From assembly GCA_001692895.1 (NCBI GenBank), contig KV748181.1, forward strand, positions 682,001-746,000: a DNA stretch of 64,000 bases, read 5' to 3'. Source of the DNA: Cenococcum geophilum 1.58 (Eukaryota > Ascomycota > Dothideomycetes > Gloniales > Gloniaceae). Position numbers and translations under genes: made by a program. This document shows positions 1-64,000 of this stretch, piece by piece. A model generated the notes under the pieces. That model was not told the DNA's origin and searched no databases. It saw only the letters and a program-made list of their open reading frames with translations. Each line of letters opens with the position of its first letter. The stretch's first letter is position 1.

Positions 1-3000
1 ATCTGTCTTAACTATAAATAGTTTCTCTATACCTTGTAAGAATGCTCTCTATTCCTTTAATACTATAACTATACCTAATAACTCCTTATTATAGATGTTA
101 TAGTTTAACTCTAGTGGTGTTATCTTCCGACTATAGTATGCCACTAGGTGCTATCTATCTTAATGCCTTTATATAAAGCACGCCCCTAGTATATAGTCTA
201 ATGCATTTATTTCTATAACCGTTTCTAGTCCTAGTTAATAGATCTTAAGAACTGGCTCCTAGGTGAATAACTCTTTAACTTTTTTAAAGAGTTCTCTTTA
301 CTCTTCCCCCTATGCCTATAGTTCTTCTTTCTTTGTTAACCGCGTAAATGGCTTAATATCCTTTAACTACTGCGCTATAAACCTTCTATAGTAATTGCAA
401 AACCCTAAGAACGATCTTAACTGTATAATGTTCTCTAGTTCCTACCAATTTACTATAGCCTCGATCTTTTTTAGATCTATGCTAAGTTAGCCTAGTTTGA
501 TAATAAATCTAATAAAATTGGTCTTTCTAGTAAAGAACTCGCATTTCTTAATTACTACTAGCATCTATTCTTTTTGTAGTCTCTTTAAAACCTATTTAAC
601 GTGTTCCCCGTGTTCTTCCTTAGTTATTAAGTAGATAATAATATCGTTGAGATATACTATAATAAATTTATCTAAGTATTCTCCTAATATATTATTAATA
701 CGCTTCTGAAACGTTACTAGTGCGTTTATAAGCCTAAATTATATAACTAATAGTTTATATAGTTCTTCCTTTAACCTAAAGGCTGCCTTTTATTTGTTAC
801 CTTCCTTAATCCTAATCTGATGGTACGCCCATCTTAGATCTATCTTTGTAAAAATTTGCGCATTGCCTATCCTGTCTTAGATTTCGCTAATTAAGGGTAA
901 AGGATACCTATCCTTCCTAGTAATGCTGTTTAACTATCTATAGTCGATATACAGCCTTAGTTTGCTATTCTTCTTTAGTACGAACAGTACTAGATAACCT
1001 GCTAATAACTACGATGGTCTAATATATCCCTTTCGTAGATTTTCCTAGATAAACTCTTTTAACGCTCTACCCTCTTCTTTAGTAAGCTTATAGATTGGAA
1101 AGAACTTTGGACTTATTCCTAGTTCCAACTCTATTTTATAATCCCATACTATATATTCTAACAGCTTTTCACTTTCCGGTAACCATAGTTTCTTACTATA
1201 CTTATGGTATCTTTTTAGTATATAGCTTAGTCCTTTTTCTATTTCTTCGTAGGTTGCTCCTACTTAGTACCATACCAACTTAGCTTATTATCGCATCTTA
1301 CGGCGTTAAGTATCTCTGATATCGACCTAACCTATAATCCAATTAATCCTTAGATTGTATTCCTATAACTAAGGCATACCTAATACTGCCTTATCCCGTC
1401 CTAATGGTAGGATATTAAAAAACATCTCGATTTGTCTTCCTTTAATAGTTATCTAAATAGGTCCTGTTTTAAGATTGATGATCCCTCCTCTATAGGTTAT
1501 TAGATCTCCTAAAATTATAACTAATAGGTAAGGTTACTCCTTTTATCTATAAGGTAGCCCCATTCTCTTAACTACTGCTAGTAAGATATAGTTTCGCGTT
1601 GCTCCACTATCTATTAGCGCTTCGAACTGCTAATCTTACTAATTAACTTATAAATTTAGATATTGTCCTTAAATTCCTTTAAGGGTCTAAGGCTCTACTA
1701 CTGGCTCCCTCTGGTCCTATAGGCCTTTACTTTTCCTAACTGTTGGCTGCTTAATCCTAGTATACTTAGCTCGCTCTTTAGCTAATACCTAGTTCGCTTT
1801 TTATCTTTAATATGCTATAAATACGTGTTCTTTAGGCATTCCTACCACTATCGTCCGTCTAAGTATTCTTCCGTAAGAAATCTTCCTAGTTAAAGTACTA
1901 AGCTTCCTTCCTCTTAGCTCTCTATTAGATGCTATTTATATATATATTTAGCATTCCTATACTATTGCTTATCCGTTATCTAGTACATCCTTATAAAATA
2001 TTTCCAATTCTTCTCTTTTGGATTCTTATGTATTTTATATATATCGTCTATATACGCAATCTATAATATCGTATAGTGTGCTAGGTGCTTTAGGTTAACT
2101 CTTAGCTCGTCTTCGTCCCTAAGTTTAAACCTTTATCGTGCTAATCTAAACGTTACGACTTTATTCGCAGGTACTAAGATATGTCTCTCGCTTCTCTAGT
2201 CCTCTAAACATTCCTCTAAATCCTTTAACGTTATAATTAAGGCTCCTTTAATATGCGTTATGGCCTTCTCTATAATTAGGTAGTTTTAGATAACTTTTTT
2301 ATCTAACCATATATAGAAATCTTCCCACTTATTATTGTGCCTTTGCCTATACCACTTTTAGTATAGCTGCTAGAGTATATACGGTCTATTTGTAAGGAAA
2401 TATCTCTTTATTGCTGCGTTATAACAGCCTTTAGTATATCGTTCCTTAAACCTAGTAGGAATCCCTAGATCCTCTTTATCTTCCAGTTTAGTAAGCTACT
2501 TGGCTCTTAGTGTGCCTACTCTTAGCCTATTAGTAATTCTTTATACTAGTACTCTGTCCTTTAACGTCCCAATATACTAGATCTTTTGTCTAGTTTCTAT
2601 TCTTACTACGCGATAATTCTTTACCTAAATTCTTCCATGGTTTCTTTTAGTTTGTGCCTGCGCTCTAATTCTTAAAGTCATCTTACTTCTTAATCCTAAT
2701 ATTAGCTTTTCAATCTTTAGTCCAAACACTTCGTTTAACTAGTAAATCCTCTAGGTCCATATATTTATCTCCTAGTTTAATTACTATTTATGCCGCAGAT
2801 TCTCTAATCTATAAAGAAGCCTCTTGCCTCTTATCTGTAGGTGTCCTAATTTGCACTCCAAATTCTTAACCCCTTAGGTTCTTTAATCCCGAGCTTGCTT
2901 CTAACCTAAGCTTAGCTCTAGCCTTAGTCTAACTAGGCTTACTTAGTATTCTTATCTCATCTTAAGAGTCTTAAATCTTACTTATCTTGTCTTAAGAATC

Positions 3001-5049
3001 TTGTACCTATAGGAACTTCTGTCCTAAGCTTATTCGTATGTTTTTAAACTAAGCTGCTGCTCTGCTCCATTGGTTATCGTCCGTTATAGGTCCTTAAGCT
3101 TACCTTATCTCGTTTTAAGAATCTTAGTTATCTCTTATCTCGCTATAAGAATCTTAAGCCTTTGGCCTTTTGCCTTTATTAAGTGCCGAAGTGGTTCGCT
3201 ATCCTACTTCTTTTATGTCTTGTAAAGCGATAGACATTGTATCTAATAGGGTTTTAATCCCTACTAATGTTCCCTATTCTATAGTGGAATTATTCTCTAC
3301 CTTTAGTATAACATCTCTAAGGTCTGCTTGCTCCTAGTAAGCGGCCCTTATTACCTTATCGTTACGGAATATTTCGCCTAGGTCAAATTTATCGTCCTTA
3401 ATATCCGATCTGTGAACTAGTTTATTAGTTCCTCTATATTCTATAGGTGCTAGCTCTTATAGCTAATAGCTTACACCATACTTAGCGTCCTTATAAATTT
3501 GGTATACGTTATTATAATAAAACGCAAAACTTCTAATTAAATACTCTTTTGTTCCTCGCAGTATATTATCGTCCCTTTATACGTATATATCGTCTACTAG
3601 TCTTATGCCTTTTACTATATAGTAACTCTACCCACTTCTATAGTCTCTAATGTAATGACCCTATTTTCCGCAATTTATATAAGCTCCTTCTTTAAACCAT
3701 TTCTCTTGTTATAGAGTCCGCCTAAATATCTTCTACTATTAAGATCCCTAATTCGGCCTCTGCTCCTTAGACCTTTAATTACTTAATCCTTATCCTCTAG
3801 GTTTCTATAGTTTGCTCCATCTCTTATAGGCTTCTTTAGTACTACTTAGGTCTATTAGCTCTGCGCTATACCATAATTTCTAACTTAGCTTTTGTTATTG
3901 CGTACTCTGCGCCTTATATAATTATAGAACTCTATCCTAGCCTCTCTTAGCCTATTCCCTTTAGTAGATCTAATTATTAATCTTAATTGCCTAATCTATT
4001 AGTTCCCTTAGGGTATCCGCATCTTCCATTAGGATAATCGCGTTCTGGACTTTAGCCTTAAGTCCCTATTTATACTATACTATAAGCGCCCTATTATTCC
4101 ACTTTACTTATATTGCTAGTATCTAGAACTATATTATATACTTAATTGCTAAAGTTTATTACACGAGGTTTTGGAGTTTTCTTTTTACTATAGTTATTTC
4201 TTCTGGGTCTCTAAATATCTACGTAAGTCGTTCTATGAATCCTTCCTAACTTAAGAATATAAATCGCACGTCTTAGTTAGTGGTNNTTATTCNGTTTACC
4301 TNTATCTCNGTAAGGTAAGNTTTAAACTACTTAAGTNCTTTNCCTNATAAGAATAGTCCTATATAGGCTATCCGATCCACAGGTATAGGTAACTTTACTC
4401 CCTCCTATGAGACCTTAAAGTGTATCTACGTAAGGAATCCTTTAAGCTTTAACCTCTCTCCTATAAATCTCTTAATTAATAGTAGCTTAATCTTTGCTGC
4501 TCCTATCCCGTTAAGTCTTTCTTCTAATATTATATTATTAGCTATTAGCTAGTTAACTATTTCCTATAGCTATCTAACCGTTATAGGTTGCTATAAGTTA
4601 GTATCCGCCATATTGGTGTTACCTCCTGTCCTTAAAGTAGTTGCTGCCGTTGATGGCGTTGTGGTGGCTGCTTTTGGTGGCATGTTGTTCGACTTCTTAT
4701 ATTAATACCGTAACTAGGTAGTAATTGTATAACGGAACCTTATAGCAAGAACTACGGTAGGCTTATTATTAGGCTAGGTGTGTAGGAAATGCAAGTATAA
4801 AAGTCAACAACGTAATAATAATTGGTGGAGTGGTTGCCTAATAGATTAACTCTAATTGTATTCTAAGAATTACTATAAAGAAGGAACTATTTAGGTAGGG
4901 ACTAAGGGTCCTTAAATACACAACCGTACTCCTATAAAATCCTTCTTATACGTGATGTATGTCTTATATATAAGGTACGTAAGTTCCTTTTATTCCTCTT
5001 ATTTAATACGTAGCACATTATATGACCTTAGTTACCATTCCTCGTTACA
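1..5049 (-). mobile_element. Ty3/gypsy LTR retrotransposon fossil, 5' half only
   Basis: The minus strand shows, from right to left, a gag start near 4682, a CCHC zinc-knuckle trace near 3640-3690, a protease-to-RT linker near 1380-1440 and a reverse transcriptase trace near 600-700 with a YLDD-like active-site context. The order gag-protease-RT with Ty3-type motifs identifies the superfamily. RNase H, integrase and the 3' LTR would lie left of base 1. The element is broken by very many stop codons and has RIP-like base composition, so it is old. A few ambiguous bases lie at about 4285-4345. Family assignment is by motif reading only. Confidence 0.75.
4726..5049 (-). repeat. Candidate 5' LTR of the left gypsy fossil
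   Basis: The stretch upstream of the gag start begins TGTATAACGG and ends CTCGTTACA on the plus strand, giving TG..CA borders and about 324 bp. Its partner LTR is outside the window, so the borders rest only on the terminal dinucleotides and on position upstream of gag. No TSD can be tested. Confidence 0.4.
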
Positions 5050-6099
5050 TAGTTCTATCGGCTCCATTCCGGACCGTGCCTAAATTAACCAACTAGCTTC
5101 TTCCGTCTCTTCTCCAAGTAATCATAACATTGTACTTAAAGCGTCCGTAACACTAAGCCGCTCCAAACCGTTGTCGCTATATACTCTACGCTAGCTACCT
5201 TAGCGGCGGCTAGATCCGCCAGTTGGCATCCTTCTCGAATAATAAACAATCAAGTCCTTACCTATCCCTCTAACTTACTCTCGGTCCATATGCCCAGCAC
5301 CTTACCTAGCTGCGACTCTAGAAGCATCCAGTACCCGCGCATTCCCCCAACGTTTAGCTCCGCTGTTATCCGCGAATGGCTTGCCGACCCGCTCACCTCG
5401 CCCTGTTTGTCCTAAAAACGCGCCTATAGCCCTTCCCAATAGGCACTATAACCTAAGCGATGTTAACCGCTCTGGCCTACGAATATAAACCGTCGCTTAC
5501 TATGGCGGAAGGATAATATGGAATAATGGCCCCTAACTAGGTAAGCTTAGCGTAGTAAAAACGACGTATATTAGATAAGGGCGATATAGAGGAGAATGCT
5601 ATCTTAGTAGATAACGTAATAATACTATTGCCCTATTCTCTATTTATTTAACACCGGCCTAAGCACCTCTATATAATTTAGGAAGTTTAAGTTAAAGCTA
5701 GTAATAAGTTTAGCTAAGACCTTATAGGTTAAACTAGTATTTATATATTAATTAGCAGCAATACTAAGGCTTTAACGCAATTTCTATATTACCTGCCCTT
5801 AACGTTAACCGTACGCTAAGGCTATTTAAATCTGCGAAAACCTTCTGCCTACGCCTACCTTATTTTTATAATTTAAGTAAAATATTTCACTAATACCTAA
5901 CTTCTAATTCTTCTCTTTAGCGAAGTTTTCTATGCTACCTAACTAACCTATTTATCGGCTTATTATTATCTAGATAGTTATTAGCGTCCCTATCCTCCTT
6001 TTAGCACTATATTTAGTAATCTAGCCTTTATAGAGGTCTAGGTTAGGTTAGATTAACTTTATAGAAGTTATAGAGCTTATATAGGCTATTTTTAAAGTT
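5050..6099. other. Spacer between gypsy and DUF3435 fossils
   Basis: Bases 5080-5500 are richer in GC than their surroundings and carry no open frame I can recognise; 5500-6100 return to TA-rich decay. This may be the terminal part of one of the two flanking elements. No terminal repeat was found. Confidence 0.3.
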
Positions 6100-9000
6100 A
6101 GCTATGTTATACTATTTTGGATTATTATTATAGCTAAGCCATTTTACGCGATATTTAAGCTTTCTCCTAAAGATACGGGCCCCTAGAACTTGCTTAACCT
6201 TATATTTATCTTCTTTATTCCCTTAGGTGGAAAGAGCCGGGTTAGACTAGGGGCGCGCCACTAGAGCGCTCTTATGCTAAAGTTTAGGCTATAACTCCTT
6301 ATAAAAGTTTATGCTCTAGAAATTATTATTTTACTTATTTACCTTAGCTTCTCTAGTTTCCAAAAATGTAATATCGTCTATTTATCTGTTAGAGTTTATA
6401 GGTAATTACTTTCTAGATAGTTAATCTTACTAATATATTCCTAATTTTTATTATTAGCTCTGTTACTAAGAGCATCTTTATTATTAAAACTATTCTTTAA
6501 TTCGCCACACTATAAGGACAGTAGCGTATTATTTTTACTTTTATTTTAATCTAATATAATTTCCGGGACTAGTAAGGAGCCTAAGTTAGTAAAAGACGGG
6601 GCTTTAACTAGAGTAGGACGGGATATTAACCTCTTCCCTTAGTTCTAAAATGTATTACTTTTATTAATAAATTTATATTTTAGATCTTCCATTTTCTGTT
6701 TTAATAACTACCTCCTACTAATATATGTCTGCTTGGCTAGTTTAGCTCTCCCTTTACCTACTAACCTAGACCTTTTAAGAGTACTCCTAAAATTAATATA
6801 ATGGACGTCTTTAAGATGAAACTGGAGCTCTCGTAATAATATAAATAACTCTCTATAATAGAGCTTATGTGGAGGGCATACTAGTAACTTAAAATCTTCG
6901 GAATACTAATTATAGATATAGTCTTTCTATTTAGCCGTCTTAGGAAACTACCGCATTTATATTTTAGGGGATAGGGACTTATTGCCTAAATAGTTGGGAC
7001 AGAACCCTAGAGCAGTAAGCGTTCCTTTATAGATTAGTAGGTTATACTATATAGGGATTATTTCGGGCTTATTTAAATAGGTTTAGTAATAAATATTCTA
7101 TTTCTCTTAGTTAATAAATTATCTACTATAAAGGAAGCAAAACTCTATAAACTTATAACTTTTCTTAAGCCACTTCCGATAGCAACTGTATATATATTTC
7201 CACTATATAGCAGCTAGCTAACTATTAAAAATTCTTTAATTAGACGCCATATTATAAATAATAGGTAGGGTTGCGTATCTATTAATCTTTTACGTAAAGC
7301 CTGTTTTTAAATAGTGGTATTTATTTAGCTTAAGACCCGGTTAAAATACTACTTCCTCTTTTTATAAATAGAGCTTAATTAGATCTTAGAGGACCGCCTT
7401 ACCTATATCGCTACATATAGTGGCCTTAATAAATATACTGGACGCTAGACGGTCGCGCACTAGTATAAGTTTACGCGCTTATTAGAATATAGTTCTGTAA
7501 CAGCTAGTATATTCTTTTATATAGGCGTTAACTTTACTTATAGGTTAAGTAGGCTATTCTCCCTAATACCTATAAAGCGCTTTTAAAATTAGCTTTTATT
7601 TCCAGGCCTATAACTCCTTACGTTTATTCTTTAATAGTATATTATCTAAAGAAAGATCCCTAAGTTTTGCTTTAATGTCTTTAAACTTAGCGCTCTACTT
7701 AAGCTTATACCGCTTTTCTACTGGTAGTAATTACTATAGCTTTGGGTTTTAAGTAATAAGCAAGGAACGGAAAAAGTCCGTAATATCCGTATAATAGTCT
7801 TTATTATAGAAGAAGGTTGCCTAACTATCTACTCCGGCATTATTAGCTGCGTAATAATTACGATATACCACTAGTTTACGCTATCCGCCCTATTTTATTC
7901 TTATATCCTATAAATAATTTCTATCTGTATATAGTATAAGTTAGGTATATAGAGTACTATAGAACAGTATACGTACCGGTAAGGATTAAACCCTCCACTC
8001 TAAAATTATATACTATTAGGGGTTCGTTATAGCCGGTATAAAAGCCCTATTTTTAAAGATATTAGCCGAATGCGCTTACGGTCTCTATCTTCCTATTACT
8101 TCCCTTAAAGAACGGCAGGTCCTAAACGCTTAGGTTTTAGTAGAGTTAAATTATTTACTTATTTTCTGGAGGTTCTAATGCTAGAACCTTGTTTATTAAC
8201 TTGTAATCTCTAAATATATTTCTTGCTATATACATAGCAACTATTATAAGTATTAGATTATAAAATAGCGGGTAAGTTTTAACACCTTTATATAACGCGT
8301 GCTCTAGTCTATTTCGCAATTAGCGTTAGGTATATACGTAATAAGGATTAATTTTACCTCTTATCTAGAGTAAACGTTATACACTTTACGTCTTGCTGGA
8401 GTTGTATAGCAAATTCTATGTTACCGTACTTATTGCGAAAGATAGCAAAGATTATGTCCTAACCCGTCGCTGTTAGTTTTATATAGGCTACTTTAAGACG
8501 GACTTACCTAAAAACGTAAGCCCCTACTAGATTTAAGGCGATATATAGATTCTATATATTCGCTAATTCTTAAAGTGCTAAAAACATAGGCCATAATAAG
8601 AGCCTATATCTTAACTCTATGCCGTGGCTTTAGAAGCACGAACTAATTGTTCTTCCACTACTATATTCTTAGGTGAAGAAAATGAATTTATAAGCTATAT
8701 CGCCGCAGTCTCTTTCTAAAGGGTAGCTTAAGGATATTGTACAGCTCGTACTTAATAAACTATCCTATATAATTAGTACTAATGCTATAAAACGCCTAGC
8801 TAGCCGCAGTAAACTCACATTTAAGGTGGACAGCGTCACGTTTGGGCTTATTACCTTTACCAGCTCCTTATTCTCCCCCTCTTTATTCTTCTCCTTATTT
8901 TCCTATTCCTCCTCTATCCTAGCTTGCCTTTAGCTAGTAGTAAAGTCTTTATAGTACTGGACTACAGTCTATAAGCCTGGCTTTTTATTACTATACTTAC

Positions 9001-9250
9001 CCTTAATTCCAAGCGCAATAGATATAACGTAGTCCTTAAATATCTTAATATTATTTAGACTTACTCCTAGATTTAACTTCTTATATCTAGTATTAAAAGT
9101 TTATATTAGTGAAGTGTGCTAGGCTCGGAGATACTATCGTAGACTTACTAATCCTATAGCGCTAACGCGCGCGCGTAGTTTTTCTTTGTCTTTAGCTAAA
9201 GTTCTTTTAGAACCTATTTTCTATTAATAACATCTTTCTTCTTCTCTATG
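6100..9250 (-). pseudogene. DUF3435 tyrosine-recombinase (captain-like) gene, decayed
   Basis: Conceptual reading of the minus strand shows the DUF3435 block order. Near 9050-8950 is the N-terminal segment containing KDYV and IALGIKGK. Near 8550-8600 is an EFAEYIES-like segment. Near 8270-8150 is a segment containing IFRDYKLINKVLALEPP. Near 8060-8000 is a PPIVYNFRVEGL segment in the place of the family's PTVHDIRAEAL. Near 7040-6990 is a C-terminal AYCSRVLSQLFRQ-like block. DUF3435 proteins are YR-type recombinases that include the captains of fungal Starship elements and Crypton-like stand-alone copies. Stops interrupt every block, consistent with RIP. Whether this was a Starship captain or a solitary element cannot be told: no cargo or terminal repeat was identified. 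Confidence 0.7.
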
Positions 9251-9659
9251 GCTGCGTTATTACTGGTACGGTATAAGAAGCTACGGTGTAAGAAATAGAA
9301 TAAGAAATAGCACGAAGTTTAAAAACTGATAGTGATGCTGCCAAGAAGACGGCAGCGTTGCAATAATGGCTGGGGTAGTTAAGTAGGTTTGACCCAGTAG
9401 CACGACCGTTCCTTTATAGTGCAAAGGTATAGCACAAGCTATCTTGCTAAGGAGAGACGGCGTTGGCGTCGTGGGACACTAGGGGGCGCATGGCGAGGGG
9501 GCCTATTTTGTCCCCAGTCCTTAGGGAACAATTCCGTCCCCCTTCCAAAACGCGCCCTAGAGCCCAAAACCTGCCTCCAAGCATCTCTCTCGTCTAGACT
9601 TAACAAATTCGTAAGGGTATGTCCGACTTATAAATGAGTATAATTGGCTGTTAGGGGGA
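9251..9659. other. Less-mutated spacer between two transposon fossils
   Basis: Bases 9330-9650 have near-normal composition (for example GGGGGCGCATGGCGAGGGG at about 9482) inside a TA-rich block. The only open stretch, 72 codons at 9419-9637, starts at a non-ATG codon and resembles no family I know. It may be unmutated flanking DNA or an element terminus. Confidence 0.3.
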
Positions 9660-12600
9660 GCGCAGGGCAACGTAACTAAGCAGCGAGTGAGCAGCCTAAG
9701 GGGTAGGTGAGCTGAGGGTGATTAGCACCTAAGTAAAGCAGCGCCGCTTACTAGCCATAGGAGGAAAGAGAGTGCTAGAGAAATTTAACTGTCTACCCGG
9801 TTAAGTATTAGGCCCTAGCTTTTATATATAATAAGAGCAAAAGCCAGAGTAATTAAAAATTAACGCTATAAGCAAGAGCCTTTTATACCCTCCTACTTAT
9901 AAAGCACGGAAAATATAGGGATAACTTTCTTACTATCCTGCTGAGTGAATAGGGCAGGTCCGTTATACCCATTTACTATAATTAGTAGTGACTAAGGCTA
10001 ATCCTTTTTAATATCCGCGTGTCCCTTCTATATAATATCTTTAACTATACTAGTAGTACTATTTACTAAGCCTAGTTCAACCTAGATATTCTATATTAGT
10101 ATTACTTTTACGCTAATATATAGGGCTAGATTCTCTATAGTATCGCACTAATTAGGAGTAACTTTCCGTATACCTACACTAGTATTAACTGACTTAATAG
10201 CCACTACTGGCTATAAAAGGTTGCGAAGCTAAATAGCGTTATACTTACCTATAATAGCGCGTATGCTATATAGCCGAATTGCGTTATTAAAGCCTATAAC
10301 CTTATTGGTGGATAGGCCCTACTTATACCTAGTTAAAAGAAGCTTCCAGATCGAATTACTTATAAAATTACTACGTAGCTCTGTAAGGGCGGTCCTAAAT
10401 ATAAAGCTTTTAGTGTTATTACCGCCCTGCCGTATAACTTAATCTAGGACAGCTGTTTAGTTAATCGCCTTATAGGCTCCCTTTTTATAGCTAGCGAGCT
10501 CTAACGGCCTAGTGGGTAGATTGCTATATAAGGCCGCCTAACCTATAGGGGGAAGCTAATGGAAATCGCCTACTAGCAAGATGTTTAAGCCTCTAAAGTA
10601 GTTGTTGTTACGCGTAGGGTAAATCTAACAGAGGTGGTAATTAATCTAGGCTAGATGTACTTACCCGATTATAGATTTCTTATTAAGGATAAGATAGTAA
10701 ATATCCTTAAAAGCTTATTATAGAGGCGTAAGACTAGCAGTAGGCAATTTCTTAAACGGACGATTTACTGGTAACCTTAATAGATTATATATAGTTCTGC
10801 CGTTAATATTAAAGGCAGCTACCCTAGTAGGGGCAGCTTAAGCTAATGGTAACGGCTTACTATTAGCCCTTACTATATCACAAAGCGTAGTAGAGAGGAT
10901 AGTAATAAAATGCGATTTACCGGTTCCTACCTCTCTATTAACGTTAATCCGAAGTAGGGGGGGGGCTAAGGCCCACTTGGATCTGCCTATAGTAATTAAC
11001 TATAATATTATAGATATAACGCTAACCTAGTTATAAAGAGGACGGAGTTGCTATTTAGGATAGGCGGCTCTACGGTAGAGGCTATAGCCATACTTTTTAC
11101 TAATAAGTCCTCTTATTAAGCTGCGGGTACGTACCCTAATACGTACTCTAGTTGTAGTTATAATTAAGCTCCCTATTACCAAGCCTATTATGATCTTTAA
11201 TTTTAACTCTGTTAGTATTTTAAACGCGGGTATATAGGGCCTTAAAGAACTGGTATAGCTCTAAGTCATCTACGAAATTACCCTTAAACTTATTAATATT
11301 AGCAGTTTTATAACCTTCCTCTAGTTTCCAATTATAAAAGTAGTTAGGCGGGTGCTAATAAGAGTTAACGTAAGCCTAATAGGAAACTATATAATTAGGG
11401 GCCCTAAATCTATTAGTATAAGTAGCTACTTCCTTATACTCCCTTTACGGGTGATAAAGAATAAGCTTTATATAGCAGAACTTAGGATACTATAGATAGG
11501 AAGGATCGCCTTTATATCGCGGAAAGTATAATATAACTTAAGGCCTTACTCTTAGCCGACGCTTATAAGTAGAGTAATTAAAATAGAGTAGAAAATTAAG
11601 GAAAGTAATATCCTCTACCCCATCTAGGCGGCGCTTATATTTCTTATAGTTAGACAGTCCGTGCCCTCTTAGTTACCTATCCTTAAGCTTATATATAGCA
11701 CTCTAATTATCCTCCTAGTAGTAGTTTAAGGTTACTACATTCCTAGAGCCTTTATAAAGGGGAATGTTAAGAAGCAGATAGTATACCTCCTGCGCTAACT
11801 AATCGCGTTTAGTAATAAGCTTATTTATAAACCTAGCCACTACCAAACTAAAGGCATAAAGGCTATTAGCGTGCGGCTATACTAATTAGAGTAGCTCCTA
11901 GTAGGAGGTTAACTTCTTCTCTTCCTTACTGTAATATTTACCTATATAGTTAACTATTACTAATATACTTATAGCGGGTAACGTATTAATATTCACCATC
12001 CACGCCAATATTATAGCTACGTTGTAACCATTAAGAAGCTTATTATTACGCTATAGATAGAACGTTTAGTAATATAGATTTTAATCCTTTAATACAGCGG
12101 CCTTATTATAGAGAGAGCGTAGAAAATAAAAGCGGTACTCCTTTACTCTAATAGAGCCTTTCTTTAATCTTAAGCAGTAAAATTTAGTGCAATTATGGTG
12201 CTGTTAAAATCAATTAAGGTAGGCAGTAAGAAGCTTACTAGTATTAAGCTATTCTTTATAGCTAAGAGCAGAAGGATATTAAAGATCAGGAGGCCTAGAT
12301 TAATTAAGATTAATTATAGATATAAAAGTAGTCTAATACTTAGTAAAAGCCGCCCTTAACTTATTAGCTAACGGATCTAGCCTTAGGGCTGTTAAACTCT
12401 ATAAGAAGCTATATATATAGCCGCTACCTTATACCTACCACTTATATTAGGACTAAAAGTCAGTGCCATTAAATAGGCCTATAAGTACGTGCTTCCTAAA
12501 CAGATTAAAGCGGCGATATAGCTAGTAAGCAGCAATATGCGGATTATTATTAAGATTTTAAGAAGTAATCCAGTAGCGCTAAGCCTTATTAGCAGCCGTA

Positions 12601-13974
12601 TATTTATTAAATAAAGGTATATAAAAGTGTAGATTATACTAATATAGATTAGTAGCGCTAAGTATAAAGAATAGAGACCCGCTTTTAATATTTTTAGTAT
12701 AAGCTATAAGCTTATTTCTCTTCTACCTCCAGTAAGGTCTAGTGCCCTTAAGGTTTTATACATGCTGTAAAATCTTATTTAGTAACTAGCTACCCCTATT
12801 ACTATTTATAAGATTACTAAGCTTATCTAAAGATAGACTATTCTTATTTAATTAACCGTAAAGGAAGTAGGTGGCGCTAAGGGCTTGCTCTCTTATAATC
12901 TAATTAAACATATAGTAGCGAAATAAGGGGTAGCGGCTAAACCGACCGTCCTAATACTTAAGCATATGCTTGGCGTACGCAGCCAGGGTAACTATACGGC
13001 TTTATAGCATATTAAAATCGGCTTTACCATAAGGAAATAGAGTAGGAAAGGCGCCGCGCATAATAAAACTAGCTAATCGCTTAGAGAGAGGTGTCTATTA
13101 CATAGTAAGAACCTCTAGGCCCGCTCGTAGGTCTTATTAGTATTAAACCTTACAACCTAAAAGCTTTAATTTATTAAGGTTAGGTACTAGATTAGGAACT
13201 AAAGTATCCAGTATATTGTTATTAAATTCGCCGTCTAGTATATTACTGCTAAGCTTGGTAGGTAGAGAATTAATAGTAGAAGGATGTTGTATAGGAGCAG
13301 TAGGGTAAGCCATTAGGCCACTAGAATTAGACTTTAACTTATTAATATAAGGTAGCTAATCTAATATAAAACTATTTTTGGGTAGGCTAGTAAGCTAAAT
13401 GCTATATATTTTAACATTATAATAATTAGGATAATTAACCTTTAGAAAGTAAAGCTACTATATTATAGCAGAGCGCCTTATAGCATACCGCTTAGTAAAC
13501 CACTAACTTAGATATTAGCCACCCTCTACTACCGTAGGCCTTACGACCAGTATATTAAGTTTAGTAGGTAGCCATAGTAGCTGCCTCTAAGTCTTTAATA
13601 TGTTCTGGCTAAAGTAGTAAATATAGCCAGTATAGCGATATTACTAGCCGCGTATACGCACAACTTATAGGTAAACGTATACGCGCGTAATTAGAAGCTC
13701 CTCCACTACAGTAAGTATAAATAGGAAGCCAGGAATAGGCCCCAGATTAAGCCCGTTGCTTTTACCAAACAGGGGAAAAAGGGTTAGATCTTTAAGGCTA
13801 TTAGCGTCCTTAATGCAGGCTTTACATATACCTATATTATTACCCTCCGTAGCTAGGCCCATTTAAAACCACCGCTCCTTATAACAACTGCACGTCTCTA
13901 TACATTTAGCCTATAGTATACTCTTAAACTTCTTAATTCGCTCCCAATCAACAGCCAAAATAGGTAGTAGTGTG

Positions 13975-14115
13975 GCCGTAGTCGGAGCTTGCTATAAGGG
14001 AGCTTACTATAAGGGAGCTTGCCGTAAGGGAGCTTGCTATAAAGGAGTTTACCACAAGGGAGTTTACTGCGAGGGAGCTTACCGTGAGGGAGCTTGCCAT
14101 AAGGGAGCTTGCCGC
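13975..14115. repeat. 15-bp tandem repeat array in the Helitron 5' region
   Basis: About nine copies of a 15-bp unit close to GGGAGCTTGCYRTAA run head to tail. On the minus strand, the Helitron sense, the unit encodes a Leu-Pro-Tyr-x-Lys pentapeptide. Because 15 is a multiple of three the array stays in frame. On the plus strand it makes an open frame (13972-14283) with no other support. Confidence 0.8.
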
Positions 14116-14125
14116 AAAAAAGGTG

Positions 14126-14190
14126 GTATTAGTGGTAGAATAGGTATTAGAGGTAGAGTAGGTATTAGCAGTAGAGTAGGTATAGAAGCT
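14126..14190. repeat. Short degenerate tandem repeat (GGTATTAGNGGTAGAGTA-like)
   Basis: Three to four 18-21 bp units resembling GGTATTAGAGGTAGAGTA follow the 15-bp array directly. They lie inside the Helitron 5' region and probably belong to the same low-complexity stretch. Confidence 0.6.
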
Positions 14191-14690
14191 AGTTCCAGCA
14201 AGAACGCATTTAGGCCATCTAGAGTACCTCTTCTACTGTATAGAGCTTTATCTATAGTATATAGCAGAGGAGTAGGCGAGTAAGCTTTACCACGCCAATT
14301 AAGAATGCGGTGCTCCCGTTATATTACCCTAATTATCTTCCACCGTTAAGCCATTTTAGGGGTATCTTAACTATTCTAGCCGCGAGGCAGGAAGGCGTTC
14401 TCGGTATCGTTTTTAGGTAGAGTAGTTCGCTAGCACCTTATAGGATAATTCTTAGTAGTAGAACCTAACTCTATAAGAGCTCTCCGCTTATTTAAATTAT
14501 ATTTAGAGGCCTAGAAAAGTAAGCAGAAGTAAAAGTAATATATAGGGAAGACGCGCCTTTAACCGACACAACTAGCATAGCTTTAAAATCTTCTTTAAAG
14601 GGCCGTTCTTAATAAAGTTAAGGCGGGGCTTATAGATATAGCACTTGCTGCACTTAATTATAGTAGGGTCTGCTATATTTTAATATATAT

Positions 14691-15531
14691 AGTGGTATTA
14701 ATAGAGGTATATTAGGATATTTTAATGTTCATAATATTTTAATATTCGTCACGTGGATTCTGCCATAACTTACCGCGCGCAAGTTTTTTTTAACCAATTA
14801 GAAGCGAGATTTCTAACCAATCAGAAGTTGGCTTGGCGGAAGTTTGAAATCCAGGACCCCCAACCCGAATATATAGACCACTCGTACCTCGGGTCAATAA
14901 TATCACTAATTATAGTACAAAAGAACGCTTCTAATGATGAGGATTTTGTTCCACCGACTCAATATCCTTAACGGCCAAAAGGAGAAGGAAAAAGCCCTTC
15001 CGGAGCCTCATTCGACGACGAGGACGATTTTAGTGATTGCTCGCACGGGCCACCGAATTGAGGCACCCATCGGTGCAAGGGATAAGCCTATCACGAGTCT
15101 TGGCATGGTGTTGACTTACCTTCCTGCCGCATCTATACCTTTCCTTCCTTCCGCGGCCGTGATCACTGGGTTAGGCGTTCATCCGAGCTAAAAAGGATGA
15201 ATTGGTTTTCATGTTGAAAAGCTGAGGCTGCAGCGGAAGGTTTTTGGTCATGGGCTCCGATCGATGCGAGGCTAGAAGTGCAAGTTAGAATAAGTATTAC
15301 GGTAACCAAAGAGGAGTTTCTTGCCATTCTAGTAAGAAGTAGATTTAGAGACGCTAGGCCAGTTATATCCTTTCAGATCCACCATGCGTTATTGCTCAAC
15401 CCAGCATTGATCTCGTCCATGCATTGACATTGTAAATCGAGTTCCAGCCAGACGACATTAGAAACACTCCCTACGCCAAGTCAAGAGAGATGTAGGTAAA
15501 ATAAGACAGCACCGGCTCCAACAAGAACCTT
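14691..15531. other. Boundary and 3'-flanking DNA of MAK16; no gene recognised
   Basis: Composition changes from TA-rich to normal at about 14740. An imperfect direct repeat containing AACCAAT(T/C)AGAAG occurs at about 14796-14830 (two CCAAT-like copies). Open stretches of 72 and 85 codons at 14753-14971 and 14934-15191 look like no known protein. The part nearest 15531 is probably the MAK16 3' UTR and terminator region. Confidence 0.4.
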
Positions 15532-16613
15532 TCAAACATAGGCAACCTCCCGCGCCGAAGGCTCTTTCTCGATTTCGTACTCTATTTCCCGACGCGGTCC
15601 CTTCGCGCCCTTCTTCTTTGGCTTTGGTGGAGGTCCCGCAGGACGTTTCCTTTTAAGATTCCCAAGCACTTTCTTTAGGGCCTCGTTGTCGTCTTCATCC
15701 TCTTCTTCGCTCCCATCACTACCCCCGCTGTCTTCTTCGTCTTCTTCACCACCGGATTCCTCGTCGGGGCTTTCCCCACCCATCCAGTCTTCGAAATCTT
15801 GCAGGTCATCATCCGATTGGCCCTCGACATCACTAACGTACTCGACTTCACCCACACCTTCCTCTCTCTCCCTCTCAAATTCTCCTTCAACCTCCTCTTC
15901 CTCATCTTCAATGCCTTCATCCAGGTCTTCATCCCTCGTACCCTCGCCTCCTCTCTCTAGTCCCTTCAGAACCTTCTTCCACACATTTTCCTCCACATTC
16001 AGCGGTCGATCTCCATAAGCACCGCTCCTCAGCCTATCAATTAGGACCCTCTCAATTGCGCGCTCGACCTTCGCCGCCGCTTCCGCCTTCCTCTCCCTTC
16101 CATCTTCCCTCCTCCGCACCTTCGGCGCCAGACGCGGCACCAACTTTTCACCGAGCCTGTCCTCCTCCTTCGCCAGCCGTCTCGTCCGGATACCAACCTG
16201 CGTGAGACGGGTTAAACGCTGCTTGCACTTGTGCACGAGGAACTTCGGCCAGTATTTTAACTGCCCATCGACCTGTTCGAGGGCTTTTGCGTAGTTGGAC
16301 GACAGCTTGATCCGCTCCCACCACTTGCTGGGCAGGTGTGCGCGCTCGATGGTCTTGATGTAGAGGTACAAGGTGCCGGTTTCCGGGTGGGCACGAATGG
16401 TGGCGTAGCGTGAGTTGGCGAGGGGGCAGGATTGCCGGTTGCAGAAGCCAGTGACATTGTATTCGTTCCGGCAGAACGTCTGGTTTTTTGTGGTTCTGGG
16501 AAACAGCCGTTAGTTTGAGGATGTGAGAAAACAAGTGTGAAAATGCCATACTTGAGCTTGTAGGAGCAAAAGTTATGCCCGACTACATTCCAGACAATCT
16601 CATCGGAGGCCAT
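15532..16613 (-). CDS. MAK16: MAK16, nucleolar 60S ribosome-biogenesis factor (2 exons)
   Basis: Exon 1 is 16613-16552 and exon 2 is 16495-15532. The 55-nt intron starts GTATGG, has an AACTAAC branch site and ends CCCAG; splicing gives 341 aa. The protein begins [20 protein letters not shown] and continues [18 protein letters not shown] and [20 protein letters not shown], near-identical to Mak16 across fungi. Four N-terminal Cys (16, 29, 39, 44) form a probable metal site. Residues ~1-120 match the L28e-like domain and the rest the Mak16 domain, ending in a long Asp/Glu-rich tract and a Lys/Arg-rich nuclear-type tail ([18 protein letters not shown]). Mak16 acts in early pre-60S particles in the nucleolus. 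It is slightly longer than the ~306-aa yeast protein, mostly from the acidic tract. The ATG was chosen because it opens the conserved N-terminus. It shares its upstream region with MSS1. Confidence 0.96.
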
Positions 16614-16844
16614 TGTGAGATTGTCGCTAGCTTGATTCAATCGACGGTCTTGATATTCGTAGCTGATGTCGATTAAATGTGGCGGTCGAATTTGAGTTGA
16701 GAATTATTTTCGCGAAATCTTGGCATCCTCCGGGTCGCGGTGTCAATGTTTTTGCGCGGTCCATTCTCGGCACACCACGTTCCGAACAAAGACGACTCGC
16801 ACTTCATCGCCACCATGTCTCCATAACACTTCATTGCTCTCGGT
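16614..16844. promoter_or_regulatory. Divergent MAK16/MSS1 promoter region
   Basis: Only 231 bp separate the two start codons, so both 5' UTRs and any core promoters must fit here. No convincing TATA box was seen. The pairing joins cytosolic ribosome assembly with mitochondrial tRNA modification, so co-regulation is plausible but inferred. Confidence 0.6.
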
Positions 16845-19085
16845 ATGAGAGTTCTCCTTCGTCCACCAAACCATCTACTACGAATCCCATCTCGTATCAA
16901 CCTCCAAGCTCCTCTCGGGATCGTTCAGTTGGGAATTGGACGCACCGCGGGCACAATCTGCAGCAATGCGTTCACACCGCCTATATCGAGGCTCCTGAGC
17001 CTGCGTGAGAGACGGCTCTATCATTCTGGCATTCCCAATGGAACCCACGGCGAAGATACGACCATCTACGCCCTCTCCACCGCCCCCGGAAGGGCCGCCA
17101 TCGCCGTGATACGCATATCAGGTCCGGCATGCACCCAGGTTCGTTCTCGCACCCACCCACTGCCATATCTCCGAAACCCATACCAACTCAATTCTACCAC
17201 CAGATATACCGATGCCTCTGCCCCTCCAAACCGCTCCCCAAGCCGCGCCACGCGACCCTCCGCCGCCTCTACACCCCGCACCTCCCCCCCCCCACCCTCC
17301 TCGACTCGGGCGCTCTAATCCTGTTCTTCCCTGGCCCCAACACCGTCACCGGCGAGGACGTCCTCGAGCTACACGTCCACGGCGCCAGCCATCGTGCGCG
17401 CCGCCCTGGCCGCCATCCCCACCTGCGCCGCTCCCCTGCCAATCCTCTCCCAACCCCTCCCCCAACCCCCACCCCATCCGCCCCGCCGCCCCCGGCGAAT
17501 TCACCCGCCGCGCCTTCACCAACGCGCGCCTCTCCCTCCCGCAAATCGAAGCCCTGCGCGACAGCCTCACCGCAACCACCGAGCAGCAGCGCCTCCTCTC
17601 CCTACGAACAACCTCCGGCTCCGCCCTGACGGCCCGCTACGAAACCTGGCGCGCCGCGCTCCTCCACGCCCGCGCCGAGCTCGAAGCCCTGCTCGACTTC
17701 GCTGAAGACCAGCACTTGGACGAGTCTCCGCGCTCGCTGTGCGGCTCCGTCGCGGCGCAGGTGGGGCGGCTGAGAGCGGCGATGCGGGCTGTGGCGGTGA
17801 ATGCGGTTAGGGGGGAGTTGCTGAGGGGGGGCATTGGGGTTGCGTTGTTGGGGGCGCCGAATGCGGGGAAGAGTAGCTTGCTGAATCGGATTGTGGGACG
17901 CGAGGCGGCGATTGTGTCGTGTGAGGCGGGGACGACGCGGGATGTGGTTGAGGTGGGGGTGGATCTTGGGGGGTGGTTGGTTAGGGTGGGGGATATGGCT
18001 GGGCTGAGGAGGGCGGGGGTGGTTGGTGGTGGAGGTGGTGCTGCTGCTGGGGAGGGTGTTAGTGGTGGCGATGATGCTGAGAAAGAGGGAGAGAGACAGA
18101 GCGCGGATGCAGTCGGGGCAGTCGAGCAGGAAGGGATCAAGCGCGCGAAGCAGCGAGCGCTGTCATCAGACGTCGTGATCGTCGTGGCCGACGCCAGCGC
18201 GCCCCTCGACCCCGAAGTCACGGTCACAGCAAAGCAATGCGTGGAGCAGGGCATCAACGTCGTCGTTGCTATCAACAAGGCAGATCAACTACCTCACTCC
18301 CCCCCCTCCTCCCTCGCAACCTCCACGCAGCGCTGGCAACGAACCGTCCACTCTGCCCTCGGCGTCCCGCGCGACCGCATCTTCTTCATCTCGTGCAAGG
18401 ACGCCGACGCGCCTGCCGCCGACGCCCAGAACCCCGACCCGGGGCACATCCAAGCTTTCCTGCGCGGCCTGATCGCGACGTTCGAGTCCATGACGGCGGC
18501 GCTGGTTCCTGATCTGCCCGGCGCCGACGCCGACGACGACGTAACCCCTCCCGACCCGTCCGTCTGGCAAGAGTCCCTCGGAGCGACGGAGCGCCAGCGC
18601 GTGCTGCTCGACGAGTGCATCGAGCACCTCGACGCCTTCCTCGCCTGCGTCCACGGAAGCGACGGAACGGCACAACGGCAGGAGCCCAGCGGAGCGGACA
18701 CAGACGGGGCAATGGGCGAAGCGGACGTCGATGTCGTCGTCGCGGCCGAGTCGCTGCGCGCTGCCGCGGAGTGCGTGGCGAGGATCATGGGGCGCGGCGA
18801 CGCCGGCGATGTCGAGGAGGTCCTCGGCGTTGTGTTTGAAAAGTGAGTGGGTTGCTGATGAGTCATTTGCCACACTATACCCATGCCCGTACCCATACCC
18901 ATACCCCCACCCCTCTCGTTCCCTTTGTCGTTTGAGTCAACACCCGTTTGCTTGCGCCGCAGCCGCCTCCTGCGCGGGCTTGGCCGCCCTCAAATCCTTC
19001 CCGTGCCGTTTTGTTTCATGTTTCAGTCTGGGGGGCATTGTACTGATCAAGGATTCGCGAGGACAGGTTTTGCGTGGGGAAGTAA
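16845..19085 (+). CDS. MSS1: MSS1/MnmE-family mitochondrial tRNA-modifying GTPase (3 exons; two apparent frame breaks)
   Basis: Exons: 16845-17138, 17204-18842 and 19067-19085. The family acts with Mto1/GidA to modify U34 of mitochondrial tRNAs. The N-terminus is basic, as a mitochondrial presequence would be. It is followed by the folate-binding domain (DTTIYALSTAPGRAAIAVIR; PGPNTVTGEDVLELHVHG), the helical domain (PGEFTRRAFTNARL) and the G domain: P-loop GAPNAGKSS, GTTRD, DMAG, NKAD. Intron 2 (224 nt, GTGAGT..ACAG) must be removed to gain FCVGK before TAA, the family's catalytic C-terminus. Two odd points: the frame shifts near 17381-17386 and again within 17430-17475, in C-rich sequence with no AG acceptor, so the coding length (1952 nt) is not a multiple of three; and the G3 motif is DMAG, not DTAG, followed by a Gly/Ala/Glu-rich insert of roughly 40 residues. 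Either the assembly has errors or the gene is broken. Family call is very sure; integrity is not. Confidence 0.9.
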
Positions 19086-19789
19086 CGGGGGCCGTTTTCG
19101 ATTTTGTTGGAGTAGGAGATACAGAGAAGGCGCGGAAGGAAAGCAGAAGCAGAAGCAGAAGGAGGAGAAGGAGAGGCAGAAGAAGCAGACAGGCATAGAG
19201 AGAACGGCAGATAGCAACGACAACGATGGCGACAACGCATGAAACGCAGAGTAAGGACGTAAAAATGCAGATTCGAACGCAGTAGATAAAACACAGAATG
19301 CAGAAGGCAATCCCGAATCCCAACCCTATGAGCTCCGTCGCAATGCTCGCTGAAATGAATGACACCCGAACCCAGACCTGAACCCGAACCCGAACCCAAA
19401 GCCAAACCTGAACATGAGCCCGAACGGAAACGCAAACCCAGAAATGAACTGCTCAATGTCACATACCGAACGCGAACAAGAACGCTACACGAAACTGAAA
19501 CGGAAATGCGAAGCGAGTAGTAATACAGAAAACGGAGCGAACGACCTCTTACTCCTCCCCCTACCCTCCCCGCTCCCCTCAGCGTCCCTCGCCTGGGAGG
19601 CCGTCTCGCTGTCGGTGATGGGATATGTATATTTTTTGATGCGCCGTCATATGTACAAGGCAGGGTTGGAAAGGATGCGTGTTATAACAGCATCGTGAGA
19701 TCTGTGCTGGATACCGCTTTCAGCGCGGTTGTGGTTGTAGTGGTGGTGGTGATGGTGAAGTCACGGCTCGGGGTTCGAGGCCGCGCTTT
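19086..19789. other. Tail-to-tail intergenic region, low complexity
   Basis: This region lies between the MSS1 stop and the downstream end of the minus-strand micropeptide locus. It holds purine-rich runs (19130-19200), a degenerate hexamer tract and a GTGGTG tract (19730-19757). Open stretches on both strands (up to 148 codons) are repeats of Leu/Ser or Glu/Arg typical of simple sequence and match no family. Both 3' UTRs probably end here. Confidence 0.5.
19366..19440. repeat. Degenerate AACCCG/AACCTG hexamer tract
   Basis: Successive imperfect 6-mers (GAACCC, GAACCT and variants) run for about 75 bp. It is not an exact telomere repeat (TTAGGG in most ascomycetes); it looks like ordinary degenerate simple sequence. 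Confidence 0.6.
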
Positions 19790-19813
19790 TTAGTTGTATC
19801 CTCCGCGACCCAT
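19790..19813 (-). CDS. Micro-ORF copy 2, heptapeptide MGRGGYN
   Basis: ATG, six sense codons (GGT CGC GGA GGA TAC AAC) and TAA. It encodes exactly the same seven residues as the copy 175 bp upstream, but with different third bases at both Gly-Gly codons and Tyr, and a different stop. The start context ATCACAATGG has A at -3, a good fungal context. No other ATG lies in the 151 nt between the two copies on this strand, and sequence outside the codons is not alike. Downstream ATGs open only very short frames. Codon-level conservation limited to the ORF implies selection on the peptide. I do not know this peptide from any named family; it could also be a pair of regulatory short ORFs on a longer transcript. 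Confidence 0.6.
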   Translation of the reverse strand: MGRGGYN

Positions 19814-19964
19814 TGTGATGGCTAATGGTATCTGGGTGGAGTAGGGCGCCTCTTTGGCTATGTGGGCTTTGTTGGTGCTCGGGTTGGAAAACCGGAGGTG
19901 GATGTGTGTGGGCGAGAACCTAGTGGGAGGTGGTTCGCGGGTTTCAAATGATGTGAGATAGCGT

Positions 19965-19988
19965 CTAGTTATAGCCGCCGCGACCCAT
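19965..19988 (-). CDS. Micro-ORF copy 1, heptapeptide MGRGGYN
   Basis: ATG, six sense codons (GGT CGC GGC GGC TAT AAC) and TAG. It is the first ATG after a leader of 316 nt with no ATG on the minus strand. The start context TTCCTCATGG has a pyrimidine at -3, weaker than that of copy 2, so leaky scanning or reinitiation could allow both to be translated from one mRNA. The 24-nt ORF matches copy 2 at 20 of 24 bases; all four differences are at third positions and leave the peptide unchanged. The function is unknown. Confidence 0.6.
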   Translation of the reverse strand: MGRGGYN

Positions 19989-20338
19989 GAGGAATAATGT
20001 GAGGTTGATTTGACTTGAGATTGAGATTGAGAGGCTTGAAGTGACGACTTGGAAGTCGATTGAGAGTGTAGAAGTTTGGTAGAGAAGTTTGGTTTGAGAT
20101 TTGCAGGAGAGAGTCAGAAAATGGCGAAGGACAGAATCAGAGGACTTGAAGTAGGGAAACGCGGCAGTTTGGACTGTTGCAGGACAAAAAAAAAGCGCGG
20201 AACTACTGAGCGACTGACTCGACTTGACTCAAAGGACTTGAATGTAACAAATAAGAGGAAAAGCGAAGACAAGAATGGAAGAGCTGTACTGGTTGTTGTA
20301 TGATCATGACTCCAGGCCGCAACGCTTACCTTTATATC
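19989..20338 (-). promoter_or_regulatory. Leader and TATA-like promoter of the micropeptide locus
   Basis: On the minus strand a GATATAAA box (20338-20331) is followed by a pyrimidine-rich, CTC/CAA-rich stretch that includes a T9 run near 20190 and TCTCAATCTCAATCTCAAGT near 20010-20030. Such leaders are usual in well-expressed filamentous-fungal genes. There is no ATG from 20304 to 19989. A 34-codon ORF begins at 20307 and would be included only if transcription starts upstream of it. Confidence 0.45.
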
Positions 20339-23300
20339 AGTCTGTCCAGGCGACCGCAACCGCAGGCAGGTCACCCCCTTCGCCAGCCAGCGGCGCCCTA
20401 GCCACTGGGTGGTAAGCCAGGCATCGATAGACGACAAGGCAAGGTGTTCAGTCATAGCGCACGCCCGGATTGTCGTCTTTGGCTCGGGGCCAAGCCTCCC
20501 TCTCAGCAGCGAATCTGCGGCGTGGATTGGCAGATGCGCCGCGTTTGGGATGTTCGCTGGCTGGCCGTTGGCTCAGACAAGCGAAAGAGAAAGATATTAC
20601 CCTCCCATAGCCACGACAGCCACTCCCGCGCTGCGCCGTCAGTGCGCTGAACCCTTGTTCAGCCCTCTTCGCCGGGGCCTTGCAGAGTGCAGGGGAGAGC
20701 TGCGAGGCGCGACTGAGGTGAGCATGAGATGTGGGAAGCTAAATTTTGACCGCGAATAAGGGCGTGCAACCCCATCGCCCGTCTGCACGGCACGCCGACT
20801 TGCACGACATATGGCCAGGGTTTTTCTCGGTGATGCAGCGAACGGGGGATGTCGGTGCCTGGGATGGATGCGATGCGATGCGATGCGATGTTGCTGCACC
20901 TGCGCTGCACTGCATGCCCCACGAGGCGACGGACGGCGAGGGAAAGCAGTGAACAGCGAACGAGCGAGCGAGCGAGAGCATGCCTTCGGAGTAGGGATTG
21001 CCAGTATGTCGCTGAAAACATGCGCAGCACAGTCATAGCCCATCATACAGTATCATCTCGTCCCTTCCACCAAGGATTGATCCCGTTGGAGTGGGAGCGA
21101 TGAGCAATGAGATCTGGGATGCACGTTTGGTGGTGCAACAGCGCGGCCATGGCTGTTTGATCGCCGTATCCAACGCCGCGGGTACAGCCTTCTGCACGGA
21201 TTCGTGACACCGACCGCACTTATTTTGCATACTCTTGCACATTCTTGTTTAGCAAAGAATACGGGCGGACCTTTGATACTATTATTCTACCCTGCGTTTT
21301 TTCCTTGCAAGTGATATAATTGACAAATATGCCTTACGCCATCCCTGTAGCACATGCGCACTTTCATCGCCCTATAGGGATGCATTCTGGGGAACAGACT
21401 CATCCACTCATCGGTTCTGTCATACGTGCATTTGCATTTGCGAAAGCGAAAAGTCCACCATGGACCAGTCGCATTGCGTATCCCGGCTCTCCGAGAACCT
21501 GCCACCCTTAATGTTCGCCTATCCGCAACAACTCATGTGCTGAAGCGGAGGGCGCAGAGCGTTGAGGCCGCCTTCTCTCAGCTGCCTCCGTGTAGTGGAG
21601 TCTGCGCTATGTTCTAGGCATGCACAACTTGGCATCCTCGCCGTACGTGCGTACAAACCACCGTCAAGTATTACTACCGGAGCATACGATTGCCGGGTAC
21701 GTTCTCGTGCTCGGATTTGCTGGTGCGGCTGCCAATACGTGCGATTTCTAGTCCGATTAGTCCAACCCAGCTACGGCGCCCTCCCTTTCCCAGCTGCATT
21801 TTTCGCATAGTGCAAATCAACTCGCTGCGTTGTTCCGTCTCAACCCAGAATTCCCAAAATATCTCTCCCCCCACTCCCCCCCCCCCGTCCTCCGCTTTTC
21901 AAGGTACCCGCGGAAAGCGGAAGCGAGTCCGCCTGTCGGAATTCGTCTGTTGGATCCGCTTCGGGGGTGCTGCGGCCTGCCGTTCGGGTCTGCTCTAAGT
22001 TATCTGGGGCTGGGCTGGGCTGGTGATAAGCTTGGCTGGGCCGTTGGGTCGGCCGCCCTCGTGGCTCTCGTCGCGTAACCAACGAGCAGACTCGCAGGCA
22101 CATTGCGTTTTCCTGTGCGGCCGCGTTCCTAAAGTTGGGGGCCGAGACCTTTGTCCCGGAAGTGTGTGTGTATTTGGAATTAGGCATTTTTTTCTGCAAA
22201 ACGGGCATCCAGCAAGGACTCGTCGTCGAGAAAAACCGCAGGTCAGGAAATGTTGTTTCGTTTCGCCCGTTCGTGCCTCATCGTCGGGCTCAGAAGATCT
22301 CACCCTCTCCACTGGACTCCCACTACACCACCGCAAAATCGTGTGAACCGCTGCAGGTACCCAGCCTGCTGTGCATGGTGGTGCTGCAAAAATAAGCTCC
22401 CCGCGCGCGGCCAGCTGGCATTGGTCGCCGTTTGCGCGGTGGTGTGGCATTGCACGGGCCAGCTCAAACATAGGGCTGACGGAAAGGCTGTGCCAACCCC
22501 AATCTGGAATATGACAAGGGTCTGCGGCCGTTTGAGATAAATTTCACGAGGTCCGACGAGCTGTGATTGGACGGGAGTGGTGGCAATATTATTTCACTAT
22601 TCTTTTTTAGGCAGAGGTTGATTTCAAACAGGCCTCTAGTCTAGATCGGGGTCATTTTGCGTGGCTGGTGATCATTTGCCTCCTGGAATCTCCTGATGGG
22701 GGCTATTTTGGGGCCATTACTCAGGCCGTGCAACAGGTACTGTATTTTTCTGCAGGAGGAGACTGCAGCCAAGCTTGTGATGACTTACCCTCAGCTCTGC
22801 TGACTTACACTGCAATCGATACGGCTGAGGCTCTACGCTTGACCGATAACTAATCTTGCATCTTTACCATCACTCTCGAGCCTCTTTTGTCACACCCCTC
22901 CGTCGCACGAACTGCCTTCCACTCCTTCCGTGACACGACATTTATTGAATCCAGTACATAGCCGATTGTCTCAACGCTGCGGCTCATTGCAGACCGGAGG
23001 TTCCTCGGGAGTTCGTATCGAACGAGGATGAAGGTGCCAAGTGGTAGCAGCATGCTATGACAACCTGTGATATGCCGTGTTCGGCCAGGCCTAGTGCTCT
23101 ATTACGCCGCTTTCAGGCCGCAATTGCGGACCGCTTTGTTAGCATCACGGACAAAAGTGATGAACGATCCTTGTGAGAAACATGGAGTATGATGCCTTGT
23201 GTCGCCGGAGGCTTGGAGTCACGATAAGCGGCGATCCGGGGGTGATACAGTAGGAGTCGGCGGGCTGGAGTCAGCGAGTTGGATGCCCTAGCCCACCACC

Positions 23301-24278
23301 CAGCTGGATTCTCCTTTCTATGTCAAAGCGTGTTGCAAGCCGATGTTCAAGTATTCGAAATAGATATGAGATTTCTCACCGGAGATGAGCGCTTGCTAGA
23401 TGGATGGTGGTATCTAGGTGACCGGGTGCCTCCAGTGACCGCAGAGGCTTAGAATCACATCGTCCGGAATATAGAAAATTAATATGGCGCAGACACAGCG
23501 CAAGCCACACAAATCCGAATCTAGAATGCACTACGTAGGAGGGAGATCAAACAAGCCATTTACCCAACCGCCCGTAAGGCATCTTTTCCCTCCAACATTA
23601 GCGCCAAGGCAAATCCGCGGCTCGGTCCGTTGCCTCTCTGGATCAGTGCATATGGCGCGGATACCATGCTCAGCCCTATGAAACGAGCCCGAGGCCTGCG
23701 TTGGAAGAAAGGCAAAGCAGGTGCAAGGGGAACCGAATCCTTCAGCCTGCGAGGCCATTTCCAACCCATAATAAGCACGTCACACGATCTTGACAGGGTA
23801 TGTAAAATCAAAGTGTGGCGTCATACCTACCGAACGCCTAAATCCTTCAGGTGCGCCAGATTAGACGACCGGTGTGGTTCGTGCTATGCCACAAATATGT
23901 GAACATCACACGAGAAGTGGCGCGGCCGTGGCTCGTAGATTTATTTACCCCATTAGTATGGTTACATCTGTCTCGGATGACAGGTAGGACAGCTACCCGC
24001 AAAGAGTTCCTTATTCCCCCCCTCAAGGCAGACTGTGGGGGCTACGCCAGAGGGTGGGGTGGAGGGCCTGATCGGGGTCCGTAAACGGAGTTAGGGCATG
24101 AGGTTCCAAACGTGCAAGGGTATATGAAACGGCGAACTTCTATTAGTGGTATGGAGAATAGGTGGATCGACGTAGCCCATCACTTTTCTATACATATACT
24201 CATAAATAGGTCATCAAGTATTTCGTTTCAGAAAATACGGGTCAATCCATCTATAGACACCCCACGACGTATCTATAC
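20339..24278. other. Long intergenic region, no gene recognised
   Basis: Nearly 4 kb of normal composition with many short overlapping open stretches on both strands, none with a recognisable motif or splice structure. The best ATG-initiated one is 67 codons on the minus strand (23053-22850), without similarity I can name. A GATGC microsatellite (20867-20890) and a GCGA-type tract (20959-20977) are present. The right-most few hundred bases are the HUS1 3' flank. It may contain promoters, non-coding transcripts or a gene too divergent to read by eye. Confidence 0.4.
20867..20890. repeat. GATGC pentanucleotide microsatellite
   Basis: Five head-to-tail copies of a GATGC/CGATG unit with no mismatch. 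Confidence 0.9.
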
Positions 24279-25693
24279 TTAAGCGCTGTAGGAGCTGACG
24301 TAGTACTATATGCATGGGGGTCAGATACGCCGGTTCCGGCTAAGGAGTATTCGAAATAGTGCACGGAGCAAAGCCACTTACTGTCAAGACTGACTCGTCC
24401 AATCCGTTGTCATTTGGAAGATAGACATACAGTATCAATGCATGCTCATGACAGAAACCTGTAGTTTTATTAGTATCATTGGACCACGATGTTCCATTTC
24501 CGGCCTTCGATGCGGCCGGCGGCAAAGACGCTGCTCACACGCGATAACCCTCCCGCCCAACCGCCCTACTGACATGACCTTGCCCCAATCTCTAGCATCA
24601 ATTCGGACAGTTGCCCAGCCTTCCTCACTGCGCCCGTCTGCGCTCCCGAGTTCCTTCATCTTCGTGCTCGGATGATCCCGAATGCCCTCCTCGCCGCCCA
24701 CAACCTGGCCCGGATCGAGCTCCGGGTTGCTCAAGCCCGTCCACACGCTGCTGATACTCATCGCATCGGTCCTGGTACTCAGCCTGAGGCAACCATGCAT
24801 ATTAGCCGCCATCTCCAACCTCGTCCTATGTGTCGTGGCAGCAGCAGCAGCAGCCGCGCCGCCAACAGCGCCGGACTTTGCCCCAACGAGCGCCAACTTC
24901 GTAAAACGGTCGCTTATGCCCTTGAGCTGCAGCAGCGGGGGCAGGAGGATGTGGACGTCCGGCTCGCGACACCGCGGCTCGTGCAGTCCGGAGACTGTCT
25001 CGGGGCTGAGGACCCGCACGGGGACTTCCTGCGTCACGACGGTTTCGCGCTCGCGCGAAAAGGCGGAATCGAAGCTGCTCGTGCCGCCGTCGAAGCCGGA
25101 CCCGTTGCCAAACCCTTCGTCATTGTTGCTGGCGCCCCCTGCCGGCAATGCGCCGTGCGGAGCGCTGGTCGAGGTCGTGACGATCGTGAGAGCGAGAAGA
25201 GGCACGTTGTCCTTCTTCGTCAGGCGAATCGAGGCGGAGGTGGCTTGCAGGGCAGACTTGAGTGCGCGGTGGAGCGAGGTCAGAGGCACTTCGAGGTTTA
25301 TGACGTTCTGGGCTGCGGATTGGATCGTGTAATTCTCGAAAATAGTGTCCTAAGCGTTCGCGTACAGGTCAACGAGTGACATCTCAGGAACGATGCGAAG
25401 ATACGAAGCAGCGCCACGCTTACGATCGACAAGACGCTGTGGCGAAAGACAATTAGCTAGGTGTCAAGAGTGCCATCTATTTTAGACTTACGCCCAGACT
25501 TGCGTGCCCTGCTCCGGTATTATTGTAAAGCAGACTTGGTCTTTGCTGAGCTTAACCCACGCGAGAGGCCCAAGAGAGTTCAGCGATGCCGTGAACTCTG
25601 GATAAAACGTGTCAGAGCTGTGTAAAGTAGGAGATGGATGATATTCATACTCGTAAATGTCGATATGTTCTGAATAGAAGCTTTGAAGCGCAT
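24279..25693 (-). CDS. HUS1: HUS1, 9-1-1 DNA-damage checkpoint clamp subunit (6 exons)
   Basis: Exons, in order: 25693-25651, 25597-25492, 25436-25424, 25349-24539, 24458-24382, 24305-24279. The sum is 1077 nt, exactly 358 codons plus stop. Introns of 53, 55, 74, 80 and 76 nt all have GT..AG ends, with branch sites such as CTGAC and TACTAA. Splicing gives an N-terminus starting MRFKASIQNISTF, then FTIIPEQGTQVWAVLSI, a mid-segment VRVLSPETV..LHEPRCREPDVHI, SANMHGCL-type and SSVWTGLSNPELDP, and a C-terminus ending LTYYVSSYSA, the pattern of fungal Hus1. Hus1 forms the PCNA-like Rad9-Rad1-Hus1 ring loaded at damaged DNA to activate Rad3/Mec1 signalling. A Ser/Gly/Asn-rich insert near residues 105-130 looks like a loop. 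Exon 3 is only 13 nt (encoding most of AVLSI) and could easily be missed. No frame break was seen. Confidence 0.95.
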
Positions 25694-27178
25694 GTTGGAT
25701 CGAGAATGTGTGACGAAAGAGGGATCCCGACAATGGCACGCGAGTGCGGGGATCGTTCAACGAACCACATACATTTCAAGAGTCTTCTCACCGCTTCTAT
25801 AGGGCTGCAGCTTAACGTTCATCACACAACCACGTTCGCTTGAATATCTTCATGTATTATGTATACACAACGGCCTAGGAAAGCTCCTGGTAAACCGTTC
25901 ACAAACGAGGCTACTCCCTTGTAGCTAACGAAGTAAAGAGCTGATGACATGGTCATCCAAGAATTTGCTGAGTGAAGTCTTCAGGCTATTACTACACCGT
26001 GAGAGTAGCTTCTGTTGAGGAGTTTTTTGACCACGTTTATAGAACAGAAGTAGAGAATCTGTTTGCGAAGTTGCTCTCTACCATCTACAAAACACCCTAG
26101 TATCGGAATCTCTCAAGCCCGGTGCTCTGAGGATATCCGAACATGAACGTCTCCCTTAAACAGTCCGATCAATGCCCAAGACTGAGATCCACTACAAATA
26201 GGCCCTTGTGATATTACCTGGCGTCCATTTAAAGTTGCTGAAGACTGTCTAACAGGAAGGACCGTGTCTCTTCGGCAATATGGTCAAACAAGCTAAAAAG
26301 TGTAGTATTACGCGTAGATCGTAATTTCGCTCGTTGACTCCGCTTATATATCATAGCAATGCCAACAGGTTTGACCGGGGCCTCACCAGGACCTCCTTTC
26401 GAGTAACCCAATGTATGCTCCACAAGACCGCACAGCAGTAGCAGAAAACAAGCAATCAATATTTATCGTCCCTACGACGGATCCGCCGGGGGCCGGGGCC
26501 TTCACATATTCAGTTGAACACAGAGGCTTTCAGTTCTATGCCTAGGAAACAATAGCAGCAAGTATCGTCCACGAGCCGCCTTCTGCTATTAATCATGCCC
26601 CTAGGAGTTGATCATCGATAAAGGAGTCTCAAGACGGACATCCGCAAAGTGATTCGGATACTCGAGAAAATCAAGACGTCCAGGGGATAAGCGAATGAAC
26701 GGACAACCAGGGAACCAGAAGAATATCTTTGCTGGTCAGTCCGGACGTTCTAAGGCAGTGGGATAATCTGCAGTGAAGGAATCACAGCCTTCTACTTCAC
26801 CCTTTGCCTTTGAGTCTCATCTACCACATTGAACATTTCCTAGAAATTGAAACCGTATGATACACAAATCAAAAGATACCTCATTCACAAAATATGGACA
26901 TAAATATCCCCATTGAGAAAGTTATAGCAACTGGACCCGCGCTGCCGCGCCATTACCTGGGAAGGTAGTGTGTGTTGCCAGCTCGTTCTCCAATTGAGTG
27001 TCCCCACTCTACGTGTTTCTGCTTTCCCCGCTCTTTTATTTTCAATTTCTCAGCTTCTCAAAAACGACACATCCTTTGCTGCTTTCTTCCTGCTTCTTTC
27101 AATTTCCTCTATTTATGGCATGCCAAGCCGACCACTACTTGCCATAGACTGCTACCATCGGTCTGCTCCGAAACGTAC
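25694..27178. other. Intergenic region between HUS1 and the HET gene
   Basis: About 1.5 kb with no convincing gene. A 76-codon open stretch on the minus strand (26459-26229) begins at TTG with a hydrophobic run that resembles a signal peptide, but it has no ATG and no other support. The part next to 27178 is the 3' flank of the HET gene. Confidence 0.4.
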
Positions 27179-29269
27179 TTATCCTAACCGAATTTCCTGC
27201 CATGACTTCACCAATACTGGACGGCGCGCATAGAACGAATTCACCATCAAGGGCGGGCCATCTTCATCATCATCATACTCCCCGACACCGTCCGCCCCGT
27301 ACATCTGGTAATCTATAGGACGAATCCAACCAAACCCGACCCTTTCCATCCTATCACCAACATCACAAACAACCATGAGTGCGGGGCCAGTTGGGCCGGC
27401 GAAGCCTTCCGGACTTGGGGGCTCGCGAGCTAAATGAATGCCGATGTACGCTTGATCGGTTGACAATTGCATGCTTGTCGTAGGGTGGAACCGCCAATGC
27501 AAATACCCGCCATCTTCGAGCTCAACTCTAGTCTCGCATTCAACTTCCCCGTTGATTCTACTGTAGCTTCGCCTGTACTGAATAGGCGTCGTCCACGCTG
27601 AGATGCGAATGATATTAGAGAGAGCTGAACTCGCGTTGAGCTTTTGTAATGATTCCTGAGCTGTATCTAAGTCCGCGATTTGACCATCTTGGAGTTCCAA
27701 CCTCAATTTAATGCCGGGGTCGGTCCGAAGATACTTCACTTCATTAAATTCCCAAGAAATACGTCCAAACCAACCAGCCCAGGACCAGCTAGGGAAACCC
27801 GGTCGCCTGTTTGATGTCCCTTCTAAATCCCAACAGAGGCCAATGAAGAATCCAGTGCAAGCGTTCCACGGGGATAATTCAGCAGTATCGGTTGCAAGAC
27901 GCGCTCGAGTTTTTGGTGGCGGTAAGATAGGAATACCAGAACAGTGACCAACTTGGTGGACACTTTCAAAAGCTCGCAGTACACCTAGGATGCCATTGAG
28001 GATATCCGAAGCATGCGAGAGGGATTTCTGCGAGTACTCTTCAACGCGTTCGAGGATCTCCCAGGGACTAGCACCAACCTCTCTCGGAAAAATTCCTATG
28101 TTCTCACCCTCGCAAAAAGATTTTTGAAGAGATTGTCCGGATTTAAGGTGCATTTCGTGAAGAGGGAAATTCAATGCCTCGCAGCAATACATGCCGTAGC
28201 ACTCATAGTAAACTTGCTGGTCGGTGAAAACTAGCCGCCTTCGGGATAGCAATCCTTCTTGATATGTCCACCCTCTGGTTATCCACGCAGACTTCTTGAC
28301 CAGATCCCGCGGATCGCCCAGCGCTGAAATAAGAAAGTGTTTCCCGATACGTGCGCAACCTTGCTCGCTCCGATTTCGCTGTCCCACGCCTGGCAGACCG
28401 TACGTTGGATCTTGCCCTGCAACCGCGATGATAGTGATCTCAGAATTCCGGTAGATCAGATCCATTTTGTGGACCTGCGCGGACTTTTCTTCGGCGGATT
28501 GCTGATTAATACAGTACCGGTCGACCCAAAGGAACCGAAAACCGAGTTTACGTGTTGCTGTGATAGCATCCTCAATTGTGGGAGGCAATCCTTCCGGTAG
28601 TGACTCGGAGTATTCGACGATTCCTGAATTTGCTCCCCACATGTAGCTCAGGGACACATATACGTGGTTCGATGCCGGAACAATTTTCCGAGTCTCACAG
28701 TCAATTAATTTCATGAAAGGCACAGAGGTGGAAGATGTTCTAGCTGTACAAGTTTTGGTGTGCATCTCTTGACACTGATGGAGCCAGCTCTTTAGAATTT
28801 CGAAGTCTATTGAGTCGGGCTTTAAGGAGCGAACGGGCGTTGCGTCGTGATGTTGAGGAACAAAGAATGCGCATCCATCAAAACCTATCATATTCGTGTC
28901 AATTGATTTCCAGCCCAACCGAGGATCCCTTTTACTGGAAAAGGATCGCAGATAGTAGGTAGAGTCAGAGCTCCTACACTCCGGAGGTAGTGAAGTAGCC
29001 AGCAAGCCGCACAAAGAGCAGGAATCGATCGCCCACTTCTTTACTGGACCCAGACTCTTTACTAATTGACCACGAACGGTAAGATGCTCCCTCGATAGAG
29101 CCTCGTCGAGGTCAATCTTCGCGCATCTCTCACAGAGCTCATTGCCTTGCCGTCGAGGATGTCTTAGTCGTTTGGGTGATGGCGAAGTTTTGGACCGGTT
29201 CTCGCCTTCATACTGGTCATCCGTTGGCCCCAACTCTTTTCGCTTTCTCTCTGGGATTGAACCGATCAT
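27179..29269 (-). CDS. HET-domain protein (heterokaryon incompatibility family)
   Basis: A single exon of 696 aa. The frame is open upstream to 29365 but has no earlier ATG, so the ATG at 29269 (MIGSIPERKRKE) is the likely start. The N-terminus is basic (KRLRHPRR) and has two Cys pairs (CERC 46-49, CSLC 84-87). The HET domain spans about 203-345: YVSLSYMWG at 204-212, LWVDRYCINQ at 247-256, MDLIYRNSEITIIAVAG at 269-285 and the WTYQEGLLSRRRLVFT region at 334-349. The rest is the variable C-terminal part usual in these proteins. HET proteins trigger cell death or growth arrest when unlike strains fuse; some respond to NLR partners. No NACHT, WD40 or ankyrin segment is visible here. It lies about 0.8 kb from the transposon block, and accessory HET genes often sit near such borders. 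Partner and specificity are unknown. Confidence 0.9.
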   Translation of the reverse strand: MIGSIPERKRKELGPTDDQYEGENRSKTSPSPKRLRHPRRQGNELCERCAKIDLDEALSREHLTVRGQLVKSLGPVKKWAIDSCSLCGLLATSLPPECRSSDSTYYLRSFSSKRDPRLGWKSIDTNMIGFDGCAFFVPQHHDATPVRSLKPDSIDFEILKSWLHQCQEMHTKTCTARTSSTSVPFMKLIDCETRKIVPASNHVYVSLSYMWGANSGIVEYSESLPEGLPPTIEDAITATRKLGFRFLWVDRYCINQQSAEEKSAQVHKMDLIYRNSEITIIAVAGQDPTYGLPGVGQRNRSEQGCARIGKHFLISALGDPRDLVKKSAWITRGWTYQEGLLSRRRLVFTDQQVYYECYGMYCCEALNFPLHEMHLKSGQSLQKSFCEGENIGIFPREVGASPWEILERVEEYSQKSLSHASDILNGILGVLRAFESVHQVGHCSGIPILPPPKTRARLATDTAELSPWNACTGFFIGLCWDLEGTSNRRPGFPSWSWAGWFGRISWEFNEVKYLRTDPGIKLRLELQDGQIADLDTAQESLQKLNASSALSNIIRISAWTTPIQYRRSYSRINGEVECETRVELEDGGYLHWRFHPTTSMQLSTDQAYIGIHLAREPPSPEGFAGPTGPALMVVCDVGDRMERVGFGWIRPIDYQMYGADGVGEYDDDEDGPPLMVNSFYARRPVLVKSWQEIRLG

Positions 29270-30068
29270 AATGAATAATGAAGAATCTGAGTTGGGTTGT
29301 GAAAGGGTCCTGCGAGGTAATCGAAAGAAGGACAGATAATTGAAATGTACGTTGCAGCCCCACAAGTAAAATTAATGCGGCACAGATGGAGAGTAACCGG
29401 CCGAAGACCCACAGCAAGCACTTTATCCGATATTGAGTGGAGACACGCGGGCTGAGGAATCCCGTGGACACCAGCACGAAGGTAACTGAGTACGAGCCCT
29501 TATTACCTGAACAAAGCTAACCTGTTAGAACGCCGCAAGCGAGGGCAAATATTTTATCGGTAGAGCCTCGTACAGAATGGATATCTACCCGCCTTTCACA
29601 ATTCTCTCCCCATCCTGAGGGTGCAGGATCAGTTTAATACGACAGTAACCTTCCAAAGGTGGAGGCGAATGTATTGAAAATAGAGTTACGGCGGTAAACC
29701 TGACATCGCACGACATTTTCTGGAACTGCGTCCATAACTAGCCGTAATGTAATGTATTCTATCATATAGATTCAAGCCGCAATCTATGATGGAAGGGGGG
29801 GGTGATGAGACTGGCAAGAGGCTGGACGAGTCTTACCTGTAAGGGTTCAGCTTCCCCGTCTTCCTCGATGAGAACATCCAAACCCTCTTACTGAAGAAAT
29901 CCATTTCTATATAACTTTTGAAAGCTGTGGTCCTCGTGGTTTTTAAGTCTGCAAGAGTCTGGGGCACAACGCAGGGACGACAGGGGGCAAAAGGGCAGAC
30001 TAAAGCCTTGTGTACTCTCAATGATAGTGCAGAGCTGGAGATGTCGTAGGCCCAACGTCCTAGAAGTG
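29270..30068. other. Upstream region of the HET gene up to the transposon border
   Basis: Presumed HET promoter and 5' UTR next to 29269. Beyond that there is no recognisable gene; the open stretches (86 codons minus at 29477-29217, 62 codons minus at 30021-29833) have no support. Composition stays normal up to the hAT target duplication at 30069. Confidence 0.45.
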
Positions 30069-30179
30069 CCTACGTGCAGTGTTTTTATCCATATTCAATA
30101 TCAATATAAGGCCGTATTGATATTAATATTGAATCACTCACTCATATTAATAGATTATTAAATATTAAATATTAATTTC

Positions 30180-32800
30180 TATATATAGAGCCTTCGCATG
30201 GTGTTCTTATGATAATCGGGCTCTGCGGAGCTTTAAAATTCGACCGATATCTCACTGGTATTGACTGCCCGGCTGATCCTCGGTCAGCCGAAAAATTACG
30301 TGTTCAGCCAGCCACCTGGGTCAGATTCGAGGATCTCCTTAGCGCCACCAGCGCTAAGCTGAGGAGATTCGCGTATCCAGGGCCACCTGCTGATTGAGCC
30401 GCTGATCAACGCCGACCGTAGGGTAATTAGGGCCATTGAGGCCCTAAGTGTATATAAAAAAGTCCTCCCTGCCTATCCTTAATCGCGGCAGCATATCTGC
30501 TATTATACCTACTATATAAGATGGCGCTGACTAACCGCGTAGAGATTAATATCGCCAATAATGCCGAATTACGCGCTAACGCGCAGTATGTTCTCGCCCT
30601 TACGTATGCCGCAAGGCCTAAGAATACGTCTTTAACGTACAATCCAAAGCAGAAGGAGTTTAAGGTAATATCCCCCCCCCTTCTAAAAGTATCGCGGCCC
30701 GTAGCTAACGCGTTATCCGGCTCTAGGCCTTTTATAAACGGAAGCAGTACTATAACAGCAATACCGTTACGGAGGATAAGCTACTTCTCTTCCTTATTAA
30801 GGAGGTTGCAAGCTGGCCCTTAAAAGGGAAGAGCTATAAAGCCAATATTAACGTACCCTAAGAGGAAACGCGGCTCTCGTGGCGGTTAGTTTACGGCTAT
30901 ATTACTACTCTAATGGACCTCTATTAGATGTAGAAAGCTATAGAAATAAATAGCCACCCGTTTCCGCGGGAGGACAGCGTTAGGGAGTACCTAAAGACGT
31001 TATAGCGGAGGGACGCGTAGCGTAAGAAAGAGNAGTTTGCCGATAAGGGTAGAGATACCCTCCTTAACGGCTATACCGAGGACGAGTTCCAGAGCGTCTG
31101 CCGTAAGCTCTAGGCTAGGGGCGCCGCCTTATCCCTAGAGTGCTACTTCTATACGCTTATTAATATCCTACTAGGCCACTATATACTTACCCGTAGTAGC
31201 AATAAATGCTCCGCCGAGATCTTAGATCTATTTACCTTTAAGTTTAAGGGTAAAGGCCCTACGCGCTATATACCCTTAATATTTACTATACGCGTAGGTA
31301 AGTAGAACTAGTACGGCCGCCTTAAGACTATTAGGGCCCTACGGAATAGGAAGCTGCTTATTTATATACTTAGCGGGCTAGCTTTCTATCTTTTATACCG
31401 CTAGGATCTTAGTACGGAGCCGTTTCCGGACTTTAGTAGGTACTTAGTATGGTATAATATACGCCTAATTAAGGGCGGTAGGGACCGTAAGGCAGCCCTC
31501 TTATATAACTCGCAGCGAGATTAGGTCGTAAAGGCCTTTTAGTATATTAGCGTCTTCTTAGAAAAGAAGACGCATATTGGGCGGAGCGCTAGCGCCAAGA
31601 CGGCGGAGCTAAAGGGGGTTAGCGAGGACCAGATTTGGCGCGCTAGGAGGTAGAACTAAGAGTAGATAGTAGGCTATTACTTAAACTCTCTCCCATAAGA
31701 GTTTATAAGGTTAATAGTAGGGCACCCCTTATAGATAGGCTGCTTCGAAATCCGCCGTATAGGTATTATACCGCCTAATATACTGCTATTAATAATATAG
31801 CCCAAACTGGATAAATAGAAGGGCCGTTTTAGCCCGTAGCTATACTAGATTAATAACCTTGCCGCTACGGGGGTTACGAACCTTCTCTTTTACCTCCGCG
31901 AGGTTATTTTATAAGACTTAGTAGCCCTCCACAAGATGTTCCTAAGCTATTTAGTATAGAGCCACCCTATCTTCCAGTATAAGGCGTATAAGGCCTTTAT
32001 ATAGGATCTAGAGCCCTACCTATAGGAAGAGGGGAGCCTAAATCAGCTATTAATTCTCTACTAGGCTATGCCACTTCTTACTAACTAACTAAAGGCTCTA
32101 CGCGCCGAATATAAGTAGACAGCTAGCGAGGTTAAGGGCTTATTAGACTATCTAGATAAGTCCTAGTAAGCTTAGTCTTTATAGCTTTAATTACTAACGT
32201 CCGAAGGCCTTATATTTTAACTAGAAGCCCCTTTAGCTATAGCTGCGGTAGTAGCTGCGGCATAGCCTTAGGGCCAGTCTACTAACCCCCCGTATCCGCC
32301 TATAGAAGCAGCCCCTTTAGCTTTATCTATTACGGGATCTAGCAGATATACGTCTGCCTAGGCAAGCGCTATAGGCTCTCCTTCCTATATAGCTTCGCCA
32401 CCGCCGCTACTATAACAGCTATAGCCGTAGCTGCAGCTAGAGCCCGGGTCTAGGTCTCTACCTATATACTATATAAGCCGCGCGGTAAACTCCGTATAGG
32501 CCCTTTAGCGTAAGTGGACTAAAGGGCTAGAAGGTAATCCTTTTATAGTAGCGCTAAATTCTAAATAGGGCAGTAAATAGCGGGCCGGCCAGCAAAAGGA
32601 GGTTTAATAGTACTCCCTACGGCTTAAGGTTATTAAGGAGATTAAGCGGGTCGCGTAGGTCTAGAAGGTTAGTAAGGAAGCGGCTATATAGCAGGTTAAT
32701 CTACGGCAGGAGCAGATACAGTACTTACTAGATTAGCTTTATAAACGGCTTTAAGCGGGTAAAAAGGCTTTAAAATAGTTATATATATAACTTCTAATAA
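30180..32800 (+). mobile_element. Crypton-F tyrosine-recombinase transposon, decayed
   Basis: An open start at 30521 (MALTNRVEINIANNAELRAN) leads to about 45 codons open, then a frame with many stops to about 32790. Recognisable blocks: HPFPREDSVREYLKTLQRRD (30957-31015), FADKGRDTLLNGYTEDEF (31036-31090), the HxxR motif in THIGRSASAKTAELKGVSED (31568-31630), the likely nucleophile Tyr in GYYLNSLP (31672-31695) and a GCR1_C-like tail (YSLRLKVIKEIKRVAQ, 32609-32660). This is the fungal Crypton-F arrangement, YR recombinase plus GCR1_C DNA-binding domain. Flanks at 30190-30510 and 32880-33238 are less mutated and may be its non-coding ends; no short TSD could be fixed. One N occurs at 31033. It was probably killed by RIP. 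Confidence 0.8.
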
Positions 32801-33238
32801 AATACTAAGAGGTCCTCTATTAAAACCTTCGTCTATAGCCCCCTAGGGGCTCATTTTAGTGCCGTATAAGTTTAATAGGGTGCTTTAGGGTAGTGGCGCG
32901 CAACTTAAAACACGAATATCTTTATTAACCCACAGCCGATTCTTACCATTCTAGTGCAAGTAGAAAGCGCTCAGCAGGCTCTACGCATAGCGCTTGACGG
33001 GTGTTAAGAGTATGGCGTTGCTGGCGATCAAAAATCGACTATGGATATGGGGTAACATCCACAGTCGCTGAACGCACGGACCTCCTCGCCCGCGTAATCG
33101 TGACTCAGCCGCTGATTCAGCTATACAAATGTACCTGTGGATATACTATTGCTACTAGTGATGTTAAGCATGCGCATATAGAGCTCCGTTTCAGAAGGCT
33201 CTGTAAAGCAATTAGTAGAGGTAAGCCTTGGTTTAATT
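32801..33238. other. Less-decayed non-coding segment right of the Crypton
   Basis: From 32880 the composition returns toward normal. An 88-codon open stretch (33001-33267, non-ATG start) has no family resemblance. This may be the 3' end of the Crypton or an intervening host fragment. Confidence 0.3.
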
Positions 33239-33299
33239 TCGCGATACATATATTTATCCTCCTATAACTGTTATAGGAGAATAAATATATGTATCGCGA
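33239..33299. repeat. 61-nt near-perfect hairpin abutting a transposon end
   Basis: Arms of about 29 nt (left arm TCGCGATACATATATTTAT then CCTCCTATAAC; right arm the reverse complement with one mismatch) flank a 3-nt loop. It ends four bases left of the terminal CAGGG of the second hAT-like element. Confidence 0.85.
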
Positions 33300-33303
33300 T
33301 TCA

Positions 33304-36300
33304 CAGGGTGGGCGAAATCCCGTATCGATAAGATCGATACGATACGCGAGATCATATCATATCATATCATATCGATTGATTTTTTTGATCCGCTACTAAA
33401 TAAGCGAGTAATCTACCTTCCCTACTAATTAGGTATCTCCTTTCTACCCTCTATTTATACTTTTCTTTATACGAGATACTATAAAATAAAATAAAATTAG
33501 TAAAAAAGAGAGAAGATTAAAATTAGTAACTTTTATCTATTCCTTAGTATCCTCCAGTTCTATAATCTAATCCTCACCCTCTAGTACTCCCGCTGCCGCC
33601 ACTATAGGCTAAGAATTTTTATTATACGACGAACATCGAGCTTTATAATCCCGCCACTTGCAATTTCTATAGCACCCACTATAGAACCCTAGGAGACTCT
33701 AACACTTAGTAAAGGGGCAAGGGCTTACTAGACGACGCGGAGTCGCCGTATAGGCCTTATAGGGCTAGCGTTAATTAGCTCTCTACCTCGTATAAGTAAT
33801 ATAGGTTACTTATAATCATATTTAGAGATCTACGGCTCTAAATTAGAATTGCATTTATATATAAAGGCCTCCCTATCTGTAACCGACTACCGGACCTTGC
33901 ATATTACCCTGTTTCACCTGCGTCAGCACTACCCTCGTATGTCTTAGATACGTTGGAAATGAGTTATAGGCTTCGGAGTTTGGGGCCTACTTTCATGTAT
34001 TTATACCACTTGATTTCCATAGCTTTATAATTAAGTTGCTCGTTCAATCCCACATACTGCAAAGCTTACACTATCTATACCTACTTCTTTAATACCCCTC
34101 CTACCTAAGCCTCTATATTAATCGCTAGTAAAGCTTCTACCCTCTTCTACTTATCCTAAGAGTAGTTAGTTATATAGGTATATCGTACAGAGAGGAGAGT
34201 TTACTTATAGTATAGCAATATTACTAAAAAATCTCTTATACAGTAGGACGGGAAGTATACTAGATAATTATATTTCCTAATTCTTAATAAAGGACGACGT
34301 TAGTGGGATTTAAACTTATAATCTATTAAGTTTAAAGTTAGTATATATTTACCTATGCCACCTATATACCTTTAGTGGTTACCTTTTACCTAAAATTATT
34401 TTATTTATATATCTTATACCCCTACCCTTAGTGTTATATAATATATCTCTTATATACCTTTCTTTATATAACTACTATATTCCTTTTAAAATTCTATTCC
34501 GGTGCTAGCTCTTTATATACTCCGTCTTCTTAAGGTTCTATAATCTAAGCTGTATTCTCTCCTATAATACTATATAACGCCCTTTTAAAAATACTCTCTC
34601 TGGTTTATTACTTATAGCTAAAATTAAAAGTACCTCTCTTATAAAGAGTAAAAGTCGCAGCTAGCGCTTTATTTGTTGTTTTTAAAACCACTATTAAAGT
34701 AGAGAAACTTTAATTTCGTACGGTACTTTAGAGCAGTAGTTATTGTACTTATCCTAGCTTACTAGTCAAGTAACCTTTTTATTTAATTTATTTATAATTT
34801 AATCGTACTTATTAAGTTCCTTAAACTTATCTTATAATAGCTTGTTATATAATACCGTTTAAGGAAAAGTAATAGGCTTCTCTAATTCTTAGTATATTTC
34901 CTAGAGCCGTTAGACCTTTAAAAGTATTATTTTCTACTACTCCTTTTTTTAAAATGTTTTAAAATACTTTATATAACAATTTGGGTAAAGAATAAATATA
35001 GCGGCATAAAGAGGGGAGTTATCTATTCTCTGGTAGTACTTATTAAACTTTACCTATACATTCTTTACTTAAAGTAAAAGAGCTTTATTTAGTTTAAAGA
35101 GTGCCTATTATATAATATTAGCTTTAGCTTAAATAAAGTAACTAAAAGAAGAGATATATAAGAGAGTTCTCTATATATTTAATAAGTACATCTATTATAA
35201 AGAGTACTTAATTAAGTATTATATAATCTCCTTATATCTCTAATATTACACAGTAGAATAGCTTTAGAAAGGTATAAATTATATAAAGAAGCTACTAGTC
35301 TTACGGCAAGATATAATCCTCCTTAAGCGTATTAAAGTTGCTTTTAATATAGTTATTAATTCCTAACTTGTGCTTAAGTAAAACGCTTAGTATTTAATAC
35401 TAGCTATTTTATCTTATACAATTATTAAGTAGAACTCGTTTTCTAACTAAAGTTTTAAACTCCTTTATACGACTTACTAAGGTATAAAAGTGTATTATAA
35501 CATTATAAAGCTTACTAAGTGGGCCCATTACTTAGAAGGCCTATTTCTACTTAATCTCTTCCTTATAACTTTACTCCTTTCCGCTTATATTATTTCTTTT
35601 ATATAACTCTATAGCCTTAAGTTTAAGAGTATCTTTAAGAGGAAGGCCTAAACGGCGAGATTAATAGTATACCCCTAGTAGCGAATATATTATTAGATAG
35701 GATCCTAAGTAATATCCTTATTATTGGTAAGATACTTATAGATTATATAATAAAGAGTATCATTTATTATAGAATTATCTATAATAATAGCTCTAAGCTT
35801 TTATATAATCCTATACTCCTTTAGAACTAAGAAAAGAGTATTTTATTATTTGGCTTTATTATAACTAGGTACCATATAAAGGGTAAAAAGAGCTTTTATC
35901 TAGTTTTCCTGGCTATTAATAAAGTAGGCGCAGACTACAAGAAGAAGGTAGTTATTTAAAAACGTCTAAATATTAATAAAAAGATAAATACTTATTAACG
36001 CCAATTAAACTATTCTTTATATAATATCTTTCTATAGCTAAAAGAAATAGGTAATTATTTAAGAAATTTCTATATATGTTATTATTATTAAATTAGATAA
36101 CTTTAGGTTAAGAGCCTAATAAAAAATAAAAAACTCTTTATACTCTATAATCCGGAATAGAAGGTTTTATATAATAACTAAGTTAATAAGAGCTTACTAG
36201 ATGACTTCCTTATTTAAAACCTTTATAAAGATTATAGAATTAACTTTATCTATTCTAAATTCTAATACTATTTATACTTAAAGTTCCTAAAGCTTTTTAA

Positions 36301-36743
36301 GCGCTTACTCCTTTATATAAGTATAAGGCTATTTTAGGTTAATAGAGATTGCGTAGTCTTTCGCAAGGTATTTTTTTTATATTTATAGTTAATAGTGCTA
36401 AGTAGCTTTCGCACTAGTTATAGTATATAAGCCTTCGGTTCTTTTTATTATATATTAGCTCGTTTTTATATAGTAGGCGAGTAAATTTATAGACTAGAGA
36501 TTAAAGCTAAGCCTATTATATGCTAGAGCTCTTAATTAAGCTAGGAGTATTTTTAAGAAGAGATGAATCCGCTTCTAAAGCCATGTTTCATACGATATTA
36601 CAGTAGAAAAGTAGTAAATTTAATAGGGAAAATTTAATGGGGAATGCCAAGGAATATCACGATACTTTGATACGATACGAGATATCGTATCGATAGTGGA
36701 TCGTCGATCCGTATCGCGATAAGATTAGATTTCGCCCACCCTG
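33304..36743. mobile_element. Second hAT-like element, 3.4 kb, decayed
   Basis: Perfect 16-bp inverted ends CAGGGTGGGCGAAATC (33304-33319 and, reversed, 36728-36743), with subterminal GATACGATAC motifs on both sides. The CAGGG ends are hAT-like. The flanking 8-mers (GCGATTCA and CTATCCCT) do not match, perhaps because later insertions or deletion altered them. The interior is very TA-rich and I could not read a transposase, so the superfamily call rests on ends only. Confidence 0.6.
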
Positions 36744-36744
36744 C

Positions 36745-36878
36745 TATCCCTTAACCCGTTAAAATTCGTCCAACGGTTATCAGCCAATTAAAGCATTTAT
36801 ATTAGCGAAAGACACCCAATGAAATCTAGTGGTAGACTTAAGCGACCTTAGCGTAGGACTCTAACGGGTTAAGGGATA
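36745..36878. mobile_element. Small MITE with TA target duplication
   Basis: Perfect 15-bp inverted ends (TCCCTTAACCCGTTA) bounded by TA on each side, 134 bp in all including both TAs, with no coding. TA target and short size suggest a Tc1/mariner-type non-autonomous element. It sits one base from the end of the second hAT-like element and at the broken end of the first hAT transposase. Confidence 0.65.
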
Positions 36879-39000
36879 ACTTCCTCACTGCATTAAATAA
36901 CGCCTTATGCCACTTCTTGTTCCAGTGCCTTATAATATAGGTTTTGCGACGTAAAGGATATAGGAGGATTGACGCGGCGTACGCGGGAGTCTCGTCGGTA
37001 AGCTTATAGTATTTATTAAAGGCATACTAGCTAGTAATAATAGCTAAAAAGGAGTCGTTAATTTAGGTAATATTAATCCTATAACATTACTAATTAGTAA
37101 AGCCTTAATTTTAATTAGAAATCTTACCTTTAATCGCTTATAGTACTTAATAAGTATATCCATAGTATAGAGAGTTTAGTTAATTAATAAGAAGTCGCCT
37201 TAATTTATTAATGTAATCTTATAAAACGGCTTTAAAAAAGAGTACATGTCCTTAATAATTAGCCAGTCCTTAGGCGTAAGGAAGTCGTCTTTAACTTTCT
37301 TATACCACTTTATCGCATATGCGTTAATTGCTAATTAAACCTTATTATTTTGGATTGCTTTAAGTATTATATACTATAAGTTCTACTAAGTATTATTATT
37401 TAAAAGAATAGACCTTTTATAGAGAGCTTTAAAGCTATTCTAGCAAGCCTCTAGGGCTTAAATATATATAATAAGGTTATAAACTTTACCTAGTATACCA
37501 ATCTTTCTCTATCCTATAGCCTATACCTCCTTTATTTATTACGCAAGCTTCTTATTAATTATTAAGTTCTTATTAACTTCCAGCTACCGTATAGCTTTGT
37601 TAATCGCGTCTTTGTCTTTAAGGTAGAAAAAGGCCTAGAGGGCAAAATTAATAATATAGCCGCTATATTAAATTTAGTAGTAAGTAGGATTCTAATATAG
37701 CAGTTCTTTAGCCTTAAGGCCTTTAGATATAAGGCAATATATCTTATTATCTAAGCCGTAATTATCACCGCATATATAGCCAATCCTACCCAAAATGTTA
37801 TATTACTTAGCAATTTAAAGAAAGGCAGTAGCTTAGTCTTTACTACTATATAAGGGGAACTTTAGTAAAGTAAGTAGAGCCTTCTATAATTCCCGCGTAT
37901 CTGCGTCTATAAAATAAGCAATTATTACTTAAAAAGCTCGGTAATTTAGTAACGTCTATATATTAATTAAGAAGTGGATTTTTAAGAGATAGGTTTAAAG
38001 CTTTAATTTTAGTATTTCGCGATGCATTACGAAGGATTGCTTAATTAACTTTAGTATAGTTCTAACCGCATTAATTGCTACTTCCTCTATAGTATAATTA
38101 ACTATTATAAGTAACGTATAAAGCTCTAGCTAGGTAGCTGTATTATATAGTAGATTTTAAATAGTAATAAGCTATATAAGAGCCTTATTAAAGGTATCGC
38201 GATTAATAACTTCTTAAAGGATCTTCTCTTCCTGCCCCTTATGCTCTACCTACTTTAAGTCTTCTAACTTATTAATTATATTTATAAGGCGTGTCACGGA
38301 ATCGACAAAGCAGTTACGAATAAGCTTGATTGCTAGCTATTGACCGTGCTAAGTACATTGACGCGTGATGGTTTAAGACGTTTGATGCAGAATAGGAATA
38401 GGTTAGGAAACGTAGTCGAAGATATAGGGGTAGTAGTGGTATGTGCGTAGGTGTCACGGGACGAACGTATGCGGGTAACTCCCGTAACAAGGCGCTCCTA
38501 TTAAAGTTGCTTGGCCCTAACCTCTCCAGCTTCTACTTAGATACTATGCTTTTACCAAAGTAGGCGTAAGCAGATGTTAAAGAGGCAGAGTCCTATTCGT
38601 AGATTAAACAATACTAGATCTTATTCCTGCTATCGCGGGAAGGCTTATAAGGGAGTGGATCGCGAGAGAGAGACCATATAGAAGTAGCAGTAAGCTTTCG
38701 CTTTTTATAAGGTAATTAGGAGGTAGATATATTTAAGGAGCTTATAGTAAAGTTACTAGAGGCTTTATTATCGGCAGAGTAAGTAAACTAATTAGAATTA
38801 AGCTTAGAAAGGGTAGAGAAGGCCTTAGTATTATTATCAATATTAATAGGAGATAAGGGAGGCATGGCGTTGTTTAAATCTTAAGTATATACAGGAGTTT
38901 AAATTTTAAAGATACCGTACGCGATAATAGGTAAGCCTTAATTTAATAGTTAGATATTTTAAATTTATATAGGGCTATCTACTAAATTAAGAAGGCGTAT
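36879..39000 (-). pseudogene. hAT transposase, decayed and interrupted
   Basis: Minus-strand reading near 37040-36880 gives FNKYYKLTDETPAYAASILL followed by YPLRRKTYI, then HWNKKWHKALFNAV, a clear counterpart of the hAT block 'YY..TD.SPVYAAALILHPS...YI...W...W'. Stops are frequent across the rest. A 198-bp solo LTR with its own TSD interrupts the gene at 38292-38489, and the reading is cut at the left by the MITE. The N-terminal zinc-finger region would be at about 38500-39000 but was not readable. Confidence 0.65.
38292..38489. repeat. Solo LTR, 198 bp, 5-bp TSD
   Basis: Starts TGTCACGGAATCG and ends CTCCCGTAACA, with AGGCG duplicated on both sides (38287-38291 and 38490-38494). TG..CA borders plus a 5-bp TSD and no internal coding identify a solo LTR. 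Its full-length parent is not in the window. Confidence 0.75.
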
Positions 39001-39174
39001 ATATTGCTTAAAGGCTAGAGTTATATCTACCAAGGAATCGAAGCTTTAGTTACCATTTTACCTTTAAAAATCTTTAATATTTAATATACTAAATATTAAC
39101 ACATTTTATATTAATATTTAATATTTAATATTTTCTAATCAATATTGAATATGGATAAAAACACTGCCTACGTA

Positions 39175-39962
39175 CAGATCTGATGGTTTGGCAGAAGTCG
39201 ATGTCAATAGGCACTCGTCAAAGGTGGGCCTACGAGGGTGTTAGAGCTAGGCAACTACCGTCTTCACTTCTACGCACTAGAGAGATTCGCTTGCGAATAG
39301 TAGAAGAACTAAGCAGTTTCTATTAGGGTAGAGGTGAGGATAATGAGGTTTGTTATCTAGATTTTGGATAGGTTAAATGCATTTATTACTTTCTTAAGTA
39401 TAGGCGTAAGGGCTAGCTTTAATAGGGTGAATCATGCAGTTTACCCTACCGTTTCTGTCTTGTTGTTTTGCATTACGCTTTAAGCCTTCTATATTTGCTA
39501 TTCCTCTATATATAAAGCTAGAGTATCTTACTATCGCCCCGCATTATTATATTAAGTCTTCTAAAGCTCCTTCTAGCTTTTATATCGCCTCGACTTTTTT
39601 AGAATGCCGTAAATAATTACTAGGCCTAAAGTACTTATTACTAGTTCTACTACCCCTATAGCTAGTGCTTACGTTACCTTTTAGTCTATTTGCTTTACCC
39701 TAGCCTTACTAGGCTCTATATAAAAGCTTACCCTCCCTTTTTACTTTCTTTTCCTTACCCTCTCTACTACTAATACTATTATATTTTCATTATGCTTTTA
39801 TTACGGTCCTGCCCTATAAGTAGCTATATTAGGAAGTAATGATTTCTATTATATTAGATTAAACTAGGCTATTTAAGCAACCTAAGCTTACTAACGCTCG
39901 TAAAGCCTTTACTTTCTCTCCTTACCTTACCTCGACTCCATTATGACTTTACACCCACTTAG
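39175..39962. other. TA-rich segment between hAT and gypsy elements
   Basis: No gene recognised. A 60-codon open stretch (39434-39616) starts at ATG but looks like chance. The segment may be the 5' end (LTR and leader) of the copia fossil that resumes after 46345, with the gypsy element inserted into it; a pyrimidine-rich, CTATATAAAA-containing stretch near 39710-39730 would suit an LTR promoter. Confidence 0.35.
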
Positions 39963-40164
39963 TGTTAGCGACTTAGTCAATCGAGGCATGAGCACGGTAA
40001 GAGGGACGCGCAAGCCTGTACAATTGGATTGTCTATAAACGAGAATCTAAAGCTAGAGAAAGGAAAGGGGAAAAAGAGCAGCGTCAGTCGAAGAAGGGTT
40101 CTTTTATGCAGTCCTCTAGTCACGTGACCGCAAAGTTCTACCAAGTTCTGCTAGTGCCGTAATA
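39963..40164 (-). repeat. gypsy-1 3' LTR (202 bp)
   Basis: Begins TGTTAGCGACTTAG and ends AGTGCCGTAATA; aligned without gaps to the right copy over 202 bp by eye. Confidence 0.88.
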
Positions 40165-40203
40165 TTACCCCCCCTCCAAAAAAGCCTGCCCTTAGGCTTT
40201 ATC

Positions 40204-40263
40204 GCTAAAAGTCTTAGCAAGATAATCTAACTAATTAGATAACTTCGACCGCCGGTCGAAGTT
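40204..40263 (-). repeat. Conserved palindromic module, gypsy-1 copy
   Basis: Contains the perfect palindrome AACTTCGACCG-C-CGGTCGAAGTT (40241-40263), preceded by a TCTAACTAATTAGA stem-loop and a GCTAAAAGTCTTAGC stem-loop. It lies 39 bp inside the 3' LTR. Related modules occur in gypsy-2 and in the inner copia element, in the same orientation relative to each element. Confidence 0.8.
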
Positions 40264-41638
40264 CCTGGATATCTTAAGACCTTACGTGACTAAGAAATTT
40301 CTAGGGCGTTTTTGTCCTTATATTCTTCTAGTAGCTTATTGTCTTTATTATGCTAGCATTCTATCTACTCGCCTAGGTACTTTAGCGGTTTAGGTTCGTT
40401 GGGGTAACGGCTATAAAACTCCTAAAGCTTATAGGGACTACCTATAAAGTTCTATATAGGGTACTAAGTTAGGTCTAGGTTATATCCTTTCTAACTAATA
40501 TAATACTTTAACGTTCCCTTTATAAGTTTATAGGCTAGTATTTCTTTAATTTCCTATTTATTATCGCCATTAACTTAAATTAGTAGGGGAGGTTTATTCT
40601 TTTGTCTAGGTAGTAGGTTATTTATAGCTTTCCGTAGCTTATCCGGTAAGAAGATAGGGTAAACTTTAATTAAGTCTGGGAGTTTAACCTTATACGAGTT
40701 GCCTACTTTATTAAGAATCTTATACGGTCCTGTTATTTTATAGTTTAGCTTACGGCTAGGCCGTTCCGTCTTTTAGTTCTTTATTATAACCTAGACTATA
40801 TCGCCTACCGTAAAGTTAGGCTCGCGCCTATAATTATTCGCCTGCTATTCTATTAATTTCTAGGCCTTTTTTAGGTTTATATAGGCTACTTTCTAAGCTT
40901 CTTTTAAGCGCTTAGCGTACTGCCGGGCTTCCTTATAAGATAGTTTTTCGCGTATAGTTTAGGGCCCTTTTAGTCTTTCCCAGTTAAAGCTTATACGGGG
41001 TAGGTAACCCATTTCTAGTTAAATAGGGGCAAATCCGGTAGAGTTATAGGGTAAGGTCGCTTGGGCGTAGTCTATTAAGGGCAATAGTTCGGCCTAGTTA
41101 TCTTAGAAGTAGTTAATAAAAGGCCGGAGTCTTTAGTCTAAGTATTAATTTACAATCTCTATTTAACCGTCTATCTGGGGGTAATATACCGTAGAAAGCT
41201 TTAGCTTAATGCCTAGGATCTAGGTAAACTTATTCTAAAAGGCTAATATAAACTACGGCCCGTAATCGGATATAATAGTATTTAATAGTCCGTAAATTCG
41301 GTAGACATAGTAGATATATAGTTAGGCCGCCTCTTTAGCATTAATATTTTTGTGATAGGGAATTAAGAACGGGCGCTTACTAAAGCGGTTAACTATAATT
41401 ATAACTATATTATATCCGTTATGGTCTAGAGGTAGCTTATAAAAGTCTATAGAGATATATTACTAGGGGCGGTCGGGTATTAGGAGGGGTTTTAATAGTC
41501 CTAGGGTTTTATCTCGTGGAATTATAGACCTATGGTAGTTATTGCAGTTCCGTATATAGCGGTTAATATCTATAATTATTCTAGGCCAGTAGTAGCGGTC
41601 GCTAATAATCCTACGGGTCTTATTTTTTCTAGGGTAGG

Positions 41639-42082
41639 TGTAAGAGTATATATATTAGGTCCCGCCGCGCTTACAACAAGTTCGCAAGCACTCTCAGTCT
41701 TTTTAGCCGTATGGCGACGTGGAGGCGGGCCACGTTACAATTGTGCTTGCGAACTTACTAGGGTCAGGTGTTGTGGATGCGATCCCTATCGGTTACTTCA
41801 CTAGTATAGTCTAACGCGCATCCGTGCGATAAGGCGTTAGTGGAGATTCCGATCGCTTATGTTACTAGGGACTAACTAATATAGTGATACTCTTAGCGTT
41901 TAATTCCTGTAGAGGCCTAAACGGGCGCATAGAGGAATCCCTATGAGCGCTTGGGGACGAGCGCGTAGAGGAGAGGGCAATTGTAAGAGTATATATATTA
42001 GGTCCCGCCGCGCTTGCGACAAGTTCGCAAGCACTCTCAGTCTTTTTGGCCGTATGGCGACGTGGAGGCGGGCCACGTTATA
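41639..42082 (+). mobile_element. TRIM-like miniature LTR element, 444 bp
   Basis: Two 101-bp direct repeats (41639-41739 and 41982-42082) begin TGTAAGAGTATATATATTAG and end GGGCCACGTTACA or TATA. They enclose 242 bp without coding capacity. A perfect 5-bp TSD, GTAGG, lies at 41634-41638 and 42083-42087. A purine-rich GAGGAGAGGGCAAT just before the right repeat fits a polypurine tract and sets plus orientation. The repeats differ at about four sites, all transitions. Composition is far less TA-rich than the host gypsy fossil, so it may have inserted later or been too short to be strongly mutated by RIP. Confidence 0.85.
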
Positions 42083-45000
42083 GTAGGCCGTAGAGACCTA
42101 GGCATATGCTTTAGTAATAAGCCGAGTTTATAAGTTCTGTTTCCCTACTACTACTAGTTATTTATAGTGCTTAAGTAGTCCACTTTTAAGGGACTATAGG
42201 CTAGAAACGTTCTTTGCCTTTTTATAGTACTTCTATAGAGAAGGGGCCGTACGGTTTATCTGCAGCAATTTGTTAATTAAGTTAAGTCCTAAAGGGTTAA
42301 TAGGATATATCTTAGCGCCTAAGGAGTCTATACTTAGTTCTGCCTATATTTAGGGGTTAAGGTACTTTAGTTATAGTAGCGTCTAGGTCCGTAATAAGAT
42401 CTTTATAGCCGTATGGTTACCTAGGTCTTATTTACGCCTAGTAAGAGTATCCGCACGGTTCGTAGCGCCTAGTTTATATATAATTAAGAAGTTAAACTAA
42501 AATAGGATATCCGCCTAGCGTGCCTACTAGGCCGTAAGGGCCTTAGTTGTTATAAAGTATTCTAGGACCTTATAATCTAATACTACCTTAATGGGTTTAG
42601 GGGTCCCCTCTAGCTGTATACGCTAGTGCTAAAAGCTAAAGATAATAGCTAGTATTTCTTTATTATGGATATAGTAGTTTAGTTTAGCATCTATTATAGT
42701 CTTTAAATAGTATATAATAGGGTGCTATTCTCTGTCTGGTTGCTTTTAGGAAAAAACACCAGCTATTATACTATCTAAGGTATTAGTTTCTAGCATTAAG
42801 GGCCGTTCTGGGTTAAAGTGGGCAAGTAGGGGGGCTGATACTAGTCGTTTTTTAAGCTTATTAAAGGCCTGTATATATATAGCGTTAAAGTAAAAGGGCT
42901 GGTTTTTCCTAGTAAGGCGGTTAAAAGGCCGGGTAATTCTGTTATAGTTCTTAATAAAGTGTTAGTAGAAGTTATAGAAACCTAAAAATAATTGTACCCC
43001 CTTTACAGTCCATGGGGACGTCTACTAGTTAATTACGGCCGTTTTCTCTAGGTCGGCCTTAATTCCGTCCGTGCTAATAATAAAACCTAGGTACTTTATA
43101 CGCTTAATACTAAATTCTAACTTCTTAATATTGGCCTAGAGGCTAGCTTTACGGAGCCGTTATAGGACTTTATAGACATGCTCTTCGTGTTCTAGTTTGT
43201 TTTTTTAAGTAAATTATAATATCGTCTAGATAGGCTGTATAGAAGTTATTAAGGTAGTTAAAGAGTACATCGTTTATATACCGCTAGTATGTAGCTAGTC
43301 CGTTAATTAGTCTAAAAGGAAGTACCTTATATTTATATATTCCGTAACGGGTCTAAAATATAGTAAGATCCTTAGACCTGGGGTTTATCCTAATTCAGTA
43401 AAAGGCCTGGCGGATATCGAGCTTTATAAAAACCTTAGCTCTACTTATTTGGGTAAGAGTCTTATTAAGTAAGGGCAGCGGGTAGCGGTCCTTATGGGTT
43501 ATATTATTTAGCTTATAATAGTTAATGTAGAAGCGTAGTCCTCTATTTGGCTTTTTAATAAAGAGAATAGGTAAGTTAAAAGGGGCTTAGCTAGGCTTAA
43601 TAAAGCCCTTATTTAGGTTATTAATAAGGTACTGCTTTATAGCCTGTAATTCGGCAATAAACTATAGGTAGAGAGGGCTAAAGCTAAGGGTGCTTCCCTT
43701 ATCTTGCTCGATCTTAATCTTATAGTTGTATAGTTAGTGGGGTAGAAGCATATTAGACGCTGCCTTAGAGAATACGTTCTTAAATTTCCAGTGTTAATTA
43801 GGCAGTTTTTGTTTTACTAGTTCTTTATTTATAAGCCTACTTTCCTGTTTACTAAGCTTACTTTCCTTTTCCTTAATTATTTGGTTAATTTTATATAGGC
43901 TAGTTATAAAGGTAACGGTATTAGGCTAAAGTAGGTTCTAGTAGAATCCTATAGCGCTAATATAGCAGATATTAACTGGTGGGAGGTCTGTAGGTTTCTT
44001 TGGCGTCCGTTAGGCCGTGGTTTGCGGTATAGGGTTTATAGTCTTCCTTAGCTTATATTCTATTTTCTATAAGTTATCCTTTTTATCTATTAGTTTAGTG
44101 TGGCGTCTAATATCCTTAGCTTTCCTTTATGGCTTTATAGGGTTCTCTATAGGGGACTTAGTTAGGTTACTACTAACTTTCTAGGTCTTTAGTGCGGGTG
44201 GCGTAATATAGGTAGTCTGAGGGCGGTGTAGTATACGGATTTGTTGCGGGTTAAGCTGTATATCCTTCTTAAAGGCCTAGTCTCTGCGTATAGTATTGGC
44301 CTAATAAATAGTATTGATCTAGGGCCGTATAAGGTTTTCTATTATAATACTGATTTCTTTTATAAAGGAAGGGGTTGGGGGTAGAGTTTTGGGCTAGATA
44401 AGCCGTCTACTTTATACTTCGAGCTGTAAGCCTAATAGGCTAGCTATTTTCTTTTTAAGATTATATTGTAGCTTCCTAAGTCTGTAATAAGAAAGGGGAC
44501 ATTATATTACCTTCGTCCGTTAACGCGGAGGTAAATCCGCAAGATAGTCTTAATAGGTGGCCCTATCTGTCCGTTATACCCACGAATAGGAATTAGCTTA
44601 AGCAGTTCTTTAAGGGGTGCATTAAAAAAGTTAGCCAGCTTTACGGCATATTGGGTGTCTATTAAGGTAAAGGCATTTGCTCCTAAGTTAGCTAAAGTAG
44701 AGGTTAAAACTTAATATCTATTGCGAAATAAAGTATAAGGGATAGTGCAGCTTCTTTTACTAACTAGCTAACCTAAATCGATATGTAATATATTAATCCC
44801 TTTTAACCCTAAAGAGGAGTCTTTCTCTAGGGTTTTTCTTTTTCTAGCTCCGCACTATCCTTCTAAATTAATAGAACCTCGTTTGTCTTTACCTTTATTA
44901 GGCAGTTCCTTATAGGGTAGCCTATTTAACCGTATAAGAAGCAAGCTCCTTAATTACTAAGGGCCTATATATAGGGGTCGCTATATATAGGCCGGGTATA

Positions 45001-46138
45001 TACTAGGCCTATAGTAGGGGTAGCTGCGCAGCTAACTGCCGGGTTAACTATAGGAGTTGCCGATTGTGCTAGGGCACTATAGGCCGTACTTGCAGTACTT
45101 ATAGCCTGGTTTATAAGGTTTCTAGTTTTTAGCCAATTAGCACGTGCCTTAATTTAACGGAGGCCTTAATTAATAGCTAGGTAATAGTCTATAAGTTCCT
45201 TTAACGTCTATACTATAGTATAAGCTAGTAATACGGCCCGCTATAGGTCTAGGGTAAGCTTGTTAAAGAGGTCTAGTAGTAGGTCTTTTTAGGGGATCTA
45301 GGCCTGTCTGGCTAGGTATAGAAAGCGGGTTTAGAAAGCTAAAAAGGTCTCCATTATTTTTATATTTAGGCTTTTATAGCTAAGGCGGGCGTTTTATACT
45401 TTAAAAGGGTCTTTATAAATAGAAGATAAGTGTTTAATTATTTCTTCTTTAGAGATAAAGGGGTCTGCTAAGTCTTTAGTATATCGCGGGCGTAAATGCG
45501 TCTGGGCGTCTCCGCTAGTACGGCCGAAGACGTAGGCTATTCTGGCTCGGGCGCTAGGGAAGTAGTCTATATTAACTTTAAGCTTGTCCCGTAATTAAAG
45601 CTTCTAATTATTAAATATAGGGTTAGTTCCGTTTGTAAGTAGTAGGGAATCCACGACCTTTACTAACCGCCTTAGTGCTATATGGGCTTTAGTAGATCTA
45701 CTAAGGCGCTAGAATAGGGCCTAAAGGACTATAGCAAGTCTTTAGTTATCTAATAATGACTTATTATTAGATATAGGGGTATCTCTAGCTTTAAGTAGCT
45801 CTCGTAGTCGTTTAATTTCGGTATTAGCAGCCGTAAGCTCCGCCTGGGGTGTTAAAACGTTAATTGTTTCTTCGTCTGAAGTGTTTAAGGGCCCTACAGC
45901 TGCTTTACCTGCTGCTATGGTTTGTGGCATGGTGGTAGGGGTGTTAGGTAATTCTAGGTAATTTCTTTAGGGGTTCTGGTTTGTGCGTGTCTTATATATC
46001 CTTTTTTTAGGGTTCTGTTCTTTTCTTTTAGGTCCTGTCCTTATGGTCCTGATAATGTCCTTAGGGTCCTATTTTGTGTTCTTGTAGATATATTTAAGTT
46101 CCTTCTTAGGAAGAAATAGTAGAGTGAGCTTTAGATAA

Positions 46139-46340
46139 TATTAGCGACTTAGTTAATTGAGGCATAAGCACGGTAAGAGGGACGCGCAAGCCTGTATAAT
46201 TGGATTGTCTATAAACGAGAATCTAAAGCTAGAGAAAGGAAAGGGGAAGGAGAGCAGCATTAGTTGAAGAAGGGTTCTTTTATGCAGTCCTTTAGTTACG
46301 TGACCGCAAAGTTCTGCTAAGTTCTGCCAGTGCCGTAACA
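46139..46340 (-). repeat. gypsy-1 5' LTR (202 bp)
   Basis: Begins TATTAGCGACTTAG and ends AGTGCCGTAACA, the same length as its partner, followed by the CTTAG TSD. Confidence 0.88.
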
Positions 46341-46345
46341 CTTAG

Positions 46346-48482
46346 ATCAGTTACTATATCTTTTAATTTAGGTTAAATTTAGCCTATTATCCTATCCTTG
46401 TTCCTATTCCGGTTATACCACTACTCCTATTTTAGTTATATACCCCCCCTCCCTTTCCTATTTTAGACACCTACCTTATATATAAATAGCTTCTTTTCTT
46501 TATAGTTTGAATAAATAGAGTCCTTATTCTTTACTTACTTATTAATCTACGGACTACTAATCGATAGTTATAAGCCTAGGTGACTTGCTATATTACACCT
46601 ATTTAACTAATTAATTTAATTAATCGTACTCCTTATTAAAAACTTTATTTGTCTTTATAAGCACCTCTTAATATAACTTCTTAACCTACTTAAGCTATTA
46701 CTATAACGGTAATATTACCAAACTAACCTTATTAGGCTTTAAGCTTGAATAGGTAATATATAGGAATACGTTAACCCCTTAACTAAACGGGATTAGTTGC
46801 CCTAATTGCTTAAACTAGTCTTTTCCAGGCCTTAAGATATAAAGCTAAGAATAACCTTATATGCAGCTCTCTCTAAGGATAAAAAGGACGAGCTTTAAAT
46901 TCTCTATAAGAGGTATAAGATAGTAAAGAAGGAATATAAGAAGTAAAAGGTAGCTTTAACCTCTCTATAAAGCTATATTACTGATGTAGTAGCTAGGAAC
47001 CTTAATACCTATATACTAGGTATTAATTCGGTATATAACACCCTAGTAGCTCTTAAAAAGAGGGTTACCCCTACTAATATAGCACGTAAGCTATACCTAT
47101 CTCCTTAATATACAAAGGTTAAAAAGGGTATAAAGAACTAGAACTTCGAGGCCTAGTTATAGTAGTAGGAGAAAACATAGAACGACTATAAAAAGATTAA
47201 ATTGCTAGATATATACGGCGACCAAGTAATTAAAGATTTTTTAATAGTGGTAGAGCTAGTAGTACCAAACTAGCCCTTAACGTAGAGGGCTAAATTTAAT
47301 AAACACGACTAGGCTAGTGACTATATAATATCTGTATATTAACTAGTTAAAATATATCGGAACTATTAACGGGTAGAGACTGCCTAAAAAAGAAGAGATT
47401 AGCTTAGTGCTAATATAGTAGGCTTTTAGGGCAAGTTAATTAACGGAGCTTATAAGAATAAAGCTTTTAAAGTACCTAAGGATAAGGCTCCTAGAATTAT
47501 ACTATCTAGGACGTTATAGAAGAAAGATACCCTATTATACTACTGCGGAGATATTTACTAGTTTCTAGAGTGTCCTTATATTAATATATTAGTTTAATTA
47601 AAGGACTAGAAATTGGATAGAGCCATAGCTATAAAAGTTAAGAAAAGGATTATAAGCGCATTAAATTAGACTAAGTCAAAAATTAAGAAGATAAGGAAAG
47701 AGGCTTTAGGTAAGGAGGCTCTATAAAAGAAAGCTATATAGAGCCTAGATGGAAGTTAAAAGGAAGATAACTACGGTATCTTTACTGTATACTAAGTAGG
47801 CGCTTATAACGCAGGTTTTAACTATAAGCTATATAATAGCGTTATTCTTAATAATAGAACCACGATATACGTTATTAACAATTAATTGAGATTCGTTAAC
47901 GAGCTTTAACTAAGTAATAACTTTATATACGCCAGAACGGGCCTAAATCCTATAGAGGGTATAGGGACGGTAATAGATATAATTTAGATACTAATAGGAC
48001 CTAAAAGGATCCTACTGGCTAACGTAGTATATATACTAGCGTTCTATATAAATTTGGCGTATCTAAATAGGTTTAATAATAAGAATATATAGTGGGATAA
48101 TAAAAAGAACCTATTATATTATAAAGACGATTATAAAACGTTTACCTATTATAGGCGATATTATAACTAAAACACGCTTAAATACAATAAGCTAAAGGCC
48201 TTATTCGCAATATAATTATAAGACCCCCTTCCTAATTAGGAAGTAGTAGAAAGGCTTTAGTATAAAAGACTAGGTTATATAGTACCTAAAGCGATTAAGT
48301 ATTTACCCTAGAAGGTAGATAGCGCAAAGCTTTAAGGACTAATAACAATCGACTATAAGACCTATACTATTAGTAAGGCTTATAAAATTGTGGTAAGAAG
48401 AGCGCCTACTAATAAGGTAATAAGGCCTTTCTACTAAGTATATATTAACTTATTTCCAGAGATCGTGGCATATAATAGTTAT
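46346..48482 (+). mobile_element. Ty1/copia fossil (copia-1), segment 1: gag to pre-integrase
   Basis: Plus-strand reading shows a copia gag with a zinc-knuckle trace at about 47540-47580 and then a protease/pre-integrase stretch to 48480. It is heavily decayed. It is cut at 48483 by the inner copia element. LTRs of this outer copy were not identified. Confidence 0.6.
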
Positions 48483-48655
48483 TGTTGGTATTATAGGGTA
48501 ACTCACCAATGCTACTTAAGTAAATATAGTGAATGTTAGTTATAAAGCTTATTGTTTAGAATTAGGGGGTAGGTGAGGAACCTAAGGTTCCTCACTACGC
48601 TAGTGCCGCGGCGATACGTAATGACACGTAACGACCGCTTGCCTTATTCCCAATA
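48483..48655 (-). repeat. copia-2 3' LTR (173 bp)
   Basis: Begins TGTTGGTATTATAGGG and ends ATTCCCAATA; holds an internal near-palindrome, GAGGAACCTAAGGTTCCTC. Confidence 0.85.
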
Positions 48656-48832
48656 CTGGCAACTCTTCTTTTATAGTTGCCATTTATATACACTTATAGA
48701 TTGCTACTATATAAAGATATAAAGCTAAGAAGAAGAAGAAGAAGAAATAAAGGGGAAGAGGTAGCGTAGGTAGATGTACGGGTTCGTGCGAAGATGTTAG
48801 TTCCGTTTACCGCTCTTAGCCGAGCTAATGGC

Positions 48833-48859
48833 GATTTTCTATCCCAGGGATAGAAAATC
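48833..48859. repeat. 27-nt perfect palindrome in the copia-2 3' region
   Basis: Arms GATTTTCTATCCC and GGGATAGAAAATC (13 bp, perfect) around a single A. Weaker pairing extends outward (GAGCTA..TAGCTC). Confidence 0.85.
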
Positions 48860-48925
48860 CTAATTGGCTAGCTCAACGAATAGCGTTAGCAGAACTCCAT
48901 ACTACTACCTAAATTAATTAGGCGC

Positions 48926-48980
48926 GGCGCTTTTAGCAAGAATCTAACTAATTAAATAACTTTAACCGGCGGTCGAAGTT
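48926..48980 (-). repeat. Conserved palindromic module, copia-2 copy
   Basis: The palindrome at 48958-48980 (AACTTTAACCG-GC-GGTCGAAGTT) is preceded by a TCTAACTAATTAAA stem-loop trace and a CTTTTAGCAAG trace. It lies about 270 bp inside the 3' LTR and has the same orientation relative to its element as in the two gypsy elements. Confidence 0.7.
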
Positions 48981-51900
48981 CTATAAGATCTTAACTTCTT
49001 TAAATTTCCCTCTTAACCTAACCTTTAACTCGCACATATAGAGTATTTATATTAACGAACGTCTCTAGTGCCTTATTTAGGTTTGCCTTTATTATTATAT
49101 CTACTAGGTTATCTTAGCTATTAATCTATTAAATCTTAAAGAGTTTTTAACGCTCGTAGGACTACTAAAGTGCTATAATATTAATTATAAGGCGCTTCTC
49201 CTTTATGGTACTAAGCTTAATTAAATACTTAAAGAGGGAATATAAGTCGGTGTATACGATTATAGGGATAATAGGAAGTTTAAGTCGATTTATAATTATC
49301 TTAAGGGTAGTTCTAATTGCAATTGCTATATTAACTCTACTAACTATTCTATATATCTCTAACGCTAGAACGCTTTAAGTAACGCGTTTACTCTTAGTTA
49401 AGCTCTAATAAATAAGATTGCCGTAAATTGTAAAGTTATTCTCTCCGGTAGATTCGTTTGCTATAATAATCTTATATCCTAGCTAGGAGCTAAAATCTTT
49501 ATTGTTTACAAATGATCTATTAATAAATATAAATAGCTTAGCGGTAGGAAGATTAATAGGCATATAGAGTAATCCCCAATTAAGATAGTTTATTTGCCAG
49601 GAAAGACGCTTATTTAGGTTAAAAATATTATCCTTAGTTGGTTCCTAGTATTAGGCGGTAATAGAGAGATTAAAGGAAGCTTTAGGTTAATAGATAGAAG
49701 CTATATAAGCTTTATAAGCGCGTTGCTCTACATATCCTTACTTTAAAGAATTAACATTAATAATGTTAATCTTCTTACCTTAACCTTTCTGGCGTAGGGT
49801 AATGGAATCCTTATTTAGGGAAATAATACATCTATTAAAGAGTAATAGTGTTATTAAATTAAGTCTTTTCTTTAGCTTTGCTATAAGGTTTACCTTTACT
49901 AGCTTATCTTCTTTAAGAGCTAAGAATTGGTTATCTCCTAAGATAATTATATTATCNNTTTATATNCNAATAATTCTAAATNNAGTTCCNNTNGNTNTNA
50001 TAAGGAAGTAGGGATTAAATATAGAAGTAGTTATTAAAAGCTTCTCTTTATAGTGCTTACTATAAATAGCCCACCAATAAGTTTCTGCCTTTACGATTCT
50101 ATATAGTGGCTTAAGTATAACTATAATCGTATCTTTGGGATATTAGTAGCGAATTTGCTTTAAAAGGTATGCTAGTATTAAGCGCTAAAGGCGTGTTTCT
50201 GATTGGGTATAGGCTTAGGTAATATCTTATAAATAAACTACTATTTTATTCTTTATTAAGGAGGGAGCTAGCGTAATAATAACTTACTAACTAGCTCGTT
50301 AAATTATAGGGGATTGCGTAAGAATTACTTCCTTACTGTCGTTGTTATAACCTTAAATAACTAGCCTTGACTTCTCAAATAGGGTATTAGTAGCTTTACC
50401 TTTAATTTTATTAACTATTCTTAACCTAAATATACGAACCTTATTAAACTTAGTAGGGTTATACTTCTTAAACTTAAAGACTTCTCTTATAATAAGACCG
50501 TTAATCTCCTGCTTATTAGATGCTTAAAAAGGAGCTCCTAGAGTTATAATATAGCCTTCCTTTTAGAGCTATTTTGCGAGCTTAAAGTTAGCCTTCTCTT
50601 TAGCTGTTATAAAGGCCATTAACAGCTCAACTCTATTCTTAATAGCGGTAATAAGTTACTCTTTAAAATTAATAAGGTATTAGCGGTTTCGTAATCCCTT
50701 TAGGCGACCTTTACCGCGTCATAGTTATGGCGTATCTACTATAGTTATATTAGGGTCGTAGTTGCCTTCTAGGGCATATTAATCGTGGTTCTCCTCTAGG
50801 GCATCTCTTAGGGTATCTTTTAGGGTATCCTATAAAGGCTCGGAACTGTTATCTTTATAGTAAGGCTTAATAATAGTTAAATAGAATTAAGTAGGTTTAT
50901 AGGGCATCTAAAGAGTATAAGTCTAACTATTAATTGTAATAAGTTTATGTGGGCCTAACTATCCTCCCTTTTTACGCTATACGTATACCTTAGATTAGAG
51001 TGGCAGATTAAGCGTAGTTAAGGTATTTGGGCCATTTCTTATTCCTAGTACATTATTGACCTAGCGCGTAGCGTAGAGACATTATACCTTCTTTATTGCC
51101 TTATAAATCGCCTTAGCTTATTATATAATAGAGGGAGATAGTAGAGAATTATTAGTTATTTAAGGGTAGGCGCTAAAGACTAGTAATATAGGTATAAGCC
51201 TATCTGGGCTAGTGGTATTATTAATAGCCTTAACAGCCATCTATAGGATAAGCTCTTCGCTAGCACCCTTTAGTTCTAAAGAAATAATCTTATATACGTG
51301 GCGTAATGGCGTATAGTATTATTCTACCTTTTTAATACTATTATGTGCCTTAACGGGGACTTCCTTAACCTTAATTGTTATTGCCTTTACCTGTTATTAA
51401 AACTCTGTAAATAAGAAGTTCTTTTTTATATCGTGAACGATTTAATTAGGGGGTCTTAGGTAGACATTAATCTAGTATAATTAAAGAGTATCCTATGCGT
51501 TCCTAGCTAATATATCTTTTAAAAAGCGTGCGGCTTGGAAGGAAGTTAAGAAGTTAATAACTTAAAGTACTGGCTTGCCGCTAAGATATATAATATCCAT
51601 AATAATATAGAAGTTAAAGTTATAGTTATCTTTAAGGATAAACTTGAATCGGCTAGGGGACTTTTGGTTTATTTAGTAGTAATAGCAGTACTTTATAAGA
51701 TGTTTAATCGCCTTAACCTTAACTTTATAACCTGCTTGTTAAAGAACCCTAAGCAATTAGTAAACAGATAGGTGGCTAAAACAATGATATAGTTAACGTA
51801 GCTCTAACTTAGTCAAGTAACTCTAAGCAACGCTCCTTTTTAGCTGTTAAAGGAGCAACTAAGGGTAACCCTACTTGCGTATAACGGGCACCTAATTATC

Positions 51901-54398
51901 TCCCTAAATAAGCATATTCTTAAGGTTGTTAAGCTTAACGCCTAATTTATTTATATCTTGGATGCAGAATAGGAATGGGGTATTCGCGGGAATAACGTAG
52001 AAAGTGATATATCCTAACGGGGTTTAGACCTTAATTATACTAAGAGAGATTATAGTACCCTTACTAAAGCGAATTGTATATTAGCCTGCCGTTAATTAGT
52101 TAATCTAGATAGAACTATTAAGCTACTAAAGAGCTCGGACTTAAGGTTCTCCTACTATAGATACTCCTACGGCTTTAGTATCTGGCATAATACTATAAAA
52201 GACGTTTGCCGAGTATCTATTGTTAAAGGAGAACGCGGAACTTTTCTTTAGCTTATTAAAGATATCTGACCTTATAATAGAATGGAGCGTAAATTAGTTA
52301 TTAAGGACAGTAACGGTTTATACGCCATTTACCTTACTATACTTAGTAAAGTATTGGTTAGAAAAGTAGTCCTTAATTTCTATATCTATAAGGAGCTGTT
52401 TAGCCTCGTTAATCTCACCCTTAAGATCTTCTTCGCCTTTATATTAAACTAGGAAGCTTTAGAAGTAGGCTATAGTAACTTTTTAGTTTCTAATGTTTCG
52501 TGTGCTCTAGCGAAACTTATTATATACCTCCTTTTGTCTATTAAGGGGGTGTCTAGTTAACTAGCAATTTAGCTTCTTATAAACGTAGCATTTCTTCTAC
52601 TAATTGTTGCGAAATGAACCTCTATAAGGACCTCCACGATTGCTTTATAGTTAACGTTAATTATACCCTCTACTGTATTCCCTACCACAACTACTATATA
52701 TTTAATCAGTTTAGTTATAATTGTGTTAGTTGGCCGGGTCAATTAAAGTAGGTTAAAGTTAGGTATTAAATTACTATACTTTTTAAGAGCGTAGGGCGGT
52801 GCTAATAGAGGATCTTAATTAAGTATATATTCCTTTATAAATACTTATAGGGTTAAAAAGAGTAAGGTTATATTTTTTAACACCTTAGTATACGCTAATA
52901 ACTTAATTATATAGGCTAAAGTCCTCTTAATATAATTCGGATAAACCACGCTAAATTATCTAAAGTTAATTAAAGAGCTTTTAAAGATAATTGAGTTAAG
53001 AGGCACCTGGGTTTATAGCAATGATTCTTAAGAAGGTAGTTTTTCTCTACTCTAACATATACTACTACTTATTCTCCTCTATTTTAAAATAGCATCTTAT
53101 TTTATATATTATTCGGTTAAAATTATATTCTTTTCCTACTAAACGATTATAATAAAAGGTACTAGCTTAGCCCTTAAGTATAACTAAATAAGTAATATAG
53201 TATTAATTGGGTTCTAGTCTAACCTTCTAGTAATAGTTATAGAAGATACGTAACTTTGAATTAAGGATATTATATAGTTCTCTGCTAAACTTCTTTTCCT
53301 ATTCTAAATAGAGCTTTATAAGCTCTATAAGCATTTTTAAGGTACCTCTAATTAGTGTTTAGCTGCATTACATTATAGGCTGTAATAGTAACGTAGATCT
53401 AGTCGGCGGAGTTTAAAGGTTATTAAACCGCGAAGTAAGGGGATCTTGCGCTTGTTGGGGGTTATTAATTAAGGCTGTGGGTTAAGCTAGTTAATATAAA
53501 GGAGTTAAAGATAGAGGTGGAGGCGATGGATATAGAATGTTAAAACTCGTGCCTAGAGTAATAGAGTTAGAACGCGTCTCTAGTAGTGTATTACTTGGGT
53601 TCCATTATAATTTAAGCTTCTTTATAGTACGTAGTTGGTGCTTAATCTCTTATAGAGTCTATTTATGCTCTTCCTTTATATTAATAACGTGTTCCTAAAT
53701 ATTGTCCCTAATACTACCCCCATCTATAAGAACAAATACTCTATACTCCTAAAGGAAGTTACGGAAGTCCCGTATAATATCTTTATTTATAGGAACCTAT
53801 ATTTCCTTTGTCTATCTAATAAAGTCCTCCTTTATACAATACCATAGCGCGGTATTATTGTATTTACTATCTTTATAGTGTTCTATGCGGTATACTAAGA
53901 ATCCATTTAGGTTCTGTTGCTTAGCGGTTATAAAGTTAGTTATAGCTCTGTCCTATATCTTTAGGTTAATATCTTTCTTATACTTCTTTGGATAGGTTAA
54001 CGCTATAGTAGGTAGAATTAACGAGGTATCGTACGTTAAAGGTAGGCAGGATTTTCGGTTTTATAGGATCTCGTAAGTTTACTGTCCAAAGGTGGGTAAT
54101 TTAAGATATTGTTTAACGCGTTTCGGACGTCAACTTAGGACCTTAGGTTTAGTGATACTTCTAACCTAAAGTACTTAACCAAATCTTCGTAAACGTAATT
54201 GTTCTGCGTAATGGACGCAACTTGGTATCTCCTAGTACTTAATAACACTTCTATTACTAGTTTTCCGCAAGTCTAAGGTAGCATAGTATCGCCGGGATCC
54301 ATTCCATATGAGCGTATATGGCACCCCTATATAAGACTGTCTCTTCTGTCGATAACCTAGCTGCTCTATAGTTGACTGTATATTCAACCACTGATTAG

Positions 54399-54571
54399 TG
54401 TTAGTGTTATAGGGTAACTCACTAATGCTACTTAAGTAGACATAGTGAATGTTAGTTATAAAGCTTATTGTTTAGAATTAGGGGGTGGGTAAGGAACCTA
54501 AGGTTCCTTACCACGCTAGTGCCGCGGCGATACGTAACGATACGTGACGACCGCTTGCCTCATTCCCGACA
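54399..54571 (-). repeat. copia-2 5' LTR (173 bp)
   Basis: Begins TGTTAGTGTTATAGGG and ends ATTCCCGACA, the same length as the left copy. Confidence 0.85.
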
Positions 54572-54576
54572 GTTAT

Positions 54577-55620
54577 AATTAGACAATATATTTCTTTAAT
54601 AAATTCTTATAGATAAATAAGATAGAGATCTTTACCTAAAAGTTGTTATTAATATAAGTTATTATATAATATTCGAATAGGGTAAAGCGTCAATATAATT
54701 AGAAGATTATAGTTATCTAAGTTAATAATAAGACCTCCCTTAGTAGCGACTTCTATAGTTAGACAACCTAAGGAGGAATTATAGTAAAGCTCTCGGCCCT
54801 ATATATAAAGTCTTAAAATAGTTCTACTAAACGTTCTAGGGGGGTAATTATTATTAAGTCTTATTATATGCGAATTAAAGCTTAATTACTAAAAGAGCTC
54901 TAGCTAGAGATTATTAGAGCTATAGCGTATTTAATTAATAGGATACTAAATGCTTAGCTTAACTAGATAACATCTTTTAAGAAGCTTTAGTTAGCACTAG
55001 GGCTTTTACCACTAAAGCTAAATATAGCCTATCTATGTATATATGGCTATAGAGCTTACCTACTTAAATATAACCTCCCGCGTACTTAAAAGCTTAAGCT
55101 AAGGGCTTATATTAGATACCTAGTTAGGTACTAGTTAATAAATATCTTTAGGGTCTATATACCTAGTAAAAAGAAGGTAATTTAAATAAGAGACGTAACG
55201 TTTAATAAGTAATTGCTCTATAACGACAGTTAGCAAATTTTGCGAATCTGCTCCGCAAACGCGCTAATTAAAATTTAAAGGTAATTAATATGTTATAAGT
55301 CAATAAGACGCTTTAGGAAGAGCTTAATAAAACATTAAATAAAGACAATAAGACTTTAGATAAGATTTAAGTGGATAATAATAAAAATTAATAGGCAGAT
55401 TTTGGTAGAAATTGAGACTAAGTAACTAATTAAGATAATAATATAGCAAGCTTATAAACCTTAAAGGACGATTTTCTACCTACTTTAGATAAGACGCTAA
55501 AACCTTAATTAATTCCTACTAAAGGATTCTTAAGCTCCTTAGCTTACTCTACCTATTAATAACCGTATTATAAATACGTACCTATAGAGGATAACTTATA
55601 GGATAACGGCGCAGCCGTTA
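54577..55620 (+). mobile_element. Ty1/copia fossil (copia-1), segment 2: integrase region
   Basis: Continues copia-1 after the GTTAT duplication. Plus-strand reading fits the integrase core and its downstream linker, decayed. It is cut at 55621 by gypsy-2. Confidence 0.55.
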
Positions 55621-55830
55621 TGTAACGGCGCTACCGCACGTTACCTGCCAAATTCTGCTATATTCTACCGACTTACGATTAGCCCGCCCAAAGCTAGCGC
55701 CTTGGCGGCTCACCCTATATATTTATTTACATCGGTCCTAGCGACCCCTTTTCCTTCTCTTTAGCTTAGTATCTTCGTAATATAGCATTCTATAAGCTTC
55801 GGTTTAGAGGCATTTATATAAGCCGTAACA
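55621..55830 (+). repeat. gypsy-2 5' LTR (210 bp)
   Basis: Begins TGTAACGGCGCTACCGC and ends AAGCCGTAACA. Confidence 0.88.
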
Positions 55831-58800
55831 TTATACTAAGCTCACCCTACATTGCCTAGGAAGGCCTTAATAATATCCTACCCTAAAAAAACTTTATCTA
55901 CAATAACGTATTAACGCGCTATACTTAGATACTAAAACAACTCTATATTACCTAGGAAGGCCTAGATAATATCCTACCTTATAAGCTAGATAGGACTAGA
56001 CCTATACCCCTGGAATTAAAACTAAAGTATATAATACTAACGAACCTTAAGAAGCTAACAATGGCACCTAAAGCAAGCTTATTTAAGAGAGCTGCCTTTA
56101 CCTAAGAGGAACCTAAGATCTAATTAGGATTAGAAATTGAAGATAATAATAACATCGCAGATATACGCGAGCGGATTCGCGCCCTTATAGCTAGCTAGAA
56201 AGCCAATCGTCTTAAAGTAAGAAATATATAAGAGACCCTATAAAAGATCCTAGAAAGCCTTACAGCCCTATAAAATAGCCTGGCTTCCCCTTCTCGAAGC
56301 CCTAGCCAACCTATTTACTCTACTAAATGTAATATACTAGGGAGTACGGATATAATAACGAAGTAATTAAAGTCCGTTAAGCTTCCTAACCCCCTACTAC
56401 TATCTAATAGGATAGACCCTACCTTTAAAAATTGGAGGATTTAAGTATAAGGAAAGCTCCGCGTTAATTATAACTATTTCCTTTTTAAAGAAGCTAAAAT
56501 GCTCTACCTCTTTAGTCGAACCACTAGGGACGCCCAACGGCACCTTTAAGCCAAGTTTAAGGACAACTTCCCTATCCGATTTATATCTATTAACAAGATA
56601 ATACGGCACCTAGCGGCTATCTATATTAACCTAAATAAAGTACGGGATACCCGTTATAACTATAATCGCCTATTAATAAAACTAAACTAACCCTTTGCTA
56701 AATTCTAGACTTAATTCCTATACCTTATAGGAGAAGGCTAGGTTCCCCTTAAGAACTACTAATTAGACCTATACGATAAGCTAATAATCTAGCTATAAAA
56801 AAAGATCGCTATAACCTTAGATAACCTACTAACCTATAAAAGACTCGCAGCTTATTGCTTATTATTAGACTTAGAACTAAAGCGGATTAACGCCTACCCT
56901 AATTAGTAGAAGCGACTCCATAATAATTAAAACTCGCTAGCTATACCTATAGGAGCTAGAGCAGAAAGATAAGTTATAACTACTCTTATACTAAAGGCGG
57001 TTACCACTACGTACTAGCGAGCCTCGCCCGACTAGTTACATACTACGCCACTAACTAGTATTCGCCGCAATATTTCAATTAACCCTACTTTGGCTATATA
57101 CTACAACTGCAATAAGTAGGGTCACTTTACCTTATCCTGCCCGGAGCTAAAGGATATAGGTAATATTAAGGAAATAGAGGAAGGAGAAACGTCTAACGAG
57201 TCGGGAAAAGAAAAACCCTAAAAAAAGACTCCCCCCTAGGGTACCCTATCGATCTTAAAGATTAATCTTAGTTAGTTAATAGGTAGAAAGCATTTTACGG
57301 TTCTATATATAGTATCTTAAAATGGATATAAAGTTAATATAACCGCCCTTATTAATACTAGAGCAAATAGCTTCGCCTTTATAAATACTACCTATGTAAA
57401 TAATATTGCCAAGTTTCTAAATATAGAAGCCATCCGACTAGAGAAGCCTATTTAGGTAAAAGGCTATAACGGCTAAGCCGGTTAGCCCGTTACCTACGTC
57501 TTAAAGTTATATATTACTTTTAACGGACAAAGCTAATATAGTATCCCCTTTTGCATCCTAGACCTAGGGTTCTACAATATAATCCTCAGACAAAAATAGA
57601 TATCCTATTTTAATATTTAGTTAAATATATAATAAAGACAGTTTATCTGGCCAGAGGATAGTCCAAGGTTGCCCTCCTTTATTAGGGAGATCCGAACTAA
57701 CTATAAGACACTAGCCGTAAGGGCTAACCCTACCTACTAGTAGGATGTCCGGGCCTATAACCTAGCCTTTACCTAAAAAAACGCCCGCCGCAAAGCTAGA
57801 AAGAACTCCGTACTAATAAAGATACTCTCCTAAAGCGCTATGTTTAAAGAGGACTCTACATATAGAAGCAGGATAGATAGTAATATAGACGACGTCTAAA
57901 TTATATAGATTTAACCGGTATAAAAAAGAACGTATTAATAGAATATAAGGGATAACCTCTAAAAGATGCAATAGGAGCTAAAAGGAGTAATAAAAACGCT
58001 AGTACCCTAAAAGTCCCTAAAGTTACATACGCCCCTATTATTAGGCAACCCCCCTACCATAAACATTACCGCAATTAGCGCGGTAGCGTTCTACTTTAAT
58101 ATATACTAGAAGGACAATAAGGTCTTTATAATAAGCCTATATAAAATTAACCAAATTATTAATAATAGAGAGGAAAGGCCAACTAAGGAAACTAATAAGG
58201 AACTAGTTAAACGCCTCCTTTCTACCATTTATATAGCCTATAAGGATGCATTCTTAAAGGCGGCCTTAAATAAGTTACCCCCCTATCGGATATATAATTA
58301 TAAGATTCAATTAGAAGCTAATAACTCGCTAGGCTATAGTCCCCTCTACCATTAATTAACGGATAAGCTAAAAGTAATAAAGTAGTACTTAATTAATAAC
58401 CCGGATAAAGGGTTTATTGAGCTAAGTCAAGCCCCTTTTACTTCCCCTATCCTATTCGTAAAAAAGCCTAATAAAGGCCTTTATTTTTGTATCGACTATT
58501 AAAAGTTAAACGCCATTACTTAAAAGGACCGGTATCCTATTTCTTTAATTAACGAGACCCTTATATATTTAAGCTAGGTAAAGATCTTTACTAAACTTAA
58601 TATCCGCTAAGCTTTCTACCAAATTAGGATAAACCCTATATCTAAAGATTTAATAACGTTCCGTACCCGTTATAGTTCCTATAAATATAAAGTTCTTCCT
58701 TTTAGACTAATAAACGGACTGGCTATGTACTAAAGGTATATAAATAACGTTCTTTTTAATTACTTTAACAAATTCTACACGGTATACCTAGACGACATTC

Positions 58801-61351
58801 TTATATACTTAGACAACAAACTTAAGCATTAAGTTTATATTAAGAAGGTCCTAGAGAGACTACGGAACGCGGGCTTATAAGTTAATATTAAGAAATACGA
58901 GTTTAGGGTAAAATATACAAAATACCTTAGGTTCATTATGACTATAAAAGAAATTAAGGTTAACCCTAAGAAGGTAAAGGCAATCCGTAACTAAAAGCCC
59001 CCTTATATAGTAAAAGGAATCTAATCCTTCCTTAGCTTTTATAACTTCTACTACCGGTTTATTTATAACTATAGAATTATAGCAAAACCTCTTATACGAC
59101 TAACTAGGAAGGACACGCCTTTTGTCTTTAATAATAGATGTATAAAAGCCTTCGAAAAGATAAAGAATCGGCTTATCTCTTCCCTAATCCTTTATTACTA
59201 TAACCCAGACCTTAAATTAATGCTAAAAACGGACGCCTCTAATAGGGTTATAGCGGGAATCCTATCACAGTTATATCTAAACAGTAAATAGTACCCTATA
59301 GCTTTCTTCTTAAAGATAATAGACCTGGCTAAGTATAACTATAAAGTACACAATAAATAAATACTAGCTATTATTTAATTACTCTCCTAATAGCGCGTAG
59401 AGCTTAAAGGTATAAACTTTAGGATTAAGATATATACAGATTACAAAGCCCTAGAGTACTTTATAACTATAAAGTAACTTACTAAATAATAAGCCCGGTG
59501 GGCTGAAATACTCTCCTAATTCTTCTTTACGATTATATATTATTTTAGTAAGTAAAACTCTAAGGCTAATACCCTAACCCAAAGAGAATAAGATATAGGA
59601 CCCTAGGATAAGCTAAAGACCCAATATTAGACACGCGCCCTCCTCTATCCAAAACAGCTCGACCCGCGGATCCTTAAGGAGCTAGACTCCTAGTAAAACG
59701 AGCTAACACTAATAAAGAAGTCCTTAAATAAGCTAATAGGGCTAATTAACCGCCTCCTAACTATAAACCACACGGCTGACGCCCTAAGGGCCCTTTATAA
59801 ATAAGCCATAAAAGGAGACCCCAATTTTAAGACGAAGGAAGGATTACTCCTATACTAGGAGCGGCTTATAGTCCCTAATATTAACAATCTACGGACTAAA
59901 CTAATCCGCAAAGCTTATTACTAAGTCTCTACGGCATACCCTAGCAAGAATAAGACCCGTAAAATTATTAACTACCGCTACTACTAGCCAAGAATAGCTG
60001 CGAATATTAATTAATATATATGGAACTGCGAAGACTACTAGAGAGCTATAATCCTATAGGATAAGACCCCAGGACTACTTAAGCCACTCCCAATACTAAA
60101 GCGCCCTTAGTAGTATATTTCTATAGACTTTTATAAGCTACTTAGGGACCGTGACGGATATAATATAGTTATAGTTATAGTTAACCGCTTTAGTAAACGC
60201 CCGTTTTTAATTCCCTATTATAAGAATATTAATGCCAAAGAGGCAGCCTGGCTATTTGTCCATTATATCTACTAAATCTACGGACTACTAAATACTATTA
60301 TATCTAATTACGGGCCATAGTTTATATCGGCCTTCTGGAATAAGTTTACCTAGATCCTAGGCATTAAGCTAAAGCTTTCTATAGCTTATTACCCCCAGAT
60401 AGACGGTTAGACAGAGATTGTAAATCAGTACCTGGACTAGAGGCTTAGGCCCTTTATTAACTATTTCTAGGATAACTGGTCTAAACTACTACCCTTAATG
60501 GACTACGCGCAAGTAACCCTACCCTATAACTCTACAGGGTTTGCCCCAATTTAGCTAAAAATAGGATACTTACCCCATATAAGCTTTAACTAGAAAAGGC
60601 TAGAGGAACCCTAGACTATATAAGAGAAGCTATCCTACGCTAAGGCCTAACAGTACGCCAAACAATTGGAGGAAGCCTAGATAGTAGCCCGCGAGAACCT
60701 AGAAAAAGCTTAAAGGTTAATAGAACAGCAAGCGAACAAACACCATTAAGAGCCCGATTTTGCCCCTAGCGATATAGTCTAGGTTATAACAAGGAATTAA
60801 AAAACCAAACAACCTAGCTATAAGCTGGACTACTAGATGGCAGGACTATATAAGGTTCTTAAAAAGATAGGCAACTTATACAAAATAAAGCTCCCAGATT
60901 TAATTAGGGTTTACCCTATCTTCTCACTAAATAAGTTACGGAAAGCTATAAACGACCTATTACCTAGACAAAAAAACGAGCCTCCCCTACTAGTTTAAGT
61001 AAACAGTAATAATAAATGGGAGGTTAATAAAATACTAGCCTATAAGATAGTATGGGGAACACTAAAATACCGTATCTAATAAAAGGGCTACAATTCTAAC
61101 CTAACCTGGTACCCTATATGGAACTTTATAGGCTACCCCCAGAAGCTTAAAGAATTCTATAACCAATACCCTAATACGCCTAGACCCCTAAAGTACCTAG
61201 ATAAATAGATAGAATGCTAGCATAATAAAAACGATAAGTTACCAGAAGAACATAGGGACAAAAACGCCCCAAAGCCCTAATATAGCTATCTGCCAAATTC
61301 TGCTATATTCTACCGTTTTCTGCCAGTACCGTAAAATTTTAGATGTTAAGG

Positions 61352-61409
61352 AACTTCAACCGCCGGTTAAAGTTGTCTGATTAGTCAGATCCGTGCTAAG
61401 ACTTTTAGC
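61352..61409 (+). repeat. Conserved palindromic module, gypsy-2 copy
   Basis: AACTTCAACCG-C-CGGTTAAAGTT (61352-61374), then a TCTGATTAGTCAGA stem-loop, then a GCTAAGACTTTTAGC stem-loop. It lies between the chromodomain tail and the 3' LTR. Confidence 0.8.
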
Positions 61410-61592
61410 GGCTACTCTTTCTAGCCTAGTGCTTCCACTTAGCCCACAATCGCCCTTTATACTTAGTCTGGGCGTACTCGTGTCCCCTTTATCTCCTTAT
61501 CTTATATTTTTATAATCCTACGTTTATAAGCCTAGTACTACCCTATTTCTAACTAAGCCTAAGGGCAGGCTTTCTTTTAAAGAGGGGGGTAA

Positions 61593-61802
61593 TGTAACGG
61601 CGCTACCGCACGTTACCTGCCAAATTCTGCCATATTCTGCTAACTTGCGATTAGCCCGCCTAAAGCTAGCGCCTTAGCGGCTCACCCTATATATTTATTT
61701 ACATCGGTCCTAGCGACCCCTTTTCCTTCTCTTTAGCTTAGTATCTTCATAATACAGCATTCTACAAGCTTTGGTTTAGAGGTATTTGTACAAGCCATAA
61801 CA
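61593..61802 (+). repeat. gypsy-2 3' LTR (210 bp)
   Basis: Begins TGTAACGGCGCTACCGC and ends AAGCCATAACA, the same length as the 5' copy. Confidence 0.88.
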
Positions 61803-61807
61803 CGTTA

Positions 61808-62665
61808 AGGAAAATAATATTATAAAATATAGATAATTAAAGAGGCTACCTAAACAATATATAGCTTATTTAACTTACCTTAAGGAAGTAGATAGCTTTA
61901 AAGCACTTTAGGTAGCCTTTTACGTAGGCCTAAAATATTATAGGAAAATCTATTATAATAAGATACTACCTCTACCTAAGAACTAGAAGGAGCTTACAAG
62001 ACACTATTACAGGGAAGAGTTCCTTATTACTACTATAAAAGAATATATAGACCTAAACGGTTGTAGATAAGACTTTATTAGTTAAAACAGTATCTATAAC
62101 CTAGAGATTTACTTATAAAACGGACACTAATAGATATCTAACGAAGTTTAAAGTATAACTCTATATAAAAGGCGATCTATAAAAGTTAATTATAAGAACA
62201 CGTATATGGCAACTTTAGCAGCTAAGGTCTTTAGGGCTCTTATAGTAGTTATTACTATATTTAATTTAGACGTTTAGTAGGGCGATGCTATTAACGCGTT
62301 TATAAATAGCTTAATTAACGAAATAGTCTATATTAAGTATCCAGATGGATTTACTATTAAAACTCCTATATTAAGAAGATTATTAATAACTTTTATTTAA
62401 CTAATATACGCTTAGTTAGTATACCTATAAGCACTAATAGGCTCCTACTAAACCCGGAGGAAGCTTTAAATTAAGACATCTACGTCTACTAGAGTATGAT
62501 TAAATTACTTCTTTATATAACTTATATTACAAAACCTAATACAGCTTAAGCTTTAAGTAGGCTATTAGAATTCCTACAAAACCTCTTACCCCTATACAAC
62601 CCCGCAGCTTATTAAGTAATCGCCTACCTATACTAAATAAAGATACTTGCGATTAAATACTTAGG
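61808..62665 (+). mobile_element. Ty1/copia fossil (copia-1), segment 3: reverse transcriptase
   Basis: Plus-strand reading at about 62200-62360 gives the copia RT block in which FRAL is followed by DAINAFINS and PDGF, matching the Ty1-type RVT_2 signature. Downstream RT and RNase H are not readable and no 3' LTR was found, so the 3' end is truncated or too decayed. Confidence 0.65.
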
Positions 62666-63061
62666 TGTTACGGGACGGAGGTAGTAGCTATAGAGCGTAT
62701 GTATTTAAGGAGTCTACAAGGTGTTACGCGATTAATCGTAAGGGTTAAGGGCGTAAGGAGGTAATATACCTACGCGTAGCTAATATAAGCTATACGTGAG
62801 GTGTATATAAGAGCACGGGGCTCTCCTATAGAGGCCCCTGCGGTAGGGTTCTATAATACTACCCCCCCTTCTATAGAGGCGGAGCTTCGGTGACGCTATA
62901 GTTACTATATATATATAAAAGGGATAACGTACTTTATAAGCGAGCTGTCCACCCAAGCGAGCTGTCCACCTCACCAACTTTCTACAACTTTGAACAAGAA
63001 TAACTTTATAACGCAAGAAGATATAGTAACTTGTAGTATTATACAATATTATATAGTATTA
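62666..63061. other. Junction region with short repeats, left of the pogo transposase
   Basis: Moderately mutated, with no gene. TGTTACGGGACGG at 62666 resembles an LTR start but no matching end was found. A 17-bp direct repeat (AAGCGAGCTGTCCACCC) occurs twice at 62938-62971, and TATAGAGGC occurs twice near 62832 and 62871. An 88-codon minus-strand open stretch here (63046-62780) is low-value. Confidence 0.4.
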
Positions 63062-64000
63062 TTTTTATCTTTTTGATATATACGAGCATTGTGTCCTAGT
63101 TTATTGCAGCGCCCATAGCGATTTTGCTGCTTCGCGTTCCCACCTAAGCGCGTCCTACTTTAACGCGTTTCGCCCTCAAGTTGCTCATTACTGTCCTTTT
63201 GAGCAATTATATTAGTGCCCTCTGCCTTTATTAAGGTCCCTTACTTCTAAATTCGCTTTTTTTTGCGCTGTTTACGCTTTACTGTAGCCTTATTTGCCTT
63301 CTAAAGGTTTGTGACTTTATTGCGTAATAATACAGCTAAATATATTATTATCTCAGCACCTTTAGCAAGGCAATTAAGTGACTGGATAATCGATGTAGGT
63401 AAACTCTCTTAATGCTTTTAAATCCGATCGCGAATTAGAGTTATTTAAGACCCTAGTTCAGCAGCATTGCTTGGTGTTTTTGACTCCCATTGAGCTTCCT
63501 CCGTAGTAGGAGGGGTTGGCGTCCGAAGCTTAATATTAAGCTTTGATAGTAATGTATCTGGGTCGTACGGTACTAGACCTGCGCCTTGAAAGCCTGCATA
63601 AATATTATTCTTCGTAATTGAATTATAAAAGGCTGCTTTAAAGGCTAGTAGGAACTCTAGCTTCGTAATATGGTTGATGTGGTTATGTGCTAGATTCTCA
63701 ATTTGTCGCCTATACGCCTTCTTTAATGGCTCAAAGCAGCCCATATTAAGCGGCTGAAGTAGGTGTAAGGAATGTGGCGGTATGCAAAGCGTAATAATAT
63801 TATTCTCTTCGCAAAGATCCTTAAATCCTTGCAAGTTATGGCTCTCATGGCTGTTAAGAATTAGTAGGCGACGAGCGCCTACTGTACGATCCTTCGTGTG
63901 CTTATTAAAGTGCTTTAACCACTTAATACTAAGCTCATTTGTCGTCCAGCCATTCTCGCTTACTGATATAGCCCAGTCTGGCGGTATATTGTTGCCCTCG
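63062..64000 (-). pseudogene. pogo/Fot1-type DDE transposase, 3' part, runs off right edge
   Basis: The minus-strand frame is open from the edge (63999) to a stop at 63445, 184 codons. It shows the DDE_1 core: SENGWTTNEL, LLILNSHESHNLQGF, CIPPHSLHLLQPLNMGCF and INHI.K.EFLLAF, then GFQGAGLVPYDPDTLLSKLN and TPTPP. In this family the positions in 'LLILD.H.SH' and 'LLQPLD.G' are catalytic Asp; here both are Asn, each one G-to-A step from Asp. Past 63445 the same frame continues with several stops to a C-terminal zinc-knuckle-like RCNKLGHNAR near 63105-63080. So the copy is inactive by two means, most likely RIP. The N-terminal HTH/CENP-B part lies outside the window. Confidence 0.85.

Follow-up and report, generated by a model that had tools for sequence, protein, structure and literature searches.

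Two 24-nt ORFs lying close together on the minus strand of a Cenococcum geophilum 1.58 contig each encode the heptapeptide MGRGGYN followed by a stop codon, which raises the question of what kind of gene, if any, would specify so short a product twice. The window analyzed here is a 64,000-nt stretch of this contig (KV748181.1), and all coordinates refer to it (Table 1).

Two short ORFs encoding one peptide

A re-reading of the sequence bore out the coordinates, the doubly encoded MGRGGYN, the 151-nt spacing and the four third-position differences given in a preliminary description of the locus. The differences between ORF1 and ORF2 fall at bases 12, 15, 18 and 24 of the 24, in two Gly codons, the Tyr codon and the stop codon, and all are silent. 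The surroundings, which had been described as unrelated with identity stopping at the ORF borders, match at 6 of 30 nt upstream and 6 of 30 nt downstream, which is the chance level; the likeness runs from ATG to stop and not beyond. The first 11 nt are common to the two ORFs, and this string, ATGGGTCGCGG, occurs only at these two sites in the window. Each ORF has its own start and stop, the two stand in different frames, and the residues that precede the Met (PLAIT and LTLFL, five shown per frame) are unrelated between the copies, so MGRGGYN does not look like the tail of a longer conserved protein. The locus thus has the layout by which polycistronic micropeptide genes are recognized, at least two tiny ORFs for the same or a near-identical peptide within one short stretch. 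Because the third positions have drifted and the peptide has been kept, it seems to be the product, or its synthesis, that counts, and one peptide written in different synonymous codons, in a stretch without a recognizable ordinary gene, is what a tiny peptide gene would be expected to leave. Of the seven third positions open to silent change, three are the same in ORF1 and ORF2, which leaves some likelihood to a copying event of more recent date, restricted to a very small segment.

Table 1. Features of the locus and its neighbors, in coordinates of the window
Feature	Position	Strand	Description
ORF1	19965–19988	minus	ATGGGTCGCGGCGGCTATAACTAG; MGRGGYN-TAG; start context CTC-ATG-G (C at -3, G at +4)
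ORF2	19790–19813	minus	ATGGGTCGCGGAGGATACAACTAA; MGRGGYN-TAA; start context ACA-ATG-G (A at -3, G at +4)
Intercistronic spacer	19814–19964	minus	151 nt, G-poor (19 G); 0 ATG vs 0.92 expected from base composition
Putative leader	19989–20304	minus	316 nt, C+T-rich (34 G, 102 C, 108 T); 0 ATG vs 2.65 expected
TATAAA, box-like sequence	20331–20336	minus	Read from the sequence; putative function
Putative 3' UTR	19600–19789	minus	From base composition per 50 nt; sharp rise in G on this strand immediately below 19600; putative end of unit
Leader element	20184–20200	minus	Inverted repeat I2; complementarity to the ORF2 end over 17 nt (88%), including 11 nt without mismatch
Partner of leader element	19781–19797	minus	Spans the end and stop of ORF2; a lead
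MAK16	15532–16509	minus	Stop-to-stop frame, Pfam
MnmE/MSS1-like GTPase	17110–18846	plus	Stop-to-stop frame, Pfam
HUS1	24435–25349	minus	Stop-to-stop frame, Pfam
HET-domain protein	27179–29371	minus	Stop-to-stop frame, Pfam

The pair is beyond chance. Identical pairs of short ORFs (6–40 aa, less than 500 nt apart on one strand) appeared in 0 of 3000 first-order Markov simulations of the 19-kb gene island (14–33 kb), a count in which any peptide qualified and not just MGRGGYN, and a degenerate MGRGGYN pattern that matches twice in the window gave no match in 100 shuffles. Among 860,706 four-base changes to ORF1, 774 (0.09%) keep both the peptide and the stop. These figures are somewhat flattering, since it was oddness that led a reader to pick the pair, seen in one genome from its sequence. 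The remaining four of the five groups of identical short-ORF peptides in the window are all found past 41 kb, their copies separated by thousands of bases. Such far-apart peptides of the AT-rich part, found on the plus strand at 48509–48533 and 54425–54449 and on the minus strand at 55788 and 61760, are probably copies of a repeated element.

The putative transcript and its surroundings

Both ORFs lie in a G-poor stretch of about 0.7 kb downstream of the TATAAA, with 103 G in 705 nt (20304–19600). The lowest G count per 705 nt on the minus strand of the island (14–33 kb) is 102, windows starting at 20307–20311 being among those that reach it, and at 19600–19551 the strand is at once G-rich (28 G). 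The argument from G poverty is weakened by the plus strand, where the stretch from 15410 on, antisense to MAK16 for most of its length, is nearly as G-poor (104 G in 705 nt vs 102 in the unit); two plus-strand clusters also exceed the unit in C/G ratio, and the G asymmetry is supportive at most as a transcript mark of the unit. The likelihoods that we attach to the readings below are unmoved by this, since the codon pattern is their main basis. The TATA-like box and the ATG-free leader of the preliminary description are both present, but an ATG at 20307, just above the ATG-free stretch, opens a 34-codon ORF, so that calling the leader ATG-free hinges on the start of transcription: with a start further up, the transcript would carry a 34-codon uORF. 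Of 3738 windows of 316 nt in the island, 309 also lack an ATG, and the ATG-freeness of the leader alone is a weak argument.

No fungal-type intron was found by pattern (donor, CTRAY branch site and YAG) on the minus strand from 20304 to 18850, nor with looser donors from 20360 to 18850, in scans that are blind to introns with unusual branch sites. After ORF2 come ATG-started ORFs of 3, 23, 1, 29, 74, 49, 33 and 9 aa, none between 19789 and 18903 being longer than 74 aa, with the limits of the transcript drawn from base composition. The earlier statement that no long ORF follows agrees, for ATG-started ORFs, with the sequence down to 18903; from 18902, an ATG-started minus-strand frame reaches up to 202 aa inside 18294–18989, mostly antisense to the MnmE coding frame. 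Pfam gave no match for any of the seven minus-strand frames tested from 18294 to 21052, among them this frame and those at 19790–20113, 20114–20572, 18937–19452 and 19016–19681. Searches of Rfam at gathering thresholds returned no match in the whole window, and a tRNA search with bacterial settings found none.

An element in the leader is complementary to the region around the ORF2 stop (Table 1). This repeat was picked out of five inverted repeats listed in 5.7 kb, and an 11-nt inverted repeat is present in 36 of 2000 Markov-simulated sequences. The helix between leader and ORF2 has pair probabilities of 0.22–0.32 and is absent from the minimum free energy (MFE) fold, and the complementarity is at most a suggestive lead. 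A structured RNA was considered and rejected, the folding stability of the unit not being unusual (z of -0.68 against 60 simulations; z of -1.33, with 1 of 20 shuffles as good).

The coordinates of the neighboring genes are those of stop-to-stop frames and not of gene models. The best match of MAK16 is PDB chain 8i9p_Ce (376 bits), which we take to be from Chaetomium, and three other MAK16 sequences score 202–265 bits; taken with the HET domain, this ranking is consistent with a filamentous ascomycete. In the roughly 4 kb between the unit and HUS1, ten frames of at least 100 aa, with the plus-strand frame at 23525–23902 left out, gave no Pfam match. Only one stop-to-stop frame of at least 150 aa (21995–22543) lies wholly inside 20350–24430, a span that might be one large control region. 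Positions 19364–19438, which lie past the presumed 3' end of the unit, hold a degenerate 6-nt array of ACCCGA type (10.3 copies at 19364–19425) that resembles an interstitial telomere-like repeat. The whole neighborhood belongs to a GC-richer gene island at 14000–34000 (about 42–61% GC per 2 kb) flanked by AT-rich stretches (about 27–39% GC), an arrangement that would be as in genomes with repeat-induced point mutation (RIP).

Searches for relatives and comparison with known systems

A search with the MGRGGYN pattern, in which position 3 may also be Ser and the last codon may also be TGG, matched four stretches in bacterial or archaeal contigs and three in viral contigs, with one match apiece. 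Two of the seven encode exact MGRGGYN-stop (L001 and L006), four encode MGSGGYN-stop and one has Trp in place of the stop (L002); never paired and silent on fungi, they are taken as chance matches and not as relatives. The paired pattern with a spacing of 137–165 nt, which recovers the pair of the window itself, was absent from viral contigs, and HUS1 and MAK16 used as baits for fungal sequence among the viral contigs found no relatives. The string MGRGGYN is absent from the open-access literature searched, a scope outside which most subscription papers and bioRxiv preprints fall. The string GRGGYN occurs in open-access papers that, by their titles, concern nanocarriers, DNA-peptide conjugates, nuclear localization signals and nuclear import receptors, and MGRGGY with four variants in papers whose titles name elastin-like polypeptides, condensates and disorder in RNA regulation. 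Among the titles listed in open-access topic searches, none concerns a fungal dicistronic micropeptide gene, which does not imply absence from print.

Among known systems with peptides of this size, the uORF of AMD1/SAMDC, which encodes the hexapeptide MAGDIS, and other peptide-dependent uORFs act through short peptides in a sequence-dependent manner. The likeness lies in a peptide of six or seven residues; here, however, no downstream main ORF was found and there are two copies, not one. ENOD40 of plants is an RNA with two tiny ORFs, as here, but the peptides it encodes are unlike one another and the RNA itself is structured, whereas the peptides of the present locus are identical and its fold is not clearly beyond that of shuffles. 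The tal/pri/mlpt gene of insects produces an RNA without a long ORF that carries several tiny ORFs for near-identical peptides with the motif LDPTGxY. The layout of tiny ORFs is shared, with near-identical peptides there and identical ones here, yet the peptide and the kingdom are different, the fungal unit has two identical 7-mers and is known from sequence alone, and with MGRGGYN in place of LDPTGxY it was rejected as a tal/pri homologue. Passages in PMC6428570 and PMC10635573 deal with Mlpt/Pri peptides, Ubr3 and Svb. Repeated identical short peptides do occur in fungi as KEX2-processed, alpha-pheromone-like products (PMC6339444). Those repeats lie inside one processed and released precursor, whereas each copy here has its own start and stop; a KEX2-processed secreted repeat peptide was rejected, with neither a signal peptide nor a single precursor frame at the locus, separate starts and stops in different frames, and unrelated residues before the Met.

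Interpretation of the locus

The best explanation, to which we give an even chance, is a small intron-less Pol II gene of about 0.7 kb whose sole selected product would be MGRGGYN made from two cistrons, that is, a trans-acting micropeptide gene. The earlier proposal of selection on the encoded peptide, in a two-cistron layout, gains support from the substitution pattern, the sharp borders, the lack of introns by pattern and the lack of a convincing downstream ORF. Its suggestion that the peptide might be secreted finds no support: a signal sequence would not fit into seven residues, and the residues before the Met are unrelated between the copies. An intracellular role is therefore likelier. 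Leaky scanning and reinitiation after a short ORF are established translation biology, and ribosomes scanning the leader could start in part at ORF1, with its C at -3, while others would leak past it, or would translate its seven codons and reinitiate a further 151 nt on, and so start at ORF2, with its A at -3. Both cistrons would yield the same peptide. The initiator Met is known as a rule to be removed before Gly, which would leave GRGGYN, a small basic peptide whose likeness to the RGG motif is a resemblance only. Its action would then be on an intracellular partner, either protein or RNA, and this trans-acting step is the least certain part of the scheme.

The same peptide twice in series would also suit a sequence that acts on the ribosome, and we regard it as rather unlikely, though worth weighing, that the cistrons act in cis, the nascent heptapeptide or its termination stalling or releasing ribosomes so that RNA decay or downstream translation is controlled, as with peptide-dependent uORFs. 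The unlike start contexts (C vs A at -3) and the complementarity of a leader element to the region of the ORF2 stop point in the same direction, whereas the low pair probabilities of that helix, missing from the MFE structure, and the lack of a convincing main ORF, with every ATG-started ORF before 18903 at or below 74 aa, point away from it. A pair of short ORFs behind a long leader is a typical feature of uORF-controlled mRNAs, and the frame that begins at 18902 could be the main ORF of a longer or spliced mRNA. This is improbable, however, given that the frame is mostly antisense to MnmE and lacks a Pfam match, that four other nearby minus-strand frames lack one too, and that introns were not found by pattern. 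The main ORF that uORFs of a protein-coding mRNA call for was not found downstream on this strand, which offers short frames and then frames mostly antisense to MnmE and without a Pfam match.

That the first 11 nt are identical, and at two places only in the window, is what a duplicated DNA or RNA element such as a protein-binding site, merely ORF-like, might leave; we consider this very improbable, since the copies differ at third positions only, swap TAG for TAA and are alike from ATG to stop. Chance coincidence, or functionless recent copying of about 24 nt, likewise has a low probability: the case is a single pair in a single genome, picked by a reader seeking oddities, but the simulations and the rarity of silent-only divergence both speak against it. 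Taken together, the readings other than the trans-acting gene and its cis-acting form are rather unlikely.

In its widest form, which we put forward tentatively and with some doubt, the trans-acting reading would make this a fungal, perhaps Pezizomycotina-wide, dicistronic gene in which MGRGGYN serves as a developmental or stress regulator in trans, controlled by the upstream region of about 4 kb that is without recognizable genes, as an independent counterpart of tal/pri. If the gene is real, MGRGGYN would rank among the shortest peptides known to be translated directly, and peptides so short escape the length cut-offs that gene finders usually apply. Selection on a heptapeptide that a single fungal transcript encodes twice would suggest an origin of polycistronic micropeptide genes outside animals and plants, and the lower size limit of a functional ORF could be approached in a simple system.
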